64,000 nucleotides of DNA from Acetobacter okinawensis JCM 25146. GTDB lineage: Bacteria > Pseudomonadota > Alphaproteobacteria > Acetobacterales > Acetobacteraceae. Location of the stretch: contig NZ_BAJU01000003.1 in NCBI RefSeq assembly GCF_000613865.1, positions 1-64,000 of the forward strand, read 5' to 3'. Positions 1-64,000 of this stretch are shown here, one piece after another. Made by a program: the position numbers and the translations under genes. The stretch's first letter is position 1. Each line of letters opens with the position of its first letter. The notes beneath the pieces were generated by a model that was given only the letters and a program-made list of their open reading frames with translations, was not told the DNA's origin and ran no database searches.

Positions 1-246
1 TTCCAAATAAAACAGATCACTCACGCTGTGGTGACAGACCTCCACATCACACCAATCCCGCGCAGCGGGTTCGTTCTGCCCCCATTTACTGACGAAGCAC
101 AGACGTCAATCACAATGATGTCGTTGGGCGAGACGACTCTAGTTAGTGATCCGGCTCGGTGTCAGTGTGCATATCGTCGCTCAGTTCACGATTGACCCAT
201 ATCCACAGAAACAGACGAGAGTGAGCTAGTCGTTCGTTAGATATGC

Positions 247-640
247 CTACCGTGATGCTGTTGCATACTGCTTTGGCGTAACCCCGAAATGTCGACGAAA
301 CTGATTGATTAAGTGGCTCTGGTCATAAAAGCCAACGCTCGTCGCCGTTTGCGCGGCACTTACGCCTTGAGCGAGCAGTGTCTTGGCGTGACCGAGCCGG
401 ATTTGTGTCAAGAATTGATGGACCGACAGTCCAGTCGCTGCACGAAAACTGCGCATGAGGTGATATTGGCTGATCCCAACGGCCGAAGCGACCTCATCGA
501 TGCGCAAATGTCCATGGAATGCGTCTGCGAGAAATGTCTGTGCTTTCCGGATATCGGCAGAACGCGATGCAGCTTTGACCGATTGTCCGCGCTCACTAGC
601 ATAGTGCGGGCGCCCGTAAAAAGGGGACGGATCAGGCCAT
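247..640 (-). pseudogene. AraC-family regulator, 3' remnant
   Basis: The C-terminal AraC DNA-binding domain is intact: two helix-turn-helix units, the second ending in the typical VGFYDQSHLINQFRRHFG motif. Upstream the same frame reads on through a linker (RPHYASERGQ, then SADIRKAQTFLADAF) that resembles the end of an AraC ligand-binding domain. An ATG or TTG start before the HTH gives only about 86 residues. Upstream of about 640 the sequence becomes IS5-type transposase on the other strand, so the N-terminal domain is gone. Probably a dead regulator; its target cannot be named. The first 246 bases of the window hold nothing I recognise. Confidence 0.75.
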
Positions 641-654
641 CGGGCGGCCCCGGG

Positions 655-1047
655 GCGGACTGACCACGAAAATCCATACCATTCTTGATGCCGCGGGGAA
701 GGCTGTGGCTCTTTCTTTGACGCCCGGATAAAGGGCCGACATCACTGAAGCAAAGCTATTGCTCAATGAAGTCGATTCCGTGTCCTTCATCGCCGACAAG
801 ACTTATGAAGTCGATCCCCTCATCGAAAATCTTGAAGATCGGGGGATCACACCGATTATTCCATCAAAGAGAAACCATATCTGTCCACGAAAAACCCGTT
901 TTTTGATTTATAAAAAACCGAAATATTATTGAGCGCTTCTTTGCCAGACTGAAGCTGTTCAGAGGCATTGCAACACGCTATGATAAGCGGAAATCAGTCT
1001 TCTGTGCAGCAGTGCTACTCGTCTCCGCTGTCATCGGAGCTAACTGA
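655..1047 (+). mobile_element. IS5-family transposase, degraded C-terminal part
   Basis: The plus-strand translation runs LTTKIHTILDAAGK, then ADITEAKLLL, IADKTYEVDPLIENL and ERFFARLKLFRGIATRYDKR, ending at the TGA at 1045-1047. This is the DDE C-terminal part of an IS5/IS1031-like transposase, including the final conserved E and the Y-rich RYDKR block. An in-frame TAA near 736 and a frame change near 930 break it, and the N-terminal half is missing. It abuts the AraC remnant, so insertion or deletion here probably destroyed that regulator. No clear terminal inverted repeat was identified. Confidence 0.8.
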
Positions 1048-1056
1048 CGATACGTC

Positions 1057-2409
1057 CTAGTCGTCCTGATCATCAGTCTGGGTTTCCAGATCAGGAAAAC
1101 GGATGGAAACACCAAAACCACGTTTTGTTCCGGCAAGGGGGGAATAGAGCAAGAGCGTGGCGTCCATTTGTTTGGCAATATTGCTGGCAATAGCCAGCCC
1201 CAGCCCACTGCCATGTACTGTATGACTTCCACGCACAAACGGGTTTGTTAATCTGGCAAGAGTTTCAGGGGGTAAAGCGGCACAGTCGTTCGTAATATCA
1301 ATACAGCCGTCAGGCAGAATGGTTACCACAACGGGTGTTGCGATATTGCGGTGTAACAGGGCATTTTCCAGAAGATTACGGATTAGAATACCCGTTGCAT
1401 CCATGTCTCCGTAAACAAATATTTTCGATATTCCATTTGTTTTTAAAATAATATGCACATCATCATACACATTGCACGAAAGGTCATCGACCAGAACGTG
1501 TATGACGGCCAAAAGATCAAAACGGTCTCGGCGGAATGCAATGCCGGACGATGCGCGCGATAATTGCAGCAGTTTTTCTACAGTCCGGGCTAGTCTGCGG
1601 GTCCGGCTGGCGATGAGTTCCACCCGTTCATCCAGCTCCGAGCCAGCGGGGAGCATACGACCGAGCATTTGCACCTGCGCCATAAGTGCCCCTAGTGGAT
1701 TACGGAGTTCATGGGCTGCACTGGCGGCAAAAGCACGTTCAGTTGATAAGGCAGTTTCCAGCCGTTCCATAAGCGTGTTGACGGAGCGCTGGATGGGGAG
1801 CAGCTCATCTGGCAGGTTCAGGGAGAGAATGGGGCGCAGGTTCCCGCTCCCACGGGCGCGCATTTCATCGTGCAGGCGGTCCATGGGGCGCAGGGCCCGG
1901 TGCACAATCAGACGTACCAGCAACCAGATGACCGGCATAAAAAGCAGCATCGGGACGATGGAAATCATGATGGCCCGTCGGACGGCTTCCTGTCGGTGGA
2001 ATGTAGGCTCTCCCACAAGAACATGATAGTGATCAGCCGAAGGGGCCGCGACATAAACGCGAAACTGCGCCACGTTGACAAACCCGACCTTGCCACCCTG
2101 CACAAACGGAGTGGTGGGGGCATTCTGTGAGCGCAGTACAATATGCCCCGTATCATCAAGCACCTGATACGCCAGTGTTCGGGGGCCAGCTTCTGGTAAC
2201 CATGCGACGGAAACAGAGGTCTGGTTGCGCATTCGGTCTGCTACAACTGTCTGCAGGCGTTCAGAGACTTCCTGCAAGGAATTATCCAGTCTTTCCGTCA
2301 CCTCATAACGGGTAAACCCACCCACGGCCGTGCTCAGCAGCAGCATGCCCAGCATGACCACCATCAAGATACCGCTGACAATGCGCGTTGAAAGCTTCCA
2401 GCTTTTCAT
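1057..2409 (-). CDS. Two-component sensor histidine kinase of the metal-efflux operon
   Basis: A 450-residue membrane kinase. There is an N-terminal membrane segment (about 10-33), a periplasmic sensor region of roughly 120 residues, a second membrane segment (about 150-172), a HAMP linker, a dimerisation/phosphoacceptor box AHELRNPL near residue 233, an N-box NLLENALLH near 343 and a G-box GSGLGLAI near 398. It matches the QseC/TctE/CusS-like HisKA-HATPase class. Its ATG overlaps the TGA of the upstream response regulator, so the two are translationally coupled. Sitting directly behind an RND efflux operon, it most likely senses periplasmic metal and phosphorylates the adjacent regulator; the metal is not shown by sequence. 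Confidence 0.93.
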   Translation of the reverse strand: MKSWKLSTRIVSGILMVVMLGMLLLSTAVGGFTRYEVTERLDNSLQEVSERLQTVVADRMRNQTSVSVAWLPEAGPRTLAYQVLDDTGHIVLRSQNAPTTPFVQGGKVGFVNVAQFRVYVAAPSADHYHVLVGEPTFHRQEAVRRAIMISIVPMLLFMPVIWLLVRLIVHRALRPMDRLHDEMRARGSGNLRPILSLNLPDELLPIQRSVNTLMERLETALSTERAFAASAAHELRNPLGALMAQVQMLGRMLPAGSELDERVELIASRTRRLARTVEKLLQLSRASSGIAFRRDRFDLLAVIHVLVDDLSCNVYDDVHIILKTNGISKIFVYGDMDATGILIRNLLENALLHRNIATPVVVTILPDGCIDITNDCAALPPETLARLTNPFVRGSHTVHGSGLGLAIASNIAKQMDATLLLYSPLAGTKRGFGVSIRFPDLETQTDDQDD

Positions 2410-3080
2410 GCGTTGTGCGTCTTGTCATTCAGGCAGTACCCACGGCCACGTATGGTTCGTATGGCCGTATTCCCTACCTTTCTGCGCAAACGGCTGATAA
2501 AAACCTCCACGGTGTTACTGTCCACCTCATGGTCGAGGGCGTAGAGTGCTGTATCAATCTGCTGGCGCGAATAAATCCTGCCCGGATTGCGTGATAGCAG
2601 TTCCATGATAGCCCACTCACGGGCTGTCAGGTCCAGTCTCTGTTTATTGCGTGCGACTGATTGGTTTTCGCGGTCAATGGTCAGTTCACCAAGGTAATGG
2701 ATCACCTGCTTACGAGGTGCAACATATCTGCGCGCGACAGCCGCAATCCGCGCAACCAGTTCGTTCAGATCATATGGTTTGACAATGTAATCATCCGCCC
2801 CATCAGACAGGCCCGTAATCCGGTCACTAATCTGGTCTTCTGCCGTGGTAATCAGGATGGCAACATTGTGGGATGTCTGGCGGATTCCACGCAGTAATTC
2901 GCGTCCATGGCCGTCTGGTAATCCCATATCCAGCAAGATAAAGTCATACTCTACCGTAGCAAGGGCTGCCCAGGCGTCCTCCAGTGTCATGAACCAGTCC
3001 ACGGCATGCCCTTCCAGGCTAATCCGTTCCTGTACTGCCGCTCCCAGATCCTGTTCATCTTCAACGATAAGGATACGCAT
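2406..3080 (-). CDS. OmpR/PhoB-type response regulator
   Basis: A 224-residue regulator starting MRILIVEDEQ. The receiver domain has the acidic pair (ED), the phosphoacceptor Asp in LLDMGLPDGHG, the conserved Thr in LITTAED and Lys in IVKPYD. The C-terminal winged helix carries LTAREWAIMELL and a VEVFISRLRRKV recognition region. A longer frame exists upstream (to 3113), but the ATG at 3080 begins the canonical receiver fold. The start lies 20 bp inside the end of the RND pump gene, and the stop overlaps the kinase ATG, so pump and two-component system are one transcription unit. It probably activates this efflux operon. Confidence 0.93.
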   Translation of the reverse strand: MRILIVEDEQDLGAAVQERISLEGHAVDWFMTLEDAWAALATVEYDFILLDMGLPDGHGRELLRGIRQTSHNVAILITTAEDQISDRITGLSDGADDYIVKPYDLNELVARIAAVARRYVAPRKQVIHYLGELTIDRENQSVARNKQRLDLTAREWAIMELLSRNPGRIYSRQQIDTALYALDHEVDSNTVEVFISRLRRKVGNTAIRTIRGRGYCLNDKTHNA

Positions 3081-6000
3081 TAACTCTGCTCCTTTTCCCG
3101 CACGGTCCGGCATATAGCAAGGGGAGCACCAGAAGCGTCAGCAGAGTGGAGGATACAAGCCCACCGATGACAACACTGGCCAATGGCCGTTCCACTTCTG
3201 CTCCGGCACTCTGGGAAAACGCCATGGGGAAAAATCCGAGGCTTGCCACAAGAGCCGTAGCCATGACCGGCCGGAAGCGCGACTGGGCAGCCCTGAAAGC
3301 AGCCTGGGCAACCTGCATGCCTCTGGCGCGCAAAGCTGATATTTCACTGACCAGCACAACACCATTGAGAATAGCAACACCAAACAGGGCAATGAACCCG
3401 ATGCCTGCAGAAATACTGAACGGCATCCCCCTGAGTGTGAGGGCAATAACGCCGCCGGTTGCAGCTACCGGCAGGTTGATAAACACGAGCAGGGCCGGAA
3501 GTAGGGCACCAAATGCGAGAACCAGCAACGCAAAGATCAGCCCCAGAGCAATGGGCAGAACAAGCTCCAGCCGACGTGTGGCAGATTGCAGGTTCTGGAA
3601 CTGACCCTGCCATTCCATTGTGTAACCTGCAGGGAGTTTGACCTCCTGCCTGACGCGGGCCTGTGCCTGCGCCACGTAGGAAGCAAGGTCCCGGCCCCTG
3701 ACATTAGCCTGTATGACCATGCGCCTGCGCACCCTGTCCCTGCTGATGCGTGGTGGACCGTCCACCTCATGCACATGCGCAACCTGTGACAGCATGACAC
3801 GCCCCAGACCATCGGCCCGCCGGATCTGTAGTGCGCTGATAGCAGCAATGGACGCGACCTGACGGGCATCAAACCGGACCTGGGTGCTGATCATGGCATT
3901 ACCCACAGTCACAGGGTGCCCTATGTGGCCACCGACAGCTTCTACCGTATCCAGAATATCCTGCATGGCAACATTCCGGCTGGCCGCCTGAATGCGGTCC
4001 ACGTCAATGACAATCAGCGGCACGGTGCCATCACCCGCAGGGGCTACGTCTGCTGCTCCCTGCACGCCAGACATGACCGCAGCCACCTGATCGCCTAATC
4101 TGGCAAGGGTTTGCAGGTTGTCACCATAAATGGAAACAGCAATCTGGGTTCTGACACCCGACAGAAGGTCGTCCATACGCATCTGGACAGGCTGGCTCCA
4201 TGAGTAAAGCGCATCGGGAAGTTCCCGCCGCAGGGTTTCATCCATTGCGGCAACCAGTCCGGCCTGAGTGTGTGCGGTTTTCCATGTTGAAGGGTCATTG
4301 AGGAAAATAAAACTGTCTGTTTCATTCACGCCCATTGGGTCGGTTGGTATGGCGGAGGTGCCAGTATTGCTGACCACGGCTTTGACCTCAGGAAAACGGC
4401 GGAGGATCTGCTCCTGCAGAGAAACGGATGCAAGTACCGTGTTTAAGGATGCCGAAGGAAGGCGCGTTGTTGTTACTGTGAGCGCCCCTTCATCCAGTTG
4501 GGGAATAAACTCTCCGCCCAGCCGCATTGCCAATCCGGCGGAGAGCACCAGAATGGCCAGAGTGCCACCAAACAGAATGCGGGGATGGTCTTTCCCCCAT
4601 TTGACCATGATGGCGTATGGCGCGCGCAGGGTGGTTATCAGATACGTCTCGCCTTTGGGGTGCACACGTCCCAGCAGCAAAACGGAAAGAACGGGAACAC
4701 AGGTAAAGCAGTACAGCAGGGAAGCCAGAAGCGCCATAATCACAGTCTGCGCCATAGGGCGAAACATATGTCCTTCTATGCCCTGTAACGTCAGCACCGG
4801 CAGATACACCATGATGATAACAAGTATGGCAAACCCTACCGGGCGTATGACCTGTTGCACGGATGAGATAACCAGAGCCGTGAAGTCCACATCAGGTTCT
4901 TCTTCCCGTCGTGCGAGAATATGCTCGACAACAACAAGAGAGCCATCAACAATCATGCCAAAATCAATGGCGCCAAGGCTCAGCAGATTGGCTGAAATGC
5001 CAAAATACCGCATGCCAGCCATGGTTGTGACAAGAGCGACCGGAATAACGGATGCAATAACCAGAGCCGCCCGCCAGTTGCCGATCACGACAATCAGCAC
5101 GCCCAGCACCAGCACGGCCCCCATAAGTAGGTTGTCGCGCACAGTGGCAATGGTGGTGCCGGTCAATGTGGCGCGGGTGTAATAGGGGTCAAGCGTAACG
5201 CCTTCCGGCAGGGATTGCCGGATGCGGGGCAGGGCGTCCTTTATGGCCGCCAGCGTTGCATTCGAGCTTGCCCCGCTTTCCATCATCACTACACCAATGA
5301 CGATTTCACCCTGTCCATCGCGGGTGACTGCGCCAAGGCGGGTGCGCACTCCCATGCCAACGTGCCCAAGGTCTCGCAGGCGCAGGATGGAACCATCGCT
5401 GTTGCTTCGGACAGGAATGTTCGCAAAATCATCTAGGTCGCGCACCAGACCACGACCGACAACAATCTGCTGCTCCGCATGGTGTGTAATCCACCCACCA
5501 CCAGATGCGGCATTGTTGCCATCTATCGCGCGGTAGACGTCTCCAGCAGAAAGATTGCTGGCAACCAGTCGTGCCTGGTCCAGTGTGACTTCATATGTTT
5601 CCTCTCCACCCCCGTTCACGTTTACATCCACCACACCGGGCACCAGACGCATCTGGGGCACCACGACCCAGTTCATCAGGCGGTTCAGTTCTGTCAGTGA
5701 ATGCCCCGCTCCCTTGATCTGGAATTGCATGATCTCACCCATGCCGGTGGCAAGTGGCCCCATGCTGAGTGTAATACCGGGGACGGATATGGTCGTACGG
5801 GCCTGCTGCATCCGTTCATTAACACGTGTGCGATCGAGGTTGATGTCCGTATCATCGGCAAACTGTGCGTAAACGACCGAAACCCCACTGCGGGAAACAG
5901 AACGTAGATCCGTCATGCCGGGAATGCCGGTCATGCTTGTTTCCACGGGGAATGTAATCAGTTTTTCCACCTCTTCGGTCGCAAGACCAGGGGCGACAAC

Positions 6001-6150
6001 AGACACAAGGACCTGCTTGGGAGAAATATCGGGCACGGCTTCCACCGGCAGACCCATGACCACCATAACTCCGGCAGCCATGAACAGGCTCAGCCCCCCC
6101 ATGACCAGCAGACGGCTGCGCAGCAATGCGTGCAGGTATTTGAGCACCAT
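3061..6150 (-). CDS. czcA: Heavy-metal RND efflux pump (CzcA/CnrA class)
   Basis: At 1029 residues this is full length for a heavy-metal RND transporter: an N-terminal membrane helix, two large periplasmic loops, and two blocks of about six helices. The proton-relay helix reads DFGMIVDGSLVVVEH, the D-x6-D-x6-E pattern known for CzcA/CnrA-type pumps (Zn, Co, Cd, Ni) and unlike the CusA pattern for Cu/Ag. It is the inner-membrane engine of a tripartite system with the adaptor and outer membrane factor encoded just upstream. Its ATG shares a base with the adaptor's TGA (TGATG), indicating coupling. Substrate is inferred from the motif and from the neighbouring ZntA-type ATPase, not proven. Confidence 0.92.
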   Translation of the reverse strand: MVLKYLHALLRSRLLVMGGLSLFMAAGVMVVMGLPVEAVPDISPKQVLVSVVAPGLATEEVEKLITFPVETSMTGIPGMTDLRSVSRSGVSVVYAQFADDTDINLDRTRVNERMQQARTTISVPGITLSMGPLATGMGEIMQFQIKGAGHSLTELNRLMNWVVVPQMRLVPGVVDVNVNGGGEETYEVTLDQARLVASNLSAGDVYRAIDGNNAASGGGWITHHAEQQIVVGRGLVRDLDDFANIPVRSNSDGSILRLRDLGHVGMGVRTRLGAVTRDGQGEIVIGVVMMESGASSNATLAAIKDALPRIRQSLPEGVTLDPYYTRATLTGTTIATVRDNLLMGAVLVLGVLIVVIGNWRAALVIASVIPVALVTTMAGMRYFGISANLLSLGAIDFGMIVDGSLVVVEHILARREEEPDVDFTALVISSVQQVIRPVGFAILVIIMVYLPVLTLQGIEGHMFRPMAQTVIMALLASLLYCFTCVPVLSVLLLGRVHPKGETYLITTLRAPYAIMVKWGKDHPRILFGGTLAILVLSAGLAMRLGGEFIPQLDEGALTVTTTRLPSASLNTVLASVSLQEQILRRFPEVKAVVSNTGTSAIPTDPMGVNETDSFIFLNDPSTWKTAHTQAGLVAAMDETLRRELPDALYSWSQPVQMRMDDLLSGVRTQIAVSIYGDNLQTLARLGDQVAAVMSGVQGAADVAPAGDGTVPLIVIDVDRIQAASRNVAMQDILDTVEAVGGHIGHPVTVGNAMISTQVRFDARQVASIAAISALQIRRADGLGRVMLSQVAHVHEVDGPPRISRDRVRRRMVIQANVRGRDLASYVAQAQARVRQEVKLPAGYTMEWQGQFQNLQSATRRLELVLPIALGLIFALLVLAFGALLPALLVFINLPVAATGGVIALTLRGMPFSISAGIGFIALFGVAILNGVVLVSEISALRARGMQVAQAAFRAAQSRFRPVMATALVASLGFFPMAFSQSAGAEVERPLASVVIGGLVSSTLLTLLVLPLLYAGPCGKRSRVNAYPYR

Positions 6151-7301
6151 CAGTCCGCGTCCATTCCGGCCAGCTCCACAACGGAGCGCAATGCAAAGCT
6201 GCCGTGGGCTACAACGTGTTCCCCTTCCTTCAGCCCTGTGTGGATAACGGCCTGCTCACCATTGTCCATGGCTACATCCACCACAACCGGATGGTAATGT
6301 GTGTTGTCTTTCTGGATAAACACAACGGACTGACCAGAAATTTTCTGTATGGCTTCGGAGGGCACGACAAGCCCCCGGACACCGTCTTTTCCAGCAAGTG
6401 TTCCATTGAGCACCATACCGGGTACCAGTGCGCCAGTCGGATTGGGAACAATGCTGATCAGCCTGACCAGCCCCGTAAGGGCACTGGCCATTGCGCCCAC
6501 CGTATTGATGTGTGAGATAACCGGCCCTGCTGTCGTTACCGTGCTCTGCTGGGCACCGGGCTGAATATGCGCTGCCTGCTCTGGCGTCACATCGGAGACA
6601 ACCCATACGCTGGAAAGGTCCGCCAGTGTCATGACATCCTGTGCGGGAGAAAGGTCTGCCGCAACGCTAATATCCAGTGTCTGCACCACTCCATCCACAG
6701 GGGCAATCAGGGTAGACGTTTCGTCCCGGCCTTTACGTGCGCCCTGTTCCGAAACCGAGTTGAACTCCTCCTTGAAGCGATGGCCCAGCGTATCCGCATC
6801 GGCCTGACGGGTCCGCACATTGGCATTGGCCTGCGCCAGCGCATCCTGTCTGCGGTGTAACTCGGCAATGGATACGGCCTGCCCCGCCAGCAGCTGTGCA
6901 CGCTGTACAGCCTGTGCTGCATCATGCTGTGCTGCAATGGCAGCGGTCAGGGCTGCCTGTATCTGTGCATCCTGCAACTGGGCGGCGTGCAGGGAATGGT
7001 TCTGATAACGTAGTAATGGCTGCCCTTGGCGTACATGTGTTCCGGGCTGTACCAGCACCGCGAGCACCTTACCACTGCCTACGGGGTGAATGTGCACAAG
7101 CCGCGTGGTGTCGGGCATGACCTGACAGACGACCGGTATGCTCGGAAAAACCGTGCCAGATGCAACGGGAAAGACCGTAATCCCTTCATGGCTGACCGCT
7201 GCGGCATCAAGGGAGATATCGGCTGGTAACGCCTGTTCTGCGGCATAGGCGGCAAACTGCGGGAAGGCGCTTGCAAAACAAAGGAGCAGGAGTTTTTTCA
7301 T
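6150..7301 (-). CDS. czcB: Periplasmic adaptor (membrane fusion) protein of RND efflux
   Basis: A 383-residue HlyD/CzcB-type adaptor. An N-terminal signal peptide (MKKLLLLCFASAFPQFAAYA) is followed by a lipoyl-like half (VGSGKVLAVLVQPGTHVRQG), an alpha-helical hairpin rich in Ala and Gln (about 105-185), the second lipoyl half (TLIAPVDGVVQTLDI) and beta-barrel and proximal domains. The ATG at 7301 is preferred over an upstream in-frame start because it overlaps the outer-membrane-factor stop (ATGA) and begins the signal peptide. It links the pump to the outer membrane channel. No His-rich N-terminal metal-binding extension like that of some CzcB proteins is seen. Confidence 0.9.
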   Translation of the reverse strand: MKKLLLLCFASAFPQFAAYAAEQALPADISLDAAAVSHEGITVFPVASGTVFPSIPVVCQVMPDTTRLVHIHPVGSGKVLAVLVQPGTHVRQGQPLLRYQNHSLHAAQLQDAQIQAALTAAIAAQHDAAQAVQRAQLLAGQAVSIAELHRRQDALAQANANVRTRQADADTLGHRFKEEFNSVSEQGARKGRDETSTLIAPVDGVVQTLDISVAADLSPAQDVMTLADLSSVWVVSDVTPEQAAHIQPGAQQSTVTTAGPVISHINTVGAMASALTGLVRLISIVPNPTGALVPGMVLNGTLAGKDGVRGLVVPSEAIQKISGQSVVFIQKDNTHYHPVVVDVAMDNGEQAVIHTGLKEGEHVVAHGSFALRSVVELAGMDAD

Positions 7302-8533
7302 GGCACAACGCCCATGGCCAGCAGCATGCGGATGGTTGCAACACGCCATTCAATGTCTGCCCGTGCACTGGCCATCTGGGCGTTGCAGGCTTCCTGCCGG
7401 GCTTGCAGGGCCGTATTCAAGGCGACTTCACCAACCCGCCATGCCCGCTCCTGCGCTACGGCACGTTTTTCCAGACTGTCTGCGGCTGTGCGCATGGTCT
7501 GTCGGGCGGTTGTTGCCGCCATAAGACGCTCGCGGACCCGCGTAATTTCCAGATGCACCATGCGGCGCGCCTGCATTTCCTCACTATTGGCCGTGGCCAA
7601 CCGGTTGCTGGCTTCGGACATCATGGGCGTATTGCGCACTTCACTCGGCAACGGAACGCTGAAGTTAATGCCTACACGGTCATCCCAGGGGCTGCCGTAT
7701 TGTTTTTCATGGATGGCATCAATGCCAATTTCTGGATTAGGCATAAAAGACCGGCGCGCCAGCTTCATGTTTGCTTCCGCAGCTTCAACATTATGGCGCA
7801 CGACTTTTATGCGTGGGTCGTTCTCTTCCATATCATGCGGGTCCACAAAACGTGCATGTGCCAGCCCATCACCGCTGTTAAAGTCCACTTCACTGGCACG
7901 CCCCAGCAGGACTTCCTGCTCGGCAAGGGCATTATTCATGGCCTCTTGCGCCAGTGTCTGTTCATTACGGGCATTTTCCAGTCCTGCCTGTGCCATCTGG
8001 CTGTCCGAAAGAGCCAGTTCGCCTGCGTGCACCGCGTGCGTCACATTCTGGTTGATCCGGCTTGTGGCGCTGTACAGCGCGTTTGCTACATTCAGGCGCG
8101 CCTGCGCGATCTGCAATGCTGCGGCAGCTTCCAGCACTTTGATCGAAAGCACCATATGCTCGACGTTAAGCTGCTCATTAATGGATTCAGATTCCGCCCC
8201 CGCGACCTCGCGGGTAGCGCTACCTTGCCCGGGCAGCCAGAGCGGTACGGACAGACCGCCCTGATAGGTTGTGTATCCCTCATTACTGCCTATGGCATGG
8301 TCATCCATATACTCACCCGAGAGTGTTGGCCCGCCCGCAAACCAGGAACCAGCCGCACTGACACGTGCTTTAGCGGAATGATGCCCCACCTGAAGTGCCT
8401 TACGCACGGGGTCAATGCTCCAGGCCACGCTGACTGCATCATGGAAAGACAGCGCTTTTTGCGGTGTCTGGGCCTGAAGGGAGGGCATGCCTATGCCCCA
8501 GCAAGCCACACTTAAAAACAGGACAAGCCGCAT
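7298..8533 (-). CDS. czcC: TolC-like outer membrane efflux factor
   Basis: About 411 residues with a signal peptide (MRLVLFLSVACWGIGMPSLQA) and two repeated coiled-coil/beta segments typical of the outer membrane efflux protein family. Long Ala/Gln/Glu-rich helices occupy about 90-200 and 250-400. A GTG start at 8545 (four residues longer) is also possible; neither has a strong ribosome-binding site. It precedes the adaptor gene with an ATGA overlap. It would form the outer membrane exit duct for the CzcA-type pump. Antisense open frames across this gene are shadows. Confidence 0.88.
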   Translation of the reverse strand: MRLVLFLSVACWGIGMPSLQAQTPQKALSFHDAVSVAWSIDPVRKALQVGHHSAKARVSAAGSWFAGGPTLSGEYMDDHAIGSNEGYTTYQGGLSVPLWLPGQGSATREVAGAESESINEQLNVEHMVLSIKVLEAAAALQIAQARLNVANALYSATSRINQNVTHAVHAGELALSDSQMAQAGLENARNEQTLAQEAMNNALAEQEVLLGRASEVDFNSGDGLAHARFVDPHDMEENDPRIKVVRHNVEAAEANMKLARRSFMPNPEIGIDAIHEKQYGSPWDDRVGINFSVPLPSEVRNTPMMSEASNRLATANSEEMQARRMVHLEITRVRERLMAATTARQTMRTAADSLEKRAVAQERAWRVGEVALNTALQARQEACNAQMASARADIEWRVATIRMLLAMGVVP

Positions 8534-8552
8534 TGGATGACTCACGTCCCAA

Positions 8553-9068
8553 TCATTGAGGAATAATTGGCTTGTTATGCGTCACGCGTGCCGCCAGATC
8601 GTTCCATAAATTCGTGGTCACGAGGTTTATGTCTGCTTTGACTGACGAGGGGGATTGTGTACGAGAGAAAGAGGAGAGGGACATCCGCTCGCCAATCACA
8701 AATCGTCCTTGGGCATACAGCATGGCGGAGATTGTTCCCTGCCGCCCTTGCCCCAACGGTCGTTTGACGGTGATCCGCATATGTGGAGGTGGGGCTGCTA
8801 TAGTCTCAAATGCCTGCACTTGCAGGGCACCGGAAGGACAGGCAACCCCACCCAATACTGCTTCACGCAATACGGAAAATGGGTAACCACCATAGGTGCC
8901 ATCAATATGCAGGCTAATGCCTTGCCCGATAGTTTTGCAAATATCTTCTGTAGCATCGTTTGCATGGGCCAGTCGGGGGCTCGTGCAAACCAGACTCAGG
9001 ATGATTACCCCATAACGGGCGAGCTGGATTGCGCTGTTGGTCTGTTCTCGTTTGTTAGTCACGTTCAT
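8553..9068 (-). CDS. Small exported protein of unknown function, efflux operon leader
   Basis: About 171 residues. The ATG at 9068 has AGGA eight bases upstream and starts a long N-region followed by a hydrophobic stretch (YGVIILSLVCTSPRLAHA), a likely signal peptide with cleavage after AHA. The mature part has two Cys (DICKTIG and GVACPSG), so a disulfide is possible, and no domain I recognise. It ends about 20 bp before the outer membrane factor and is co-oriented, so it is probably the first gene of the czc-like operon. The position suggests a periplasmic accessory protein, by context only. A longer in-frame start at 9188 exists but lacks a signal sequence at its N-terminus. Confidence 0.6.
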   Translation of the reverse strand: MNVTNKREQTNSAIQLARYGVIILSLVCTSPRLAHANDATEDICKTIGQGISLHIDGTYGGYPFSVLREAVLGGVACPSGALQVQAFETIAAPPPHMRITVKRPLGQGRQGTISAMLYAQGRFVIGERMSLSSFSRTQSPSSVKADINLVTTNLWNDLAARVTHNKPIIPQ

Positions 9069-9182
9069 GTCATCCTGTTGAAAGTCATAACCTTCATAAC
9101 AGAGGAAAATGACGTGAACCTGAACGGCAGGGAAAAGGTAGAAAATCAGGCTCGCAGGGTATAGCGACTGTTTGCCTATGTC

Positions 9183-9270
9183 AGGCATGAGAGTGTAGGC
9201 CGACGACCCTTGCTCTCATGCCTATTTTGCCCCTTGCCTTTTGTTGCTGGAGCATCAAAGGGCAAGGGCA
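9183..9270. repeat. Two tandem inverted repeats between zntA and the efflux operon
   Basis: First repeat: AGGCATGAGAG at 9183-9193 pairs perfectly with CTCTCATGCCT at 9213-9223. Second: TGCCCCTTGCCTTTTG at 9228-9243 pairs with CAAAGGGCAAGGGCA at 9256-9270 with small bulges. They lie downstream of the ATPase stop and upstream of the small exported protein gene. On the minus strand no U-run follows either stem; on the plus strand a T7 run follows the second at some distance. Possibly transcription-insulating hairpins or an attenuator for the minus-strand operon. Confidence 0.55.
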
Positions 9271-9277
9271 GGCTCTC

Positions 9278-11416
9278 CTAATTTTTTTGTGCAAGTCCCG
9301 CGGGTTTTGTGCGTAAAAGCCGCAGGGCGTTCAGGGTTACAAGAACGGTGGCGCCGGTATCGGCCATAATGGCCAGCCACAGGCCCGTCATGCCAATAAT
9401 GGTTGTTACCAGAAAAACCCCTTTCAACCCGAGTGCGATGGATACATTCTGCCGGATATTGCCCATGGTCGAGCGGGCAAGGCGAATAAGGGCCGGAATG
9501 TCTGTAATACAGTTACGCAGTATGGCGGCGTCCGCGGTTTCCAGCGCAACATCTGTTCCCGATCCTATGGCAACACCAACTGTTGCCTGTTTAAGGGCTG
9601 GGGCATCGTTAATGCCGTCCCCCACCATCATAACCGGGCCACGTGCTGCCAGTTCGCGGATGGTCTGCTGTTTCTGCTCCGGCAGCAGTTCGGCTTCGTA
9701 ATCCGTGTGCAGCAGGGCTGCAATGGCTGCGGCTGTGCGTTGGTTATCTCCTGTCAGGATAATGGGCGTGACCCCAAGGCTGCGGAGTTGCCGTATTGTT
9801 TCCTGCGCATCCTGCCTTGGTTCATCCCGTAATCCGATCAGTGCCAGAGCCGTGCCGGTATAAAGGACAACAACCGTTTTGCCTTCACTTTCCATGGCAG
9901 TGGCCTGTGCCGCGGCTGTGCTGGACAATGCGCCATCCTGCATTGCATGCCGGGGGCTGGCGATTGTTATGATCTGCCCATCAAGCATGGCAGACACACC
10001 CTTGCCCGCAATGGCGCGGCTATCCTGCACAGTTGGCAGCGCCATGCCTGCCGCCTTGCGTACAATGGCCTGAGCCAACGGGTGGTTGGAGGCTTTTTCC
10101 ACTGCTGCGGCAAGAGCAAGAACTTCGGCCGTAGAGTGCTGATCCAGGCAGAGAATATCCGTTACCTCGGGCTGGCCCATGGTCAGGGTGCCTGTTTTAT
10201 CCAGTGCAACCGTTTTGATTGCCGCCGTGGCTTCAATAACGGCACCGCCCTTCATAAGCAGGCCGTGCCGTGCCCCAGCGCATAGAGCCGATGCAATGGC
10301 GGCAGGGACCGAGATAACCAGAGCGCACGGGCACCCAATAAGCAGCAGGGACAGGCCACGATAGACCCAGACCGACCACGCCTGCCCAAAAAATAGGGGT
10401 GGGATAGCTACAACCAGTGCAGACAGAACTACAATGGAAGGCATGTACCAACGGCTGAAGCGGTCAATAAACCGCTGTGTTGGTGCGCGTGAGTCTTCCG
10501 CCTGTTCAACCATCCGGATAATCCGGGCAATGGTATTGTCTGCGGCTGCACGTGTTACCTGTATCCGCAGGGCTGTTTCGTTATTAATCGCCCCAGCAAA
10601 TACCGGGTCGCCCGGCCCACGTGTTACGGGCATGCTCTCACCCGTTACGGGGCTTTCATCCACACCGCCGGTGCCAGAAATGATCGTGCCATCGGCAGGG
10701 ATACGGTCCCCCGGCCGCACAATAACAATATCGCCGGGCACAAGTTCTGCTGCCGCGACGTCTTCCAGCATGTCGTTTTTTTCGCGCAGTGCCGTTTTGG
10801 GGACCAGCGTGCTTAACGCCCGAATGCCATCGCGTGCATGGCTTACAGCAACGCCTTCAAGCAGTTCGCCCACTGCAAACAGAAAGACAACCAGAGCCGC
10901 TTCCTGCGCTGCGCCAATAAACAGCGCACCAGTTGCGGCAATGGTCATCAGTGCTTCAATGGAAAAAGGCTGCCCTGCACGGATGGCGGCAAAAGCCCGT
11001 AAGGCAATGGGGATAAGGCCCGCAAGGCACGCTACAATAAAAGGCCAGTTCCCGGAAGCCGGCAGCAGAAGTGTTAGCCCCCATGCCACCACAAGCAAGG
11101 TTGCGGTGAGCAGAACAAGATGCCCTTTTCCTGTTCGGTACCAAGGCGCGGCGGTTTGTGTGGTGTGCTCGTCAGACTCATTGCGCGCGCCGCCTGCCTG
11201 TGCAATGGCTTCAATACCGTAACCAAGGCTTTTTACCCGGTTTTCAATGTCTGCCGGGGAAGTGGCATGCGTCGTTGCCGTAACCCTGAGTTTTCGGGAC
11301 ATGACAGATATTTCAACCGCTTCAATGCCGGGTAGCTGGTCTACGGCTCCTTTTATTTTTGTAGCGCAGGATGGGCAGTCCATCCCTGTTACGAACCATT
11401 CATGTGTATCCGGCAT
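9278..11416 (-). CDS. zntA: P1B-type heavy-metal exporting ATPase (ZntA/CadA class)
   Basis: A 712-residue inner membrane pump. One N-terminal metal-binding domain carries GMDCPSCATK near residue 12. Later come the membrane metal site CPCALV, phosphorylation motif DKTGTLTMG, the SNHPLAQAI His-Pro motif and hinge GDGINDAPAL. The last helix contains ADTGATVLVTLNALRLL, whose Asp matches the Zn/Cd/Pb subgroup (P1B-2). The ATG at 11416 has AGGAGG seven bases upstream; an ATG six residues earlier lacks one. It exports Zn, Cd or Pb from the cytosol. It is divergent from a MerR regulator and read from a MerR-type promoter (11450-11480). Confidence 0.94.
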   Translation of the reverse strand: MPDTHEWFVTGMDCPSCATKIKGAVDQLPGIEAVEISVMSRKLRVTATTHATSPADIENRVKSLGYGIEAIAQAGGARNESDEHTTQTAAPWYRTGKGHLVLLTATLLVVAWGLTLLLPASGNWPFIVACLAGLIPIALRAFAAIRAGQPFSIEALMTIAATGALFIGAAQEAALVVFLFAVGELLEGVAVSHARDGIRALSTLVPKTALREKNDMLEDVAAAELVPGDIVIVRPGDRIPADGTIISGTGGVDESPVTGESMPVTRGPGDPVFAGAINNETALRIQVTRAAADNTIARIIRMVEQAEDSRAPTQRFIDRFSRWYMPSIVVLSALVVAIPPLFFGQAWSVWVYRGLSLLLIGCPCALVISVPAAIASALCAGARHGLLMKGGAVIEATAAIKTVALDKTGTLTMGQPEVTDILCLDQHSTAEVLALAAAVEKASNHPLAQAIVRKAAGMALPTVQDSRAIAGKGVSAMLDGQIITIASPRHAMQDGALSSTAAAQATAMESEGKTVVVLYTGTALALIGLRDEPRQDAQETIRQLRSLGVTPIILTGDNQRTAAAIAALLHTDYEAELLPEQKQQTIRELAARGPVMMVGDGINDAPALKQATVGVAIGSGTDVALETADAAILRNCITDIPALIRLARSTMGNIRQNVSIALGLKGVFLVTTIIGMTGLWLAIMADTGATVLVTLNALRLLRTKPAGLAQKN

Positions 11417-11449
11417 TATATCCTCCTGTCCCAACGAGAGAGAATGAGA

Positions 11450-11480
11450 TAGCTACATCCTCTAGTAACTAGAGGTTCAA
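11450..11480 (-). promoter_or_regulatory. MerR-type metal-responsive promoter/operator
   Basis: On the minus strand a -35 TTGAAC (11475-11480) and a -10 TAGCTA (11450-11455) are separated by 19 bp. The spacer is almost filled by the perfect dyad CCTCTAG-TTA-CTAGAGG (11459-11475). An overlong 19-bp spacer with a central dyad is the hallmark of promoters untwisted by metal-loaded MerR-family regulators. It drives the ATPase gene and lies 11 bp upstream of the merR-like gene, so the same protein probably also autoregulates. Confidence 0.85.
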
Positions 11481-11491
11481 GGGGATTCTGC

Positions 11492-11935
11492 ATGTTGAGT
11501 ATCGGAAAGCTGTCTGGGCTGACTGGTGTAAAAGTGCCAACCATCCGGTACTATGAGCAGATCGGGCTGCTCCCCAAGCCGGAACGGAATGAAGGTGGGC
11601 AGAGAATTTACAATCATACCAGCCGCGAACGTCTGAATTTTATTCGCCATGCGCGCGAACTGGGTTTTCCGCTGGACGATATTCGTGAATTGCTGGCTCT
11701 GTCGGACGACCCCGACCAGAGCTGTGACGCCATTGATGCCATTGCAAAGCGCCAGCTTGCGGAAGTGGAGCACCGGCTTGTAAGGCTGAAGGCCCTGCAT
11801 AAGGAACTTGAGCGTATGATAGTACAATGCACCTGTGGCACAGTGCAGACATGCCGGGTTATTCAGGTTCTGGGGGATCATGGCCTATGCGCGGCTGATC
11901 ATCAGAAAATCGTGTCTCATGATATTGACCAGTAA
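11492..11935 (+). CDS. MerR-family divalent metal regulator (ZntR/CadR/PbrR-like)
   Basis: 147 residues. The N-terminal winged helix has GKLSGLTGVKVPTIRYYEQ and GLLPKPER, followed by a long dimerisation helix. Candidate metal ligands are Cys78 (DQSCDAI) and the C-terminal cluster Cys113, Cys115, Cys121 and Cys133, matching the spacing class of ZntR/CadR/PbrR sensors of Zn, Cd and Pb. AGGGGA sits upstream of the ATG. Divergent from the P1B ATPase with a MerR operator between them, it almost certainly controls that gene. The 264 bases after it up to the arginase fragment show no gene. Confidence 0.9.
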   Translation: MLSIGKLSGLTGVKVPTIRYYEQIGLLPKPERNEGGQRIYNHTSRERLNFIRHARELGFPLDDIRELLALSDDPDQSCDAIDAIAKRQLAEVEHRLVRLKALHKELERMIVQCTCGTVQTCRVIQVLGDHGLCAADHQKIVSHDIDQ

Positions 11936-12199
11936 CGACGCAAATGACTGCTTGCTTGGAGTGCCCTGCCAAACTTCCTTTTACGGTATAAATATCAGGC
12001 GTGACTATGGCCTGATTTATCAGGATTATTGTGAGTAAAACTCAGCAATATAGTTCTATGAAATGCATATTATTCATGAAAAAATACTCAGGACTGAGAG
12101 CGCTAGGCCGTAACACAGGCCGGGCCGGAATGATGATCTGATCAAACCTGCCAAGTCTAATGCAGGCGCTCTCGTGCTGATCGTTTTGGGAGAGAGTGC

Positions 12200-12337
12200 G
12201 TGTCAAAACCGGACAAGAACACACTGCGTCTTATTTTTCCGCAATGGCAGGGTGGGGATAACCCACCATATTATCTGGGGTCCAGATTGCTGGCATGGCT
12301 GGCACCCCCATCCCACGGACCGGTTGAGAAATGCTAA
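12200..12337 (+). pseudogene. Arginase-family protein, N-terminal fragment
   Basis: A GTG start behind GGGAGAG reads VSKPDKNTLRLIFPQWQGGD and then YYLGSRLLAWLAPP, which resembles the first 40 residues of arginase/ureohydrolase-family proteins. The frame stops at 12335 exactly where the minus-strand recombinase frame ends, so the rest of the gene has been removed or displaced by the mobile element. The identification rests on a short stretch. Confidence 0.5.
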
Positions 12338-13656
12338 CCATGCCAGGAGCGGGTTTTGTTATGATCAAACATGCCTTCCTTGATGGCTTCGATGATGCCC
12401 CGGATCTGTTTCTCGACCTTCACCTGTTCGATCTGCCAGACATCGGCATTGGACCTGCGTTCGCGATTGAGGCGGTTGGTCTCCTCGGCATAGGCGCGCA
12501 TCGCCTCGGCCGCGATCTCCGGCGCCATCATCCGGTCCTTCAGCCCGGAGAGCACGCGGCGCTCCAGATCGGGGCGGGGGATCGTCCGGCTGTTGGTGCA
12601 GGAGCCGTTGGTGACATGGGACGAGCAGGCGAAACGGTCGGAACCGCGCAAGGTGTAGGGACCGCCGCACTGGCCGCAGAACAGCAGACCCGACAGCAGG
12701 GATTTCGGTCGGCGTGTGCCGTTGAGCCGGTTGCGCTTGTGATGCGCCCGCACGGCCTCGGTGACGTTGACGTATTTCTCGGCGATGACGCTCTGACGGG
12801 CCTTGGTCGCCTGCCAGAGCGCGTCGTCGACGATCCGCAGGTCGGGAACTTCCGTGATCACCCATTCTGACTCCGGGTTCAGGCGCGAGACGCGCTTGCC
12901 GGTGGACGGATCTTTCACATAGCGTTGGCGGTTCCAGACCAGACGCCCGATATACAATTCGTTGTTGATGATGCCGGTGCCGCGCTTCACATGGCCCCGG
13001 ATGGTGGTGTCGCTCCACAACTTGCCCTCGGGGCCAGCAATGCCCTGATCGTTCAGGGCCTTGGCAATGGCGCGTGGCCCAATGCCAGCGGCGAAGTCAT
13101 GGAAGATGCGACGGACGATCTCCGCCTGGCGGGCGTCGATCTCGCGGTCGCCCCGGATCTGCTCGCCCTTTGCATTGAACTGCCGGACAACGCGATAGCC
13201 GTAGCACAGGCCGCCGCCAGATTTACCGTCCTCGACCCGACCGCGCAGGCCGCGATGGGTCTTGGCGGCGAGGTCTTTCAGGAACAGGGCGTTCATCGTG
13301 CCCTTGAGGCCGACATGCAGTTCACTGATCTCGCCCTCCGCCAGGGTGACGATAGGAACGCCGGCGAATTTCAGGTGCTTGAACAGGGTGGCCACGTCGG
13401 CCTGATCGCGCGAGATGCGATCCAGCGCCTCGGCCAGCACGATATCGAACCTTCCCGCCTGGGCGTCCTGCAACAGGGTCTGAATGCCGGGACGCAGGAT
13501 CATGCTCGCGCCAGAGATGCCCGCGTCCTTGTAAGCACCAACGATTTTCCATTTCTCGCGCTTCGCGTGTTCCCGGCAGATGCGGAACTGGTCCTCGATC
13601 GAGGCGTCGCGCTGGTTGTCGGAAGAATAGCGGGCATACAGGGCGACGCGGGTCAT
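12334..13656 (-). CDS. Large serine recombinase, C-terminally truncated
   Basis: 440 residues. The N-terminal resolvase domain starts MTRVALYARYSSDNQRDAS, with the catalytic Ser in YARYSSD and the conserved EALDRISRD helix. The recombinase domain (about 165-290) contains GYRVV and RAIAKALNDQGI. A zinc beta-ribbon follows with LLFCGQCGGPY and FACSSHVTNGSCTN. The family normally continues into a long coiled coil; here the frame ends after FDHNKTRSWHG, the last residues coming from foreign sequence, so about 100 residues are probably missing. It likely mobilised the element now reduced to 12.3-15.8 kb. Catalytic parts look intact, but function without the tail is doubtful. Confidence 0.85.
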   Translation of the reverse strand: MTRVALYARYSSDNQRDASIEDQFRICREHAKREKWKIVGAYKDAGISGASMILRPGIQTLLQDAQAGRFDIVLAEALDRISRDQADVATLFKHLKFAGVPIVTLAEGEISELHVGLKGTMNALFLKDLAAKTHRGLRGRVEDGKSGGGLCYGYRVVRQFNAKGEQIRGDREIDARQAEIVRRIFHDFAAGIGPRAIAKALNDQGIAGPEGKLWSDTTIRGHVKRGTGIINNELYIGRLVWNRQRYVKDPSTGKRVSRLNPESEWVITEVPDLRIVDDALWQATKARQSVIAEKYVNVTEAVRAHHKRNRLNGTRRPKSLLSGLLFCGQCGGPYTLRGSDRFACSSHVTNGSCTNSRTIPRPDLERRVLSGLKDRMMAPEIAAEAMRAYAEETNRLNRERRSNADVWQIEQVKVEKQIRGIIEAIKEGMFDHNKTRSWHG

Positions 13657-13669
13657 GGGATGTTCCTTA

Positions 13670-14050
13670 TCAGGCGACCTTATCCATCCGGCTGGGCCGG
13701 ATCAGCACCTCGGCGGAGATGCCGAGACCGTCATGCAACTGGCGGATCATGTCGATCGACAGGCCGCGCTTGCGGTTCAGCACATCGGCCACCCGGTTGC
13801 GTGGGCCGATCATCGGTTCCAGATCCTTGCGGGTCAGGCCCTGCTGCTCCATGCGGAAGCGGATCGCCTCGACCGGATCGGGCGGATCGATCGGATGGTG
13901 CTTCGCTTCATAGGCGTCGATCAGGGTGGCCAGCACGTCCAGACGGTCGCCGTCCGGTGTGCCGCTCTTCGCACCCCACAGGCGCCCGACTTCTTCCAGC
14001 GCTGCGTCATAATCCGCCTCGTTGCGGATGGGTTTCAGATCAGCCGTCAT
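13670..14050 (-). CDS. higA: HigA-type antitoxin (XRE HTH)
   Basis: 126 residues. A Glu/Asp-rich N-terminal half (NEADYDAALEEVGRLWGAK) is followed by an XRE-type helix-turn-helix (GLTRKDLEPMIGPRNRVADV) that ends LNRKRGLSIDMIRQLHDGLG. This is the COG5499 HigA-like antitoxin layout. It overlaps the end of the toxin gene by 11 bp, in the toxin-first order typical of HigBA. It should neutralise the partner toxin and repress the pair. It lies directly downstream of and co-oriented with the toxin and 13 bp before the recombinase gene. Confidence 0.88.
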   Translation of the reverse strand: MTADLKPIRNEADYDAALEEVGRLWGAKSGTPDGDRLDVLATLIDAYEAKHHPIDPPDPVEAIRFRMEQQGLTRKDLEPMIGPRNRVADVLNRKRGLSIDMIRQLHDGLGISAEVLIRPSRMDKVA

Positions 14051-14363
14051 GTTTCACCTCCGTCACGTCGATCCTGTCATACGCTTTGTGTGTGCCGATC
14101 CATTTGATCCAGACGATGCTTTTTTCGAAATCGACCGCCACCACTAGGCGATAGGCATTGCCCTTGATGTTGAAGACGATCCGTTCGGCGCTAACGATGC
14201 TGGCCGTCGCATAGAGCCGCTTCACATCGGCGGTGCTCGTCCAGGCGGCCCTGCCGACTTCGGCGAACCAGGCGTCCAGCGCCGCCTTCACGGCCGGCTG
14301 GTCCTTCTGACCTGCCAGGCTGTCGACGAACTCTCTCAGCGTGCGACGGGCGATGATCCTCAT
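14040..14363 (-). CDS. higB: HigB-type mRNA interferase toxin
   Basis: 107 residues starting MRIIARRTLREFVDSLAG, with a RelE/HigB-like fold: helical N-terminus, then the core SAERIVFNIKGNAYRLVVAV and the terminal WIKWIGTHKAYDRID. The ending HKAYDRID is characteristic of the COG4680 HigB group that cleaves mRNA on the ribosome. The pair sits among conjugative-element remnants, consistent with an addiction module that may help keep the debris in place. Confidence 0.88.
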   Translation of the reverse strand: MRIIARRTLREFVDSLAGQKDQPAVKAALDAWFAEVGRAAWTSTADVKRLYATASIVSAERIVFNIKGNAYRLVVAVDFEKSIVWIKWIGTHKAYDRIDVTEVKHDG

Positions 14364-14464
14364 TGACTGGCCTTATATCACGGGACCATAATGGTCACAA
14401 GGAAAATGCACGACAGCCCGGCGAATGGTCTTTCGCCGGGAGAAATGTAGTCGGGAAGGGGAGG

Positions 14465-14641
14465 CTACCGCATAGGGCCGGATCGGTTCTGACGGGCCTG
14501 TTTCCTCTCCAGCGCGCGGGCACGCTCGAACTGCTCGCGGGCCATTTGACGGCCGATCAGGCGGGCGAGGGAAAGGATGGCCTCATTGGAGGGGCTAACC
14601 GCATGTTCGGCCGTTTCCGCCTCACTGGCGGGGCCGAACAC
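14465..14641 (-). CDS. Small plasmid-associated protein, possibly 5'-truncated
   Basis: A 58-residue frame from a GTG reads VFGPASEAETAEHA, SPSNEAILSLARLIGRQMAR and ends in a basic tail (RALERKQARQNRSGPMR). The charged helical C-terminus and the position beside a relaxase remnant fit small accessory proteins of conjugative elements. I cannot assign a family. In-frame codons upstream (DRIRIEVFG) continue the pattern to a stop, so the original start may have been lost at the junction with the relaxase fragment. Confidence 0.4.
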   Translation of the reverse strand: MFGPASEAETAEHAVSPSNEAILSLARLIGRQMAREQFERARALERKQARQNRSGPMR

Positions 14642-14654
14642 CTCGATCCTGATC

Positions 14655-15430
14655 CTGTCGGGTCATCGTCTCACCGGAGGATGCCGGGGATCTCGCCGAC
14701 CTGACGGGCTACACCCGAGATCTGATGGCGCAGGTTGAAGCCGATCTGGGCACGAAACTCGATTGGGTTGCCGTCAATCATCATAACACCGGCCATTCGC
14801 ATGTGCATGTCGTCGTCAACGGACGTGACGATCTGGGCGAGGATATGGTCATCAATGGCGATTATCTTCCAACGGCATCCGCGAACGGGCGAGCGAACTA
14901 GTGACCTTGGAACTCGGCCCTGCCACCGAGATCGAGCTGCGCCGAAAGCTGGTTGCCGAAATCGACCAGGATCGTTTTACCCGTATCGACCGGGCGATGC
15001 TCGCAGAGGCGGAGGACCGGTTTCTCGATGTGCGCTACGAGCCTGATGATCCGCGCGGGCAAGCGGATCGGACCCTCCGTCTGCGCCGTCTTGGCAAGCT
15101 GGGCGATATGGGCCTCGCCACGGAACATGCGCCGGGCGTGTGGGAGCTGAGCGAGCGGCTGGAGCCGACGCTGCGCGAGATGGGTGAGCGCGGCGACATC
15201 ATCCGCACGATGCAGAAGGCGCGCGGGCGGAGGGCGCTGAGCGCGACCCGATGAGTTTTGCGATCCATGATGCAGCACCTGCGACGCCGATCGTCGGTCG
15301 CGTCCTCGACAAGCATCTGTCGGACGAACTGGGCGAGGAACTGACGCTGGTGGTCGATGGGATCGATGGTCGCACGCATCATGTCGCGGGCATGGACGCG
15401 GCCCGTGTCGCAGAAGCACGGATCGGCAGC
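14655..15430 (+). pseudogene. DUF3363-type relaxase, broken internal fragment
   Basis: Frame one (to about 14880) carries EDAGDLADLTGYTRDLMAQV and the relaxase histidine triad in VAVNHHNTGHSHVHVVVNG. A one-base shift near 14875 moves to a frame with GIRERASELVTLELGPATE and TRIDRAMLAEAEDRFLD. A second shift near 15245 moves to PIVGRVLDKHLSDELGE and LVVDGIDGRTHHVAG. These blocks follow the order of DUF3363/VirD2-like mobilisation relaxases. Both ends are missing: the N-terminal Tyr domain at the left, and the C-terminus replaced at about 15400-15437 by the tail of trbI. Nonfunctional. Confidence 0.8.
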
Positions 15431-15559
15431 AACCGCCTGATCGATCGCAGTCTGAATATTCAGCCGACGCTGACCGACCGGCCGGGCCTGCCGTTCACGC
15501 TTATTTTGAATCGCGATCTTGCCCTCACACCCTGGAAAGCGAAGGAACCCCGCCCATGA
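15430..15559 (+). pseudogene. TrbI C-terminal tail fused to relaxase remnant
   Basis: The last 40 or so residues of the frame read LIDRSLNIQPTLTDRPGLPF and LILNRDLALTPW. NIQPTLT-x-RPG-x-P and the NRDL-x-L-x-PW ending are the conserved C-terminus of the conjugation channel protein TrbI/VirB10. The next gene is a DUF2274 gene, which typically follows trbI. A deletion must therefore have joined the relaxase interior to the end of the trb operon, removing the transfer genes between. Confidence 0.7.
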
Positions 15560-15777
15560 CGAAGTTGAAGCTTGGTCCGATCGAGGATGACAAGCCCGTG
15601 AAGATTACGCTGGAGCTGCCCGCCGCTCTGCACCGTAATCTTGTTGCCTATGCTGAGATATTGGGTAGTGGAGCCGGGCAGGCGCCCACCGATCCCGTGC
15701 GTCTCGTTGTGCCCATGCTAGAGAGATTTATCGCTACTGATCGGGGATTCGCGAAAGTGCGGCGAGCAGCATTATAA
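15556..15777 (+). CDS. DUF2274-family protein of the trb region
   Basis: 73 residues: MTKLKLGPIEDDKPVKITLE, then LPAALHRNLVAYAEIL and MLERFIATDRGFAKVRR. This is the short DUF2274 family that usually lies immediately after trbI in trb-type conjugation operons and resembles a ribbon-helix-helix-like protein (LELPAALHRNLVAYAE). Its ATG overlaps the end of the trbI tail (4 bp). It is an isolated survivor of the deleted transfer operon; role unknown. Confidence 0.75.
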   Translation: MTKLKLGPIEDDKPVKITLELPAALHRNLVAYAEILGSGAGQAPTDPVRLVVPMLERFIATDRGFAKVRRAAL

Positions 15778-16182
15778 CGGGTTACGGGTGAATGAAGACG
15801 GGCCGAGGCACAAGCCGACAGGCAGATAGCGCCTTATATCAGACCTCTGGGTAGTCCTTATCTATGTCCAGAAGCAGACACGGTAAGAGTAAAAAGCGCT
15901 TATATTCGTAGCATATAAACTTTCACTACTTGTCAGATTTGATATACAATAGGATTAATGAATCGAATATCTCTCCTGGTAAGTTTAAAGGTTAACCACA
16001 ATTACCGACATTACTATAGATAGACAGACAAATTTTTATGAAACGCCCCGGCGTGGGCTGCATGCCCCGCAACTAGATATATAAAAAAATCAATTAAATC
16101 AGCATGCTGTGGATCGTTCACCAATGGCCTATCCTGTGCCGGTGAAGAGACTACACGATTTCAATCGTTTACGTAAACGGGT
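15778..16182. other. AT-rich spacer at left edge of the defence island
   Basis: No gene recognised. The stretch changes from GC-rich conjugative debris to AT-rich sequence (about 15890-16100). It contains TGCCCCGCAAC at 16063-16073, a near copy of the repeat at 27911-27922 beyond the other end of the island. Confidence 0.5.
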
Positions 16183-16416
16183 TCAAATCGGGGGGGAAAT
16201 ACCCGCAACCAAATAGATGCAGGCTACGCGGGTAGCTGCTTCCATCATACCAAGCACTGACAATACTGCCGATTGCCCGCTGCGGCTCGATATTGCCGCC
16301 GATCGCCGCATGACCATGCGGTATAGGTCGCCCCATTTGCGCGGTCGCCCGCAGACCGGGTCTCCGATCAACAGCGATGCGAGTACCGCCCATTCAATAT
16401 CCGTCAGGCCCTTCAT
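16183..16416 (-). mobile_element. IS5-family transposase N-terminal remnant
   Basis: The minus-strand frame starting MKGLTDIEWAVLASLLIGD and continuing GRPRKWGDLYRMVM matches the conserved N-terminal DUF4096-like segment of IS5 transposases (LTD-x-EW, then GRPR). After about 16310 the similarity is lost. It lies just outside the first gene of the defence island, like the IS remnant at 25.6 kb inside it. The 210 bases from here to the helicase start, with a G10 run near 16460, hold nothing recognised. Confidence 0.6.
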
Positions 16417-16626
16417 ATCGCTGCAATCTGCGGCTATAGTTTCGCCATGTGGTCGGGGGGGGGGGAAAGTCATGGCCCAGTTGATGGTTTCGCAACCCAT
16501 TGAAATCATAAGGCCTTCGATCGCTCAGCCCTTCTCGAATGGGCTTTGAAGGGGGAGGTAGATGACCATCACGGTAGCTCTGAGGACGGTTGATATTTGC
16601 AACGATAGTTTGGCGCATTAGCTTGG

Positions 16627-18735
16627 ATGCGAAGGCAAGTGGATACGGTTCGAGTTGCCGTTTGGCGAGCAGGTCAAATTGTTGATACTATCGACGAGCC
16701 TCCTCTCGACCAGTCGGCGACCGAGGCCGTCACGTCGAGTAGCCGGATCCATGGACTGAGTCAGGAGCAGATGGCAGAACAGCCGCACGACGCCGGTACG
16801 CGTCGGGAGATTATCGGCGCACCTGCGTCCGCCCGCATGATCGTAGAAGCCGGGCCGGGTATGGGCAAGACGGAGGTCGCAGCCCGTCGTCTGGCCAGCC
16901 TCATCCGCAATGAACTCTCACCGGCCCAGATCCTGGTCCTGAGCTTCTCCCGAGGCGCGGTTAGGACGCTGACCAAGCGTCTCGGCAGAGTCGACGAGGC
17001 CGATCCTCGGGTGGTGGAGGAACTGCGCCATTTGTCGGTGCGCACGTTTGACTCATGGGCCTTCCGCATGCTGAGATTACTTGGAGAGGCCCCTCAAAGG
17101 CTACTGGCGCGGAAACACGACGACAATATCGCCGCGCTCACCAATCTGATTACCGGCGATCGCGGCGGCGACGTCCGCCGCTTCATGGGTGACCGGCGAC
17201 ACCTCATCGTGGACGAGTTTCAGGATCTTCCTGGCGTCCGGGGAGATCTCGTCCTCGCTCTGCTGTCGCTTTTAGCTCCGCCGGACCAAGAAGGTTGCGG
17301 GTTTACCATTTTGGGCGATCCGGCACAGGCGATCTTCGGTTTCGCGCGTGGTGTTCGCGCGAACGGGGCGCCGTTCCCGTCTCCGCAGGAATACTGGCAA
17401 GAGGTCTTGCGATCTTACGGGAGTGGCCTTGACGAGAAAAGGCTCGCCCGCAACTTCCGCGCCGATCCGCCTCTCGCGCGTATGTCGGCCGAGTTGCGCA
17501 GCGTGTTGTTAAGCAACCGGCCGGACAAAGAGAAGCTGCGTCACATGCTCGCTGCCGTGGCCGCACTTCCGGAGACTTCGCTCCCCCTCGGACGCGGCTT
17601 GCTCGAGGCAGTCACTGGTGGCAGTCGGGCCATCCTGACACAGACCAATGGCGAGGCACTAAGGGTGCTCCAGGCTCTGTACAGGGACGACCCTGAACCA
17701 TCCACGATCCGCGTGTGGTTGCATGCGGGCAGTCATACAATGTTGCCGCCGGCGTGGATCGGCGGCTTATTGAGAAAGCTACGCTCTACCTCTCTACCAC
17801 GTACGCAGTTCGCGAAAATTTATGCTCTTCTGACGAAACTCTGGGGAGAGGAGGCCTGCGTTCGGTTGGGGCTGCCAGCCGAGGAGGTTGCGTGGGTTCG
17901 ATTGGCGCAGGCTAGCGGAGCCCCGAACGATGCGACCGCCATCGACGTTACTCAACTTCGCGAACGTCTGGCTTGGCCCGATGCATTCCCGGACGACCAG
18001 TCGATCGCCGAGGACGGTGTGATCGTCACAACCGTCCATCAATCGAAGGGAATGGAATTTGACGCAGTCACCCTGCTCGAGCCCCCCGTCGCTGGCGGCG
18101 AAGACGACGATGAAGAGGCCGATGTCGAGAGTGACGAAGAGCAGGGAGAGCGTGCCAGCGTCGCCTATGTCGCCATGACGCGCGCCGGCAAATCTCTCGA
18201 CCGCGCGGGTGCCGATCAGATCTTCCAAGTGCCGGTGCATCGGAAGTTCGCCGGCGGGCGCAGACGACTGTGTTCATGGCGGAAGAACTGGATCAACATG
18301 GAAATGGGTCTTCGGGGGGACGTCGATCCCATCGGCTTCGCCGATCCAGCGCTGTTGGGCGGAGTGGCCGGCGTTGAAGAGTTGCAGGCGTTCCTGCTCT
18401 CCAACGCCAGCGCGCTTTCGGGCCGCAAGGTGATGCTTTGCAGGCAGTATGCCGATGGCAAAGCCGAGTGGCATATACATCTCCAGGAGGGTTCGAAGCC
18501 GGGCCGCCTTGTAGGCCGGACGTCCAATCGGCTTTCGCTCGACCTGCTGAGGATTTTACACAAGCATCGTCAGAAACTTCCTCGGACCATCATGAACCTC
18601 CGTATTTCGTCGGTGGGGACCGTGACTTCAGATGGCACCGGCCGCCTTGGCGAACCGGAGAGAACCAGTGGGCTATGGCTGGGGGTCGGCCTCTTCGGCA
18701 CCGGTGATTTCCAGACATGGAAGGATAAGAAGTGA
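16627..18735 (+). CDS. UvrD/Rep-like SF1 helicase of the DISARM-like island
   Basis: 702 residues. SF1A motifs in order: Walker A AGPGMGKTEVAARRL near residue 75, motif II LIVDEFQDL near 195, motif III GDPAQAIFGF near 230, motif IV-like LARNFRADPP near 285, motif V TTVHQSKGMEFD near 468 and motif VI-like VAYVAMTRA near 513. An acidic insertion (EDDDEEADVESDEEQ, about 490-507) sits between V and VI. The C-terminal 180 residues match nothing I know; no nuclease motif is visible. Its TGA overlaps the GTG of the drmA-like gene (GTGA), so it is the promoter-proximal member of a four-gene operon. A role as translocase or loader for the DrmAB-like pair is inferred. Confidence 0.85.
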   Translation: MRRQVDTVRVAVWRAGQIVDTIDEPPLDQSATEAVTSSSRIHGLSQEQMAEQPHDAGTRREIIGAPASARMIVEAGPGMGKTEVAARRLASLIRNELSPAQILVLSFSRGAVRTLTKRLGRVDEADPRVVEELRHLSVRTFDSWAFRMLRLLGEAPQRLLARKHDDNIAALTNLITGDRGGDVRRFMGDRRHLIVDEFQDLPGVRGDLVLALLSLLAPPDQEGCGFTILGDPAQAIFGFARGVRANGAPFPSPQEYWQEVLRSYGSGLDEKRLARNFRADPPLARMSAELRSVLLSNRPDKEKLRHMLAAVAALPETSLPLGRGLLEAVTGGSRAILTQTNGEALRVLQALYRDDPEPSTIRVWLHAGSHTMLPPAWIGGLLRKLRSTSLPRTQFAKIYALLTKLWGEEACVRLGLPAEEVAWVRLAQASGAPNDATAIDVTQLRERLAWPDAFPDDQSIAEDGVIVTTVHQSKGMEFDAVTLLEPPVAGGEDDDEEADVESDEEQGERASVAYVAMTRAGKSLDRAGADQIFQVPVHRKFAGGRRRLCSWRKNWINMEMGLRGDVDPIGFADPALLGGVAGVEELQAFLLSNASALSGRKVMLCRQYADGKAEWHIHLQEGSKPGRLVGRTSNRLSLDLLRILHKHRQKLPRTIMNLRISSVGTVTSDGTGRLGEPERTSGLWLGVGLFGTGDFQTWKDKK

Positions 18736-21700
18736 GCCGTCCCGATTACCGCTCGGTCCGCACTGATCTGCTGCGCACTGCGACCGCCCTGCTTCTGGGA
18801 CCTCTCGAACCGAACGAGGAGATCGCTTCAGCACCAGTTGACACTTACCTGACCGGCATCCTTTGGCCGGAAGGTGAGATGCTGGACGTTATGGAGGACG
18901 ACCAAGACAATGGCGCGCCCAACGACGCCGACGGTGAGATTGATGCTGGTGTGCCTGGTTATCGCGCCGTTCGACCGTGTTCGCTGGGCCTTACATTCGC
19001 TGTTGACGAGCAAGCCACAGTCGTCGTCTCGACGGCGTTGACGGCGCGATATGTGCCGATCGAGCGCGAACCGACCGAAGGGGGTAAGAGGCGGCGTCGA
19101 ATCTGGGCAAGGCGGCAGCTCGACTACATCCACGAGATTCTGCCCGGTGAAGCTGGCATTTGGAGCGTCCACGACTTCGTAGGTCCGGACGGCGCCCCTA
19201 TTCACGATCCCACAGTCCGACTGCATATTCGTCGACGTCTTTCCGGAGGTCGTCAGATCCTGACGATCACATTGATCAACAAGGCGCAACCCACTGACGA
19301 CCGCCTGAGAGACGAATTCTGCCTTCTGCAGTCAGGCCTCAAGATCCAATCGATCGCATCAGATGGCCAAGGCGCAATCCGCCCACGGCAGACACCCGCA
19401 CCTGCTGGCGCGGACGATGACGCACGCTCCGCAGCGCTTCTCTATCGTGACGTGCTTGAATATGCTGTCGGACACGGCGTGGCCGTTATTTGGGAACCAG
19501 CTCCGGAACAGCGGATCGGCTGGCTCGAAACGGCATGGATGCCTGTCGCCTCCGTGAAAGGCATGAGCGCGTCCGGGCACGATACCCTGAGGAAGTTCCT
19601 CGGCCAACATCCGCAGGCGCTGTCCGCCGAATGGCTGGCCCGACAGGAGGAGCGCGGCAAGGTCACGAGCGTACTCCGCGGATTGGCGTGCAGCTATGAG
19701 GAGTGGATCCGCGACGAGCTCGCATCCCGCGTCGACGGGTTTTCGGGCGACCTCCGGATCGCGGCTGACCGGAACCTGGGCCTCTGCAGGATGACGCTCA
19801 GGCGCATCCAGGCGGGGATCGATACGCTTGCCAGCGACGAGGACGCTTGGAAGGCATTCACGTTGGCTAATGCGGCGATGGACAGGCAGTCGCGGTTTCC
19901 TGCCAAGGGTGAGCGTGCGGGGCCGCTCACTTGGCGGCCGTTCCAGCTGGCTACATACTTATGGTCTTACCAGGTTTGGTCGATCTCGCGGATCCCGACC
20001 GCGATCACGTCGACCTGCTCTGGTTTCCCACCGGCGGTGGCAAGACCGAAGCATATCTCGGGTTAACGGCTTTTCAGATCCTCTACCGCCGGCTAACTGA
20101 CGCAGCACGACGGCACGAGGGCGGTGTAGACGTGCTGATGCGCTACACCCTCCGTCTTCTGACCGTGCAACAGTTTCAGCGCGCCGCTGCGCTGATCTGC
20201 GCATGCGAGGCGATCAGGATTGAGCGTAAAGATCTCGGCGAGGCCCCGATCTCACTCGGTCTCTATGTCGGAGGGGACGCTACTCCGAACAGAGTCAGCA
20301 AGGCGCTAGAAGCTCTCGACCTTGAACACGACGGTCAGAAGCCGAAATCGACCCCTCGACAGCTGTTGGAATGTCCGGTCTGTGGCAGCAGACTTGACGC
20401 CGATTGCTACGAACGGGCTCCAGACGACGCCGGCATAGATATCCGCTGCCCGAACGAGGTTTGCGCGACGGGCGGCAAACCGCTCCCCGTGATGACGGTG
20501 GATGACTTCATCTACAATGCGCCGCCCAGTCTCCTGATAGGCACCATAGACAAGTTCGCTCAGCTTCCACGACGCAACGACATCCGGGCCCTCTTCGGCC
20601 TGGATGGCGGCCTCCGGCCCGGGCTTATCGTCCAGGACGAACTGCATCTGATCTCTGGACCGCTCGGGTCGATTGCCGGCCTCTACGAGACCGTCGTCGA
20701 CTTGCTCTGTACCGACGACGGAATCCGCCCTAAGGTGATCGGCTCGACCGCTACGATCGGGCAGGCCAGACGCCAAGTCCGGGCATTGTTCGACCGCCCG
20801 GTGCTCCAGTTTCCTCCGTCCGGCTTCGAGGCTGCAGACTCCTTCTTCGCTGTGCGTGACAAAGACGGTCCTGACCGGCTGTATGTCGGGTTGTGCTCGG
20901 CCGGTCGAAGCCCGAAGTTCGCGCTCCAAGCGGCAGCCGCGGCGCTCCTCCAGGGGATCGGCCACCTCGTCAACGTTGGAGCGGACCCCGCTCTCGCCGA
21001 TCCCTTCTGGACTGCCGTCCTCTACTTTAACAGCCTCCGCGAGCTCGGCGGCGCCCATGTGCTCCTGCAAGACGATATTCCACGACAGATTGCATTCCTC
21101 GCGAGCCGCCTCGGAGGTGGTGCGCGGGTTCTCGAGACCGATGCAATCGAGCTGAGCAGCCGGGTATCTTCCCGCGACCTCCCAGACTTCCTCGCTCAAC
21201 TTGGAAATCCGCTTACCGACGGCAGCGATCCGTTCGAACCCGAGCCGCGTGATGCGGTCCTGGCATCTAACATGATTTCCGTGGGTGTCGACGTATCCCG
21301 CCTCGGCCTGATGCTGGTCAACGGACAGCCCAAGTCGACCGCCGAATACATTCAGGCGAGCAGCCGAGTGGGCCGCGGCATCGACGGCCTCGTGATGACT
21401 CTCTACAATTTCGGACGGCCGCGCGACGTCTCGCACTTCGAGCACTTCTTGACCTATCATGGCGCGCTCTACCGGAGCGTCGAGGCGACCAGTGTCACCC
21501 CTTGGGCGCCTCGCGCACGTGACAAGGCCCTCCATGCGGTCATCGTGGCGGCAGTCCGGCACCTCTCTCACGGAATGGACGGCGATGAGGACGCGGTCGA
21601 CTTCGATGCCAAAGCAGAGGACGTAAGGCTACTCATCGCTGCCATCCGCCAGCGCGCGGACACAGCCTCTGAGGGAATCGAGGCGGAGGCCGCCGCCGAG

Positions 21701-21937
21701 GACATCGACGCCATCGTAGAGGAGTGGGCTTGGAGAGGCGCAGGCGCGCGCGCCGCTGGAACCGACCTGCTTTACTGGAAGCGGCCCGCCCCTTTCGGCA
21801 AGACCAGGCCATATCTGATGACGTCGGCCGAGGAGGGCGGCCAACCGGGTACTCTGGCCTGGATAACCCCGAACTCGATGCGCGAAGTCGAGCCGTCCAC
21901 CGCTTTTGTATTGAAATCGATCAGCAGGAGGCCCTGA
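18732..21937 (+). CDS. drmA: DrmA-like SF2 helicase (DISARM), frameshifted
   Basis: One gene of about 1,068 residues split by a one-base deletion near 19953: one frame runs from 18732, the second continues from the matching point to 21937. The N-terminal 400 residues are poorly conserved. The helicase core has Walker A LLWFPTGGGKTEAYLG (about 430), MRYTLRLLTVQQFQRA (about 470), a Cys cluster CPVCGSRLDADC and CPNEVC (about 545-575), a DELH box IVQDELHLISG (about 633), and motif VI STAEYIQASSRVGRG (about 870). This is the DrmA pattern of DISARM anti-phage systems, always paired with DrmB as here. Restoring one base after CTGGC in the Arg-Pro-Phe-Gln-Leu segment rejoins the frames. GTG start, GTGA overlap with the helicase upstream. 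Confidence 0.83.
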
Positions 21938-21938
21938 C

Positions 21939-23827
21939 GTGGCAAGACGACCCCGGAGCTTCCCCACGCCTGAACCAATCGATGCTATCGAGCCGATTGG
22001 AACCGTTCGCCGATCGCAACTCGTCTCGACCTTCGGCATTGGAGCGATCGTCGATCTTGAGAAGGGATCGTTCATGCCCATGGGCCTCGAGGACTGGGAA
22101 CGGGTCAACTCCCTACCGTCGCTCAGGATCGGCGAGGAGCGCCTGCAGGCGATGCTTGGTGTCAGCCACTTCCGCCTCGGTCCCGTGAAGGAGCAGTTGG
22201 CCGGAACCACACAGATCCGCGCCCGCAGCGCGGCACCCGCAGTGAGGTTTCCCGAGTGGCACGAGTGTCCAAAGTGCCATATCATCGGGCGAGAGGGCAC
22301 GCCCTTCGAACTCGCCGACGATGGTGCCCGACTGCGCTGCACAGCCCATGGCGGCAATGTCTTCACCAATCCTGTCCGCTTTGTAGTTGCCTGCCGCCGC
22401 GGCCACCTCAGCGACTTCCCGTGGGAATGGTGGGCACATCGAGGTCATGAAGAGGGTATTTGCCAGCGTCCGCTGCTGCGGCTCGGCTCGCACGGCGAGT
22501 CCGCGTCCCTCGCCGACCTTTTCGTAATTTGCGAGGCCTGCAGCACGCCGAACCGGAAGACTTCGCAGTCGTTAGGGACCGCGTTTGGCGCGGATGCCCT
22601 CAATGGCTGGGCATGCGATGGCTTCAGACCCTGGCTGCATGATCGTCAAGCTGACTGCCCGGAGCCGGTGCGCGCTCTCCAGCGCGGCGCCTCCAATGTT
22701 CACTTCGGCGTGGTTGGCTCCGCACTTTCCATCCCGCCCGCATCTGAGGCGCTGACACAAATCGTCGAGCAATCCCGAATGTATCTCGATGGCGTGCCCG
22801 AGGCGGCGCTTCCCGCCGTCCTGACGGGCGTGTCCCAGACCTACGGCGTCCCGGTGGACCAGCTACTGGCGGCATACCGGCGCCTGCGGTCACTTGAAGG
22901 AGGCGGCCCTCCTCTCACAGAAAAGATCGCGCGCGAGCAAGAGTACGACGCGCTATCGCAAAGCCGCGACGACCCCATCGTTGGCGGGGTAGTGCCGCAG
23001 TTCCAGAACGATGTACTAGATCCGCCACCGGCGTTGTCCAACTGGTTCGATCTCGTCGGAGCGACGTCGAGGCTTCGCGAGGTGCGTGCCCTTGCAGGGT
23101 TTTCCCGGATCGAGCCGTACCCCGTCAGCCCGGAGCGCGTCCGGCAAGCAATTGCAGAAGGCAAGGTATCCCCGCTTTCGAAGACCGAAAGAGCTTGGCT
23201 CCCTGGTGCCGAAATAAGGGGCGAAGGCATCTTCCTGCGCTTCCGAACGGAAACCGTCGACGGCTGGATCGAGGACAACCCCGGCCTTATAACCCGCGCC
23301 GCCATCCTCGAAACCCGAAGTGGAGCGATCGCGCAGGAGCGCGGCTATGACCGCGATTACACAATCACGCCGCGCCTGCTGTTGGTGCACGCCTTCTCGC
23401 ACGCCTTCATCCGGCAGATCTCGGTCGAATGCGGCTACTCAGCCTCCGCGCTGCGCGAACGCCTCTACGTATCCGACACCGGGAGGACCATGAACGGCGT
23501 CCTCATCTACACCGGCTCGCCCGACTCAGAAGGTAGTCTGGGAGGCTCGTCCGCTTGGCCGACCCCCAACTGCTCGAACCGATCGTCCTCCGAACGCTCG
23601 CCAACGCCGGCTGGTGCGGAAGCGATCCGGTGTGCCTAGAGACGGACCCAAGGCAGTCGGGCGATCGAATCAGCGGCGCGGCCTGTCACTGCTGCCTCCT
23701 CCTTCCAGAAACGGCGTGCGAGCGCTTCAACCGGGAACTCGACCGTGCGATGCTGGTCGGCGACGCGGAGAACGCTTTCTCGGGCTTCTTCAAAGATCTC
23801 GTTTCGGAGGCCCAATGGCAATCCTGA
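21939..23827 (+). CDS. drmB: DrmB-like DUF1998 protein (DISARM), frameshifted
   Basis: About 629 residues after allowing a one-base deletion near 23546 (the read GGAGGCTCG would restore as GGA-GGN-CTC). The GTG start follows AGGAGG, 1 bp after the drmA stop. The N-terminus has RRSQLVSTFGIGAIVDLEKG and MGLEDWERV, typical of DrmB. Putative zinc ligands lie in HECPKCHIIG (about 108), ACRRGHLSDFPW (about 150) and CEACSTPN (about 197). The DUF1998 domain has LLVHAFSHAFIRQISVECGY (about 484), and after the shift ADPQLLEPIVLRTLANAGWC with final CHCCLLLPETACERFN. DrmA and DrmB form a complex that binds and translocates DNA in known DISARM systems. Confidence 0.83.
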
Positions 23828-25551
23828 TCCCCGACGTCCCGGAGCGCTGCCCCAATAGCGAGCGGCTCGTCTATGAGCGACTGGGGCGCGAGCTGCCGGA
23901 CGACTGGGTCGTGCTCCACTCGCTTGGACTGCCGGGTCACGAGAAGAAGATCTGGGGGGAGGCGGACATGATAATCCTGTCGACCCTCGGCGTCTTTGCC
24001 CTGGAGGTGAAGGGCGGGAAGGTTTCGTGCGCCAACGGTGTCTGGACCTTCTCGGGAGACTTCAAGAGCTATACCAAGCGGGAGAGCCCTTGGACGCAGG
24101 CGTCGGGTGCGATGAATGCGGTCAGAGACCGCCTCCAAGCGGCTGCCGGGTCGTTCAAAGATGTGCTCTTCGGCTTCGGCGTCGTGATGCCGTATACGAC
24201 CTTTACAACGACGGGTGCAGAGATCGTACCGGAGGTTCTGCTCGACAAGCGGCAATTTCGTGACACACTTCGCCACTTTATATCCGCTATCCAGCGATAC
24301 TGGAACGACGTTTATCTCGAGAAGCGGGGTAGGACTTACCGTGGCCTCAGACCGGACGAAATCCTGCTCGCAAGGCAAACGGTGAGGCCGGACTTCGAAA
24401 CTGCGTTGAGCCTCGGCGGATATCTCACGGGCGTCGACGCCCGGCTGATCTACCTCTCCAACGAGCAGATCCGAGCCTCGCGCCGGCTTGCCGCCAATCC
24501 GCGAACGGTCGTGCGCGGCGCGGCCGGAACAGGAAAATCGGTCATTGCGCTTGAACGCGCGCGTCAGCTCGCTGCAGATGGCAAGCGCGTGCTGATGCTC
24601 TGCTTCAACCAGCTTCTGGCTGCTCACGTGCGCGACGGCCTTGCGGCTGAAGGGGGGGCGAAGCCAGAGGTCCGCCATGTCCACGCGCTCTACCGCAAGC
24701 TCATCGCGGACGCCGGCCTGCTGTCGCGACTCGAGATAGAGGACCCCGATCATCAGGAATTCTTTCCGAAGCGCTTTCCCGAGTTGGCGGCGGAAGCGCT
24801 CTGCGAACGGGACCCGGAGCAATGGGACGTCCTGATCGTGGACGAGGCTCAGGACCTGCTCACGCCAGAGCACCTCGACGTCATGGACTTGCTGGTTCGT
24901 GGCGGATTGAGGCGGGGACAATGGCACCTGTTTCTGGATCCTCTCCAGAACATTTATGGTGTAGAGACGCAGGAGATCGTGGGACGGAGGCTAAGTGAGA
25001 GTGCGCCGGCGTTCGACGATCTATTCGAGAATTGCCGGAACACGCGGCAGGTTGCGGTGCAAGCCTCGATCATCTCCGGGATTGACCTCGCAGTAGCCGG
25101 CGCACCTGATGGGCCGCAGTGCCACGTTCATTACTATGCGAGCAGGGAGGACGGCATTGCCCAGCTCGACGCCATTGTCCGCGAACTCATAGATCGCGAC
25201 GTCCCGGCCCGCGACATCGTTATTCTGTCCACCCGCCGCCACGAGAACTCGCTCCTCGCGGGGCGATACGAACTCGCAGGTCGCCGCCTCGCCGATCCGT
25301 CGGACGAGGCGGCGCTGCGCGGCGGATCCCTGCTGTTCACAACAATGCACGCATTTAAAGGTCTCGAACGGCGAGTCGTCATCGCCACCGACATGGCGGA
25401 AATTGGCGAGGATCGGTGGGTGATGCTTCACTACGCGGGACTTTCGCGCGCCCGTGGGCTGCTGCACGTTTTTATGCCTACTTCCGCCCGCCGCGCGTAT
25501 GATCGACAGGGAGAGGCGTTTGGGAGGCGATTGGAAACTCGGCGGATCTGA
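23815..25551 (+). CDS. NERD nuclease-domain/UvrD helicase fusion
   Basis: 578 residues. The ATG at 23815 overlaps the drmB end by 13 bp. The NERD domain (about 1-130) shows SERLVYERLGRELPDDWVVL and EADMIILSTLGVFALEVKGG; the D...E-x-K pattern is that of the NERD nuclease fold. The helicase part has Walker A RGAAGTGKSVIALERARQLA (about 236), motif II DVLIVDEAQDLLTP (about 340), a GD-x-x-Q-like LFLDPLQNIYG, motif V TTMHAFKGLERRVVI (about 512) and motif VI HYAGLSRARGLLHVF. Classical DISARM has a phospholipase-D-type nuclease (DrmC) at this position, so this protein may be a functional substitute; that is inference. Confidence 0.85.
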   Translation: MAILIPDVPERCPNSERLVYERLGRELPDDWVVLHSLGLPGHEKKIWGEADMIILSTLGVFALEVKGGKVSCANGVWTFSGDFKSYTKRESPWTQASGAMNAVRDRLQAAAGSFKDVLFGFGVVMPYTTFTTTGAEIVPEVLLDKRQFRDTLRHFISAIQRYWNDVYLEKRGRTYRGLRPDEILLARQTVRPDFETALSLGGYLTGVDARLIYLSNEQIRASRRLAANPRTVVRGAAGTGKSVIALERARQLAADGKRVLMLCFNQLLAAHVRDGLAAEGGAKPEVRHVHALYRKLIADAGLLSRLEIEDPDHQEFFPKRFPELAAEALCERDPEQWDVLIVDEAQDLLTPEHLDVMDLLVRGGLRRGQWHLFLDPLQNIYGVETQEIVGRRLSESAPAFDDLFENCRNTRQVAVQASIISGIDLAVAGAPDGPQCHVHYYASREDGIAQLDAIVRELIDRDVPARDIVILSTRRHENSLLAGRYELAGRRLADPSDEAALRGGSLLFTTMHAFKGLERRVVIATDMAEIGEDRWVMLHYAGLSRARGLLHVFMPTSARRAYDRQGEAFGRRLETRRI

Positions 25552-25602
25552 TTCTTGCTTATGATAGAGCGTCAGTTCATTGCAATTTATTTAAAGAACA
25601 CT

Positions 25603-25770
25603 CTAATTGCGCCAGAGTCGTCCGTGATCCTGCCCCCTAACATGCCTTCGGTTTTGAGTCAGCTTCTGTGGATTGATATATGTCTTGTCGGCGTTCTGAG
25701 CGAAAGCCTTAGGCGTCATACCGTCGAGACCGGCGGGGGGTCTGACGGCGTTGTAATCGGCTCGCCAGTG
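25603..25770 (-). mobile_element. IS3-type transposase (OrfB) C-terminal remnant
   Basis: The minus-strand frame has HWRADYNAVRPPAGLDGMTP followed by KAFAQNADKTYINPQKLTQN. This matches the end of IS3/IS481-type integrase-fold transposases (W-R-x-DYN-x-x-RPHSSL-x-G-x-TP), with the usual HSS changed to PAG. No other part of the element is present. It lies in the gap where the plus-strand defence operon and the minus-strand methyltransferase converge. Confidence 0.65.
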
Positions 25771-25798
25771 AGCCGCGCCGGGGCTCGTGATGCCATAC

Positions 25799-27444
25799 TC
25801 AGGCGACATGACTTAGTCTCGCTTTTTCGGCGGGAGCGGAGCGGGTGGAAAGGATCGTGGCCAGCGCCTCGCCGATCCAGCGCGCAAGAAGTGGCGGCAC
25901 CGCATTGCCGACTTGGACGTACTGCTGGGTGCGGTTGCCCTTGAAGAAGTAATTGTCCGGAAAGGTCTGAAGCCGGGCGGCTTCCCGGACCGACAGGCTG
26001 CGGCACTGCTGCGGGTCGGGATGAATGAAGTAGTGACCATCCTTCGAAATATGGCTAGTGACGGTGGTCGATGGGCCGGTCGCCACTTGGACCCGGAAGC
26101 GATCGGCGAATTTTCCCGATGACCAGTTCTGGTGTTCCGGTGCAAGCTCGTCTGGAAAGTCCGACGCTTCGGCGACCTGCCGGTCACCTCGGCGAAGACG
26201 GCTGCGAAGAAGTAACGCGCGAGGTCGCTTGCCATATGGCTGCGGGCCTGATGGTTGGGCAAGGTCTTGAGGCGAGCGTCAGTCAGCCATCCGGCGAGAT
26301 AGGCCGGACAGTCGGACGAGATGCCTTTGCCGCGACCTTCCCGCCGGGGAAAGCGCTTCGAAGCGCGAAAAGCATCGTGGTGACGGGCTACGGCGACCGT
26401 GAAGGCGAGATGCTGTTCGTCGGCAAGGCCGGTATCTACGTCCGCCACGAAGGCCATCGCGGCCGACACGATCTGCCGCCATTCGTCCTCAGTGTCGGGA
26501 CCGCGACTGAGGCCGCTTCTCAGCTTCGGCATGCCCTCGATCACTTGGCCGACCGTTGCCTTGAGGCTGTGGCGTACCATAAGCTGGGTCAGCGCACGAT
26601 CGGATATGCCGGTTGCAATATCGGACCGCAGTCCGACGACGATGACGCGGTGTCGGGCTTGGGGGACGCCGAAGTCCTCGGCTCGTATGACGAAGTCGCT
26701 GCCTTTCGGCTCGAAGCGGCTGAAATCGAGCTGCCGTCGTTCTCCCGGCGCCAAGGCAATAAGACGATATCGGCCGCCGCCACGTTCCTCGCCGCCTAGA
26801 TCCTTCAGTACCTGATCGAAAATGCGGTTTTCGCCATCGACCGAAGAGGAAAGCATCCCTTTGACGTTCTCCATAACGAAGGCAGCAGGTCTGAGCCGGT
26901 CCAGGATCCGGATATATTCTTCGTACAGGAAGTGCCGGTGGTCCTCGCTGGCGATGTAGCCTTTCTTGCCTTGATTTCGCGCTCTGCCGACGAGCGAATA
27001 GGCTTGGCAGGGAGGTCCGCCGATCAGGACGACGTTTCCGCCAGAGCTTTCGCGAATCTGGTCGAGCCGAGGGTTCAGACGAAGGTCGGGATTTTCCTTG
27101 CCAAGTTCCAGCTGCCACGCTTCGGCGACGGCTGCGTCCCACTCTCTGGGAAATTCGGTTGCCCAGTCGGGTTCGCCGCCGCCATCGTTCAGGAACTCAT
27201 AGTAGCGATCGGGAAGCCCCTCGGCGAACTGGCGCAAAAAAGCCCGCAGGCGCAGCGTCGAATGGGCGGCAAAGTCCTTCTCGATGGAAAGTGCTATGTC
27301 GAACGCGCGCGTGCCGTCACTTCCCGAAACGCTCGAAAACCCTTCGGCCAGTCCTCCCGGACCTGCAAATATGTCGACGACAGAATATGTGGGCAAGAAT
27401 CGTGCGCTTTCGGTCCCGCTGGCATGTTGCACAACGAATAGCAT
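25799..27444 (-). CDS. DNA cytosine-5 methyltransferase (DrmMII-like), frameshifted
   Basis: About 548 residues as one gene; a one-base deletion near 26168 throws the last 120 residues out of frame. C5-MTase motifs: [15 protein letters not shown] (about 25), [14 protein letters not shown] with catalytic Cys, [26 protein letters not shown], then after the shift IX-like [20 protein letters not shown] and [15 protein letters not shown] long insertion lies between I and IV. Class 2 DISARM encodes a C5 methylase, which marks self DNA. Here it points against the drmAB operon and is divergent from a vsr-like gene 30 bp away. If the shift is real, the enzyme lacks the motifs that close the fold. Confidence 0.85.
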
Positions 27445-27474
27445 CTGCAGTCAGACATAGACAGGCCAAGGTTG

Positions 27475-27837
27475 ATGGTAGACGTAGTAGATCCGAGGAC
27501 CCGATCACGGATGATGGCGGGCATTCGCGGCAAGGATACGAGGCCCGAGCGGTTGCTCCGGCAAAAGCTCCATGCAGCTGGCATCCGCTACCGGCTGCAT
27601 GCGCCCGATCTGCCCGGCAAGCCCGATCTTGTCTTCCCCCGGTTCAAGGCGGTTGCCTTCGTCCACGGCTGCTTCTGGCATCGCCACAAGGACTGTCACT
27701 GGTGTAGCACTCCTTCGTCCAACACGGACTTCTGGAGTGCAAAGTTCGAACGCAACGTCGTGCGCGACAGGGACGCGGACCGCTTAACTTTGCTCAAACT
27801 CGCTCTCCGGCGAACGCAAGCCAAGCGTCTGTTGTGA
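27475..27837 (+). CDS. vsr: Vsr-type very-short-patch repair endonuclease, atypical C-terminus
   Basis: 120 residues. VDPRTRSRMMAGIRGKDTRP begins the family core, followed by AAGIRYRLHAPDLPGKPDLV (catalytic Asp in GKPDLVF) and AFVHGCFWHRHKDCHWC (zinc and active-site His). FWSAKFERNVVRDRDADRL follows, but the usual ending G-W-R-x-x-x-VWEC is absent and the protein stops about 20-30 residues early, so one zinc-ligand Cys is lacking. Vsr proteins correct T:G mismatches made when 5-methylcytosine deaminates, so pairing with the divergent C5 methylase makes sense. It may be truncated at the island edge. Confidence 0.82.
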   Translation: MVDVVDPRTRSRMMAGIRGKDTRPERLLRQKLHAAGIRYRLHAPDLPGKPDLVFPRFKAVAFVHGCFWHRHKDCHWCSTPSSNTDFWSAKFERNVVRDRDADRLTLLKLALRRTQAKRLL

Positions 27838-27908
27838 GGAAAGGCGTTATTTGATTGATATTAATAAATTATATCGCTGCCTGAAGTGAATATGGGTATC
27901 GGTGCTTG

Positions 27909-27924
27909 CGTGCCCCCGCAACCA
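27909..27924 (+). repeat. 16-nt direct repeat, copy 1 (second copy at 34517-34532)
   Basis: CGTGCCCCCGCAACCA here and CGTGTCCCCGCAACCA at 34517-34532 differ at one base, in the same orientation. A shorter relative (TGCCCCGCAAC) lies at 16063-16073, left of the defence island. The placement around mobile segments suggests attachment-site cores. Confidence 0.5.
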
Positions 27925-27953
27925 TCTGAATTTCCAAATAAAATCAGGTCGTT

Positions 27954-27978
27954 AGCCCGCTCACAGAGCGGGCTTTCT
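27954..27978 (+). terminator. Rho-independent terminator
   Basis: AGCCCGCTC (27954-27962), loop ACA, GAGCGGGCT (27966-27974), then TTTCT: a perfect 9-bp GC-rich stem with a short U-run. It would end transcripts coming from the vsr side. Confidence 0.75.
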
Positions 27979-28163
27979 GCGTTCCAACACACCAACTGGA
28001 ATCATATAGGAATCATCCGGAAGCGAATTCACGCGTAGTTCCGGGACGCGCCGAGTGCGCAGCTAGAGGGCCGGGAAGGGTAAGAATCGGCTTGAGCCGC
28101 ACAGCACAGAGCCGATCCGCGAACCTTCTCCTTGCCTTCCCTGGCGTCCTCACGTAGCTACCA

Positions 28164-28182
28164 AATAAGAATGGTTCTTAAT
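28164..28182 (+). promoter_or_regulatory. Fur-box-like palindrome upstream of fecI remnant
   Basis: AATAAGAATGGTTCTTAAT is a near-perfect inverted repeat close to the Fur consensus core (TGAGAATNATTCTCA-like). It lies about 75 bp before an ECF sigma factor fragment of the FecI type, genes normally repressed by iron-loaded Fur. Confidence 0.5.
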
Positions 28183-28257
28183 GTGGTGAAATGCTGAACG
28201 GTTGAAGGAGTCGAATATCCTCTGCCAGCCTGTTCACGGAGTGAGAGATCGACGCCA

Positions 28258-28515
28258 GTGTCGCATGCAGAGACGATCGAGATGGCCTATCAGAACAGCC
28301 GGTCTGAACTGCTGAAATATGCCACGGCCATTACAGGCGACCGTCAGCAGGCAGAAGACATCCTTCAGGACGAATGGCTTCGCTGTACAGCGGCTGCGGT
28401 TTCAGAACAGATCAGGGAGCCAATCCGTTTTCTGTTCCGGGTCGTTCGGAACCTTGCACTCGATTACCGACGGCGGCGCACATACGAAAAACGCTATATC
28501 AATGTCGAGGTTGAT
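28258..28515 (+). pseudogene. FecI-type ECF sigma factor, N-terminal fragment
   Basis: From a GTG the frame reads EMAYQNSRSELLKYATAITG, then DRQQAEDILQDEWLRCTAAA and LFRVVRNLALDYRRRRTYEK. This is sigma region 2 of FecI-like factors, including the core-binding and -10 recognition helices. After about residue 86 the frame runs into unrelated sequence, which in another frame is the tail of an MFS transporter. Region 4, needed for -35 binding, is absent, so this is a deletion remnant. Confidence 0.8.
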
Positions 28516-28846
28516 GATCGTAGCACTCGCTGCGTGGGGCGGTTCCGGAGGGTTATGGGGACTGGTTGTTCCGCTTTTCATCTTTGCCTCGGCGACCGGT
28601 TTTATTGTTGCCAATTCGATTGCTGGCGCTCTTAATGTTTCTCCCGCACGATCAGGTTCGGTTTCAGCATTTGTGGGGGCGGCGCAATATGGGAGCGGCA
28701 TACTTGGCTCCGGTCTGATCGGTGTATTTGCGGATGGCACACCATGGCCTATGGGCTGGGTGGTTGCATTAACAGGAGTTGGTAGTTTTCTGTGCACGCT
28801 TGCGTTGCTTTTCCATCATGGCGGAAGCAACAAAGAAAAGACCTGA
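28511..28846 (+). pseudogene. MFS (Bcr/CflA-like) transporter, C-terminal fragment
   Basis: The frame reads RLMIVALAAWGGSGGLWGLV, followed by VPLFIFASATGFIVANSIAG, GSVSAFVGAAQYGSGILGSG and a last helix VVALTGVGSFLCTLALLFHH. The helix-9 to helix-12 pattern with GSVSAFVGAAQYG resembles Bcr/CflA drug exporters. It has no start or promoter of its own and is joined out of frame to the sigma fragment, so a deletion fused two unrelated genes. Confidence 0.75.
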
Positions 28847-28929
28847 CTGCAGGTATTCAGGACGGATAGAATAGAAAGACTGGTCCAAAATTCTTTTTTC
28901 ACATCACATCCGCCCGAATGGCATTGAGA

Positions 28930-29229
28930 TCAGAGCGCGGTGCCACGCAGAATGATCGGCACGATTGTCGTGAAATTCTTTACATCGTTCATGACAGCCG
29001 GTGTATGCGGAGACGCAAGAGCGGCCTGAAGCGCGCTTTCTCCTTCAAAAACACATTCGCAGATCGCATGATTGCCATTTGGCGCCGGACTTGGAAAAAA
29101 CGCTGTCGCCGAGATCAGGCCCAATGGTTTCCACACGCTGTTTACCAGCGGAATGTGATGGGTCGTGTAATAGTCATGATCGAACGAGGCATCAGCGCTC
29201 GCAGGGTAGGTCACGAAGAGTGTTATCAT
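28930..29229 (-). CDS. EthD-family small protein
   Basis: 99 residues from the ATG at 29229, starting MITLFVTYPASADASFDHDY and continuing YTTHHIPLVNSVWKPLGL. The F-x-x-x-Y-x-x-x-H-x-P-L pattern and ferredoxin-like length are those of the EthD (ethyl tert-butyl ether degradation-associated) dimeric alpha-beta barrel family. Its biochemical role is generally unclear. It is co-oriented with the downstream-numbered cupin gene 165 bp away, probably one unit controlled by the LysR gene at 29913. Confidence 0.78.
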   Translation of the reverse strand: MITLFVTYPASADASFDHDYYTTHHIPLVNSVWKPLGLISATAFFPSPAPNGNHAICECVFEGESALQAALASPHTPAVMNDVKNFTTIVPIILRGTAL

Positions 29230-29393
29230 GTCCAGTTCTCTCTTTCCCACTCGCGGGATAGGCATTTTTGTTTGTTAACTCATCATTGTGCCATAAAAAT
29301 ATGTGCTTACAAGAGACCCGTTGCGCAACTGTCCCACTCCCCAATATAATTTTCTGATTGTATTACAGGTCGAGCTTTTATGCCTTTAGGACT

Positions 29394-29783
29394 TCAGCGA
29401 CGATACTGTTCGTTGCTGACATGCTCCATCCACTCCGCAGCTTTACCGTCTTTCGATTCAGTGATGGCGATATGGGTCATCGCGCATTCTGGCGACGCAC
29501 CATGCCAATGCTTCTCCTCTGGTTCAAACCAGACGATATCGCCGGGGCGCACATCTTCGATTGGTCCGCCCTCACGCTGAACCCAGCCGAAGCCTTCAGT
29601 GATGAGGAGAGTCTGGCCGAGCGGGTGTGTGTGCCAGGCCGTGCGTGCACCCGGTTCAAAAGTGACGGTCGCGCAGGCAAGCGCACCACTACCAGCAAAG
29701 GGCGCATCGACCCGGACAGTGCCGGTAAACCATTCGGCCGATCCTTTAACGGAGGGTTTGAAACCAGGACGACGGATATCCAT
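29394..29783 (-). CDS. Cupin-domain protein
   Basis: 129 residues. Cupin motif 1 is visible in [20 protein letters not shown] (His, His, Gln and Glu metal ligands) and motif 2 in [20 protein letters not shown]. The layout ([13 protein letters not shown], then KHWHGA, then MTHIAI) matches the carboxymuconolactone-decarboxylase-associated cupins, some of which act as Mn-dependent hydroxynitrile lyases; the specific activity here is unknown. It is divergent from the LysR gene at 29913, which probably regulates it. Confidence 0.82.
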
Positions 29784-29912
29784 ACATAGTCTCCTTCAAA
29801 GAGTGCCTAACGGGCAAAACACCACCCAACAGCTTCATCAGACATCAAAGCATGAGGTCATTTCCATGATTAGATGCTATGATCAGCTTGATCTTATGCT
29901 TGGAGTTCATAA

Positions 29913-30806
29913 ATGCGCCGCGAGGAACTAGTCGATCTCAATGCGTTCATGGTGGTCGCGGAAGAACAGAGCTTTACACGGGCAGCTGCGAAACTTGGTA
30001 CGTCCCAATCCACGTTGAGCCATACGATCCGTCGATTGGAAACTCGTCTGAATGTCAGGCTTCTTACACGCACGACCCGCCGGGTCGCCCCGACGGAAGC
30101 GGGCGAACGTCTGTTAACAACACTTGTTCCAGCGCTCGACACAATCAGCAGTGAAATTGCTTCCCTCAGCGAACTTTCTGAGAGACCGTCAGGCACAGTC
30201 CGGATTACGACTTCCGAACATGCCGCCAATACGCTGCTGTGGCCGGCACTTGCTAAGATTCTGCCCAATTATCCGGATTTGCATGTTGAACTGGCGATTG
30301 ATGCCAGTCTAACCGATATTGTTGCCGAACGTTTTGATGCCGGAGTACGCCTTGAGGAAACAATTGCCCGCGACATGATTGCGGTTCCTATCGGACCTCC
30401 TTTGCGTATGGCCGTTGTCGGAGCACCGTCCTATTTTGAACGGCATCCTATCCCCCAAAAGCCACAGGACTTATCCCATCATACCTGTATCAATCTGCGT
30501 CTTCCGACCTCTGGCGGTGTTTATGCATGGGAGCTGGAAAAGGGGAAACGGGCGCTGCGCGTGCGTGTGGATGGGCAACTAACGTTCAATAATGTGCCAA
30601 TGATCCGTCAGGCGGCGCTGGATGGTTTTGGTTTGGCCTGTGTTATGGAAGACCAGATGGCGGCATATCTGGAGGATGGGCGTTTGATACGTGTCTTGGA
30701 AGACTGGTGCCCGGCTTTTCCCGGATATCATCTCTATTATCCAAGCCGCCGGCAATCGTCTGCGGCCTTCCGTTTGATTGTGGAAGCTCTACGCTACAGG
30801 AAATAA
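29913..30806 (+). CDS. LysR-family transcriptional regulator
   Basis: 297 residues, full length. N-terminal HTH: LVDLNAFMVVAEEQSFTRAA, AKLGTSQSTLSHTIRRLETR, then LLTRTTRRVAPTEAGERLL. The effector domain follows from about residue 90. It is the common LysR type beside cupin, SDR and carboxymuconolactone-decarboxylase genes. It is divergent from the cupin gene across 129 bp, where ATCAGCTTGAT (29881-29891) is a possible operator. Confidence 0.92.
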   Translation: MRREELVDLNAFMVVAEEQSFTRAAAKLGTSQSTLSHTIRRLETRLNVRLLTRTTRRVAPTEAGERLLTTLVPALDTISSEIASLSELSERPSGTVRITTSEHAANTLLWPALAKILPNYPDLHVELAIDASLTDIVAERFDAGVRLEETIARDMIAVPIGPPLRMAVVGAPSYFERHPIPQKPQDLSHHTCINLRLPTSGGVYAWELEKGKRALRVRVDGQLTFNNVPMIRQAALDGFGLACVMEDQMAAYLEDGRLIRVLEDWCPAFPGYHLYYPSRRQSSAAFRLIVEALRYRK

Positions 30807-30816
30807 AAAACCTTAT

Positions 30817-31535
30817 TCAAGGAATTGTTTTTTCTATTTTATATCTCAACCACAGAACACCGTTATCGCGCTTTTCAACATCTAGAAGCTTAATGCCTGC
30901 CCACGAGCTGGCTCATTGTCTGTTGCACAAACCCAGTCGAAGCTACTGGCAATTCCTGATACACCATCGATCCCTGGATAAATCATTAAACTTATCTCGT
31001 TAATGACTCCTGCTTGCAGGAAGGCGCCATTAATCAAGCCCCCACCTTCAAGTAGCAGTTTACGACGTCTAAATGTATTTCCTAGAACTGCAACAGCTTG
31101 TTGAATGTTACGTCCATCTGGCCCAGCAAAACAATAAGAGATACCATTGTCGCGTAATGTTTGCAGGTAATCGTCAGCAACATTATCTGCAAGGACTGCA
31201 ACAATACCGTCTCCTTCAATATCAGAACGTTCATATTGCAACTTGCCGTGCGGGTCCATAAAGATCGCTAGGCGTTCGGTCAGGTTTTGCGCCACATAAG
31301 GTTCTCGTGGAAACTGGTTGTTGGTGCCTTTCCGGGGCTCGGTCGTGTTTACAAAATGTTCAGAGGCAGTTGCTCGTCCGATAATCCAACCATCGGCATC
31401 GTATGTCTTTTCAACATCATAATACTGGTTGACGAGACTGTCTCGATTCACCCCATCAACGGGAAGGGTCCAACGATCAGGCACAATGCGGCCATCAATT
31501 GAGCTGATCATATGGCAGATAATGAAGGGCTGCAT
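30817..31535 (-). CDS. RibD C-terminal (dihydrofolate-reductase-like) protein, frameshifted
   Basis: The main frame gives 217 residues: MQPFIICHMISSIDGRIVPD at the start, GWIIGRATASEHF, and LLLEGGGLINGAFLQAGVIN, which is the GGG-x-x-NG-x-F-L signature of RibD_C reductases. The expected ending KLLDVEKRDNGVLWLRYKIE appears one frame over after a missing A near 30888 (TTAAGC for TTAAAGC), extending the gene to the TGA at 30817. It is probably an NADPH-dependent reductase; riboflavin synthesis itself is not implied by the context. Confidence 0.8.
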
Positions 31536-31540
31536 AATAC

Positions 31541-31708
31541 TCAGTAGTCCTGTCTGGTCGGACGAAGATTATAGAGTTTAACGTCCTGACGCAGTCCTTT
31601 GGAGATGACCCGAACGGTTGTCTTGGTCGCGGAGCAAGCAGTGGCCTCATCAAGTCCGCTGCGGGTACCCGTGACAACGACGATTGTCCCCTGAACATTT
31701 TGCGTCAT
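31541..31708 (-). pseudogene. Short-chain dehydrogenase with internal deletion (remnant 1)
   Basis: The frame opens MTQNVQGTIVVVTGTRSGLD, the Rossmann start of an SDR, and after EATA jumps directly to CSATKTTVRVISKGLRQDVK, the segment around the catalytic Y-x-x-x-K where Cys now stands for Tyr. About 120 residues in between are missing without a frame change, and the C-terminus is cut. It cannot be an active enzyme. Confidence 0.75.
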
Positions 31709-31712
31709 GAAT

Positions 31713-32039
31713 TCAGCCTTTCTGTTCGTCAAAAACGCCGCGCGCGATGGTTAGAGCGGTGGATGCCGTGGGCCACCCGGAATAGAAGGCAAGATGTGTG
31801 ATAATCTCGATGATCTCCGCTTCGGTGACGCCGGTGGCGAGCGCCTTACGGATATGAAAACCCAATTCGTTGGTGCGATAAAGCGAGATCAGGCTGCTGA
31901 CTGTCACAATACAGCGCTCACGTGGGGTAAGACCTGGCCGTTCCCAGACATCACCGAACAAGACATGATCTGTGTAGTCGGCAAGGCCGGGAGCGATATC
32001 ACCGAAAGCCTTACGGGCGGGTGAAGGAGTATCGGGCAT
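31713..32039 (-). CDS. Carboxymuconolactone-decarboxylase-family protein
   Basis: 108 residues. VWERPGLTPRERCIVTVSSL and NELGFHIRKALATGVTEAEI, then EIITHLAFYSGWPTASTAL give the CMD signature (E-R-x-I-V-T, H...G-x-x-x-x-E-I, GWP). The CxxC of peroxidase-type AhpD proteins is absent, so a gamma-carboxymuconolactone-decarboxylase-like or unknown role is more likely. It sits between two gutted SDR genes, apparently the intact survivor of a shrunken operon. Confidence 0.85.
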   Translation of the reverse strand: MPDTPSPARKAFGDIAPGLADYTDHVLFGDVWERPGLTPRERCIVTVSSLISLYRTNELGFHIRKALATGVTEAEIIEIITHLAFYSGWPTASTALTIARGVFDEQKG

Positions 32040-32079
32040 GTGTCGAACTTTCTACATGTTGGTTATTGCAACGGTTGAT

Positions 32080-32325
32080 TTACTGAGCGTAGTAGCTACC
32101 ATCGACAAAAAGTGCTTGTCCGAGCGTCAGGCTGGCACTTGAATTGCAAAACCAGATTACACGTCGGCAATTTCCTCGGGGCTACCTAAACGTCTGATTG
32201 GCTGCATTGACATCTGCCAGCATTACTGACGCGCCTGCACGGGCAAAGGTCTGTGCAGGTGCCAGCCCCATTCCTGCACAGGCGCCGGTTACGAAGGCGA
32301 TCTTGCCGGAAAATGTTTCTGTCAC
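32080..32325 (-). pseudogene. Short-chain dehydrogenase with internal deletion (remnant 2)
   Basis: From a GTG the minus strand reads TETFSGKIAFVTGACAGMGL, then AQTFARAGASVMLADVNAA and meets a stop. After a short unreadable join the other end, ASLTLGQALFVDGSYYAQ, is the typical SDR C-terminus (G-x-x-L-x-VDGG). The central catalytic part is missing. This is a second SDR reduced to its two ends. Confidence 0.7.
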
Positions 32326-32507
32326 ACCCTCGTCCTTGTTTCGAGCTGCTGAGCGTGAGATTTAAAAGCTGATCTACTTCAATGATTAGTCAATATATTT
32401 CGCATGAAGCTATCTCTCAAATTCATAAATGAAATGACAAATTTTCATGTGGTCGTTGAAGTTTTTGCGTTAGGGTAACGAATTTGTTTCTGCTTGCAGG
32501 GCGTCTT

Positions 32508-33713
32508 CTAGCGAGAAGGTGGCCGGTTATGCTGGGGCAAGAAACGCAACCAGAACCATCCGATCAGGGCAGACAGAATAGAGCCGACAAAAATGCCCAT
32601 CTTGGCTGGGGTCACAAGGTCTGATCCGGCAAATGCTAGGTTCGCTATAAACAGGCTGATCGTGAAGCCAACGCCGCACAGCAGCGAAAGACCGAACAAC
32701 ATTCTCATTGGGGTTTCACCTGGAAGCGTCGCGATCTTTAACCGGGCCGAAAGCAGCGTCGCGCCAAAGACACCGACTGGCTTGCCAATAATCAGTCCCA
32801 ATATGATCCCTAACGGAACAGCCTCCAGCATCATGCTCGGATAAATACCCACCAGTGATACGCCCACATTCATGAAACCGAAAAGCGGCAGGATCACCCA
32901 CGTGACAAGGGGGGCCAGCACGGAGCTGGTTCTATCAAGAGGCGTAACCTGTCTTACGTCTTTTTCGGATGTTGTTGCCGGCAGACAAAGCCCTGTTATC
33001 ACCCCAGCAAGAGTTGGATGCAGCCCAGAGTCCAGCAGTGCTATCCACAGCGCGACGCCGCCGATAGCATAAGTCCATAACGTCCTGATCCCAGTCCTGT
33101 TCGCACCGATCAATGATGCCGTGACAAGTGTGGCGGCCACCAAAGCGGGCCAGTACAGAGCACTCCCGTAAAACAGGGCGATCACCACGATACCCAGCAC
33201 ATCATCGAAAATAGCCAACGCCATCAGCCAGGCTCTGGCTCCGGGCGAGACATGTCGTCCAAGAGCAAGAATGATAGGCAATGTGAATGCAGCATCCGTG
33301 GCAACAGGAATGGCCCATCCGCGCGTCGCTTCCGGATGCCCGTATACCACCAGGAGATACGTCAGGGCGGGCACAACCATTCCGCCTAGTGCTCCGACAA
33401 GCGGCAGGGCCACGCGACGTAGTGACGAGAGGTGGCCGGAGACGATTTCCTTCTTGATTTCGAGAATGACCACCAGAAAAAACAGGGTCATAAGCCCGTC
33501 TGAAACCCATGCCTCTATGTTTTCCGGCCCATGCGAGCCTAGAAGAGAAAGCTTCATGGGTGTCGTTATCAGGGATGTATACCCCAATGCCCACGACGAA
33601 TTTGCCAACATAAGGCCCGCAATAGATGCGAGCAGGAGAACAGACGCTCCGCCTGCGGGAGAGATAAGGAAACGTCGAATATGGGCAGAAAACGCGAAAA
33701 AGGCTTCAGTCAT
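32508..33713 (-). CDS. nhaA: Na+/H+ antiporter NhaA
   Basis: 401 residues, full length for NhaA (E. coli 388), with about 12 membrane segments. Conserved blocks include FFLVVILEIKKEIVSGHLSS, PVATDAAFTLPIILALG and ALAIFDDVLGIVVIALFY. The ion-binding Asp pair is seen in LAIFDDVLG, and the Asp-rich TDAAF loop is present. It exchanges cytoplasmic Na+ for H+ in salt or alkaline stress. It appears monocistronic, bounded by debris and a VOC gene. Confidence 0.95.
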   Translation of the reverse strand: MTEAFFAFSAHIRRFLISPAGGASVLLLASIAGLMLANSSWALGYTSLITTPMKLSLLGSHGPENIEAWVSDGLMTLFFLVVILEIKKEIVSGHLSSLRRVALPLVGALGGMVVPALTYLLVVYGHPEATRGWAIPVATDAAFTLPIILALGRHVSPGARAWLMALAIFDDVLGIVVIALFYGSALYWPALVAATLVTASLIGANRTGIRTLWTYAIGGVALWIALLDSGLHPTLAGVITGLCLPATTSEKDVRQVTPLDRTSSVLAPLVTWVILPLFGFMNVGVSLVGIYPSMMLEAVPLGIILGLIIGKPVGVFGATLLSARLKIATLPGETPMRMLFGLSLLCGVGFTISLFIANLAFAGSDLVTPAKMGIFVGSILSALIGWFWLRFLPQHNRPPSR

Positions 33714-33879
33714 GACTGTTTATTGGACACGGCAGGATCCCTGACAAGTTAAAAATCTGGGTTATCTTGTCATAATCTTCCTCTTCACGTGTTGGACGAA
33801 AGCCGTTACAGCCTGTCTAATCCCGCATCGTAGATCAGACAGGCTGTTCAGGTTGCTCAGCCGTTCATGCCGGGCATTA

Positions 33880-34284
33880 TTACGGGTTTCCTTGAAATGC
33901 TTCTACAGGCCGAACCGGAGTTAATGTCGTGATTTCGATGAAGTAGCCACCCTTCGCTTTAAAGTAGAAACACTACGCGCCGTGCGTGTCGCGTGGTGCC
34001 TGCACGTCCCAGCCATCCGCGCTTAGGCGCTTATAGAGAGCATCGACATCCTCGCGAGACTTTTGGATGAAACCAATGTGCAGGATGTCGAATTGCTTGG
34101 GATAATCGAAGCCGTCGAGCTTGTTGTCAAAATGGTTGACGATCAGCACAAGCCCATCGTTGTCTTGCATGATGGCCATCTTGCTCCCACGCACAACGAG
34201 GGTGTGCAGGCCGAAATACTGTTCGAACATTACGCGATCAGCCTCGGTATCGTGGCTGTAGAGATTGATATGGTTCAGCTTCAT
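33880..34284 (-). pseudogene. VOC-family (glyoxalase-fold) protein with premature amber stop
   Basis: From the ATG at 34284: MKLNHINLYSHDTEADRVMF, LVLIVNHFD and DILHIGFIQKSREDVDALYK form one VOC module. At 33973 a TAG interrupts RDTHGA, but the same frame continues CFYFKAKGGYFIEITTL to a TAA at 33880, which is the expected VOC ending with the metal-ligand Glu in FIEI. One substitution (for example TGG or TAC to TAG) explains it. Either a true nonsense mutation or a base error. Confidence 0.7.
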
Positions 34285-34747
34285 GACTGTGTCTTTCCGT
34301 TGGTGAAACGGACACGAGCCGGTCGCAACATGGACAACGACGACCGACCACAGACGAGGCCAATCCTCGTCGTGTCCGGCCATGGCCAAGAGCGGTCTTA
34401 CTCGCTCAAGCGTGACTGTCTCTGAAGAGACCACAGGTTGTCACCATACCTGCATCGCTGTCTTTTTAGGCAAAAACGACTTTGCTGATACCAACTGCAG
34501 CGGTCAAGTGGCATACCGTGTCCCCGCAACCACTTCTGTCATAACTAGCTCATCATCGACGTATGATTGTTCACTCGTCTGCTTCTGGCAGATGGGAGAT
34601 TGTTACTGCTTAACTGCCCCATGGTCTGCTTCTGTTCCCCTTGTCTGGATTGACGTTGTTCGCTACGGAAATGATAATTGGTCGCAATTAATGCCTGATG
34701 TATCAACGATCGGGGCTGACTGGCCAGTCAGGGGAACCACACGTGGG
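34285..34747. other. Intergenic region before the FecI gene
   Basis: No gene recognised; long open frames here are non-coding by appearance. It holds copy 2 of the 16-nt repeat (34517-34532) and an AT-rich stretch AATGATAATT (34667-34676) that could be part of a Fur-type site for the sigma factor downstream (weak). Confidence 0.45.
34517..34532 (+). repeat. 16-nt direct repeat, copy 2
   Basis: CGTGTCCCCGCAACCA, one mismatch from 27909-27924, same orientation. The two bracket the 6.6-kb segment with the FecI/MFS, SDR and nhaA genes. Confidence 0.5.
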
Positions 34748-35251
34748 ATGTCGAACAACGTATCCATACTGAACAAGGCTTTCGTGTCGGAGCGTAACGC
34801 TCTGGGACGCCTCTTTCAGAAGATGGGCACCAACGTCGCGCCTGACGATTTACTCCAAACCCTCTGGATTCGTATTCAGAGAGTCGCAGAAAATCCCCCG
34901 ATTCATAACGGCAAAGCGTATCTGTTTCGCCTCGCTTCTAATCTCGCAATAGATCAGGGCCGTGTCGATGCGCGCGTCCAGCGTTTGCAGGATGAAGCAC
35001 GGTCAATTCTCTATGGGGACGAAACCAATACGCTGGACGCGGAAAAGGCGTTTCTTGCGCGAGAGGAGCTTGAGCGCGTCATCGCCGTCGCCAAAAATCT
35101 GACTGAACCGACCCGCACCATCTTCTGGCTTAATCGTATCAAAGGGATGTCGATGGGCGATGTTGCCAGAATAATGGGCGTCTCACGGACGACCGCCGAT
35201 AAGCATCTGAAGCGCGCTATAGCTCAGCTTGGAGATGCGCGGGACGGCTGA
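34748..35251 (+). CDS. FecI-type ECF sigma factor
   Basis: 167 residues from the ATG at 34748, the usual FecI length; an in-frame ATG at 34691 is possible. Region 2: FVSERNALGRLFQKMGTNVA, DDLLQTLWIRIQRV and AYLFRLASNLAIDQGRVDAR. Region 4: LTEPTRTIFWLNRIKGMSMG and DVARIMGVSRTTADKHLKRA. It is followed by an anti-sigma/FecR gene and a TonB receptor with an STN signalling domain, so it should transcribe that receptor when its ligand binds at the cell surface. Confidence 0.9.
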   Translation: MSNNVSILNKAFVSERNALGRLFQKMGTNVAPDDLLQTLWIRIQRVAENPPIHNGKAYLFRLASNLAIDQGRVDARVQRLQDEARSILYGDETNTLDAEKAFLAREELERVIAVAKNLTEPTRTIFWLNRIKGMSMGDVARIMGVSRTTADKHLKRAIAQLGDARDG

Positions 35252-35337
35252 TATTTTCTGCACGAGGGGTGAGGGATACGGGTTCGAGAAACGTCTCTTT
35301 CTTGCCGGGCAGATAATCAACGGCTCTGAAAGCAGGC

Positions 35338-36307
35338 ATGACCGATTTCAACGCATCCTATGACCGTGAGACGACAGAGGCGGCCCGCCATTGGATTGCG
35401 CGTCTTGCTTCGGGCGATATTTCCGAACAGGAGATGGCTTCCTACAAGCAATGGGTGGCGGATGAAAAGCACCATGAAGTTTTTCAACATGAACTAAAAC
35501 TATGGCGCAGTCTGAACCTGATTGCAGATAATCTGGCTCCAAGTACTGCTATTTCCATTCAGGCAGCGCGCATGAAACAGCGACGACGCAGGGTCGTTGT
35601 CGCTTCTGTGTCTGCCATTGCTGCCTGTGCTGCGCTTCTGCTGGCTGCGCCCGACATCACCATGCGTCTGCGCGCCGATGACTGGACGACGAACCACATT
35701 GAGGGGGTGGTTTTGTCTGATGGTTCACATGTTGTCCTCGATGCGGACTCAGCTTGCCGTGCATTATGAGCATGGGGCGCGTACTGTCGCATTATTGCGT
35801 GGTCGTGCCTGGTTCGACGTCAGGCATGACGCAGAGCATCCGTTCCGGGTAGAGGCGGCAGGAAGTGTAGCCGAAGATATCGGAACGGCATTCGAAATCG
35901 ATCGGCGCTTGACGGATGAAAGCGTCGAAACCTCTGTGCAAAGCGGCTCAGTGCGCGTTTCCTCCCGCAATAATGGCTCTTCCGTCATCCTGACTGTCGG
36001 GCAGCGCGCCGTGTGGCGTGGTGATCATGTTTCACGGGAGACTGACATTGCACCTGATTCTGTAGCCTCATGGCGGGATGGTCAGCTTATGCTGACTTCC
36101 GTATCTGTTCGATCGGCAGTCCAGACGATTGCCAGATACCGTGACGGCAGGACGTTCATTATCGGCAATATCGACGACCTTCCTCCCGTCACGGCTCTGG
36201 TGGACGCACGCAGGCCTGACGATGCGCTGGCTGCTTTGGCGTCTGGAACGTCCATAAATATCTATCGTTTGCCAGGTGGCATCGTCATCGTGCGTAGAAA
36301 AAACTAA
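35338..36307 (+). CDS. FecR-type anti-sigma factor/transmembrane sensor, frameshifted
   Basis: About 323 residues across a shift near 35755. The N-terminal DUF4880 part has AARHWIARLASGDISEQEMA and YKQWVADEKHHEVFQHELKL; one membrane helix follows (VVVASVSAIAACAALLLAAP). After the shift the FecR domain continues with RGRAWFDVRHDAEHPFRVEA and EDIGTAFEIDR. The break in VLDADSA/LAVHYEHG is explained by loss of two bases, for instance one GC of a GCGC. It passes the signal from the TonB receptor to FecI. Confidence 0.85.
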
Positions 36308-36356
36308 AAAACGTACCGTAGGGGTTGGGAAGCGGCCTCCGAGAAGTGTCTTAGGA

Positions 36357-38953
36357 GTGCAAGAGGTAAGAACGCCTCGCAATTGCAGTTTTGAGAGTCG
36401 CATTCTTGGAGGGTTTTTCGTTGTTGCATGTTCTTCCAACCGGGCGTCGCTTGGCATCTCGATGATGCTGGCGCTGGGAACGTCGCTTTCCGCACTGGGC
36501 GGCTCACCCGCGTTTGCCCAGCAAGGACAAGCCGCCACTTCTTCGATCCATCTCGATATTCCACGCCAGCCGCTCTCTGCTGCATTGCAGGCATTTTCGC
36601 GCCGGACCGGGATACAGGTGGTTTATACGGCCTCGATTGATGCGGGGATCATATCCCCCGGCATTTCTGGTGATTTCGATGTGATGACTGCCCTGTCAAG
36701 GCTTCTGTCAGGGACGGGGGTGACGTTTCGTCAATCAGGGAAGGGGGCTGTCGTCCTGGCGAAAGCCTCGGCTAGTATCCCCCTCGGTCCGGTGCGCGTG
36801 GGAGGAATCGTAGTGCATCAGGACCCGACTGGCCCAGGTGTCGGATACGTTGCGGAAAATACGATGGCGGGCACGAAAACCAACACGCCTATCACGGAAA
36901 TTCCGAACTCGATTTACGTTATAACAAAGCAGCAAATGGTTGATCAACAACCACAAAACATTGCAGAAGCTTTGCGTTATACTGCTGGCATTCGAACAGA
37001 AAGTGAGGGAACTTACGGGAATGGATCTGTGCATGGAGGTGATAGCGGTATTATACAACGCGGTTTTAGTACATCGCAATTCGTCGATGGTTTGATGACG
37101 AACTCTACAAGTGCTGGGGAAACAGCTTTTCTTGAACGTATCGAGGTGTTGAATGGCCCTGCTTCTGTTATGTATGGGCAAACAACGCTTGGTGGTATGG
37201 TGGCGATGTCTTTAAAAAAACCGACTGATACACCGTTACGTCAAGTGTCGCTCGGTTTTGGTAATTGCGGCCGATATCAAGCTACGCTCGATTTAAGCGA
37301 TAAGATTACGAAATCAGGTAATGTCCGCTACCGCATTGCAGCAATCGGGGTTACGCAAGGTACACAGACCAACTATGTTGATTATCATAGAGTTGGTGTT
37401 TTACCTTCGATAACGTGGGACATCGATAAAAAGACATCACTAAGCCTGTTGGGGATGTACATGTACACACCTGGAGATGGTCTGGGAAACCAATATCCGG
37501 CAATTGGCACCCTTTATCCCGGGGAATATGGCCGTATCTCCAGGAGCACATTTATTGGAGAGCCCAACTTTAATGTTTCGAGTGAAAAGGATGCGATGTT
37601 TGAATATCAGTTTCGCCATAAATTTAATAAATACATAAATTTTTCACAGACGTTTCGATATGAAGATAGTACTAGGAACCAAAATCGCACTTATTACGAC
37701 GGGCAAGAAGACGAGACTGCAACGACGGCATATTTGCAACCAAATGTATATTATACAAACACGAACACAATCGGTTTAGACAGCCGATTATTCGGAAAGT
37801 TTAACACTGGTTATTTGAATCATACTTGGGTTGTGGGATCTGATTTTCGTCAGTACAATTATAATTCAAATTATATGGTCGATAAAAATGAACCATCTGT
37901 AAATATATATAATCCTGTTTATAATTATACACCATGTTTTACATGGAACCATGCTGGATGTCAGTTGAATGGTTATATATACAATGCATCGTACTTTCAA
38001 GAAGGTGTCTATTTTCAGGATCAGATAAAATGGAAAGGATTGTCAATACTGATTGGTGGGCGTCAGGATTGGGTTAATATGAAATACGATACCGATAATT
38101 CGTATACAAACCGAAATGCAAGTAATGTAAAAACACTTACCTCCTCTACGGACAAAGCTCAGCCACAAAGCGCATTTACGTGGCGAGCTGGTATTATCTA
38201 TAAATTCAATTTTGGTCTTTCTCCTTATTTTAGCTACTCGACATCATTTGTCCCGCAGATTGGGTCTACGGACTATCAGGGGCGCCCGTTCTTGCCATTA
38301 ACTGGAAAGCAATTAGAGGCTGGCCTTAAGTATAAAGTGACGAATAGGGATATTCTATTAACAGCAGCTGCATTTCATATCGATGAGGATCATTACCTGA
38401 TCAGTGATCTGGCACATTCGACCTTTAGTACGGATGCTGGGAAAGTGCGTTCGCAAGGCTTTGAGGTATCAGCAAATGCAAACGTAACAAAAGAACTGAA
38501 ATTGATAGCTTCATATAGTTACACTGATATTAGATATGCAAAAACAAATAAAAATCGAAAAAATTTGATGTTTTTACAGATTCAACTTACGGAAGTGCAA
38601 TTTCTCAGTCGGGGAAATCAGTTCCCTATGTGCCCAAAAATATGTTTTCTGTTTTTGCTGATTACACGTTTTCTTCCACCCGACTAAAAGGGTTTGGAAT
38701 AAATTGGGGTGCTAGATATACGGGGTTTACTTATGCTGATAATGTTGAATCTTTTAAAACCCTTCCGTATATTTTGTTTGATCTCGGTGCGCATTATGAT
38801 TTTGGTCAGTCAATTTCTGCCCTGCGTGGATTGAAGGCGCAGCTGGCGGTTTCAAATCTGGCGAATACATATTATGTATCGGAGTGTCAGACGGATTATT
38901 GTTATTTGGGGCAAGGACGGCGAGTGTATGGGAACTTAACCTATAATTGGTGA
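36357..38953 (+). CDS. TonB-dependent siderophore receptor with STN domain, frameshifted
   Basis: About 860 residues. The start is unresolved: an in-frame GTG at 36276 lies inside fecR, and GTG 36357 or ATG 36461 are alternatives. A hydrophobic signal region ends SALGGSPAFA. The STN domain follows (IPRQPLSAALQAFSRRTGIQ), then the TonB-box/plug with NTPITEIPNSIYVITKQQMV and RYTAGIRTE, then the beta barrel. A missing A in an A7 near 38558 shifts the frame; the rest (FSVFADYTFSSTRLKGFGIN to VYGNLTYNW) ends the barrel with aromatic Trp. FpvA/FecA-like ferric-siderophore uptake plus surface signalling to the FecI/FecR pair upstream. The 270 bases after it show no gene. Confidence 0.88.
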
Positions 38954-39222
38954 AATTAGGCCACCCAAGTTATAGAGTTTTTCCCATTGAATTCAAGATA
39001 CTCCCCCTCGTCTCCATACCAAAGCTGAGGGGCGCCTCACAGCAAGAAGTATGGATTGTTTTCCCTGTAAGATGCGTGGGGGTAACTCAGTCAAACTCGG
39101 TGGATAGCTGTGCTGTATTGCGTCTAGAAACATACTCCGGAAGGGAGTGATTTCAATGCACCAGCGATGAAAACCACATCTGTCTCTCTGCAACCGCTAT
39201 GTTCTGGTTATGTGTTCTAAGC

Positions 39223-39780
39223 TTAGGGTTGCTTTTGTTTCCAAGTGTAGGTTCCATACAAAGCCAGTAGAGCAAACGTAGTATATAGACCCGATGTTAA
39301 TAGGTCTGTTCGATACAAAAAAAGCCAAGCATATGTAAAGTCGACTAAAATCCATAAATACCAGTTTTCTATATATTTTTGTGTTGTCCATAAAGAGGCT
39401 AGTAAGCTTAGGCACATTAATATTGAATCAAGATAGGGTTGTGGATCATCAGTAAAATGGGAAAAAAGCCATCCAATAGGAAGGCCTAGGCATGCTGTTA
39501 GTAAGGCCTGTGCTATAAGGTTTTTGGGCATGAACGATCGAGAAAAACTTTTTTGTTTTTGATCTTTTTTTGAGATTCTCCATGAATACCAGCCGTATCC
39601 AAGAATAATAAAATAAACACCTTGTAACAGCATGTCGCCATAAAGGTGCCAGATATAAAACTGGCGTAGGTAAAGGGCGACCCCAACCATGCCAACTGGC
39701 CAGCACATCATGTTCCGTCTCGCAGTAAGCCAGACCCCTGCGATATTGATCGCGACTGCTGCGACTTCTAAAGAAGGCAT
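39223..39780 (-). CDS. pnuC: PnuC-family vitamin transporter
   Basis: 185 residues with seven or so helices. Signature pieces: LTARRNMMCWPVGMVGVALY (the W-P-G-x-x-x-x-x-x-Y of PnuC), GYGWYSW, and IENWYLWILVDFTYAWLFLY (the N-W-x-x-W-I-x-x-D motif). Family members facilitate uptake of nicotinamide riboside (PnuC), thiamine (PnuT) or riboflavin (PnuX), trapping the substrate by a cytosolic kinase. No NadR is nearby; an APH-fold kinase is in the same operon, which makes a thiamine-type substrate an open possibility. It is the last gene of the minus-strand operon, 36 bp after the rhodanese gene. Confidence 0.88.
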   Translation of the reverse strand: MPSLEVAAVAINIAGVWLTARRNMMCWPVGMVGVALYLRQFYIWHLYGDMLLQGVYFIILGYGWYSWRISKKDQKQKSFSRSFMPKNLIAQALLTACLGLPIGWLFSHFTDDPQPYLDSILMCLSLLASLWTTQKYIENWYLWILVDFTYAWLFLYRTDLLTSGLYTTFALLALYGTYTWKQKQP

Positions 39781-39816
39781 GTTTTCTTTTCACCTTCAAT
39801 TATTAAGGAAATAAGT

Positions 39817-40713
39817 TCACAATGAATTTGTTACCAGAGGCAGTTCAGGATCCGCTGACCACTCCTGTAACGATCCATCATAAAGGGTCGTATTGAATTG
39901 TCCGACAAGTACCAAAGCCACAGCGACAACTGCTGCAGAAATACCTCCTCCGCAATACAGGACAAGGGGAAGAGGCTTGTGTGTTAGAAAAGGTTGAAGA
40001 ATGCTCTGCAACTCTTGTACGTTTTGGTAAAAACCCTGCGCGTTCAGTAGACTGCGGGCGGGTAAGTTTAGGCTATGGGGAATATGTCCGCGCCTGCTGT
40101 AGCGGGTTGGACTTGTGCCATCGAACACAGTTTTAGACAGGGCACAGATGAGTGTGCCATTTTCTGAGCCGTTGACGATACGAAGGACGCGTTGACGGTC
40201 GCACCAAAGTCTGGGTTGGAGGGTAAAGATAGAATGTGATCTTTCTCCGATGTTGCTGTTTTCTAATTCGGGTAAGCTATTTTTAGTGGCGGTTGGTTGT
40301 CCCGCATTTTGCCATGCACTGTACCCACCATCCAGAATTCGCGCTGTAACCCCAACACTGCGGAGCATCCACCAGAGGCGCGCCGCCCAGAAACCATCGG
40401 TTTTATCATACAGAACGGGTGTGATCTGAGGGGTAATGCCCTGTGTAGCAAAGCGTATGGCAAGGTCTTCCAGAGGAGGAAGCGCAAAGCTGAAAGGTTG
40501 GGATGTATCGGCAAGGTCGTGCGTCAGATCCAGATGTCGCGCATTGGGAATATGTCCTTCACACCATTGCGCTTGGCCGGATTCAACCCGGTAATCTCCG
40601 TCAAATCGGGGGGAGGGGAGTACAACGCTCGTATCAAAAATAGCCAGAGAGGGGTCTTGCCTGCGCTCGGATAGTTCAGCAACGCTGATAAGGGAGGATA
40701 TGGAATGTGCCAT
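39817..40713 (-). CDS. Two-domain rhodanese-type sulfurtransferase
   Basis: 298 residues, the length of thiosulfate/3-mercaptopyruvate sulfurtransferases. The N-terminal inactive rhodanese domain has IFDTSVVLPSPRFDGDYRVE and HIPNARHLDL; linker ILDGGYSAWQNAGQP. The C-terminal catalytic domain has SRRGHIPHSLNLPARSLL and the active-site loop VLYCGGGISAAVVA with nucleophilic Cys. The loop CGGGIS differs slightly from the usual CGSGVT. It may provide sulfane sulfur for a cofactor such as thiamine thiazole, inferred from the operon only. Confidence 0.86.
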   Translation of the reverse strand: MAHSISSLISVAELSERRQDPSLAIFDTSVVLPSPRFDGDYRVESGQAQWCEGHIPNARHLDLTHDLADTSQPFSFALPPLEDLAIRFATQGITPQITPVLYDKTDGFWAARLWWMLRSVGVTARILDGGYSAWQNAGQPTATKNSLPELENSNIGERSHSIFTLQPRLWCDRQRVLRIVNGSENGTLICALSKTVFDGTSPTRYSRRGHIPHSLNLPARSLLNAQGFYQNVQELQSILQPFLTHKPLPLVLYCGGGISAAVVAVALVLVGQFNTTLYDGSLQEWSADPELPLVTNSL

Positions 40714-40718
40714 GGCGG

Positions 40719-41882
40719 TTATGGGGCCTTGCTGCCGAGTGTGTGAAAGTGCCTGATAAGGCGTTGCCCTTGCTGCGTGGCAAACCAGTCGGCATGTCCT
40801 AGAAGATAGGTATCGTAAGCCAGAGTTGCATTTTGTCTGTCGTTCAGAAGGCTGTAAAAATAGTCGATTTCGCTTAGTGCAAAGTCAGTATGTACAATGG
40901 GGAGTATACCGGCCAAGGCTTTTATGTCTGTGGTGCTGAGTGGCGTTATGCTGGAATAACCAGAAAGTAATGCTTCCAGTTGATCCAAATTGGCAGTGGG
41001 GGCAACACCATTTTCCATATCCAGCCAGGAGATCAGATTACGCTCTATGGCGGTTGCGAGGTCGAATAATGCGGAACTTTTGCTTGCCAGACCAAAATCC
41101 AGAACTGAGGAGACTGCCCCGTTCGATCCGGGAGCAGACCAGAGCAGATTGGAGGCATGCCAGTCTCCGTGTGTCCAAAGCCGAGGGACTGCGTGTAAAA
41201 TGGCATGTGCGTTGGTATGGTATGGTGCGATCAGATGTGTCTGGATATCGTGCTTCCAGTTCCGTTCGTGCAGAAAGCTGGCCAGTCCGGGGCGAAAGTG
41301 CAAATCTGCGTCAAGAGCCTGCAAGGGGTCTGGCTGGCGGATCAGCCTGTCGTCTGAGACAAGCAGGCGTGTGCTGCGGGGGGACGCGTTGTAATGCTTG
41401 AGTGCTTTATGCACCCGTGCCAGCATGGCGCCCGCGGCATAGGCATGACCTGTATTAAAAAACGGGGTCCAAGACGTGCGGTCCTGATACAGGTCCAGCC
41501 CGACGGCGATGTCATGCACTTCATAGGTCCACCCATTGTGGAGGACCATTGTTTTTCCGTTTGCTGTTTCCAGCAAAGACGCGACTGGAATACCCTCCTG
41601 CTTCAGGTGCCGGATAAGGGCATGTTCTTCTTCCAGATTGCGCGGTGTGCGCAGGGCAAGCCCATGGCGTTTGACAAAGAGCATACCATGGTCGGTTCTT
41701 ATTATGGCGGCCGCAGAAAAGGGGCGTGGACTGCGCCATAGAATGGCCTGCAATGTACCCGCGCGTGGAAAATGATGTAGGACCACCTCAAGTTCTGTGT
41801 CTTTTATATCAGGCCAGTCTGCTTCTTTCCGGGCGGTGCCCATGCCATGTGTATATGGGACCGTCATTGCATGCCCGCTCAT
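40719..41882 (-). CDS. APH-fold phosphotransferase (kinase-like)
   Basis: 387 residues. The catalytic loop is LWTHGDWHASNLLW (H-G-D-x-H-x-x-N) and the metal-binding motif VLDFGLASKSS, the aminoglycoside/choline/thiamine/homoserine kinase-like fold. N-lobe: MLFVKRHGLALRTPRNLEEE. The ATG overlaps the TGA of the binding-protein gene upstream (ATGA). In E. coli thiamine kinase ThiK has this fold; given PnuC and a THI5-like protein in the operon, a vitamin kinase is a reasonable guess, and antibiotic resistance is less likely. Confidence 0.8.
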   Translation of the reverse strand: MSGHAMTVPYTHGMGTARKEADWPDIKDTELEVVLHHFPRAGTLQAILWRSPRPFSAAAIIRTDHGMLFVKRHGLALRTPRNLEEEHALIRHLKQEGIPVASLLETANGKTMVLHNGWTYEVHDIAVGLDLYQDRTSWTPFFNTGHAYAAGAMLARVHKALKHYNASPRSTRLLVSDDRLIRQPDPLQALDADLHFRPGLASFLHERNWKHDIQTHLIAPYHTNAHAILHAVPRLWTHGDWHASNLLWSAPGSNGAVSSVLDFGLASKSSALFDLATAIERNLISWLDMENGVAPTANLDQLEALLSGYSSITPLSTTDIKALAGILPIVHTDFALSEIDYFYSLLNDRQNATLAYDTYLLGHADWFATQQGQRLIRHFHTLGSKAP

Positions 41883-42826
41883 GAATGTTCGTGCATGGAG
41901 TAACGGAAATCCTGTTCAATAATAGCGGAACGCCAGATATTCCTGTCAGACACAATGGCGTTTTTTGCCAGCCAATGTGTGTATTCCTCCATAACGTCCG
42001 TGCGGAGTTCTCCCCATTTTCCGTTGTGCAGCCATGTTGGCGCAATGGCTTTAAGGGACTGGCTGAGGAGTTCTGTAGGAAAATATGGTGTCGCCAATTC
42101 ATAGGCGGGGAGAGCCGCGAGCGGGTTGTGTGCTGCTGCCAGAAAACCTTTTTCAGATGCATCGAGGAACAACCTGACTTTATCAGGTGTTGTCTCAATT
42201 ATATCATCACGGGTGCACAGAACATAGCTGTGATAGGCAGGTGCGCCCAGTTGCCCCAACGGCCAGACAAGACGCTCCTCCTGCGGAATGGCACTGTCCA
42301 TCAGTGCTTCCCATGCCCAGTATCCGCCAAAGCTGGCGTCTGCGAGGTCATGTTGTAAATCTTCTGGACGAAATTCCCGGAATTGAGAGTTCACAATTTT
42401 GACGGCATCAGGGTCTCCACCATCGGAGGCAACAAGGTGCCGGATCATGGCAAGCCCCCGAGGCGTGGGATTCATGGCGAGTTTTCGCCCTGCCAGATCA
42501 CGTGGACGGTTAATATTTTTGCTTCTAAGAGTTTGTATGGTTTCCAGCGCGCTGTGGTTTATGGCGGCAATGGCCCGCAGTGGTTCTCCCCCATCACGCC
42601 GGACCAAAAGCCTGTTGACTGGTGCAACGGCAAAGTCAGCGCGGGCCTGTAGCAGGTGTTCAAGGGAATCACCGTGCCACGGGTCTGGCACAGTTATATG
42701 CAGGTCCAGTCCGTTCTGCTCATACCACTTTTGCTGCCGGGCAAGGTAGAAGCCTGCCGAGTTTGGCCATGGATGGAAGTATTCCAGCATAAGGCATGTT
42801 GAACAAAGGTTATGTGACTGTGACAT
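41879..42826 (-). CDS. NMT1/THI5-like substrate-binding-fold protein, no signal peptide
   Basis: 315 residues. It starts MSQSHNLCSTCLMLEYFHPW, entering the fold directly: NSAGFYLARQQKWYEQNGLD, LLQARADFAVAPVNRLLVRR, RPRDLAGRKLAMNPTPRGLA and PDKVRLFLDASEKGFLAA. This is the ThiY/SsuA/THI5-like type II binding fold. No export signal or lipobox is seen and no ABC permease or ATPase follows, so it may act in the cytosol or use an unlinked transporter. The CCCFC motif of the fungal HMP-synthase Thi5 is absent. It starts 4 bp after the TonB receptor stop. Confidence 0.78.
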   Translation of the reverse strand: MSQSHNLCSTCLMLEYFHPWPNSAGFYLARQQKWYEQNGLDLHITVPDPWHGDSLEHLLQARADFAVAPVNRLLVRRDGGEPLRAIAAINHSALETIQTLRSKNINRPRDLAGRKLAMNPTPRGLAMIRHLVASDGGDPDAVKIVNSQFREFRPEDLQHDLADASFGGYWAWEALMDSAIPQEERLVWPLGQLGAPAYHSYVLCTRDDIIETTPDKVRLFLDASEKGFLAAAHNPLAALPAYELATPYFPTELLSQSLKAIAPTWLHNGKWGELRTDVMEEYTHWLAKNAIVSDRNIWRSAIIEQDFRYSMHEHS

Positions 42827-42829
42827 GCC

Positions 42830-45315
42830 TTAAAAACCTGTGGAAATAGTGGCAAGTGCAGCAAAACCGCCACCAATATAGTAGCTGGGGGCGCTACCGG
42901 AGATGGTGTTACCGTGGATGCCTGTGGTATCCCGCGCGTTCAGCGTTGGACTGGCCACCCCGGAAAGGTAATGCTCGTTTGTGATATTGATGAAGTTCAT
43001 GCGTATTGTGGGCTGGTGCAGATGATAATGATCGGAAAAGCGATACCCAATGGCCAGATCGCCAGTCGTGTGGTCTGGCATGCGCTCATCGTTCATGAAT
43101 GTTGCATATTGGTGTCCGGTGTAATGCACTGTTGCAACACCAAAGAGATGACCATCATCATAACTCAGCCGATGGCGGCTTGCAGTGATGGGCTGCGGAC
43201 AGCAGTGCGGCCCTTGGTCGGCAGAACATCACCTTCTGCGCTAATATTATTGTCGATGGTCGCATGTAGGTACTCGCCCGACACATAGGGGCTAAAGTGG
43301 TGCCACGGCTTTAAACCGACCTCTACATCCACCCCGCGCGATGTCTGTCCACCTGCATTCATGGTTGTCGCAATGATAGAGCCATTTTGGACTGCAAGAG
43401 TAGAGATCTGACGATTTGTAAAATTGTAATTAAAAAGCGTCAGACTTCCCACAAGCCAGCGATTGGATAGGCGGTAGCCCAACTCTTCCGAGATGGAGTA
43501 TTCGTCACGCAGATTATGACTTCCCGCAGTGACAAGACTGCCTGAAGAAGGATCATAAGCGTTATAGAGCGCAGTTTGGTCGGGCGCTCTGAAGTTTGTG
43601 GTAGCATTGAAAAATATCTGGTTATGATCATCAATATGCCAGCGCAGACCCAGTCTGGGCAGTGGTTCCATGCTATTGGACCCAACCCGATATTGTGGGC
43701 CGGGCACGTTATTGGTGCCAGAGCGGTTGAGCATGACAATTTTGAAGCCCAGATCTATGGCCAGTCGGTCATGCAGGAGTGAGATATGGTCCCCTGCAAA
43801 CAGTGCGTTACTTTGGGAAATAGTATGAAAACTGCCACCTAGCAATTTTTGACCGTTAGCGAGATGAATCTGGCTGTTCGCGTTTTCTGCCCAGATGTCA
43901 GCTGAGGAGCCATTGGTCTGCACTGCGGTAAAAGGCTGCTGTTCGTTATCATCGCCGTAGTCGTACCAGTAGCCGAAGACAAAGTCGTTCCATGCCTTTT
44001 TATAATGCAAGGCAACAGTAAACCCGGAGCGGTAACTGCGTTGCGTGTAGTTTGCTCGCACAACCGCTTCTCCATTTTGTGCGCCAGGCAGATTCAGCGT
44101 ATCTGGCAAAGCCTGTGTGCCCTGATAAAGGCCACTCTCGCTCAGAACGGTGCCTCCGGGAGCATTGCCATAAGCAAACTGGGCGTAGGGTGTGCTATCA
44201 AGTGTCAGCCGGTCAGTTAGACGCAAATGAACAGGTGCCCCTGCATAAAGTGTTCGTTCTGGCTGGCGCCATAGGCGCCAGTAATTGGCTCCCTTGTTCT
44301 GGTCGGAAGCATCGTAGCGGGCTAGCAGATTGTTAGAGCCCCCAATCCCATCGCTTTTCCAGCTTTCCATACTGACTTGAGGGTAATAGCTGGTAATGGT
44401 GCTGTTAAAGGAACCGAGCAAGCTGGCATGGTTGCCTTGCCCCCATTCCTTGAGAAATTTAAAATCAACGTGTTGCTTTTCGTCACGTCCTGGGCCGCGC
44501 CAGTTGTCCGTAGCTCCATGAGAGTATGAGACAAAACCCCGTAATCCTGTATGGGCAATATCTCCTGTATCCATACGTATGAATTCACGGTTGGTATTGT
44601 AGGAACCGTAAGATGCACTAGCAAATCCTCCCGCTTTTTTGGCCGGGTTGCGAAAAGTGAGCTGCATAAGTCCGCCCGCAGCATTAAGCACCGGGCTGTC
44701 CAGATCAGAAGAACCTTGGGCGAGAGCGATTTCCTGATAATTTTCACTATCGGCAAATTGGCCGGGATAGCCGCTGGAGTAGGCCACATCGTTCAATGGC
44801 ATACCTTCCAGCACATAACCGATCGAATCCCCACCCAGACCGCGCACACTAATGTCCGTGCTAGGCGAAAAACCAAATGGATCAGAGGTCGCAACATTCG
44901 CGCCAGGCAGGAGGGAGGCCAGTTGAAAAGCTGTTGCCATTGGTACCTGCTTGTCCATGAAATCCCGGTCAACCGTGCTAACAGCCTTTACCCCATCCTG
45001 TTCGTGAATAAGTCCTCCGCCCGGCTGGTAACCATGCAAGGTATTGGCGAGACCTTTGATAACAATATTTTCTGTCGTACGGCTTGAGTTGGCGGGAGGA
45101 GATGGCGCTATTCTGGCAGACTTTCCGGGCGCAATATTTTGTGCGGTTGTGAATGGTCGTGGTGCAGAGGCGCTATTTGCAGCATGCGTGGATACTGACA
45201 TAACAAGCAGACCACAAGCGGAGACCCCGGCGCATAAAAAGGATTTGCGTCTTTTGGTAAGAGGACGAAGTGCCAACAATTTAGGGTCGGCATTGTTCAT
45301 ACGGGGGTTTGGCAT
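42830..45315 (-). CDS. TonB-dependent receptor, frameshifted
   Basis: About 828 residues from the ATG at 45315. N-terminal signal region KSFLCAGVSACGLLVMSVST; plug with GVKAVSTVDRDFMDKQVPMA and DISVRGLGGDSIGYVLEGMP; barrel to the final TISTGF with C-terminal Phe. A missing base near 43167 (ATCGGCTGAG where ATC-GGN-CTG-AGT is expected) separates the last 115 residues. It lacks an STN domain, so it is transport only. First gene of a five-gene operon with the THI5-like, kinase, rhodanese and PnuC genes and divergent from a LysR gene; it probably takes up the operon's substrate across the outer membrane. Confidence 0.87.
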
Positions 45316-45452
45316 AGGATTCTCATGGGTATATTCACTTTCCTTTTGTGTGATATATAAAAACACCAATTAAAAATAGATATTTGTTTTTCTCTCTGTT
45401 ATTCAACTATGGAATATTGGGTTACGATATATAACGGCTCATGGTGGGTAAT

Positions 45453-46335
45453 ATGAATATGGAACACCTTCGTGCCTTTCTTTTTTTGGCAGAAAGGGGA
45501 AATTTCTCCGATGCTGCCCGCGACATGGGTATGTCACAGCCGTCACTGAGTAAAAAAATCCGCCGTCTTGAAGATGTGCTGGGGGCTAATCTTTTTACGC
45601 GTACTACGCACCAGACAAGCCTGAGTGCCTTCGGACGAAATTTTTTAGATGAAGCGCGTAGTCTGCTCGACCATTCAAACCGCGTAATGGAGCGAGGCCA
45701 AAAATTAGCGCGAGGGCGTGTAGGAACAATACGGATTGGGTTTACTTTTTCTGCCATGGATCTGCTGACGGCTATTTTACCACAATTTAGCGAAAACGAT
45801 GGCAGGTTTGATATTGTGCTGGAGGACATGTCTTCTGGAGAGCAGGAGCACGCACTTAAAACAGGTCAAATAGATGTGGGGTTTATGCGTCACGGACGCG
45901 ATGTAGAGTTGAACTTTCTTTCCTTGACGCATGATGATCTGGTGTTGCTGGTACCTTGTGATCGAAATGATATTACTGGACTTGCAGATATATCCAACTC
46001 GAATTTGCCTTTAGTGCGATTTAAAAAAAACATTTTCACAAGGAATCTATAATCGGACGGAGCAGATATTAAATGCGTGTCTTGTGCAGCCGACTTATAC
46101 CTTATGGTTTAACGAGAGCCTTAGTGCCATTCAGGTTGTGCGCTCGGGCTTGGCCTGTGCAATGATCCACCGTTCCAGCTTATCTATACTGTCTGAGGCG
46201 GAAAAAAATTTTACCATTCATGAGATAAAGCACCCGTCTGCCCGGTGGGAAGTTGGAATGGCCACGTACGATTTTGGAATTAATCCAGCGCGAGATCAAT
46301 TTCGTCAGGAATTTTTTTCATATTACAATAGATAG
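45453..46335 (+). CDS. LysR-family regulator, frameshifted at A8
   Basis: About 293 residues. HTH: MNMEHLRAFLFLAERGNFSD, ARDMGMSQPSLSKKIRRLED, LFTRTTHQTSLSAFGRNFL. ATG 45453 follows GGTGGG; an earlier ATG is at 45441. The A8 run at 46023-46030 has one A too many: removing it joins LPLVRFKK to TFSQGIYNRTEQILN and the rest of the effector domain (WFNESLSAIQVVRSGLACAM). Divergent from the TonB receptor operon across about 140 bp, so it is the likely local regulator of that operon. Confidence 0.86.
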
Positions 46336-46384
46336 AAAATATTTTTAAAATTTTTGTCTACTTAATATTGTTTGTGTGTGAATA

Positions 46385-46610
46385 AAATATAGATATTTCT
46401 GGATCAAAAATTCAGATTTTGTAGGCATGACTGTGGGGAGGAAGCCGTTCAGGGGTCTGAGACTTTGTCTAAAGTTATTGGTTACCATGAACTTATTAAT
46501 AAGTGTCCTGAACGGCTTGTGGTTGTGAGGATGGAAGCGTTTGACGGTTGTCATCTTGGTGGTCCGGTTCAGGTAGTCAACCAGATCGTTCGCTCTCTCT
46601 GGTTCTCAGG
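46385..46610 (-). mobile_element. IS481-like transposase C-terminal remnant
   Basis: The minus strand reads DYLNRTTKMTTVKRFHPHNH, then KPFRTLINKFMVTNNFRQSL and RPLNGFLPTV. This resembles the end of IS481/IS3-type transposases (N-R-T-x-K-x-x-T-V-K-R-F-H-Y, L-x-x-F-x-x-x-Y-N-F, L-x-G-x-TP). The rest of the element is absent. The 434-bp stretch 46336-46769 holds no other gene; a perfect 12-bp inverted repeat (46442-46453 with 46507-46518) lies inside it. Confidence 0.45.
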
Positions 46611-46769
46611 CAGCAAAAATAGACTACTCACAGGCTCACCTCCATCAGTAAGCTAGTCAGTCGCAGAATATCATTCAATTCTATAGATTAACAGGCCAGA
46701 ATACTAATTGACGGCATACGCTTATAGCTACATGCAAAGACTATAAATATCTGCGTCAAAATAGCTTTG

Positions 46770-48278
46770 TTACAGACTATTGGGGCGAAGGTGCATATCA
46801 AACGCACGTAGCCACCCATCTCCACGTGGCGTCATCAAAACTCTTTTTGCGTGAGCGTAGGTCGCTGGTTCCGTATACATAAAGACAACGGGAGCTTGTT
46901 CACACATGATCTGTGTCGCCTGCATATAGGCATTCTGGCGCAAATCGTGGTTCGTCGTTGAATCTCCGGTTTGAAGAGCTGCATCAAACAATGGATTGTT
47001 CCAATAAGAGTAGGGATTTCCGGTCTGGAAAAGACTAAGGAAACCATCAGCATCCAGCGTTGGCCATGCCTGCCCAAGAAGAGAAAGAGGTGCTAGCTTA
47101 TGTGTCTTACGATATTTGGCAATGTAATTTCCAAAATCGATAAGGCGCAGTTTGGTTTTTATTCCAACGGCCTGAAACATCTGCTGAACAGCGAGTGCAA
47201 CTTCATCACCTTGCAGGTAACTGCCTCTGGGAATATCAAATTCATAGACTTGATTAAGGTTAATACCACTCTGTTTGATCAGTTTTCGAGCTGTTTCGGG
47301 GTCATATTTGTATGCCGTGAGGTCTTTGTTGTATCCGAAATACGCAGGAGTTAAAACCTGACAGGTGGACGTTGTCGTCTGGTTGTTGAAAATTGTTGCA
47401 ACAATGCTTTTTTTATCGACAGCGTAGTTAAGTGCTTTCCGTACAATTTCATTGTTAAATGGAGGTATTTCTGTATTTATTTTTATGAATACAGACCAAA
47501 TGGATGGTGTAGAACCTGCGATAAGATCAGGTTGTCTGCTAATTTGTTTTAGTTGTGCTGTTGGAATTTTGGAAACATAGTCAACAGCTCCAGTTTCAAG
47601 CGCATAAAGAGCCGTCGTGATTTCGGGTATGATGCGGTAAACAGCTTTTTTAAAAGAAGCCTGTGGACCAAAGTAATCAGGGTTCGCGTGCATCGAAACA
47701 TGATCACCTGGAACAATTTCGTCGATAATATAAGGGCCTCCAGACGACACTTCGTGTGACGGATCATGTGTCTGGGTCCATTCGGGGGGGAGCAGAAAGA
47801 GCATGGACAATTGGTCAGGTAAAGCCGGGAAAGGGGAAGATGTCTTGATCTGGAGATGTGTAGGCGACAGAATAATAACTTCCTGAATACGGGAATACCA
47901 GGACGCGGCAACAGTAACCTTTTTCTTGTTCAGAATACGGTTGATGTTCCATGCCACGGTTTGTGCATCAATTGGTTCACCGTTAATAAAATGCGCATTT
48001 GAGACTAGAGTAAAATCCCATGTGTTATCATCAAGAGCAACCCATTTGGTGGCAAGGGATGGAGTAAGCCTGCGATCGGGAGCGCGTAATATCAGGGCAG
48101 GGTAGACATTGCTCAGCACGGAGAGGTCTGTGCCAATGGAAGCTGTTTGTGCCGGGTCAAAATTATTAATGTCACCAGATAAAGCAATGGTAACTGTTTG
48201 GGCCTGTGCAAGCGATGCGCCATAAACTGTAAGAAGTAGGGCAAAAAATGTTTTTGGAAAATAATTTTTGATCATCAT
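46770..48278 (-). CDS. Peptide/nickel-type ABC substrate-binding protein
   Basis: About 502 residues (SBP_bac_5 family). Start ATG 48278 has AGGA upstream; signal peptide MIKNYFPKTFFALLLTVYGA to AQA. Mature part: ALSGDINNFDPAQTASIGTD, NTWDFTLVSNAHFINGEPID, and NNEIVRKALNYAVDKKSIVA, which are typical landmarks of DppA/OppA-like proteins. It binds a peptide-like or other amide substrate in the periplasm for the permeases and ATPases encoded upstream on the same strand (48.3-52 kb); it is the last gene of that ABC cluster. Confidence 0.92.
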   Translation of the reverse strand: MMIKNYFPKTFFALLLTVYGASLAQAQTVTIALSGDINNFDPAQTASIGTDLSVLSNVYPALILRAPDRRLTPSLATKWVALDDNTWDFTLVSNAHFINGEPIDAQTVAWNINRILNKKKVTVAASWYSRIQEVIILSPTHLQIKTSSPFPALPDQLSMLFLLPPEWTQTHDPSHEVSSGGPYIIDEIVPGDHVSMHANPDYFGPQASFKKAVYRIIPEITTALYALETGAVDYVSKIPTAQLKQISRQPDLIAGSTPSIWSVFIKINTEIPPFNNEIVRKALNYAVDKKSIVATIFNNQTTTSTCQVLTPAYFGYNKDLTAYKYDPETARKLIKQSGINLNQVYEFDIPRGSYLQGDEVALAVQQMFQAVGIKTKLRLIDFGNYIAKYRKTHKLAPLSLLGQAWPTLDADGFLSLFQTGNPYSYWNNPLFDAALQTGDSTTNHDLRQNAYMQATQIMCEQAPVVFMYTEPATYAHAKRVLMTPRGDGWLRAFDMHLRPNSL

Positions 48279-48294
48279 GTAATTCCTGACAAAA

Positions 48295-49187
48295 CTAGTT
48301 TTGCAAAACAAAATGCCCTGAAGAAACTTCCGTCATTGTCATGTCTCGTGACGGACGTGGGAGAGAGGCCCGGTCAAAACTTGGAGCGGATGTTGAATGC
48401 TTGGCGTGTAAGGACGGAACTGCATTGAGCAGCATACGGGTATAAGAGTGCTGCGGATTGTAAAAAATACTTTCAACAGGGCCAGTTTCTACAATTCGTC
48501 CCTCAAACATAACGGCGACACGGTGGCAAAGATAGCGCACCATGGATATATCATGCGAAATGAAAAGATATGACAAACCCATCTGTTGTTGTAAATTTTG
48601 GAAAAGGTTCACTATCTGTGCCTGAATGGACACGTCCAGTGCTGTTATGGGTTCATCCGCAACAATAAATTTGGGCTTTAGAGCAAGGCGCGTGCAATAC
48701 AGATACGCTGCCTCTGGCCGCCCGAGAACTCATGTGGGGAACGTGTCATCAGGCTTGGGTCCAGCCCAACCTGCCGCAATAATGTGGATATGTGGTCTTC
48801 TGCCTCACGCAAAGAGCGAACAAGCCCATGGACAAGCAAAGGTTCAGCAATAAAATGCTGGATAGTTTTGCGGGGGTTGATCGCTGTGTAAGGATCTTGA
48901 AAAATCACTTGCATGCGTCTGCGCCAGGGTTTCATCTCGCGGGACGAGAGGCTTGTAATATCTGTACCTTCGAAAAATACACGACCTTCATCAGCGGGTT
49001 CCAGACCGAGTAAAAGACGACCTGTTGTGCTTTTTCCTGATCCGCTTTCACCGACCAAACCAAGGGTTTCGGATGAGTGAATGGAAAAAGAGACATCATT
49101 GACTGCCGTTGTGTAGTGATTGCCGAATGTCCTGTTTTTATATTTGCGAACCAGATTGCAGACTTCGATTAAGGGACGCTCAGACAT
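48295..49187 (-). CDS. Oligopeptide-type ABC ATPase (DppF-like), frameshifted
   Basis: About 297 residues. Walker [22 protein letters not shown]-loop [13 protein letters not shown] and signature [19 protein letters not shown] are in the first frame. A missing G near 48684 shifts to the rest: [20 protein letters not shown] (Walker B, DE) and [20 protein letters not shown] (switch His), then the family-typical C-terminal [17 protein letters not shown]. The ATG overlaps the DppD-like gene by 8 bp. Confidence 0.88.
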
Positions 49188-50199
49188 CGGAAGCCTCTGG
49201 ATGTAAGGAAAGTAGGGCAGGCAAATCATACCAAGCGGCAGCCATATGGCCGGGCAGGCTGTTGGGGACTTGACGCAAAGGCGGTGTGTCGCGGTGGCAG
49301 CGTGGTGTGGCAAAAGGATTGCGGGGAGCAAAAGGATCACCCGGAGGGGGGGAGAGCATATTCGGTGGGCTACCAGGTATCTGATAAAGTCTTTGTCCTG
49401 AATGCATACTGGGCGAAGGTATGGAGCGTAGCAGCCCCCATGTATAAGCAGAGCGTGGATCGTTTATAACAGTGGAAAAGGGACCTCGTTCCATAACACG
49501 ACCAGCGTACATGACTTGCAATGTATCTGCGAGTGTACTGACCGAACTGATATCGTGTGTAATCCAGATAATAGTGATCCCGGATTTTTCTTTCAGGTTT
49601 TGTATCAGATCAATAATCTGTGCCTGTATTGTAACGTCGAGAGCTGTTGTTGCCTCATCTGCTATAAGTAGCTTGGGGCTGCAGGCAAGACCAATTGCAA
49701 TCATGACGCGCTGGCGCATGCCACCGGAGAATTCATGAGGGTATTGTGTCAAACGGCTGGCAGGGGCAGAAATTCCAACAAGGTCGAGTAATTCTATCGT
49801 GTGGGCAGTAGCCTGTTTGCGGCTCATGCTTGTGTGCCGCAAAATAACTTCCAGAATCTGGCGCCCAATAGTCAGAACCGGGTTCAGGGATGACATGGGG
49901 TTTTGAAAAATCATGCCGATTTTTCCTCCCCGGATATTACGTAATTCTTTCTCGGTGAGTTTAAGGAGATTTTCCCCATCAAATAAAATTTCACCAGAAA
50001 CAACGCGCGCTGGAGGGCTGGGCAACAGGCCAAGCAAAGCCATGATGTGTACACTCTTGCCTGAGCCACTTTCCCCCACAATGCCTAGTGTTTCGCCAGG
50101 CATAAGCGAATAAGACAAATTGTTGACTGCGTGGAGGGGGCCCTCAGCCGTGTCGAACACAATGGAAAGATTGCGTATTTCCAGAAGAGGAGCAGTCAT
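49180..50199 (-). CDS. Oligopeptide-type ABC ATPase (DppD-like)
   Basis: 339 residues from ATG 50199, which begins [20 protein letters not shown]. Walker [21 protein letters not shown], signature [20 protein letters not shown], Walker [21 protein letters not shown] and H-loop IWITHDISS. The C-terminal extension has several Cys-poor Pro-rich segments ([20 protein letters not shown]) and Cys-His elements like the oligopeptide transport regulatory domain. Partner of the DppF-like ATPase. Confidence 0.92.
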
Positions 50200-50242
50200 G
50201 ATGCAACCATTGCGTAAATAATGCTTAAGGGTAGGTGAGACA

Positions 50243-51085
50243 TCATCTTTTGAGCCGTGTTTTGGGGTCAAAATAATCGCGCAGCCAATCCCCCAACAGG
50301 TTAACAGCGAGTGTTGTTAGCAGGATGGCAAGGCCTGGAAAAAGAACAATCCACCAGGCTGTGGAGATGTAAACCCTGCCTTCTGCCAGCATCTGTCCCC
50401 AGTCCGGGTCAGGGGGTTGCACGCCAAGGCCAAGGAATGAAAGTGCGGCCATCATGATAATTATTCTGGCAAGTTCAAGGGTGGCAATGACCATAACTGG
50501 GGTCAGGACATTAGGTAAAATATGTTGACGCATGATCCAGAAAGCAGAAGCTCCAATTGCTTTGGCTGAAAGAATAAATTCTCTTTCCTTAAGAACCAGA
50601 ACCTGGCCACGGATGATCCGTGTATAACGTGTCCATGATGTTAGAGCGAGAACGATAATAACGTTGCCAATTGATGGGCCAAGAACTGCCACCACTAGAA
50701 GTGTGAGCATCATTAATGGAAATGAGAGTTGAATATCGATAATTCTCATTAAAATACGGTCAATAATTCCACCGGAAAACCCCGCCAGAATTCCAATGCC
50801 TGTGCCTAAGATTGCCCCCAGTGCAACTGCAGAAAAAGCGACCATCAGTGTTGTTTGCCCGCCGTAAATCAGGCGAGACAATATGTCCCTACCAACCGGG
50901 TCCGTGCCTAAAGGGTGCAGTCCGGTCCAGTCTGGAGGCAGTAACCTTTCGTGCAGGTTGCCAATGATCGGGTCGGGTAGGTTGATCCATGGCGCAATCA
51001 AGGCGAGTACAACAAAACTGGAAAGCAGTATAAAACCAGCGCAGCCTGAATAAGAACGCAGGAGAGTTTTAAAGAAGTCTTTCAT
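50243..51085 (-). CDS. ABC permease (DppC-like)
   Basis: 280 residues, six helices. N-terminal helix LLSSFVVLALIAPWINLP; then HPLGTDPVGRDILSRLIYGG, the canonical DppC/OppC motif; EAA loop with AKAIGASAFWIMRQHILPNV; C-terminal LGLGVQPPDPDWGQMLAEGR. Inner-membrane half of the transporter, 11 bp after the DppB-like gene. Confidence 0.93.
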   Translation of the reverse strand: MKDFFKTLLRSYSGCAGFILLSSFVVLALIAPWINLPDPIIGNLHERLLPPDWTGLHPLGTDPVGRDILSRLIYGGQTTLMVAFSAVALGAILGTGIGILAGFSGGIIDRILMRIIDIQLSFPLMMLTLLVVAVLGPSIGNVIIVLALTSWTRYTRIIRGQVLVLKEREFILSAKAIGASAFWIMRQHILPNVLTPVMVIATLELARIIIMMAALSFLGLGVQPPDPDWGQMLAEGRVYISTAWWIVLFPGLAILLTTLAVNLLGDWLRDYFDPKTRLKR

Positions 51086-51095
51086 GGCAATACAT

Positions 51096-52028
51096 TCAAC
51101 CCCTGCTGCGGATGCGGGGGTCTAGAAACTGATAGAGCAAATCGACAGAAAGATTAATCAGGACAAAGAGTGCTGCATCTATGAAAACAGCCGCCTGAAT
51201 AACAGGAAAATCACTTGCCTGAATTGCCTGAATGGTAAGCCGTCCAATGCCGGGCCATCCAAACACTGTTTCGGTTACAACGGAACCTCCCAGCAGTTCG
51301 CCAGTTAGCAACGCGACCATGGTTGTAATGGGGATAAGGGCATTACGGGCAATGTGCCAGCACAGAATGGTAGTTGGATATAAACCCTTTGCTCGTGCTG
51401 TACGAATATAGTCTTCCTGCAAAATATCCAGGATGGAAGAACGCAACAGGCGTGCAAGTGACGAAAAAACAAATACTCCTAAGGTTGCAGCCGGTAGAAT
51501 TAGATTCGACAGGGTTCCATAGCCGCCCGCAGGGAGCCAGTGCAGATGCACGGCAAACCAGAGAATAAACATAATACCGAGCCAGAAGGTTGGCGTTGCC
51601 TGAGCCAGAACAGCAACAGCCATGATTGTCAGCTCGGCAATACCCCCTTTTTTTAAGGCGGCAACAGCGCCTGCAATTGTTCCGGACAGCACTCCCAAAA
51701 ACAGAGCGGTGCTGGCCAGAAGAATGGTGGCGGGCAGTCTTTGTAGAACAACCTGAAGAGCAGAGTAGCCGAATATAAAGCTTTTCCCGAAATTCCCATG
51801 CAGGATGTCAATAACGTAGTGGATGTATTGTTTCCATAATGGTAGATCAAGGCCATAACTATGGGTTAAGGCAGCGATTTGCGCATTGGTGGCCCCGATA
51901 GGAACAAAAAGCGTTATAGGGTCTCCCAGAATACGGGTGATGAAGAAAACAATTGTTACAACGCCCCAGACCGTAACCAGAGCCTCTCCCATCCGCTTAA
52001 GAAAAAACATGACCATTAAATGACTCAT
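51096..52028 (-). CDS. ABC permease (DppB-like)
   Basis: 310 residues. First helix GEALVTVWGVVTIVFFITRI; periplasmic segment GLDLPLWKQYIHYVIDILHG; EAA loop RTARAKGLYPTTILCWHIAR; LLGGSVVTETVFGWPGIGRL near the C-terminus, all landmarks of DppB/OppB. It begins the ABC part of the run (dppB-C-D-F-A order) and lies about 40 bp after the flavin monooxygenase gene, so all six genes may be co-transcribed. Confidence 0.93.
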   Translation of the reverse strand: MSHLMVMFFLKRMGEALVTVWGVVTIVFFITRILGDPITLFVPIGATNAQIAALTHSYGLDLPLWKQYIHYVIDILHGNFGKSFIFGYSALQVVLQRLPATILLASTALFLGVLSGTIAGAVAALKKGGIAELTIMAVAVLAQATPTFWLGIMFILWFAVHLHWLPAGGYGTLSNLILPAATLGVFVFSSLARLLRSSILDILQEDYIRTARAKGLYPTTILCWHIARNALIPITTMVALLTGELLGGSVVTETVFGWPGIGRLTIQAIQASDFPVIQAAVFIDAALFVLINLSVDLLYQFLDPRIRSRG

Positions 52029-52068
52029 TCCAGAATGAGAGAGGGAGCGCTCGGACCCTTCCTGACTG

Positions 52069-53540
52069 TCAGCGCGCGGGGAGAGGTGTATTCATCCATT
52101 CATCACCTGATAGTTCCGGATCATTGTAAGATTCCAGATCTTGGTAATGAATGGCGCAGTCTTCAACAAAAAACGACTGTGTAATATGGCGTGTCAGGCG
52201 CTCTGCCCCTTCGCTGATTGCAGGAATGTCACCGCTAACCTTGCCGTGCGACAAGGTGGCCGGAAAGCAGAAGCAGTGTACAAAATGCAGCAGAGGGCAT
52301 GATCCTGGTTTTTTTTCCTGGAATTCAAAACCGTCCCCCAAATCTGGTGAATTTAAAAGTTCCTGATTTTCAAATCCAGAAGGCATATCTTCAGCTGTCG
52401 GCTTGAAGCGATCTTTCCAGAAACGAATATGCGGTGCAAGGCTTGATAGCTCCGGGCGTAAAGAGAGGTCGACATTAAATCCCGTAGCAGAAATGATAAA
52501 ATCAGTATCCAGCACACCTTGAGAGGTTGTGATGGATACATGATCCGAGTGGGCAGAGCAGGACAGGAGTTCGCAGTCCAAATGGAAAAATGCGTTTTTA
52601 TGTGCACTGACCCTTAAAACACTGGAGCGTGGAGGAGGGGTCTGGTGGGAGAGAACGCAATCAAGGAAACGCCATTTCCAGTGGTCCGGTAGCGCATGAA
52701 AACCATGCACTACGCCCATGCTACCGATTCCAGTAAACTTATTGACACGTGGCAAATCTTTGCGGCGTATCAGCACATCGACCCGCGCCGCGCCAGCCTC
52801 TAGTGCCGTGGCAGCGTTGTCCATGGCTGAAGCACCTGCACCAATAACGGTTACGTGCCGGTTACGCAGTGTAGAAAAATCAAGTTTTTCAGAAGAATGC
52901 ATCCAGAATTTGCGAGGGATCTCTTTGATAACAGAGGGTGTATATCCACCTCCCAAACCGTCCCGGCCTGTAGCAAGCACCAGCCTGCGGCAGAGAATGG
53001 TCTCAGATACGCTCCCTGTTTGCACCGTGAGTGTAAGAAGCCCGTCTTTATGAAAAGCAATGTCGCGCAGATGCACTCCGTTGCGGACTGGTGAGTTTAA
53101 TACGCGACGAAGCCAGATTAGGTAATCCTGCCACATGAGTGTTGGAATTTTATCCAATTCTTCCCATGCTTGAACACCAAAGCTGGCTTCATACCATGCG
53201 CGGAATGTAAGGCTGGGAATACCCATGCATGGACCAGAGAGAGATTTGGGTGAGCGGAGTGTTTCCATGCGGGCATAGGTTGTCCAAGGCCCTTCATGCC
53301 CTGCGGGAGACTGATCAAGAATAACGTGTTGGTAATGCCATATCGTTTGAGATAGCCGGATACGGTTATCCCGGCCATACCCCCCCCAATGATGACGACG
53401 TCTATGACCGGATTGCCGTCTACCTTGCGTGCGGGGATCCATGTGGATGTAGGTTGGTTGAGCCATGTCAGGTCCTGCTGAATGCGTAGTTCAAGCTGCT
53501 GGAGTGCGCTCATTTGCTCAGTGGGTTTGAAAGCTGACAT
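52069..53540 (-). CDS. FAD/NAD(P)-dependent flavin monooxygenase-like protein, frameshifted
   Basis: About 490 residues. FAD-binding VIDVVIIGGGMAGITVSGYL (about 45-64) in the first frame; a missing base near 53325 shifts to DQSPAGHEGPWTTYARMETL and the rest. The NAD(P) site is NRHVTVIGAGASAMDNAATA (about 215), and DFIISATGFNVDL is the ATG motif of class B flavoprotein monooxygenases. It would oxygenate the imported substrate or a breakdown product. First gene of the minus-strand ABC run and divergent from a LysR gene. Confidence 0.85.
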
Positions 53541-53724
53541 GTCTGATCCTTCGGGTCATTAGCAAAACGGAGTGAGCGATAGTCATTAGTCAGGTAGGCT
53601 ACATGTGTGTGTTAGATCGTTGCTGCATATGTTATAATGCATAATATGCACTGTAAATTACTATAATTGTTTATTTTGCAATCATTGTGGCGCATGCTGC
53701 GTGCATTTCCTCAAGGATGCAGAC

Positions 53725-54723
53725 ATGCCATTTACGCCCCCGATATTTCGAGAGTATAATTTGTCCATGATATCCGAACTTCCTGATCTGAAGCAGATTG
53801 AAGCTTATTGTGCCGTTATGACTTCTGGCAGTATGTCGGGGGGGGCAAAGCTGTTGGGGCGCTCCCCTTCCATGGTAACACGGCTGATTCAGGACCTTGA
53901 GGAGGCTCTCGGGTTTACGCTGTTTCATCGTAATGGACCGCGTATTGCGGCTACGGACCAAGGAGTACGCTTCTACCGCGAAGCGCAGAAATTGCTTGGC
54001 AGTATTCATAGACTGCAAGAAAATACGCGCTCCATTGCGCATAATGCAGAAAGCTCTTTGCTTATAGCTGGCACTCCAGCCCTTGTGGGTGGACTTCTGC
54101 CGCGCGCTATTGGTCGTCTGCCAGCAGCGCTGTTGCCTAACCGGTTGCACATTCAATCTGCGTCGGCACAAGAGGTGATTCACATGGTCGCCCGGAAGGA
54201 AGCTGAGCTTGGCGTGGTCAGTTTTCCGTTTAACAATTCCGGCGTAAAACTTGCCTGGGTCGGGCAGGCGGATTGCCTCGCGGCGGTATCCGTCCATGAC
54301 CCTTTGGCCAGATGCAATGAAATTGACGTCAAGGATTTGTCGGGGCGCCGGTTTTTGACCATGGGCGACCCCTTTCGGATACGTAGTCGCATTGAGCGTG
54401 CCTTGTCGGATGCTTCTGTTGTGCCATCGGGGGTCATGGATTCTAACATGGCCATGGTCATGTTTAATCTGGTTGGGCAGGGGTTGGGTGTAGCCATATT
54501 GGACCCCGTAACTGCCACGACGTTCAATCATCCGGATATTGTCGTCAAACCCATTAATGTGAGCATCTCCTACCTTTTTGCTGTTATCACGTCTGAAGGC
54601 ACTGTGTCGCATAGTGTGCTTGAATTGTGCGATATCCTGAAACAGGAATCGGCCGCCATGCTCCCGGCTTTTCATGTTTACGATGAAGATGCAGTCGATT
54701 TTAATGATCATGAGGGCACTTGA
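53725..54723 (+). CDS. LysR-family regulator of the catabolic locus
   Basis: 332 residues from ATG 53725, which has AAGGA seven bases upstream (ATG 53767 is also possible). HTH: LPDLKQIEAYCAVMTSGSMS, AKLLGRSPSMVTRLIQDLEE, LFHRNGPRIAATDQGVRF. Effector domain from about 110. The SMSGGAKLLGRSPSMVTR variant of the HTH is found in LysR proteins beside degradation genes. Divergent from the monooxygenase/ABC unit; the sequence ATGCATAAT in its upstream region (53637-53645) recurs before the CMD/HyuAB genes at 58650. Confidence 0.9.
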   Translation: MPFTPPIFREYNLSMISELPDLKQIEAYCAVMTSGSMSGGAKLLGRSPSMVTRLIQDLEEALGFTLFHRNGPRIAATDQGVRFYREAQKLLGSIHRLQENTRSIAHNAESSLLIAGTPALVGGLLPRAIGRLPAALLPNRLHIQSASAQEVIHMVARKEAELGVVSFPFNNSGVKLAWVGQADCLAAVSVHDPLARCNEIDVKDLSGRRFLTMGDPFRIRSRIERALSDASVVPSGVMDSNMAMVMFNLVGQGLGVAILDPVTATTFNHPDIVVKPINVSISYLFAVITSEGTVSHSVLELCDILKQESAAMLPAFHVYDEDAVDFNDHEGT

Positions 54724-54769
54724 ATTAACACACTTTCATGGGTTGTGCGGTGGCTTTGCTTAAAAGTGG

Positions 54770-55657
54770 TCAGACGTGCTTGCTCAGAAAATCAGAAACC
54801 AGTTGGTAAGCCGTATCCGATGGTATGGCGTGGTTCGTATTGGGTATGATTTTCAACTCAGCATGTGGAATATCTCTGGCGATCCTCTCAGACTGATCTT
54901 TCGGGCAGATCCAGTCATTCGCGCCACACATGACCAATGTTGGGCATGGGATAGATTTAAGGTCATGTGTGACATCGTAAGAATGATCGGCAAACAGATC
55001 GTTATGAACGTGCGCATTATATCGTGTGGTGGAAACCTGTAAGGCAAGCCTGTCCCGGTCAAGGGCGTCAGGATTTTCTTCGTAGAGGGGAGCAATGGCA
55101 AACATGATAAGCCGGAATTCTTCATCATTCACGATGGTAGGCGTAAAGACCTTTTCAAGCATTTTTTCCGTTGCCATTGGGGCATACTGCGCACGACTTT
55201 TAAAGTTTTCTAACGCTCCCTGTTCATGATGCCAACTTGGAGCTGTGCCGCGTAAAATAAGAGCCTCAAGCGCATTAGGATGGGTAATGGCGTAGCTGAG
55301 TGCGATCATGCCTCCAAAAGAACCACCAAGCAGAATAATCTTTCTATTATTGCAGAGTTTCCGCCGAATGCACTCTATATCATCGACCATTTGGGCGAAG
55401 GTAAAAGGGGATTGCGTTTCTGACCGTCCGTGCCCGCGCATATCAAAGCCTATGACACGGTAGGATCCGGCTAAGTTGGCATAGGTTGCGAACACGGCAT
55501 CGTGGGTGCCAAAACCACGTCCACCATGCAGCAGAATAATAGGAATGCCAGATTCCGGACCAATGGAGGATAGTGTTAACAGTGCTCCGTTAACATCCAT
55601 CTGAAATGTTGTTGCACGCCATAGGTCATCGTGAACTGTTTTGGAATACTGCGACAT
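54770..55657 (-). CDS. Alpha/beta hydrolase (proline iminopeptidase/lipase-like)
   Basis: 295 residues. Oxyanion region IILLHGGRGFGTHDAVFATY, nucleophile elbow IILLGGSFGGMIALSYAITH (G-x-S-x-G with Ser), acid Asp in CPTLVMCGANDWICPKDQSE and catalytic His in IIPNTNHAIPSD. The HGG start and GGSFGG elbow are seen in proline iminopeptidases and related esterases. Probably hydrolyses an amide or ester bond of the imported compound. Its gene lies between the LysR gene (convergent, 47 bp) and the TonB receptor (same strand, 45 bp). Confidence 0.88.
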   Translation of the reverse strand: MSQYSKTVHDDLWRATTFQMDVNGALLTLSSIGPESGIPIILLHGGRGFGTHDAVFATYANLAGSYRVIGFDMRGHGRSETQSPFTFAQMVDDIECIRRKLCNNRKIILLGGSFGGMIALSYAITHPNALEALILRGTAPSWHHEQGALENFKSRAQYAPMATEKMLEKVFTPTIVNDEEFRLIMFAIAPLYEENPDALDRDRLALQVSTTRYNAHVHNDLFADHSYDVTHDLKSIPCPTLVMCGANDWICPKDQSERIARDIPHAELKIIPNTNHAIPSDTAYQLVSDFLSKHV

Positions 55658-55701
55658 GCTTCTGGTCCAGACTGGTGGTTATGAGTGATGTTCAGGGCGT
55701 A

Positions 55702-58033
55702 TCAATATGTGTAGCTGACGCGCCCGCCAATGAAACGCGGTGCGCCGGGCAGCCAGTTTACGTCGGGCGATGCAACATTGCCGCTGGTATAATAGCGGTT
55801 GCCGAGCAGATTGGTGGCATATGCCGTTACACTCCAGCGACCTTTGTTCGGGCGGAAAGTAATATGGCCGTTGAGCAGGAAGTAAGAGGGAATTTTGTAA
55901 ACGCCCTCACCAGCTGGAGCTAATGCCTGCTGTCCGACATAGGACCAGTCCAGCCCCAATTCCAGGTCATAACGACGCGATGGCTGGAACACATATTCCG
56001 CTGATCCATTAAAAGTCAGTTTTGGCATACCATTATCCACACCATTGAAATTTTTATAAATGGGTGTGTAATAGCCATGAACTTTGTAGAACGCAGCAAC
56101 AGACGTCTGATCAATCGTGTTGAAGTTCTGGTAATGTCCCCTCTGGTAACCAATGGTTTGCCGTAACGTGAGGTGTTTAATGGGTTGTAACTGAATACTG
56201 CCTTCGACACCTGTATTCTCGGATTTGGGAATATTTACATAGTAACCAAGGCTACGCGCGCTGGTTACATAGCGCCCCAGATAAACCTGATTTTTGTATT
56301 CATTATGGAAAACAGAAACATTAAGGCGCAGTTTTCCTGGGATAAGGTCGCTTTTAAAGCCTGCCTCATAAGTAATGAGGTGCTCAGGTTTGTAAGGTGT
56401 GAGCTGAGCCTGCTCAGTGGTGTTGTTCGCAGTAAAGCCCCCAGGACGCGAACCGCTACTGACCTTGGCGTAAAGCATCAGGTGAGATAACGCCTGCCAG
56501 TCCACACCGCCAGACCAGTTAAACAGATGACTGGAGGTTCTTGTGTCGTTAAATTGATACAGGCTTTTTATGGCATTGGGGTTGTTTGCCAGATACTGTG
56601 TTGTTCTTAACCCATTCAGGTTCTGCCAGTTATTCTCTTCGTTTCCAGAAGCATGAAGCGTTACTGTTCTGCTCAAACGATAGGATAGGTTAATAAACTC
56701 ATTTAATGTGTTCTGTTTTTGTACATAATTGGTCTCAGACATATAGCCTGATGGCGTGTCGCTAAAATTGTAGAAAAAAATGAGTGTCGAGGTTTGTATA
56801 AGTATAATAAGCTCCAGCTTTCCACTGAAACCTATTAGAGTTTTGAGAGAAAAGAGCGACTTCCTGAGAAAATGTTTGCTGTGAAAAGCGGCGGAAAGAA
56901 TCATCCGACGCAAAATTAGATGCATCCTGATCAGAATACTCGCCTACATTCGCCTGATCATAAGCTGTAATGCTTTCCAGGCCGAATGACCCGAAAGAAT
57001 GGGATACCGTACCATTCAGGCCCCACACTGTATTATGTTCACTTGGAGCACGGCAATGCTTGAGTGAACTGAGTTGCGCAAAGGCAGAGCTGCAACTCCA
57101 CAACGCCTCGCGGCGACCAAGTGAGGTGTTGAGATTCAGGGAGGGGATCAGATTGGTTTGTGGCTGTTCATTGAGCAGCTCGGAATGATCAACCGTGACG
57201 TATCCACCCAAGGTGACAGTTGTATCAGTATCCGGGCGCCAGCGCAGTTTGCCTCGGATCGCCGTTAGGTCAGCATCACCCAGATTTTTGCCAGTTTGAG
57301 GATTGTACTGCCATCCTCCTCCTTGCAAAGATTGCGCGGCAAGACGGAACGAAAGTTTGTCTGTAATCGGGCTGGATACAAAGCCATACAGGCGGTTGCG
57401 TGAGTAGCTCGCAATATCTTCGGTTATACCATAAGAGAGTTTGTCAGTTGGATCGGCAGTATGGAGGGATACTTCCCCGCCGGTATCCGTCTGGCCATGG
57501 GTAAAACCTACAGGACCTGGGGTAACATCTACCGATTGCAAATCAAAAAATGCCCCTGCGGTTGCAAAGGAAAAAGGATAAGCAATGCCATCTACATAGG
57601 TCATGACCGAGGGGATATTATTTTGAGTAAAATCCTTCATGCCGATCCCACGAAGATAGAAATTGACCGCCTGCCCACCATTCGTGGACTGGATGACCAG
57701 ATTAGGTGCAAGCTTGGTCAGGTCATTAATAGATGTCACGCCCTTTTTTATTAGCTCTGCGCTGTCGAGATGTGTGGCGGCATCTGGGTCATGCTGTGCT
57801 TTTTGGAAAGCAAAGCTTTTTGCAGCAACTACGGAAACCTCTTCTTTATCGGCAGCTTTAATGTGAGGGCTGGCAGACGCTTTTTTGCTATGTGCGTGGA
57901 GCGTCTGGCTTTTGGCCTCTATTGGCAGCACGCACAAACTCGCACTGGCAAGCAGATAGACAGACCAGTGCCTCCATATTTGTATCTGTGGAGCAATATC
58001 TGGGTTTTTTCGTGTATTATAAGCGTATCTCAT
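55702..58033 (-). CDS. TonB-dependent receptor, frameshifted at T7
   Basis: About 777 residues from ATG 58033. Signal region WSVYLLASASLCVLPIEA; plug with EEVSVVAAKSFAF, LIKKGVTSINDLTKLAPNLV and NFYLRGIGMKDFTQNNIPSV. A run of seven T on the coding strand (56774-56780) should be six: removing one rejoins TNLDTHFF to YNFSDTPSGYMSETNYVQ. The barrel ends GGRVSYTY, with terminal aromatic. The LRGIG-type plug resembles receptors for non-siderophore substrates in Sphingomonas and acetic acid bacteria. Likely outer membrane entry for the substrate of this locus. Confidence 0.87.
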
Positions 58034-58738
58034 AAGGCCAGAACCTTTTGCTTTCCATAATGCCAGGAAGTGGCTGCTTTTGCTGAATGAGGTAGAGTTC
58101 AAGTATTGCGGCAGAGGTGTTGCGCCACGTTAAAAGGCAGCGTGTGCCAATGCGGGTCCGCAACATAGAAGTGAGCAGGGTATCAACGCATGGGGGCAGT
58201 GCGCGTTCGTTGCCTGCATGGCGTTGCATGCGGCTGGAATAAATGCGCCATAGCCATTGTGGTTAAGGTGACGCATCAAAGGATTCAACTCCATCGCTGG
58301 CAGGACATGCTCGGTAGCGGCATCGAAGATGCACAAAAATTCATAATATGCGACAATACGCATTGTTGTTGCTATTCATGCAAATCACATGCAGAAATGT
58401 CAATAAATTTAAATCACTCCAAAAAAATAGTTTAATTCTGCAGGGTTAAAAATTTAGTTAAATATCTGAAAAACAAGATATTTTAAGAGTGAAGTGGTGT
58501 CTTTGTTTTCAATATCAATGTGCTTCGAGATACCGAAAAATATATAAGAATCTCCCAATCTTGGTAGTTTTGTGAGTTTCATCAAGAGTGCTGTGAGGCG
58601 GAAATAACGCGCAATTCGGATTGAGGTGTAATTTTCAAACGATATGGTTATGCATAATTTCTAATATACGTAATTCACTGTATTTTATGTTGCATAAAAT
58701 GAAATAAGATATTAGAATGTTGCTGTATATGACCCGGA
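58034..58738. other. Large divergent intergenic region
   Basis: 705 bases with no convincing gene; a TTG-started extension of the TonB receptor to 58102 is possible but unlikely. The left half is GC-richer, the right half AT-rich with several gcat/atgc dyads, including ATGCATAAT at 58650-58658, the same 9-mer as upstream of the LysR gene at 53637. ACAATACGCATTGT (58350-58363) is another dyad. Probably holds the promoters for the TonB receptor and for the CMD/HyuAB operon. Confidence 0.5.
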
Positions 58739-59200
58739 GTGAGGTGGGAAACTCAATTGATCACAAATGGCGATACAGGAATCCTGAAGCAGTTGACGGC
58801 TCTTTCTCCTGAGTTGGTGTCTGACGTTTCAGCTTTTCGGGATGCCGTCCTTAATCCGGAAGACGATTTGGGGTTGCCATCAGCAATGCGCTGGAGGTTG
58901 GCTGCGCGCATTGCTGGTTGGCTCGGCGACGAAGATCTCGCCGCTGCGTATCGGCGGGTCTGCGCGACAAACGAAGATGCGGTGTTTATTTCAAAAGAGC
59001 TCCAAAAGAATTTGGAAGAGGCAATCATCGCATATGCCAATAAAGTTACAAATCACCTGAAATCTGTCTCCCGTGAAGATATTGATGAACTGGTGCTGGC
59101 AGGCTTGAATACACCGCAGGTCGTGGCGCTTTCCGAGTTGTTTGCTTTTGTCAATTTTGAGTGTCGGCTCAGGATGGGGTTGGATGCAATGCATGGCTAG
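58739..59200 (+). CDS. CMD-domain protein (Avi_7170-like)
   Basis: 153 residues from a GTG (a TTG at 58757 is an alternative). The helical sequence LKQLTALSPELVSDVSAFRD, MRWRLAARIAGWLGDEDLAA and DELVLAGLNTPQVVALSELF, ending FVNFECRLRMGLDAM, fits the carboxymuconolactone-decarboxylase-like family that is usually encoded next to a second alkylhydroperoxidase-like protein, as here. The CxxC motif is absent in this subunit. Its stop overlaps the ATG of the partner gene. Confidence 0.68.
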   Translation: MRWETQLITNGDTGILKQLTALSPELVSDVSAFRDAVLNPEDDLGLPSAMRWRLAARIAGWLGDEDLAAAYRRVCATNEDAVFISKELQKNLEEAIIAYANKVTNHLKSVSREDIDELVLAGLNTPQVVALSELFAFVNFECRLRMGLDAMHG

Positions 59201-59768
59201 GTTTTCTGTCAAACCCTTGCGTTGGGAACCATATCTGCCTCCTGTAGATGTCGCCGAGGCAACGGACGCGCAATTGGCTGCTATGCAGGTTACTCCTTCG
59301 GGAATAAAAGTATCGCCTTATGTCAGAACATTGGCGCATGACCCGCAATCCTATATTGCGCGCACACAGCTTTATAATCACATCATGTACGCCAAAGATG
59401 GTCTGGCCCAGCATGATCGTGAGTTGGTGGCGCTGGTTACATCTCTTATCAATGGATGTGTATATTGTGCTTCTGTACATGCGCGCAAATATATCAGCCT
59501 GACTGATCGGGATGATATTGTGCAGGAATTGTATGTTCATGGTGTTGGTGGAGCATTTGATGTGCGCATAAAAGCACTCATCGATTTTTGTTATCACCTT
59601 GCAGTCAGCCCAGTAAAAACTGATGGAAGAGCAAGTGAAACTCTGAAGAATCGGGGCTTCTCATGTTCGGAAATCGTTGATGTTGTTAAGATAGTTGCCA
59701 TTTTTTCCATGGCTAATCGTTTAATGCACACACTTGGCCATGCACGCTCAATGCAGGATCGTGCCTGA
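59193..59768 (+). CDS. Alkylhydroperoxidase-domain protein (Avi_7169-like)
   Basis: 191 residues from ATG 59193, 8 bp inside the previous gene. The active-site motif LINGCVYCASVHARK (C-x-x-C-x-x-x-H) is that of AhpD-type peroxidases, and LYNHIMYAKDGLAQHDRELV is the CMD helix before it. C-terminal IVDVVKIVAIFSMANRLMHT. Together with the preceding gene it forms the paired CMD/peroxidase module seen near flavin oxygenase and transporter loci; it may detoxify peroxides made by the monooxygenase (inference). Confidence 0.82.
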   Translation: MARFSVKPLRWEPYLPPVDVAEATDAQLAAMQVTPSGIKVSPYVRTLAHDPQSYIARTQLYNHIMYAKDGLAQHDRELVALVTSLINGCVYCASVHARKYISLTDRDDIVQELYVHGVGGAFDVRIKALIDFCYHLAVSPVKTDGRASETLKNRGFSCSEIVDVVKIVAIFSMANRLMHTLGHARSMQDRA

Positions 59769-59800
59769 AAATTACAACCGGTCAGGGTAAGGGAGACCGC

Positions 59801-61885
59801 ATGATGGCGGCTAATCAGGGTAGAGAAAATGGTATTCGTGTAGGTGTCGATACCGGTGGTACCTTTACGGATATATCAATCTATAATCCACAGACCGGAA
59901 AAATTTCTGTCTGGAAAGTGAGTAGTGTCACTGATAATCCGTCAGAAGCCATTATCTCAGGTGTGCAGGGCGGGCTGGAAACCTTTGGCTATGCCGCTAC
60001 TGACGTAGATTATCTGGGACATGGCACAACCGTTGCGACCAATGCTCTGATCACGGGCAATCATGCCCGAACGGGTATGGTTACAACCGCAGGTTTTAGG
60101 GATGTCCTGGAAATACGCAGGCAAACACGGGCTGACCTGTATGATCTGCAACAGGAAAAAACACCAGTTCTGGCGCTACGGGATCTTCGGCATGAAGTGC
60201 AGGAGCGTGTAAATTTTGACGGTTCTGTGCATATTCCCTTGAATATAGAAGATGTGCGCAGGGTGGCCCGTATTCTACGTGAGCAGAAAGTAGAAGCCGT
60301 TGCGGTCTGTTTTCTTTTTTCTCACCTTTACCCTGAGCATGAAGAGGCAGTGAAAAGTATTCTTGAAGAAGAAATTCCTGGAATTTTTGTGTCATCTTCA
60401 AGTGAGGTTGTGCCGGTCTATCGTGAGTATGAGCGTTTCTCCACAACTGTGGTTAACGCGGCTCTTGGGCCGATCATGCAAAGCTATCTGAACAAGTTGT
60501 GGCCGCGTTTGCAGAATATTGGTGTTAATGCACCTGTGCATCTGACCCAGAGTAATGGTGGTGTCATTTCGTTACAGGATGCAGCAGCTTTTCCTGTGCG
60601 CACCGTATTGTCGGGGCCAGCTGCAGGCGTTGTTGGTGCCTTGCAGATTGGTCTGGCAGCGGGCTTTCCCAATATGATTACTTTTGACATGGGAGGCACT
60701 TCAAGTGACGTGGCTCTTATTGATAATGGGGAACCACAACTTGCAACGGATATTGTCGCACATGGCCACCCACTTAAAATTCCCATGCTTGATATTCATG
60801 CTGTTGGGGCAGGGGGCGGATCTATTGCGTATGTGGATTCAGGCGGGCATCTCAAAGTTGGGCCGCATAGCGCTGGCGCGGTTCCCGGTCCGGTCTGCTA
60901 TGGACAGGGTAATGTGCAACCAACAGTAACCGATGCCAATGTGGTTTTGCAGGTGCAAAATCCCATACATCTGCTGGGCGGGCGTCTGGCGATTGACCAA
61001 GTCAAAGCCCGAGAGGCAATAGCGGGGTTGGCTGCAACTCTGGGGTTGGGCGTTATGGAAACAGCCCAAGGTATTATTTCGGTCGCCACGGCAAACATGG
61101 CTAAAGCCATTCGTGTTATTTCGGTTGAGCGTGGATATGACCCGCGAGATTATGTGCTTATGGCATTTGGTGGCGCAGGTCCGGTCCATGCTTCTCGCCT
61201 CGCACGGGAGCTTGAAGTGCCACGTGTGCTTATTCCGCGTAACCCAGGAATCCTGTGCTCCATGGGTCTGTTGATGACAGATCTGAAGGCACATTTTACC
61301 ACGGGTCGGATGATAGAATTATCTCCAGCAGGTATTCCTGACCTGATAAGGGATATTTCCAGCTTGGATCAACAGGCTACAGATTGGTTCGAGCGTGAAG
61401 GCACTGCACTGTCGGACCGGGCCGTTAGTAGAAGTCTGGATGTGCGTTATCTGGGGCAGGCATTCGAACTGACGGTAGAGGCACCTGCCGGTGTGGTGGA
61501 CGAAGCTTTTGTTGGCGAAGTGCGTAGGCGCTTTGAAGTGGTTCACCAGCAGATGTATGGATTTGTCTCCCCAGAGGAACCGATCCGTGTAGTGGCTGTC
61601 AGACTTGAGGCCATAGGGGCTGTGCCGCGCGCTGCATTAGTGCCAGACATGACGGAAACCGATAGCCCTGTTGAAGATGCCATTATAGGTGAACGGGCAG
61701 TATGGCTGCCAGAAACAGGTAGTTTTACGCCATGCACCATTTATGAACGGGACAAGCTCCTTTACGGTCATTGCATTGCTGGTCCAGCGATTATTGAACA
61801 GATGGACTCGACAACGTTTCTGCTGCCGGGGCAGATAGCCCGCGTGGATGGTTATCTCAATCTACTCATTGAGGAGAGTGTGTAA
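59801..61885 (+). CDS. Hydantoinase/oxoprolinase family subunit A (HyuA-like)
   Basis: 694 residues, full length. The ASKHA nucleotide-binding start is IRVGVDTGGTFTDISIYNPQ; LGHGTTVATNALITGNHART follows; QSNGGVISLQDAAAFPVRTV and ITFDMGGTSSDVALI are family signatures, and VLMAFGGAGPVHASRLAREL is the second phosphate loop. It forms an ATP-dependent amidase/carboxylase-type enzyme with HyuB: known family members open hydantoin or 5-oxoproline rings, or carboxylate acetone or acetophenone. Stop TAA overlaps the ATG of hyuB (TAATG). Confidence 0.93.
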   Translation: MMAANQGRENGIRVGVDTGGTFTDISIYNPQTGKISVWKVSSVTDNPSEAIISGVQGGLETFGYAATDVDYLGHGTTVATNALITGNHARTGMVTTAGFRDVLEIRRQTRADLYDLQQEKTPVLALRDLRHEVQERVNFDGSVHIPLNIEDVRRVARILREQKVEAVAVCFLFSHLYPEHEEAVKSILEEEIPGIFVSSSSEVVPVYREYERFSTTVVNAALGPIMQSYLNKLWPRLQNIGVNAPVHLTQSNGGVISLQDAAAFPVRTVLSGPAAGVVGALQIGLAAGFPNMITFDMGGTSSDVALIDNGEPQLATDIVAHGHPLKIPMLDIHAVGAGGGSIAYVDSGGHLKVGPHSAGAVPGPVCYGQGNVQPTVTDANVVLQVQNPIHLLGGRLAIDQVKAREAIAGLAATLGLGVMETAQGIISVATANMAKAIRVISVERGYDPRDYVLMAFGGAGPVHASRLARELEVPRVLIPRNPGILCSMGLLMTDLKAHFTTGRMIELSPAGIPDLIRDISSLDQQATDWFEREGTALSDRAVSRSLDVRYLGQAFELTVEAPAGVVDEAFVGEVRRRFEVVHQQMYGFVSPEEPIRVVAVRLEAIGAVPRAALVPDMTETDSPVEDAIIGERAVWLPETGSFTPCTIYERDKLLYGHCIAGPAIIEQMDSTTFLLPGQIARVDGYLNLLIEESV

Positions 61886-63547
61886 TGAACGGAAGTTTCA
61901 TGATACTGAAAAAACATCTCCGGTCATTGACCCGATTACTGTTGAAGTCATTGGGAATGCACTGTCCACAATTGTCGATCAGATGGGACGGGTGCTACGG
62001 CGCTCAGCATACTCTGCCAACATAAAAGAACGTGGCGACTGCTCTGCGGCTTTGTTTGACACAACAGGCCAACTTATTGCGCAAGCACAGCATATTCCGT
62101 TCCATCTTGGATCGTTGCTGGGCATTGCGGTCGAAACGCTCGCGCGTGTTGATCTGGATAGTGTTAAACCGGGTGATGTTTTTATCGGTAATGATGCATA
62201 CACGGGTGGAGGAACCCATCTTAACGATATTGTTTTTTTAGAACCTGTTTTTTACGAAGAGAGCATTGTCGCGTGGGCTGCAAATCTGGCTCATCATTCT
62301 GACTTTGTTGATCGTGGACATGCGCATATTTATCAGGAAGGATTAAGAATTCCACCCGTAAGGCTCTACCGCGCGGGCAAGCTGCAGCAAGATGTTTTCG
62401 ATCTGGTTTTGCTGAATTGTCAGGTCCCACATGAGCGAAAAAATGATTTCCGAGCTCAGATGGCAGCCAATCGTATGGGGGTGCAGCGTTTTCAGGCCCT
62501 GTGTGAGCGTTACGGCGTTACCCTTCTCGCAGGAGCGACTAAACTGCTTCTTGATTACTCAGAGCGCAAGACCCGTGCCGGTATCAACGCCTTAAAAGAT
62601 GGGACGTATTACTTCAAACACGATTTTGATACTAGTCTCTGGCCAGAAATTCTGTCTTTGGTGGTCAGTATTGAAGTCAAAGGAAGTGAAATTCATTTTG
62701 ATTTTGAGGCTGCCCGCCTCAGACAAGATCAGGTTTGAACATGGTGTTTACCATGCTTCAGGCATCAGTTTACTATGTAATCAAAACCTTGATAGACCTT
62801 GATACGCCAGCAAATGCTGGGTTCCATCGTCCTGTTTCAATTAGTGCGCCTGAGCAGTCTATTGTCAATGCGCGCTCACCTGCTGCCGTTTATAGCCGCC
62901 ATGACGTTGCACAGCGTTTGATTGATATGATGTTGGCGGCATTGCTTGATGCTGTCCCAGAACGGGGGATTGCGGCATCAACCGGGATTACAGTCATGAC
63001 AACAAGTGGCTTACATCCGCGTACCGGGCGCTTCAATGTGTATAATGAAAGCATGGGAGGTGGCATGGGGGCGCGGGCCACGCGTGATGGTGTGGATGGC
63101 GTGCATGTGCACGGCACAAATTCTGCCAACATCCCTGTTGAAGCATTGGAAACAGAGCACCCTTTGCGTGTTGAATGTTATGAATTGGTGACAGACTCAG
63201 GTGGGGCAGGAGCATTCCGAGGAGGAATGGCTATTCGCCGTCGTATTACTCCCATTGGCAACGCTGTGTCTCTCAATGTCGGTGGACCACTGAATCGTGT
63301 TCCGGCATGGGGAGTGCTGGGGGCACAGCCTGGTGGGTTGTCCCGTGTAGAATTGAGTGCTGGAGCGACGCCGTTAGTGCAACGGAATGGCATCTTGCGA
63401 CCGGGTGAAAGTGTTACGGTCATTACATCGGGTGGTGGTGGTTATGGTGAGCCTCATTCACGATCGCGGGAATTGGTGCGTAAAGATTTGCGTGAAGGTC
63501 GCATTTCAGAACGGGCTGCAAAAGAAATTTATAATTTGAAGATTTGA
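61885..63547 (+). CDS. Hydantoinase B/oxoprolinase family subunit (HyuB-like), two frameshifts
   Basis: About 554 residues. ATG 61885 follows AGGAG and overlaps the hyuA stop. The short start MNGSFMILKK needs one more A in the A6 at 61909-61914 to join SPVIDPITVEVIGNALSTIV. Then RSAYSANIKERGDCSAALFD, VFIGNDAYTGGGTHLNDIVF and WAANLAHHSDFVDRG are canonical HyuB. A missing G near 62708 (GAGGCTGC) moves to the frame with NMVFTMLQASVYYVIKTLID, PANAGFHRP and the C-terminal PGESVTVITSGGGGYGEP. Both shifts are single-base and in short runs, so assembly error is plausible. Works with HyuA. Confidence 0.88.
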
Positions 63548-63577
63548 TGGCGGGAATTTTTATAGGAGTGAAAGGTA

Positions 63578-63700
63578 ATGATATCGGAGATGAGTTACAA
63601 TATTATAAGTAATGTTGATTTCAGAGCGTCTTTGTTTGTGGCAATATTTATTAATTACTTCATCTTGATGGGTGTTTTCTGGATAATGTTTGTTTTTTAA
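63578..63700 (+). CDS. Small putative membrane protein, 40 residues
   Basis: The ATG at 63578 is preceded by AGGAG (8 bases) and AAAGG. The peptide has a polar N-terminus (MISEMSYNIISNVDFRA) and one strongly hydrophobic helix (SLFVAIFINYFILMGVFWIM), ending VF. It begins 31 bp after hyuB on the same strand, so it may be the last gene of that operon. No family recognised. Good ribosome-binding site and one clean helix argue for it; shortness argues against. Confidence 0.45.
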   Translation: MISEMSYNIISNVDFRASLFVAIFINYFILMGVFWIMFVF

Positions 63701-64000
63701 AATTCAGGGTAATTCTCCACGGATCACGTTGGTTTTTCTTTGAAGGGAATACCGGCGTGGTCTCTGTTTTTTGAGTTTTTAATGACCTAAACTGCGTCGA
63801 TGTGGATGCTCTATTCTGGTCTCAGGGGCAGAACCGGGGCTTTATGAGGCCGTCAGATGTGCTACTCCACGCCTTCTGATGCAGGCATCTGTACTATGCT
63901 AGCCTCACGACCTGTTAATTCATTGAATTGAACGGTGTTCCGTGTTTCACAGTCTTACCTATTTGAGGTGGTGCGGTGAGTGACGTGTGTTTGCTGTCTG
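63701..64000. other. Unassigned sequence at window end
   Basis: No gene, repeat or terminator I can support was found in these 300 bases. Confidence 0.4.

Follow-up and report, generated by a model that had tools for sequence, protein, structure and literature searches.

The closest described systems are ICEs of the ICEMlSymR7A type from Mesorhizobium, which carry rlxS, traG and trbBCDEJLFGI, and Tn4371-like ICEs, in which a relaxase gene and a variable region are followed by traG and trbBCDEJLFGI. ICEs beside tRNA-Met genes are reported among those of the ICEMlSymR7A type in PMC8627217, and PMC8627217 and PMC2789088 together describe the RlxS/Trb backbone, tRNA-Met sites and a copy that is possibly truncated. 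In the literature on acetic-acid bacteria with ICEs, no title among the matches listed was on an element like the one described here.

We analyzed a 64,000-nucleotide stretch of DNA from Acetobacter okinawensis JCM 25146 (contig NZ_BAJU01000003.1, positions 1 to 64,000), hereafter the window. It very probably contains the relic of an RlxS/Trb (MPF-T) ICE that was inserted at the 3' end of an initiator tRNA-Met gene and has decayed by several deletions (Table 1). Like the ICEMlSymR7A-type ICEs, the intact relatives of this relic have an RlxS-family relaxase (below the NCBIfam cut-off), TraG and a Trb backbone. They differ in carrying a serine recombinase at the left end, with no PF00589 integrase found inside, and from the window copy traG, trbB-G and the greater part of rlxS and trbI are missing. 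Tn4371-like ICEs use an 8-bp site (TTTTTCAT in many), whereas the elements here end at the tRNA-Met 3' end; judged by this common end, they differ from the Tn4371 family in their attB. A relic of this kind is ordinary. The present one is well resolved and gives a base-level view of mobile-element decay, with short-homology deletions whose parents are known and with what remains after them. It also points to an element family in acetic-acid bacteria at the tRNA-Met gene, with defence-gene matches before the right end of the four elements scanned. Neither the view of decay nor the element family overturns what is known. Below, G numbers denote genomes of the family, C numbers contigs and L numbers scanned loci.

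Table 1 Features of the relic element and its left flank in the window
Feature	Position	Strand	Evidence
Flank outside the element: heavy-metal ATPase, presumed MerR-type regulator, 5' part of a presumed arginase-like gene	9909-12330		
38-bp scrap, interior of a multicopy repeat	12331-12368		13 copies, matching with 2-4 mismatches, in 12 fetched stretches
Large serine recombinase with truncated C-terminus and short unrelated tail	12334-13656	-	Resolvase, Recombinase and Zn-ribbon domains
HigA-like HTH antitoxin	13670-14050	-	PF01381, E 1.6e-5; same ORF in C42, G218, G367 and G337
HigB toxin	14040-14363	-	PF09907, E 1.1e-28; PADLOC PD-Lambda-2_A, E 9.9e-37
Middle part of relaxase gene (RlxS/DUF3363), 5' and 3' parts gone	14663-15431	+	~90-92% DNA identity to own-genome C94 and six family relatives
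Fused ORF with relaxase residues ahead of the TrbI C-terminus	15251-15559	+	102 aa; Pfam, NCBIfam
trbI 3' end	15429-15558	+	79-83% DNA identity (with DUF2274) to C96, G337, G321, G364 and G367
DUF2274 gene, complete open frame	15556-15777	+	PF10038, E 3.9e-33
Cargo: UvrD-like helicase, DrmA (two overlapping frames), DrmB-like protein, NERD/UvrD-like helicase	16627-25551	+	PADLOC, Pfam
Cargo: cytosine methyltransferase	25813-27444	-	Best PADLOC match DrmMII, E 7.1e-39; PF00145
Element right end; last 13 bases (GCCCCCGCAACCA) equal the tRNA-Met gene 3' end in relatives	27895-27924	+	

The fused reading frame and the relaxase fragment

A preliminary description of the window had reported a frame that passes from DUF3363 relaxase sequence into the TrbI C-terminus, with the DUF2274 gene next, and both Pfam and DNA comparison confirm this arrangement. 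In the fused ORF, DUF3363 matches residues 6-60 (E 9.1e-14) and TrbI matches residues 60-91 (profile positions 156-187 of 188, E 1.5e-4), the latter with 22.1 bits, which is under the Pfam curated cut-off of 35. The NCBIfam models for RlxS and TrbI also match, both under cut-off. TrbI shares its frame with no more than about the final 60-70 codons of the relaxase sequence. DNA comparison with relatives places the right joint at 15429-15431, with three shared bases (GCA). This lies within the range of 15400-15437 in which the joint had been expected, and relatives of both of its parents were found, on C94 and C96 of the same genome. Over window positions 14400-15800, the own-genome donors are C42 for 14400-14663 (89% identity), C94 for 14665-15431 (90%) and C96 for 15429-15797 (79%). 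C94 holds a 607-aa relaxase (RlxS E 6e-186, under the NCBIfam cut-off), TraG and TrbE, while TrbF, TrbG, trbI and DUF2274 are on C96. A second related element is present in the genome in pieces, comprising the recombinase module (C42) and the stretches from repA to trbL and from trbF to the right end (C94 and C96).

Relaxase sequence is present from about 14663-14665 onwards, though not as one open frame. DNA comparison gave the fragment a hard left edge that the preliminary description did not report. This left joint, at 14663-14665, is where the fragment meets the recombinase-HigBA module, with a 2-bp overlap (TC). Of the relaxase gene of an RlxS/Trb-type ICE, the window holds the middle fragment only, and in an alignment with nine relatives this fragment has two 1-bp deletions, after 14868 and after 15222. 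The two frameshifts may be sequencing noise, because the own-genome C94/C96 copy also has frame breaks (three of 17 genes: lytic transglycosylase, trbB and trbI) and relatives have none (0 of 17 genes in each of G337, G321, G364 and G367). Same-genus matches to other window genes, used as a control for frameshifts, were short and weak. The private changes in the fragment amount to nine silent and four replacing ones over 253 codons, similar to those of the seven other copies compared, so that relaxed selection is not visible in it. The large deletions are independent of the frameshift and substitution evidence.

Collinear relatives and two probable internal deletions

In G337 and G367, a single contig carries the module, relaxase and trbI, ordered and oriented as in the window, and this collinear homology of three blocks with intact elements indicates descent from an RlxS/Trb-type ICE. 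G321 and G364 carry the relaxase and then trbI, and G218 and G277 the module and then the relaxase. Each of the four fetched stretches that contain both relaxase and trbI (G337, G321, G364 and G367) shows the genes for the relaxase, TraG, TrbB-I and DUF2274 in collinear order; the relaxase also precedes trbI in the weaker matches G011:C4 and G303:C3, as placed by the family genome search rather than in fetched stretches. In the annotated Sphingopyxis plasmid pMC4, the genes from repA through DUF2274 follow this order too, and ~13 kb separates DUF2274 from the relaxase point. Of the 18 pMC4 query proteins, 17 (parA being the exception) match in each of the four relatives as one stretch in one frame, trbL being matched just in part in G364 and G367. 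TraG and the Trb secretion operon are all present in the relatives, while window positions 11001-29000 yield relaxase pieces, the trbI end and DUF2274 only. Because the relic is just 79-94% identical to its relatives, its direct parent is unseen.

The points joined on the left in the window are 10.1 kb apart in G337, 9.6 kb in G367, 12.5 kb in G218 and 15.7 kb in G277, and those joined on the right are 19.4 kb apart in G337, 17.1 kb in G367, 21.1 kb in G321 and 18.9 kb in G364. Since relaxase, traG, trbB-I and DUF2274 are collinear in the four fetched relatives, the simplest reading of the right joint is one deletion that connected mid-relaxase to the trbI end.

We propose that the intact element was inserted at the tRNA-Met 3' end, a site that is seen in relatives and that the matching right end suggests for the window as well. 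Intact relatives begin at the tRNA-Met 3' end with the large serine recombinase, followed by HigBA, repA, a lytic transglycosylase and the relaxase, and continue with variable cargo, traG, trbB-I, DUF2274, cargo and the right end. In the window, a left deletion of ~10-16 kb would have brought the HigBA module up against the interior of the relaxase, and a right deletion of ~17-21 kb the relaxase up against the trbI end, both probably through illegitimate (microhomology) recombination. Further events would have cut the recombinase and left the repeat scrap. The resulting relic, presumably unable to excise or transfer by itself, retains HigBA, the DISARM-like cluster and the right end.

The preliminary description had proposed one deletion that took the rest of the relaxase and the trb operon and froze the element in place. 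One deletion suffices for the right joint in view of the collinear relatives, but the further joints mean that it leaves the state of the element unexplained, and the 5' part of the relaxase was not taken by it, having gone in the separate deletion at 14663-14665. The element is indeed crippled, but by several lesions: the 3' end of the recombinase gene is missing as well, and the window does not contain the left end. Loss of a usable recombinase and of an end would by itself block excision, so freezing is not attributable to one lesion, and the relic is probably immobile through several.

Recombination between two co-resident elements, or several nested deletions indistinguishable from one, might also have produced the right joint, and we regard this as unlikely. 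The pieces on C42, C94 and C96 do provide a second related element, to which the trbI part of the relic is less similar (79%) than the relaxase part (90%). However, the trbI ends of other relatives are also less similar (80-83%) than their relaxases (~90-92%), so the contrast may be mere gene variability, and there is a single joint between the two genes. It is very improbable that the joins at 12331, 12368, 14664 and 15430 are assembly artefacts of repeated element copies. While the genome is a 127-contig draft in which three contigs carry related pieces of the element and these own copies have frame breaks, the three blocks differ by ~8-21% from the other own-genome copies and were therefore not copied from those contigs. 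Furthermore, block order and orientation fit the intact element, and the internal joins sit within a 172-kb contig and overlap by 2-3 bp only, which is too short for an assembly overlap.

A natural protein family with the fused relaxase-TrbI architecture, which the preliminary description named as evidence against a deletion, was looked for and was found in none of the collections searched (family genomes, plasmids, genome_contigs and viral_contigs). Among the matches listed for 397 family genomes (141 with a match), none outside the own genome spans the right joint, and none spans the left joint. With positions 14000-16400 as the query, no place among the best 30 plasmid matches covers 80% of it, 157 plasmid records having a match. 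One degenerate junction pattern gave 0 matches in genome_contigs and viral_contigs, whose scope possibly leaves out the own genome; the pattern fixes residues around the joint, and a diverged relative could escape it. That the frame encodes a working chimera with a role under selection is scarcely credible, for although the fusion is in frame and an intact DUF2274 ORF directly follows, chance alone would put a join in frame in one case out of three, the frame is without the relaxase N-terminal part, its TrbI domain is reduced to the last ~30 residues, and the joint recurred in none of these searches.

Serine recombinase and left flank

The window recombinase keeps residues 1-430 of its 565-aa relative in G367, with 98.4% amino acid identity over these residues, and is cut at 12368 beside the 38-bp repeat scrap. 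Lacking the remainder of the recombinase for excision, the truncated protein is predicted to be without activity. In G367, the full-length recombinase adjoins the left end and reads into the tRNA. The recombinases of G218 and G337 are single frames by tblastn, which ruled out the broken copies suggested there by an ORF listing; the copies in C42 and G174 change frame. No PF00589 tyrosine integrase was found inside the elements used, although the domain is present in seven of the seven genomes searched; the one on G367:C7 sits outside the left end of the element. No site-specific recombinase other than the serine recombinase was seen in the elements, and, as the PF00589 integrase is absent from them, we take the serine recombinase to be their putative integrase.

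The 38-bp repeat piece stands alone between two unrelated blocks. Its 13 copies elsewhere have up to ~1.16 kb in common downstream and similar bases upstream, and one of the stretches is C110 of the same genome; the repeat may be read as a candidate insertion sequence. The flank to its left is 94.8% identical at the DNA level to G408 of the same genus; the G408 sequence goes on beyond 12331, the point at which the window departs from it. Plasmid regions similar to this flank are annotated with a heavy-metal P-type ATPase and an HTH protein. Genes of metal-efflux type (histidine kinase, CusB/HlyD-type protein and heavy-metal-translocating-like ATPase) lie at 1057-11434, outside the element.

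Cargo and defence genes

The cargo resembles DISARM clusters in its profile matches to DrmA, DrmB and DrmMII, the last in the methyltransferase. It differs from them in that DrmA, at 18732-21937, lies in two overlapping frames that change near 20000, and in that DrmC is not among the matches listed for the window ORFs scanned. The split DrmA is either a pseudogene or a sequencing indel. The UvrD and NERD helicases are additions to the usual DISARM make-up.

PADLOC was applied to four elements, those of the window, G337, G364 and own-genome C96, and each has defence-gene matches in the slot that separates DUF2274 from the right end. In G337 this slot contains IetAS, a CBASS-type cyclase and a phospholipase, in G364 a methyltransferase, SIR2-HerA and an HNH-type protein, and in C96 IetAS. 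The cargo sets differ among the four elements except for IetAS, which is common to G337 and C96. It is conceivable, if doubtful, that the element in the window became a fixed defence island stepwise, losing its transfer and excision genes and keeping HigBA and the DISARM-like cargo. If so, the host may benefit from a defence cluster that is no longer able to leave.

Element ends at the tRNA-Met gene

The right end, GGTATCGGTGCTTGC..GCCCCCGCAACCA, is common to the relatives, and the bases directly after it differ; past it, a terminator-like hairpin and a later motif are common to several flanks. With up to two mismatches, the right end occurs in 15 of 397 family genomes, and its reversed control matched nowhere. 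ARAGORN reported tRNA-Met(cat) in 10 of the 24 loci scanned, which we take from its sequence to be the initiator tRNA. The exact 13 bases end nine of these ten genes, L068 differing at one base. One of these nine marks the left end in G337, giving this element a length of ~40 kb. G323 also has an uninterrupted tRNA-Met gene, after which comes almost the same flank as beside its right end. One form of the initiator tRNA anticodon arm matched in 0 of 31 genomes, and the site was read from the real tRNA genes instead.

Of the two attachment ends of an ICE, the window has the right end alone. Nothing in it matches the left-end sequences of G367, G218 or C42, and the contig may stop short of the left end; no Rfam model reached its gathering threshold in the window. 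The left end is unplaceable because the tRNA-Met 3' end (a 19-mer with two mismatches) was not found in the own assembly, in a search whose reversed control matched in two of 12 genomes (G364 and G174).

A right-end pattern with three free positions matched 12 stretches of genome_contigs, which belong to Acetobacter, Komagataeibacter, Gluconacetobacter, Gluconobacter and Tanticharoenia. A second end type, located before AATCCTGCCCCCGCAACCA at the same tRNA-Met 3' sequence, was seen in L070, L071, L076, L078, L080, L084, L089 and L091, mostly with a short inverted repeat, which suggests that other elements may use the tRNA-Met site too.
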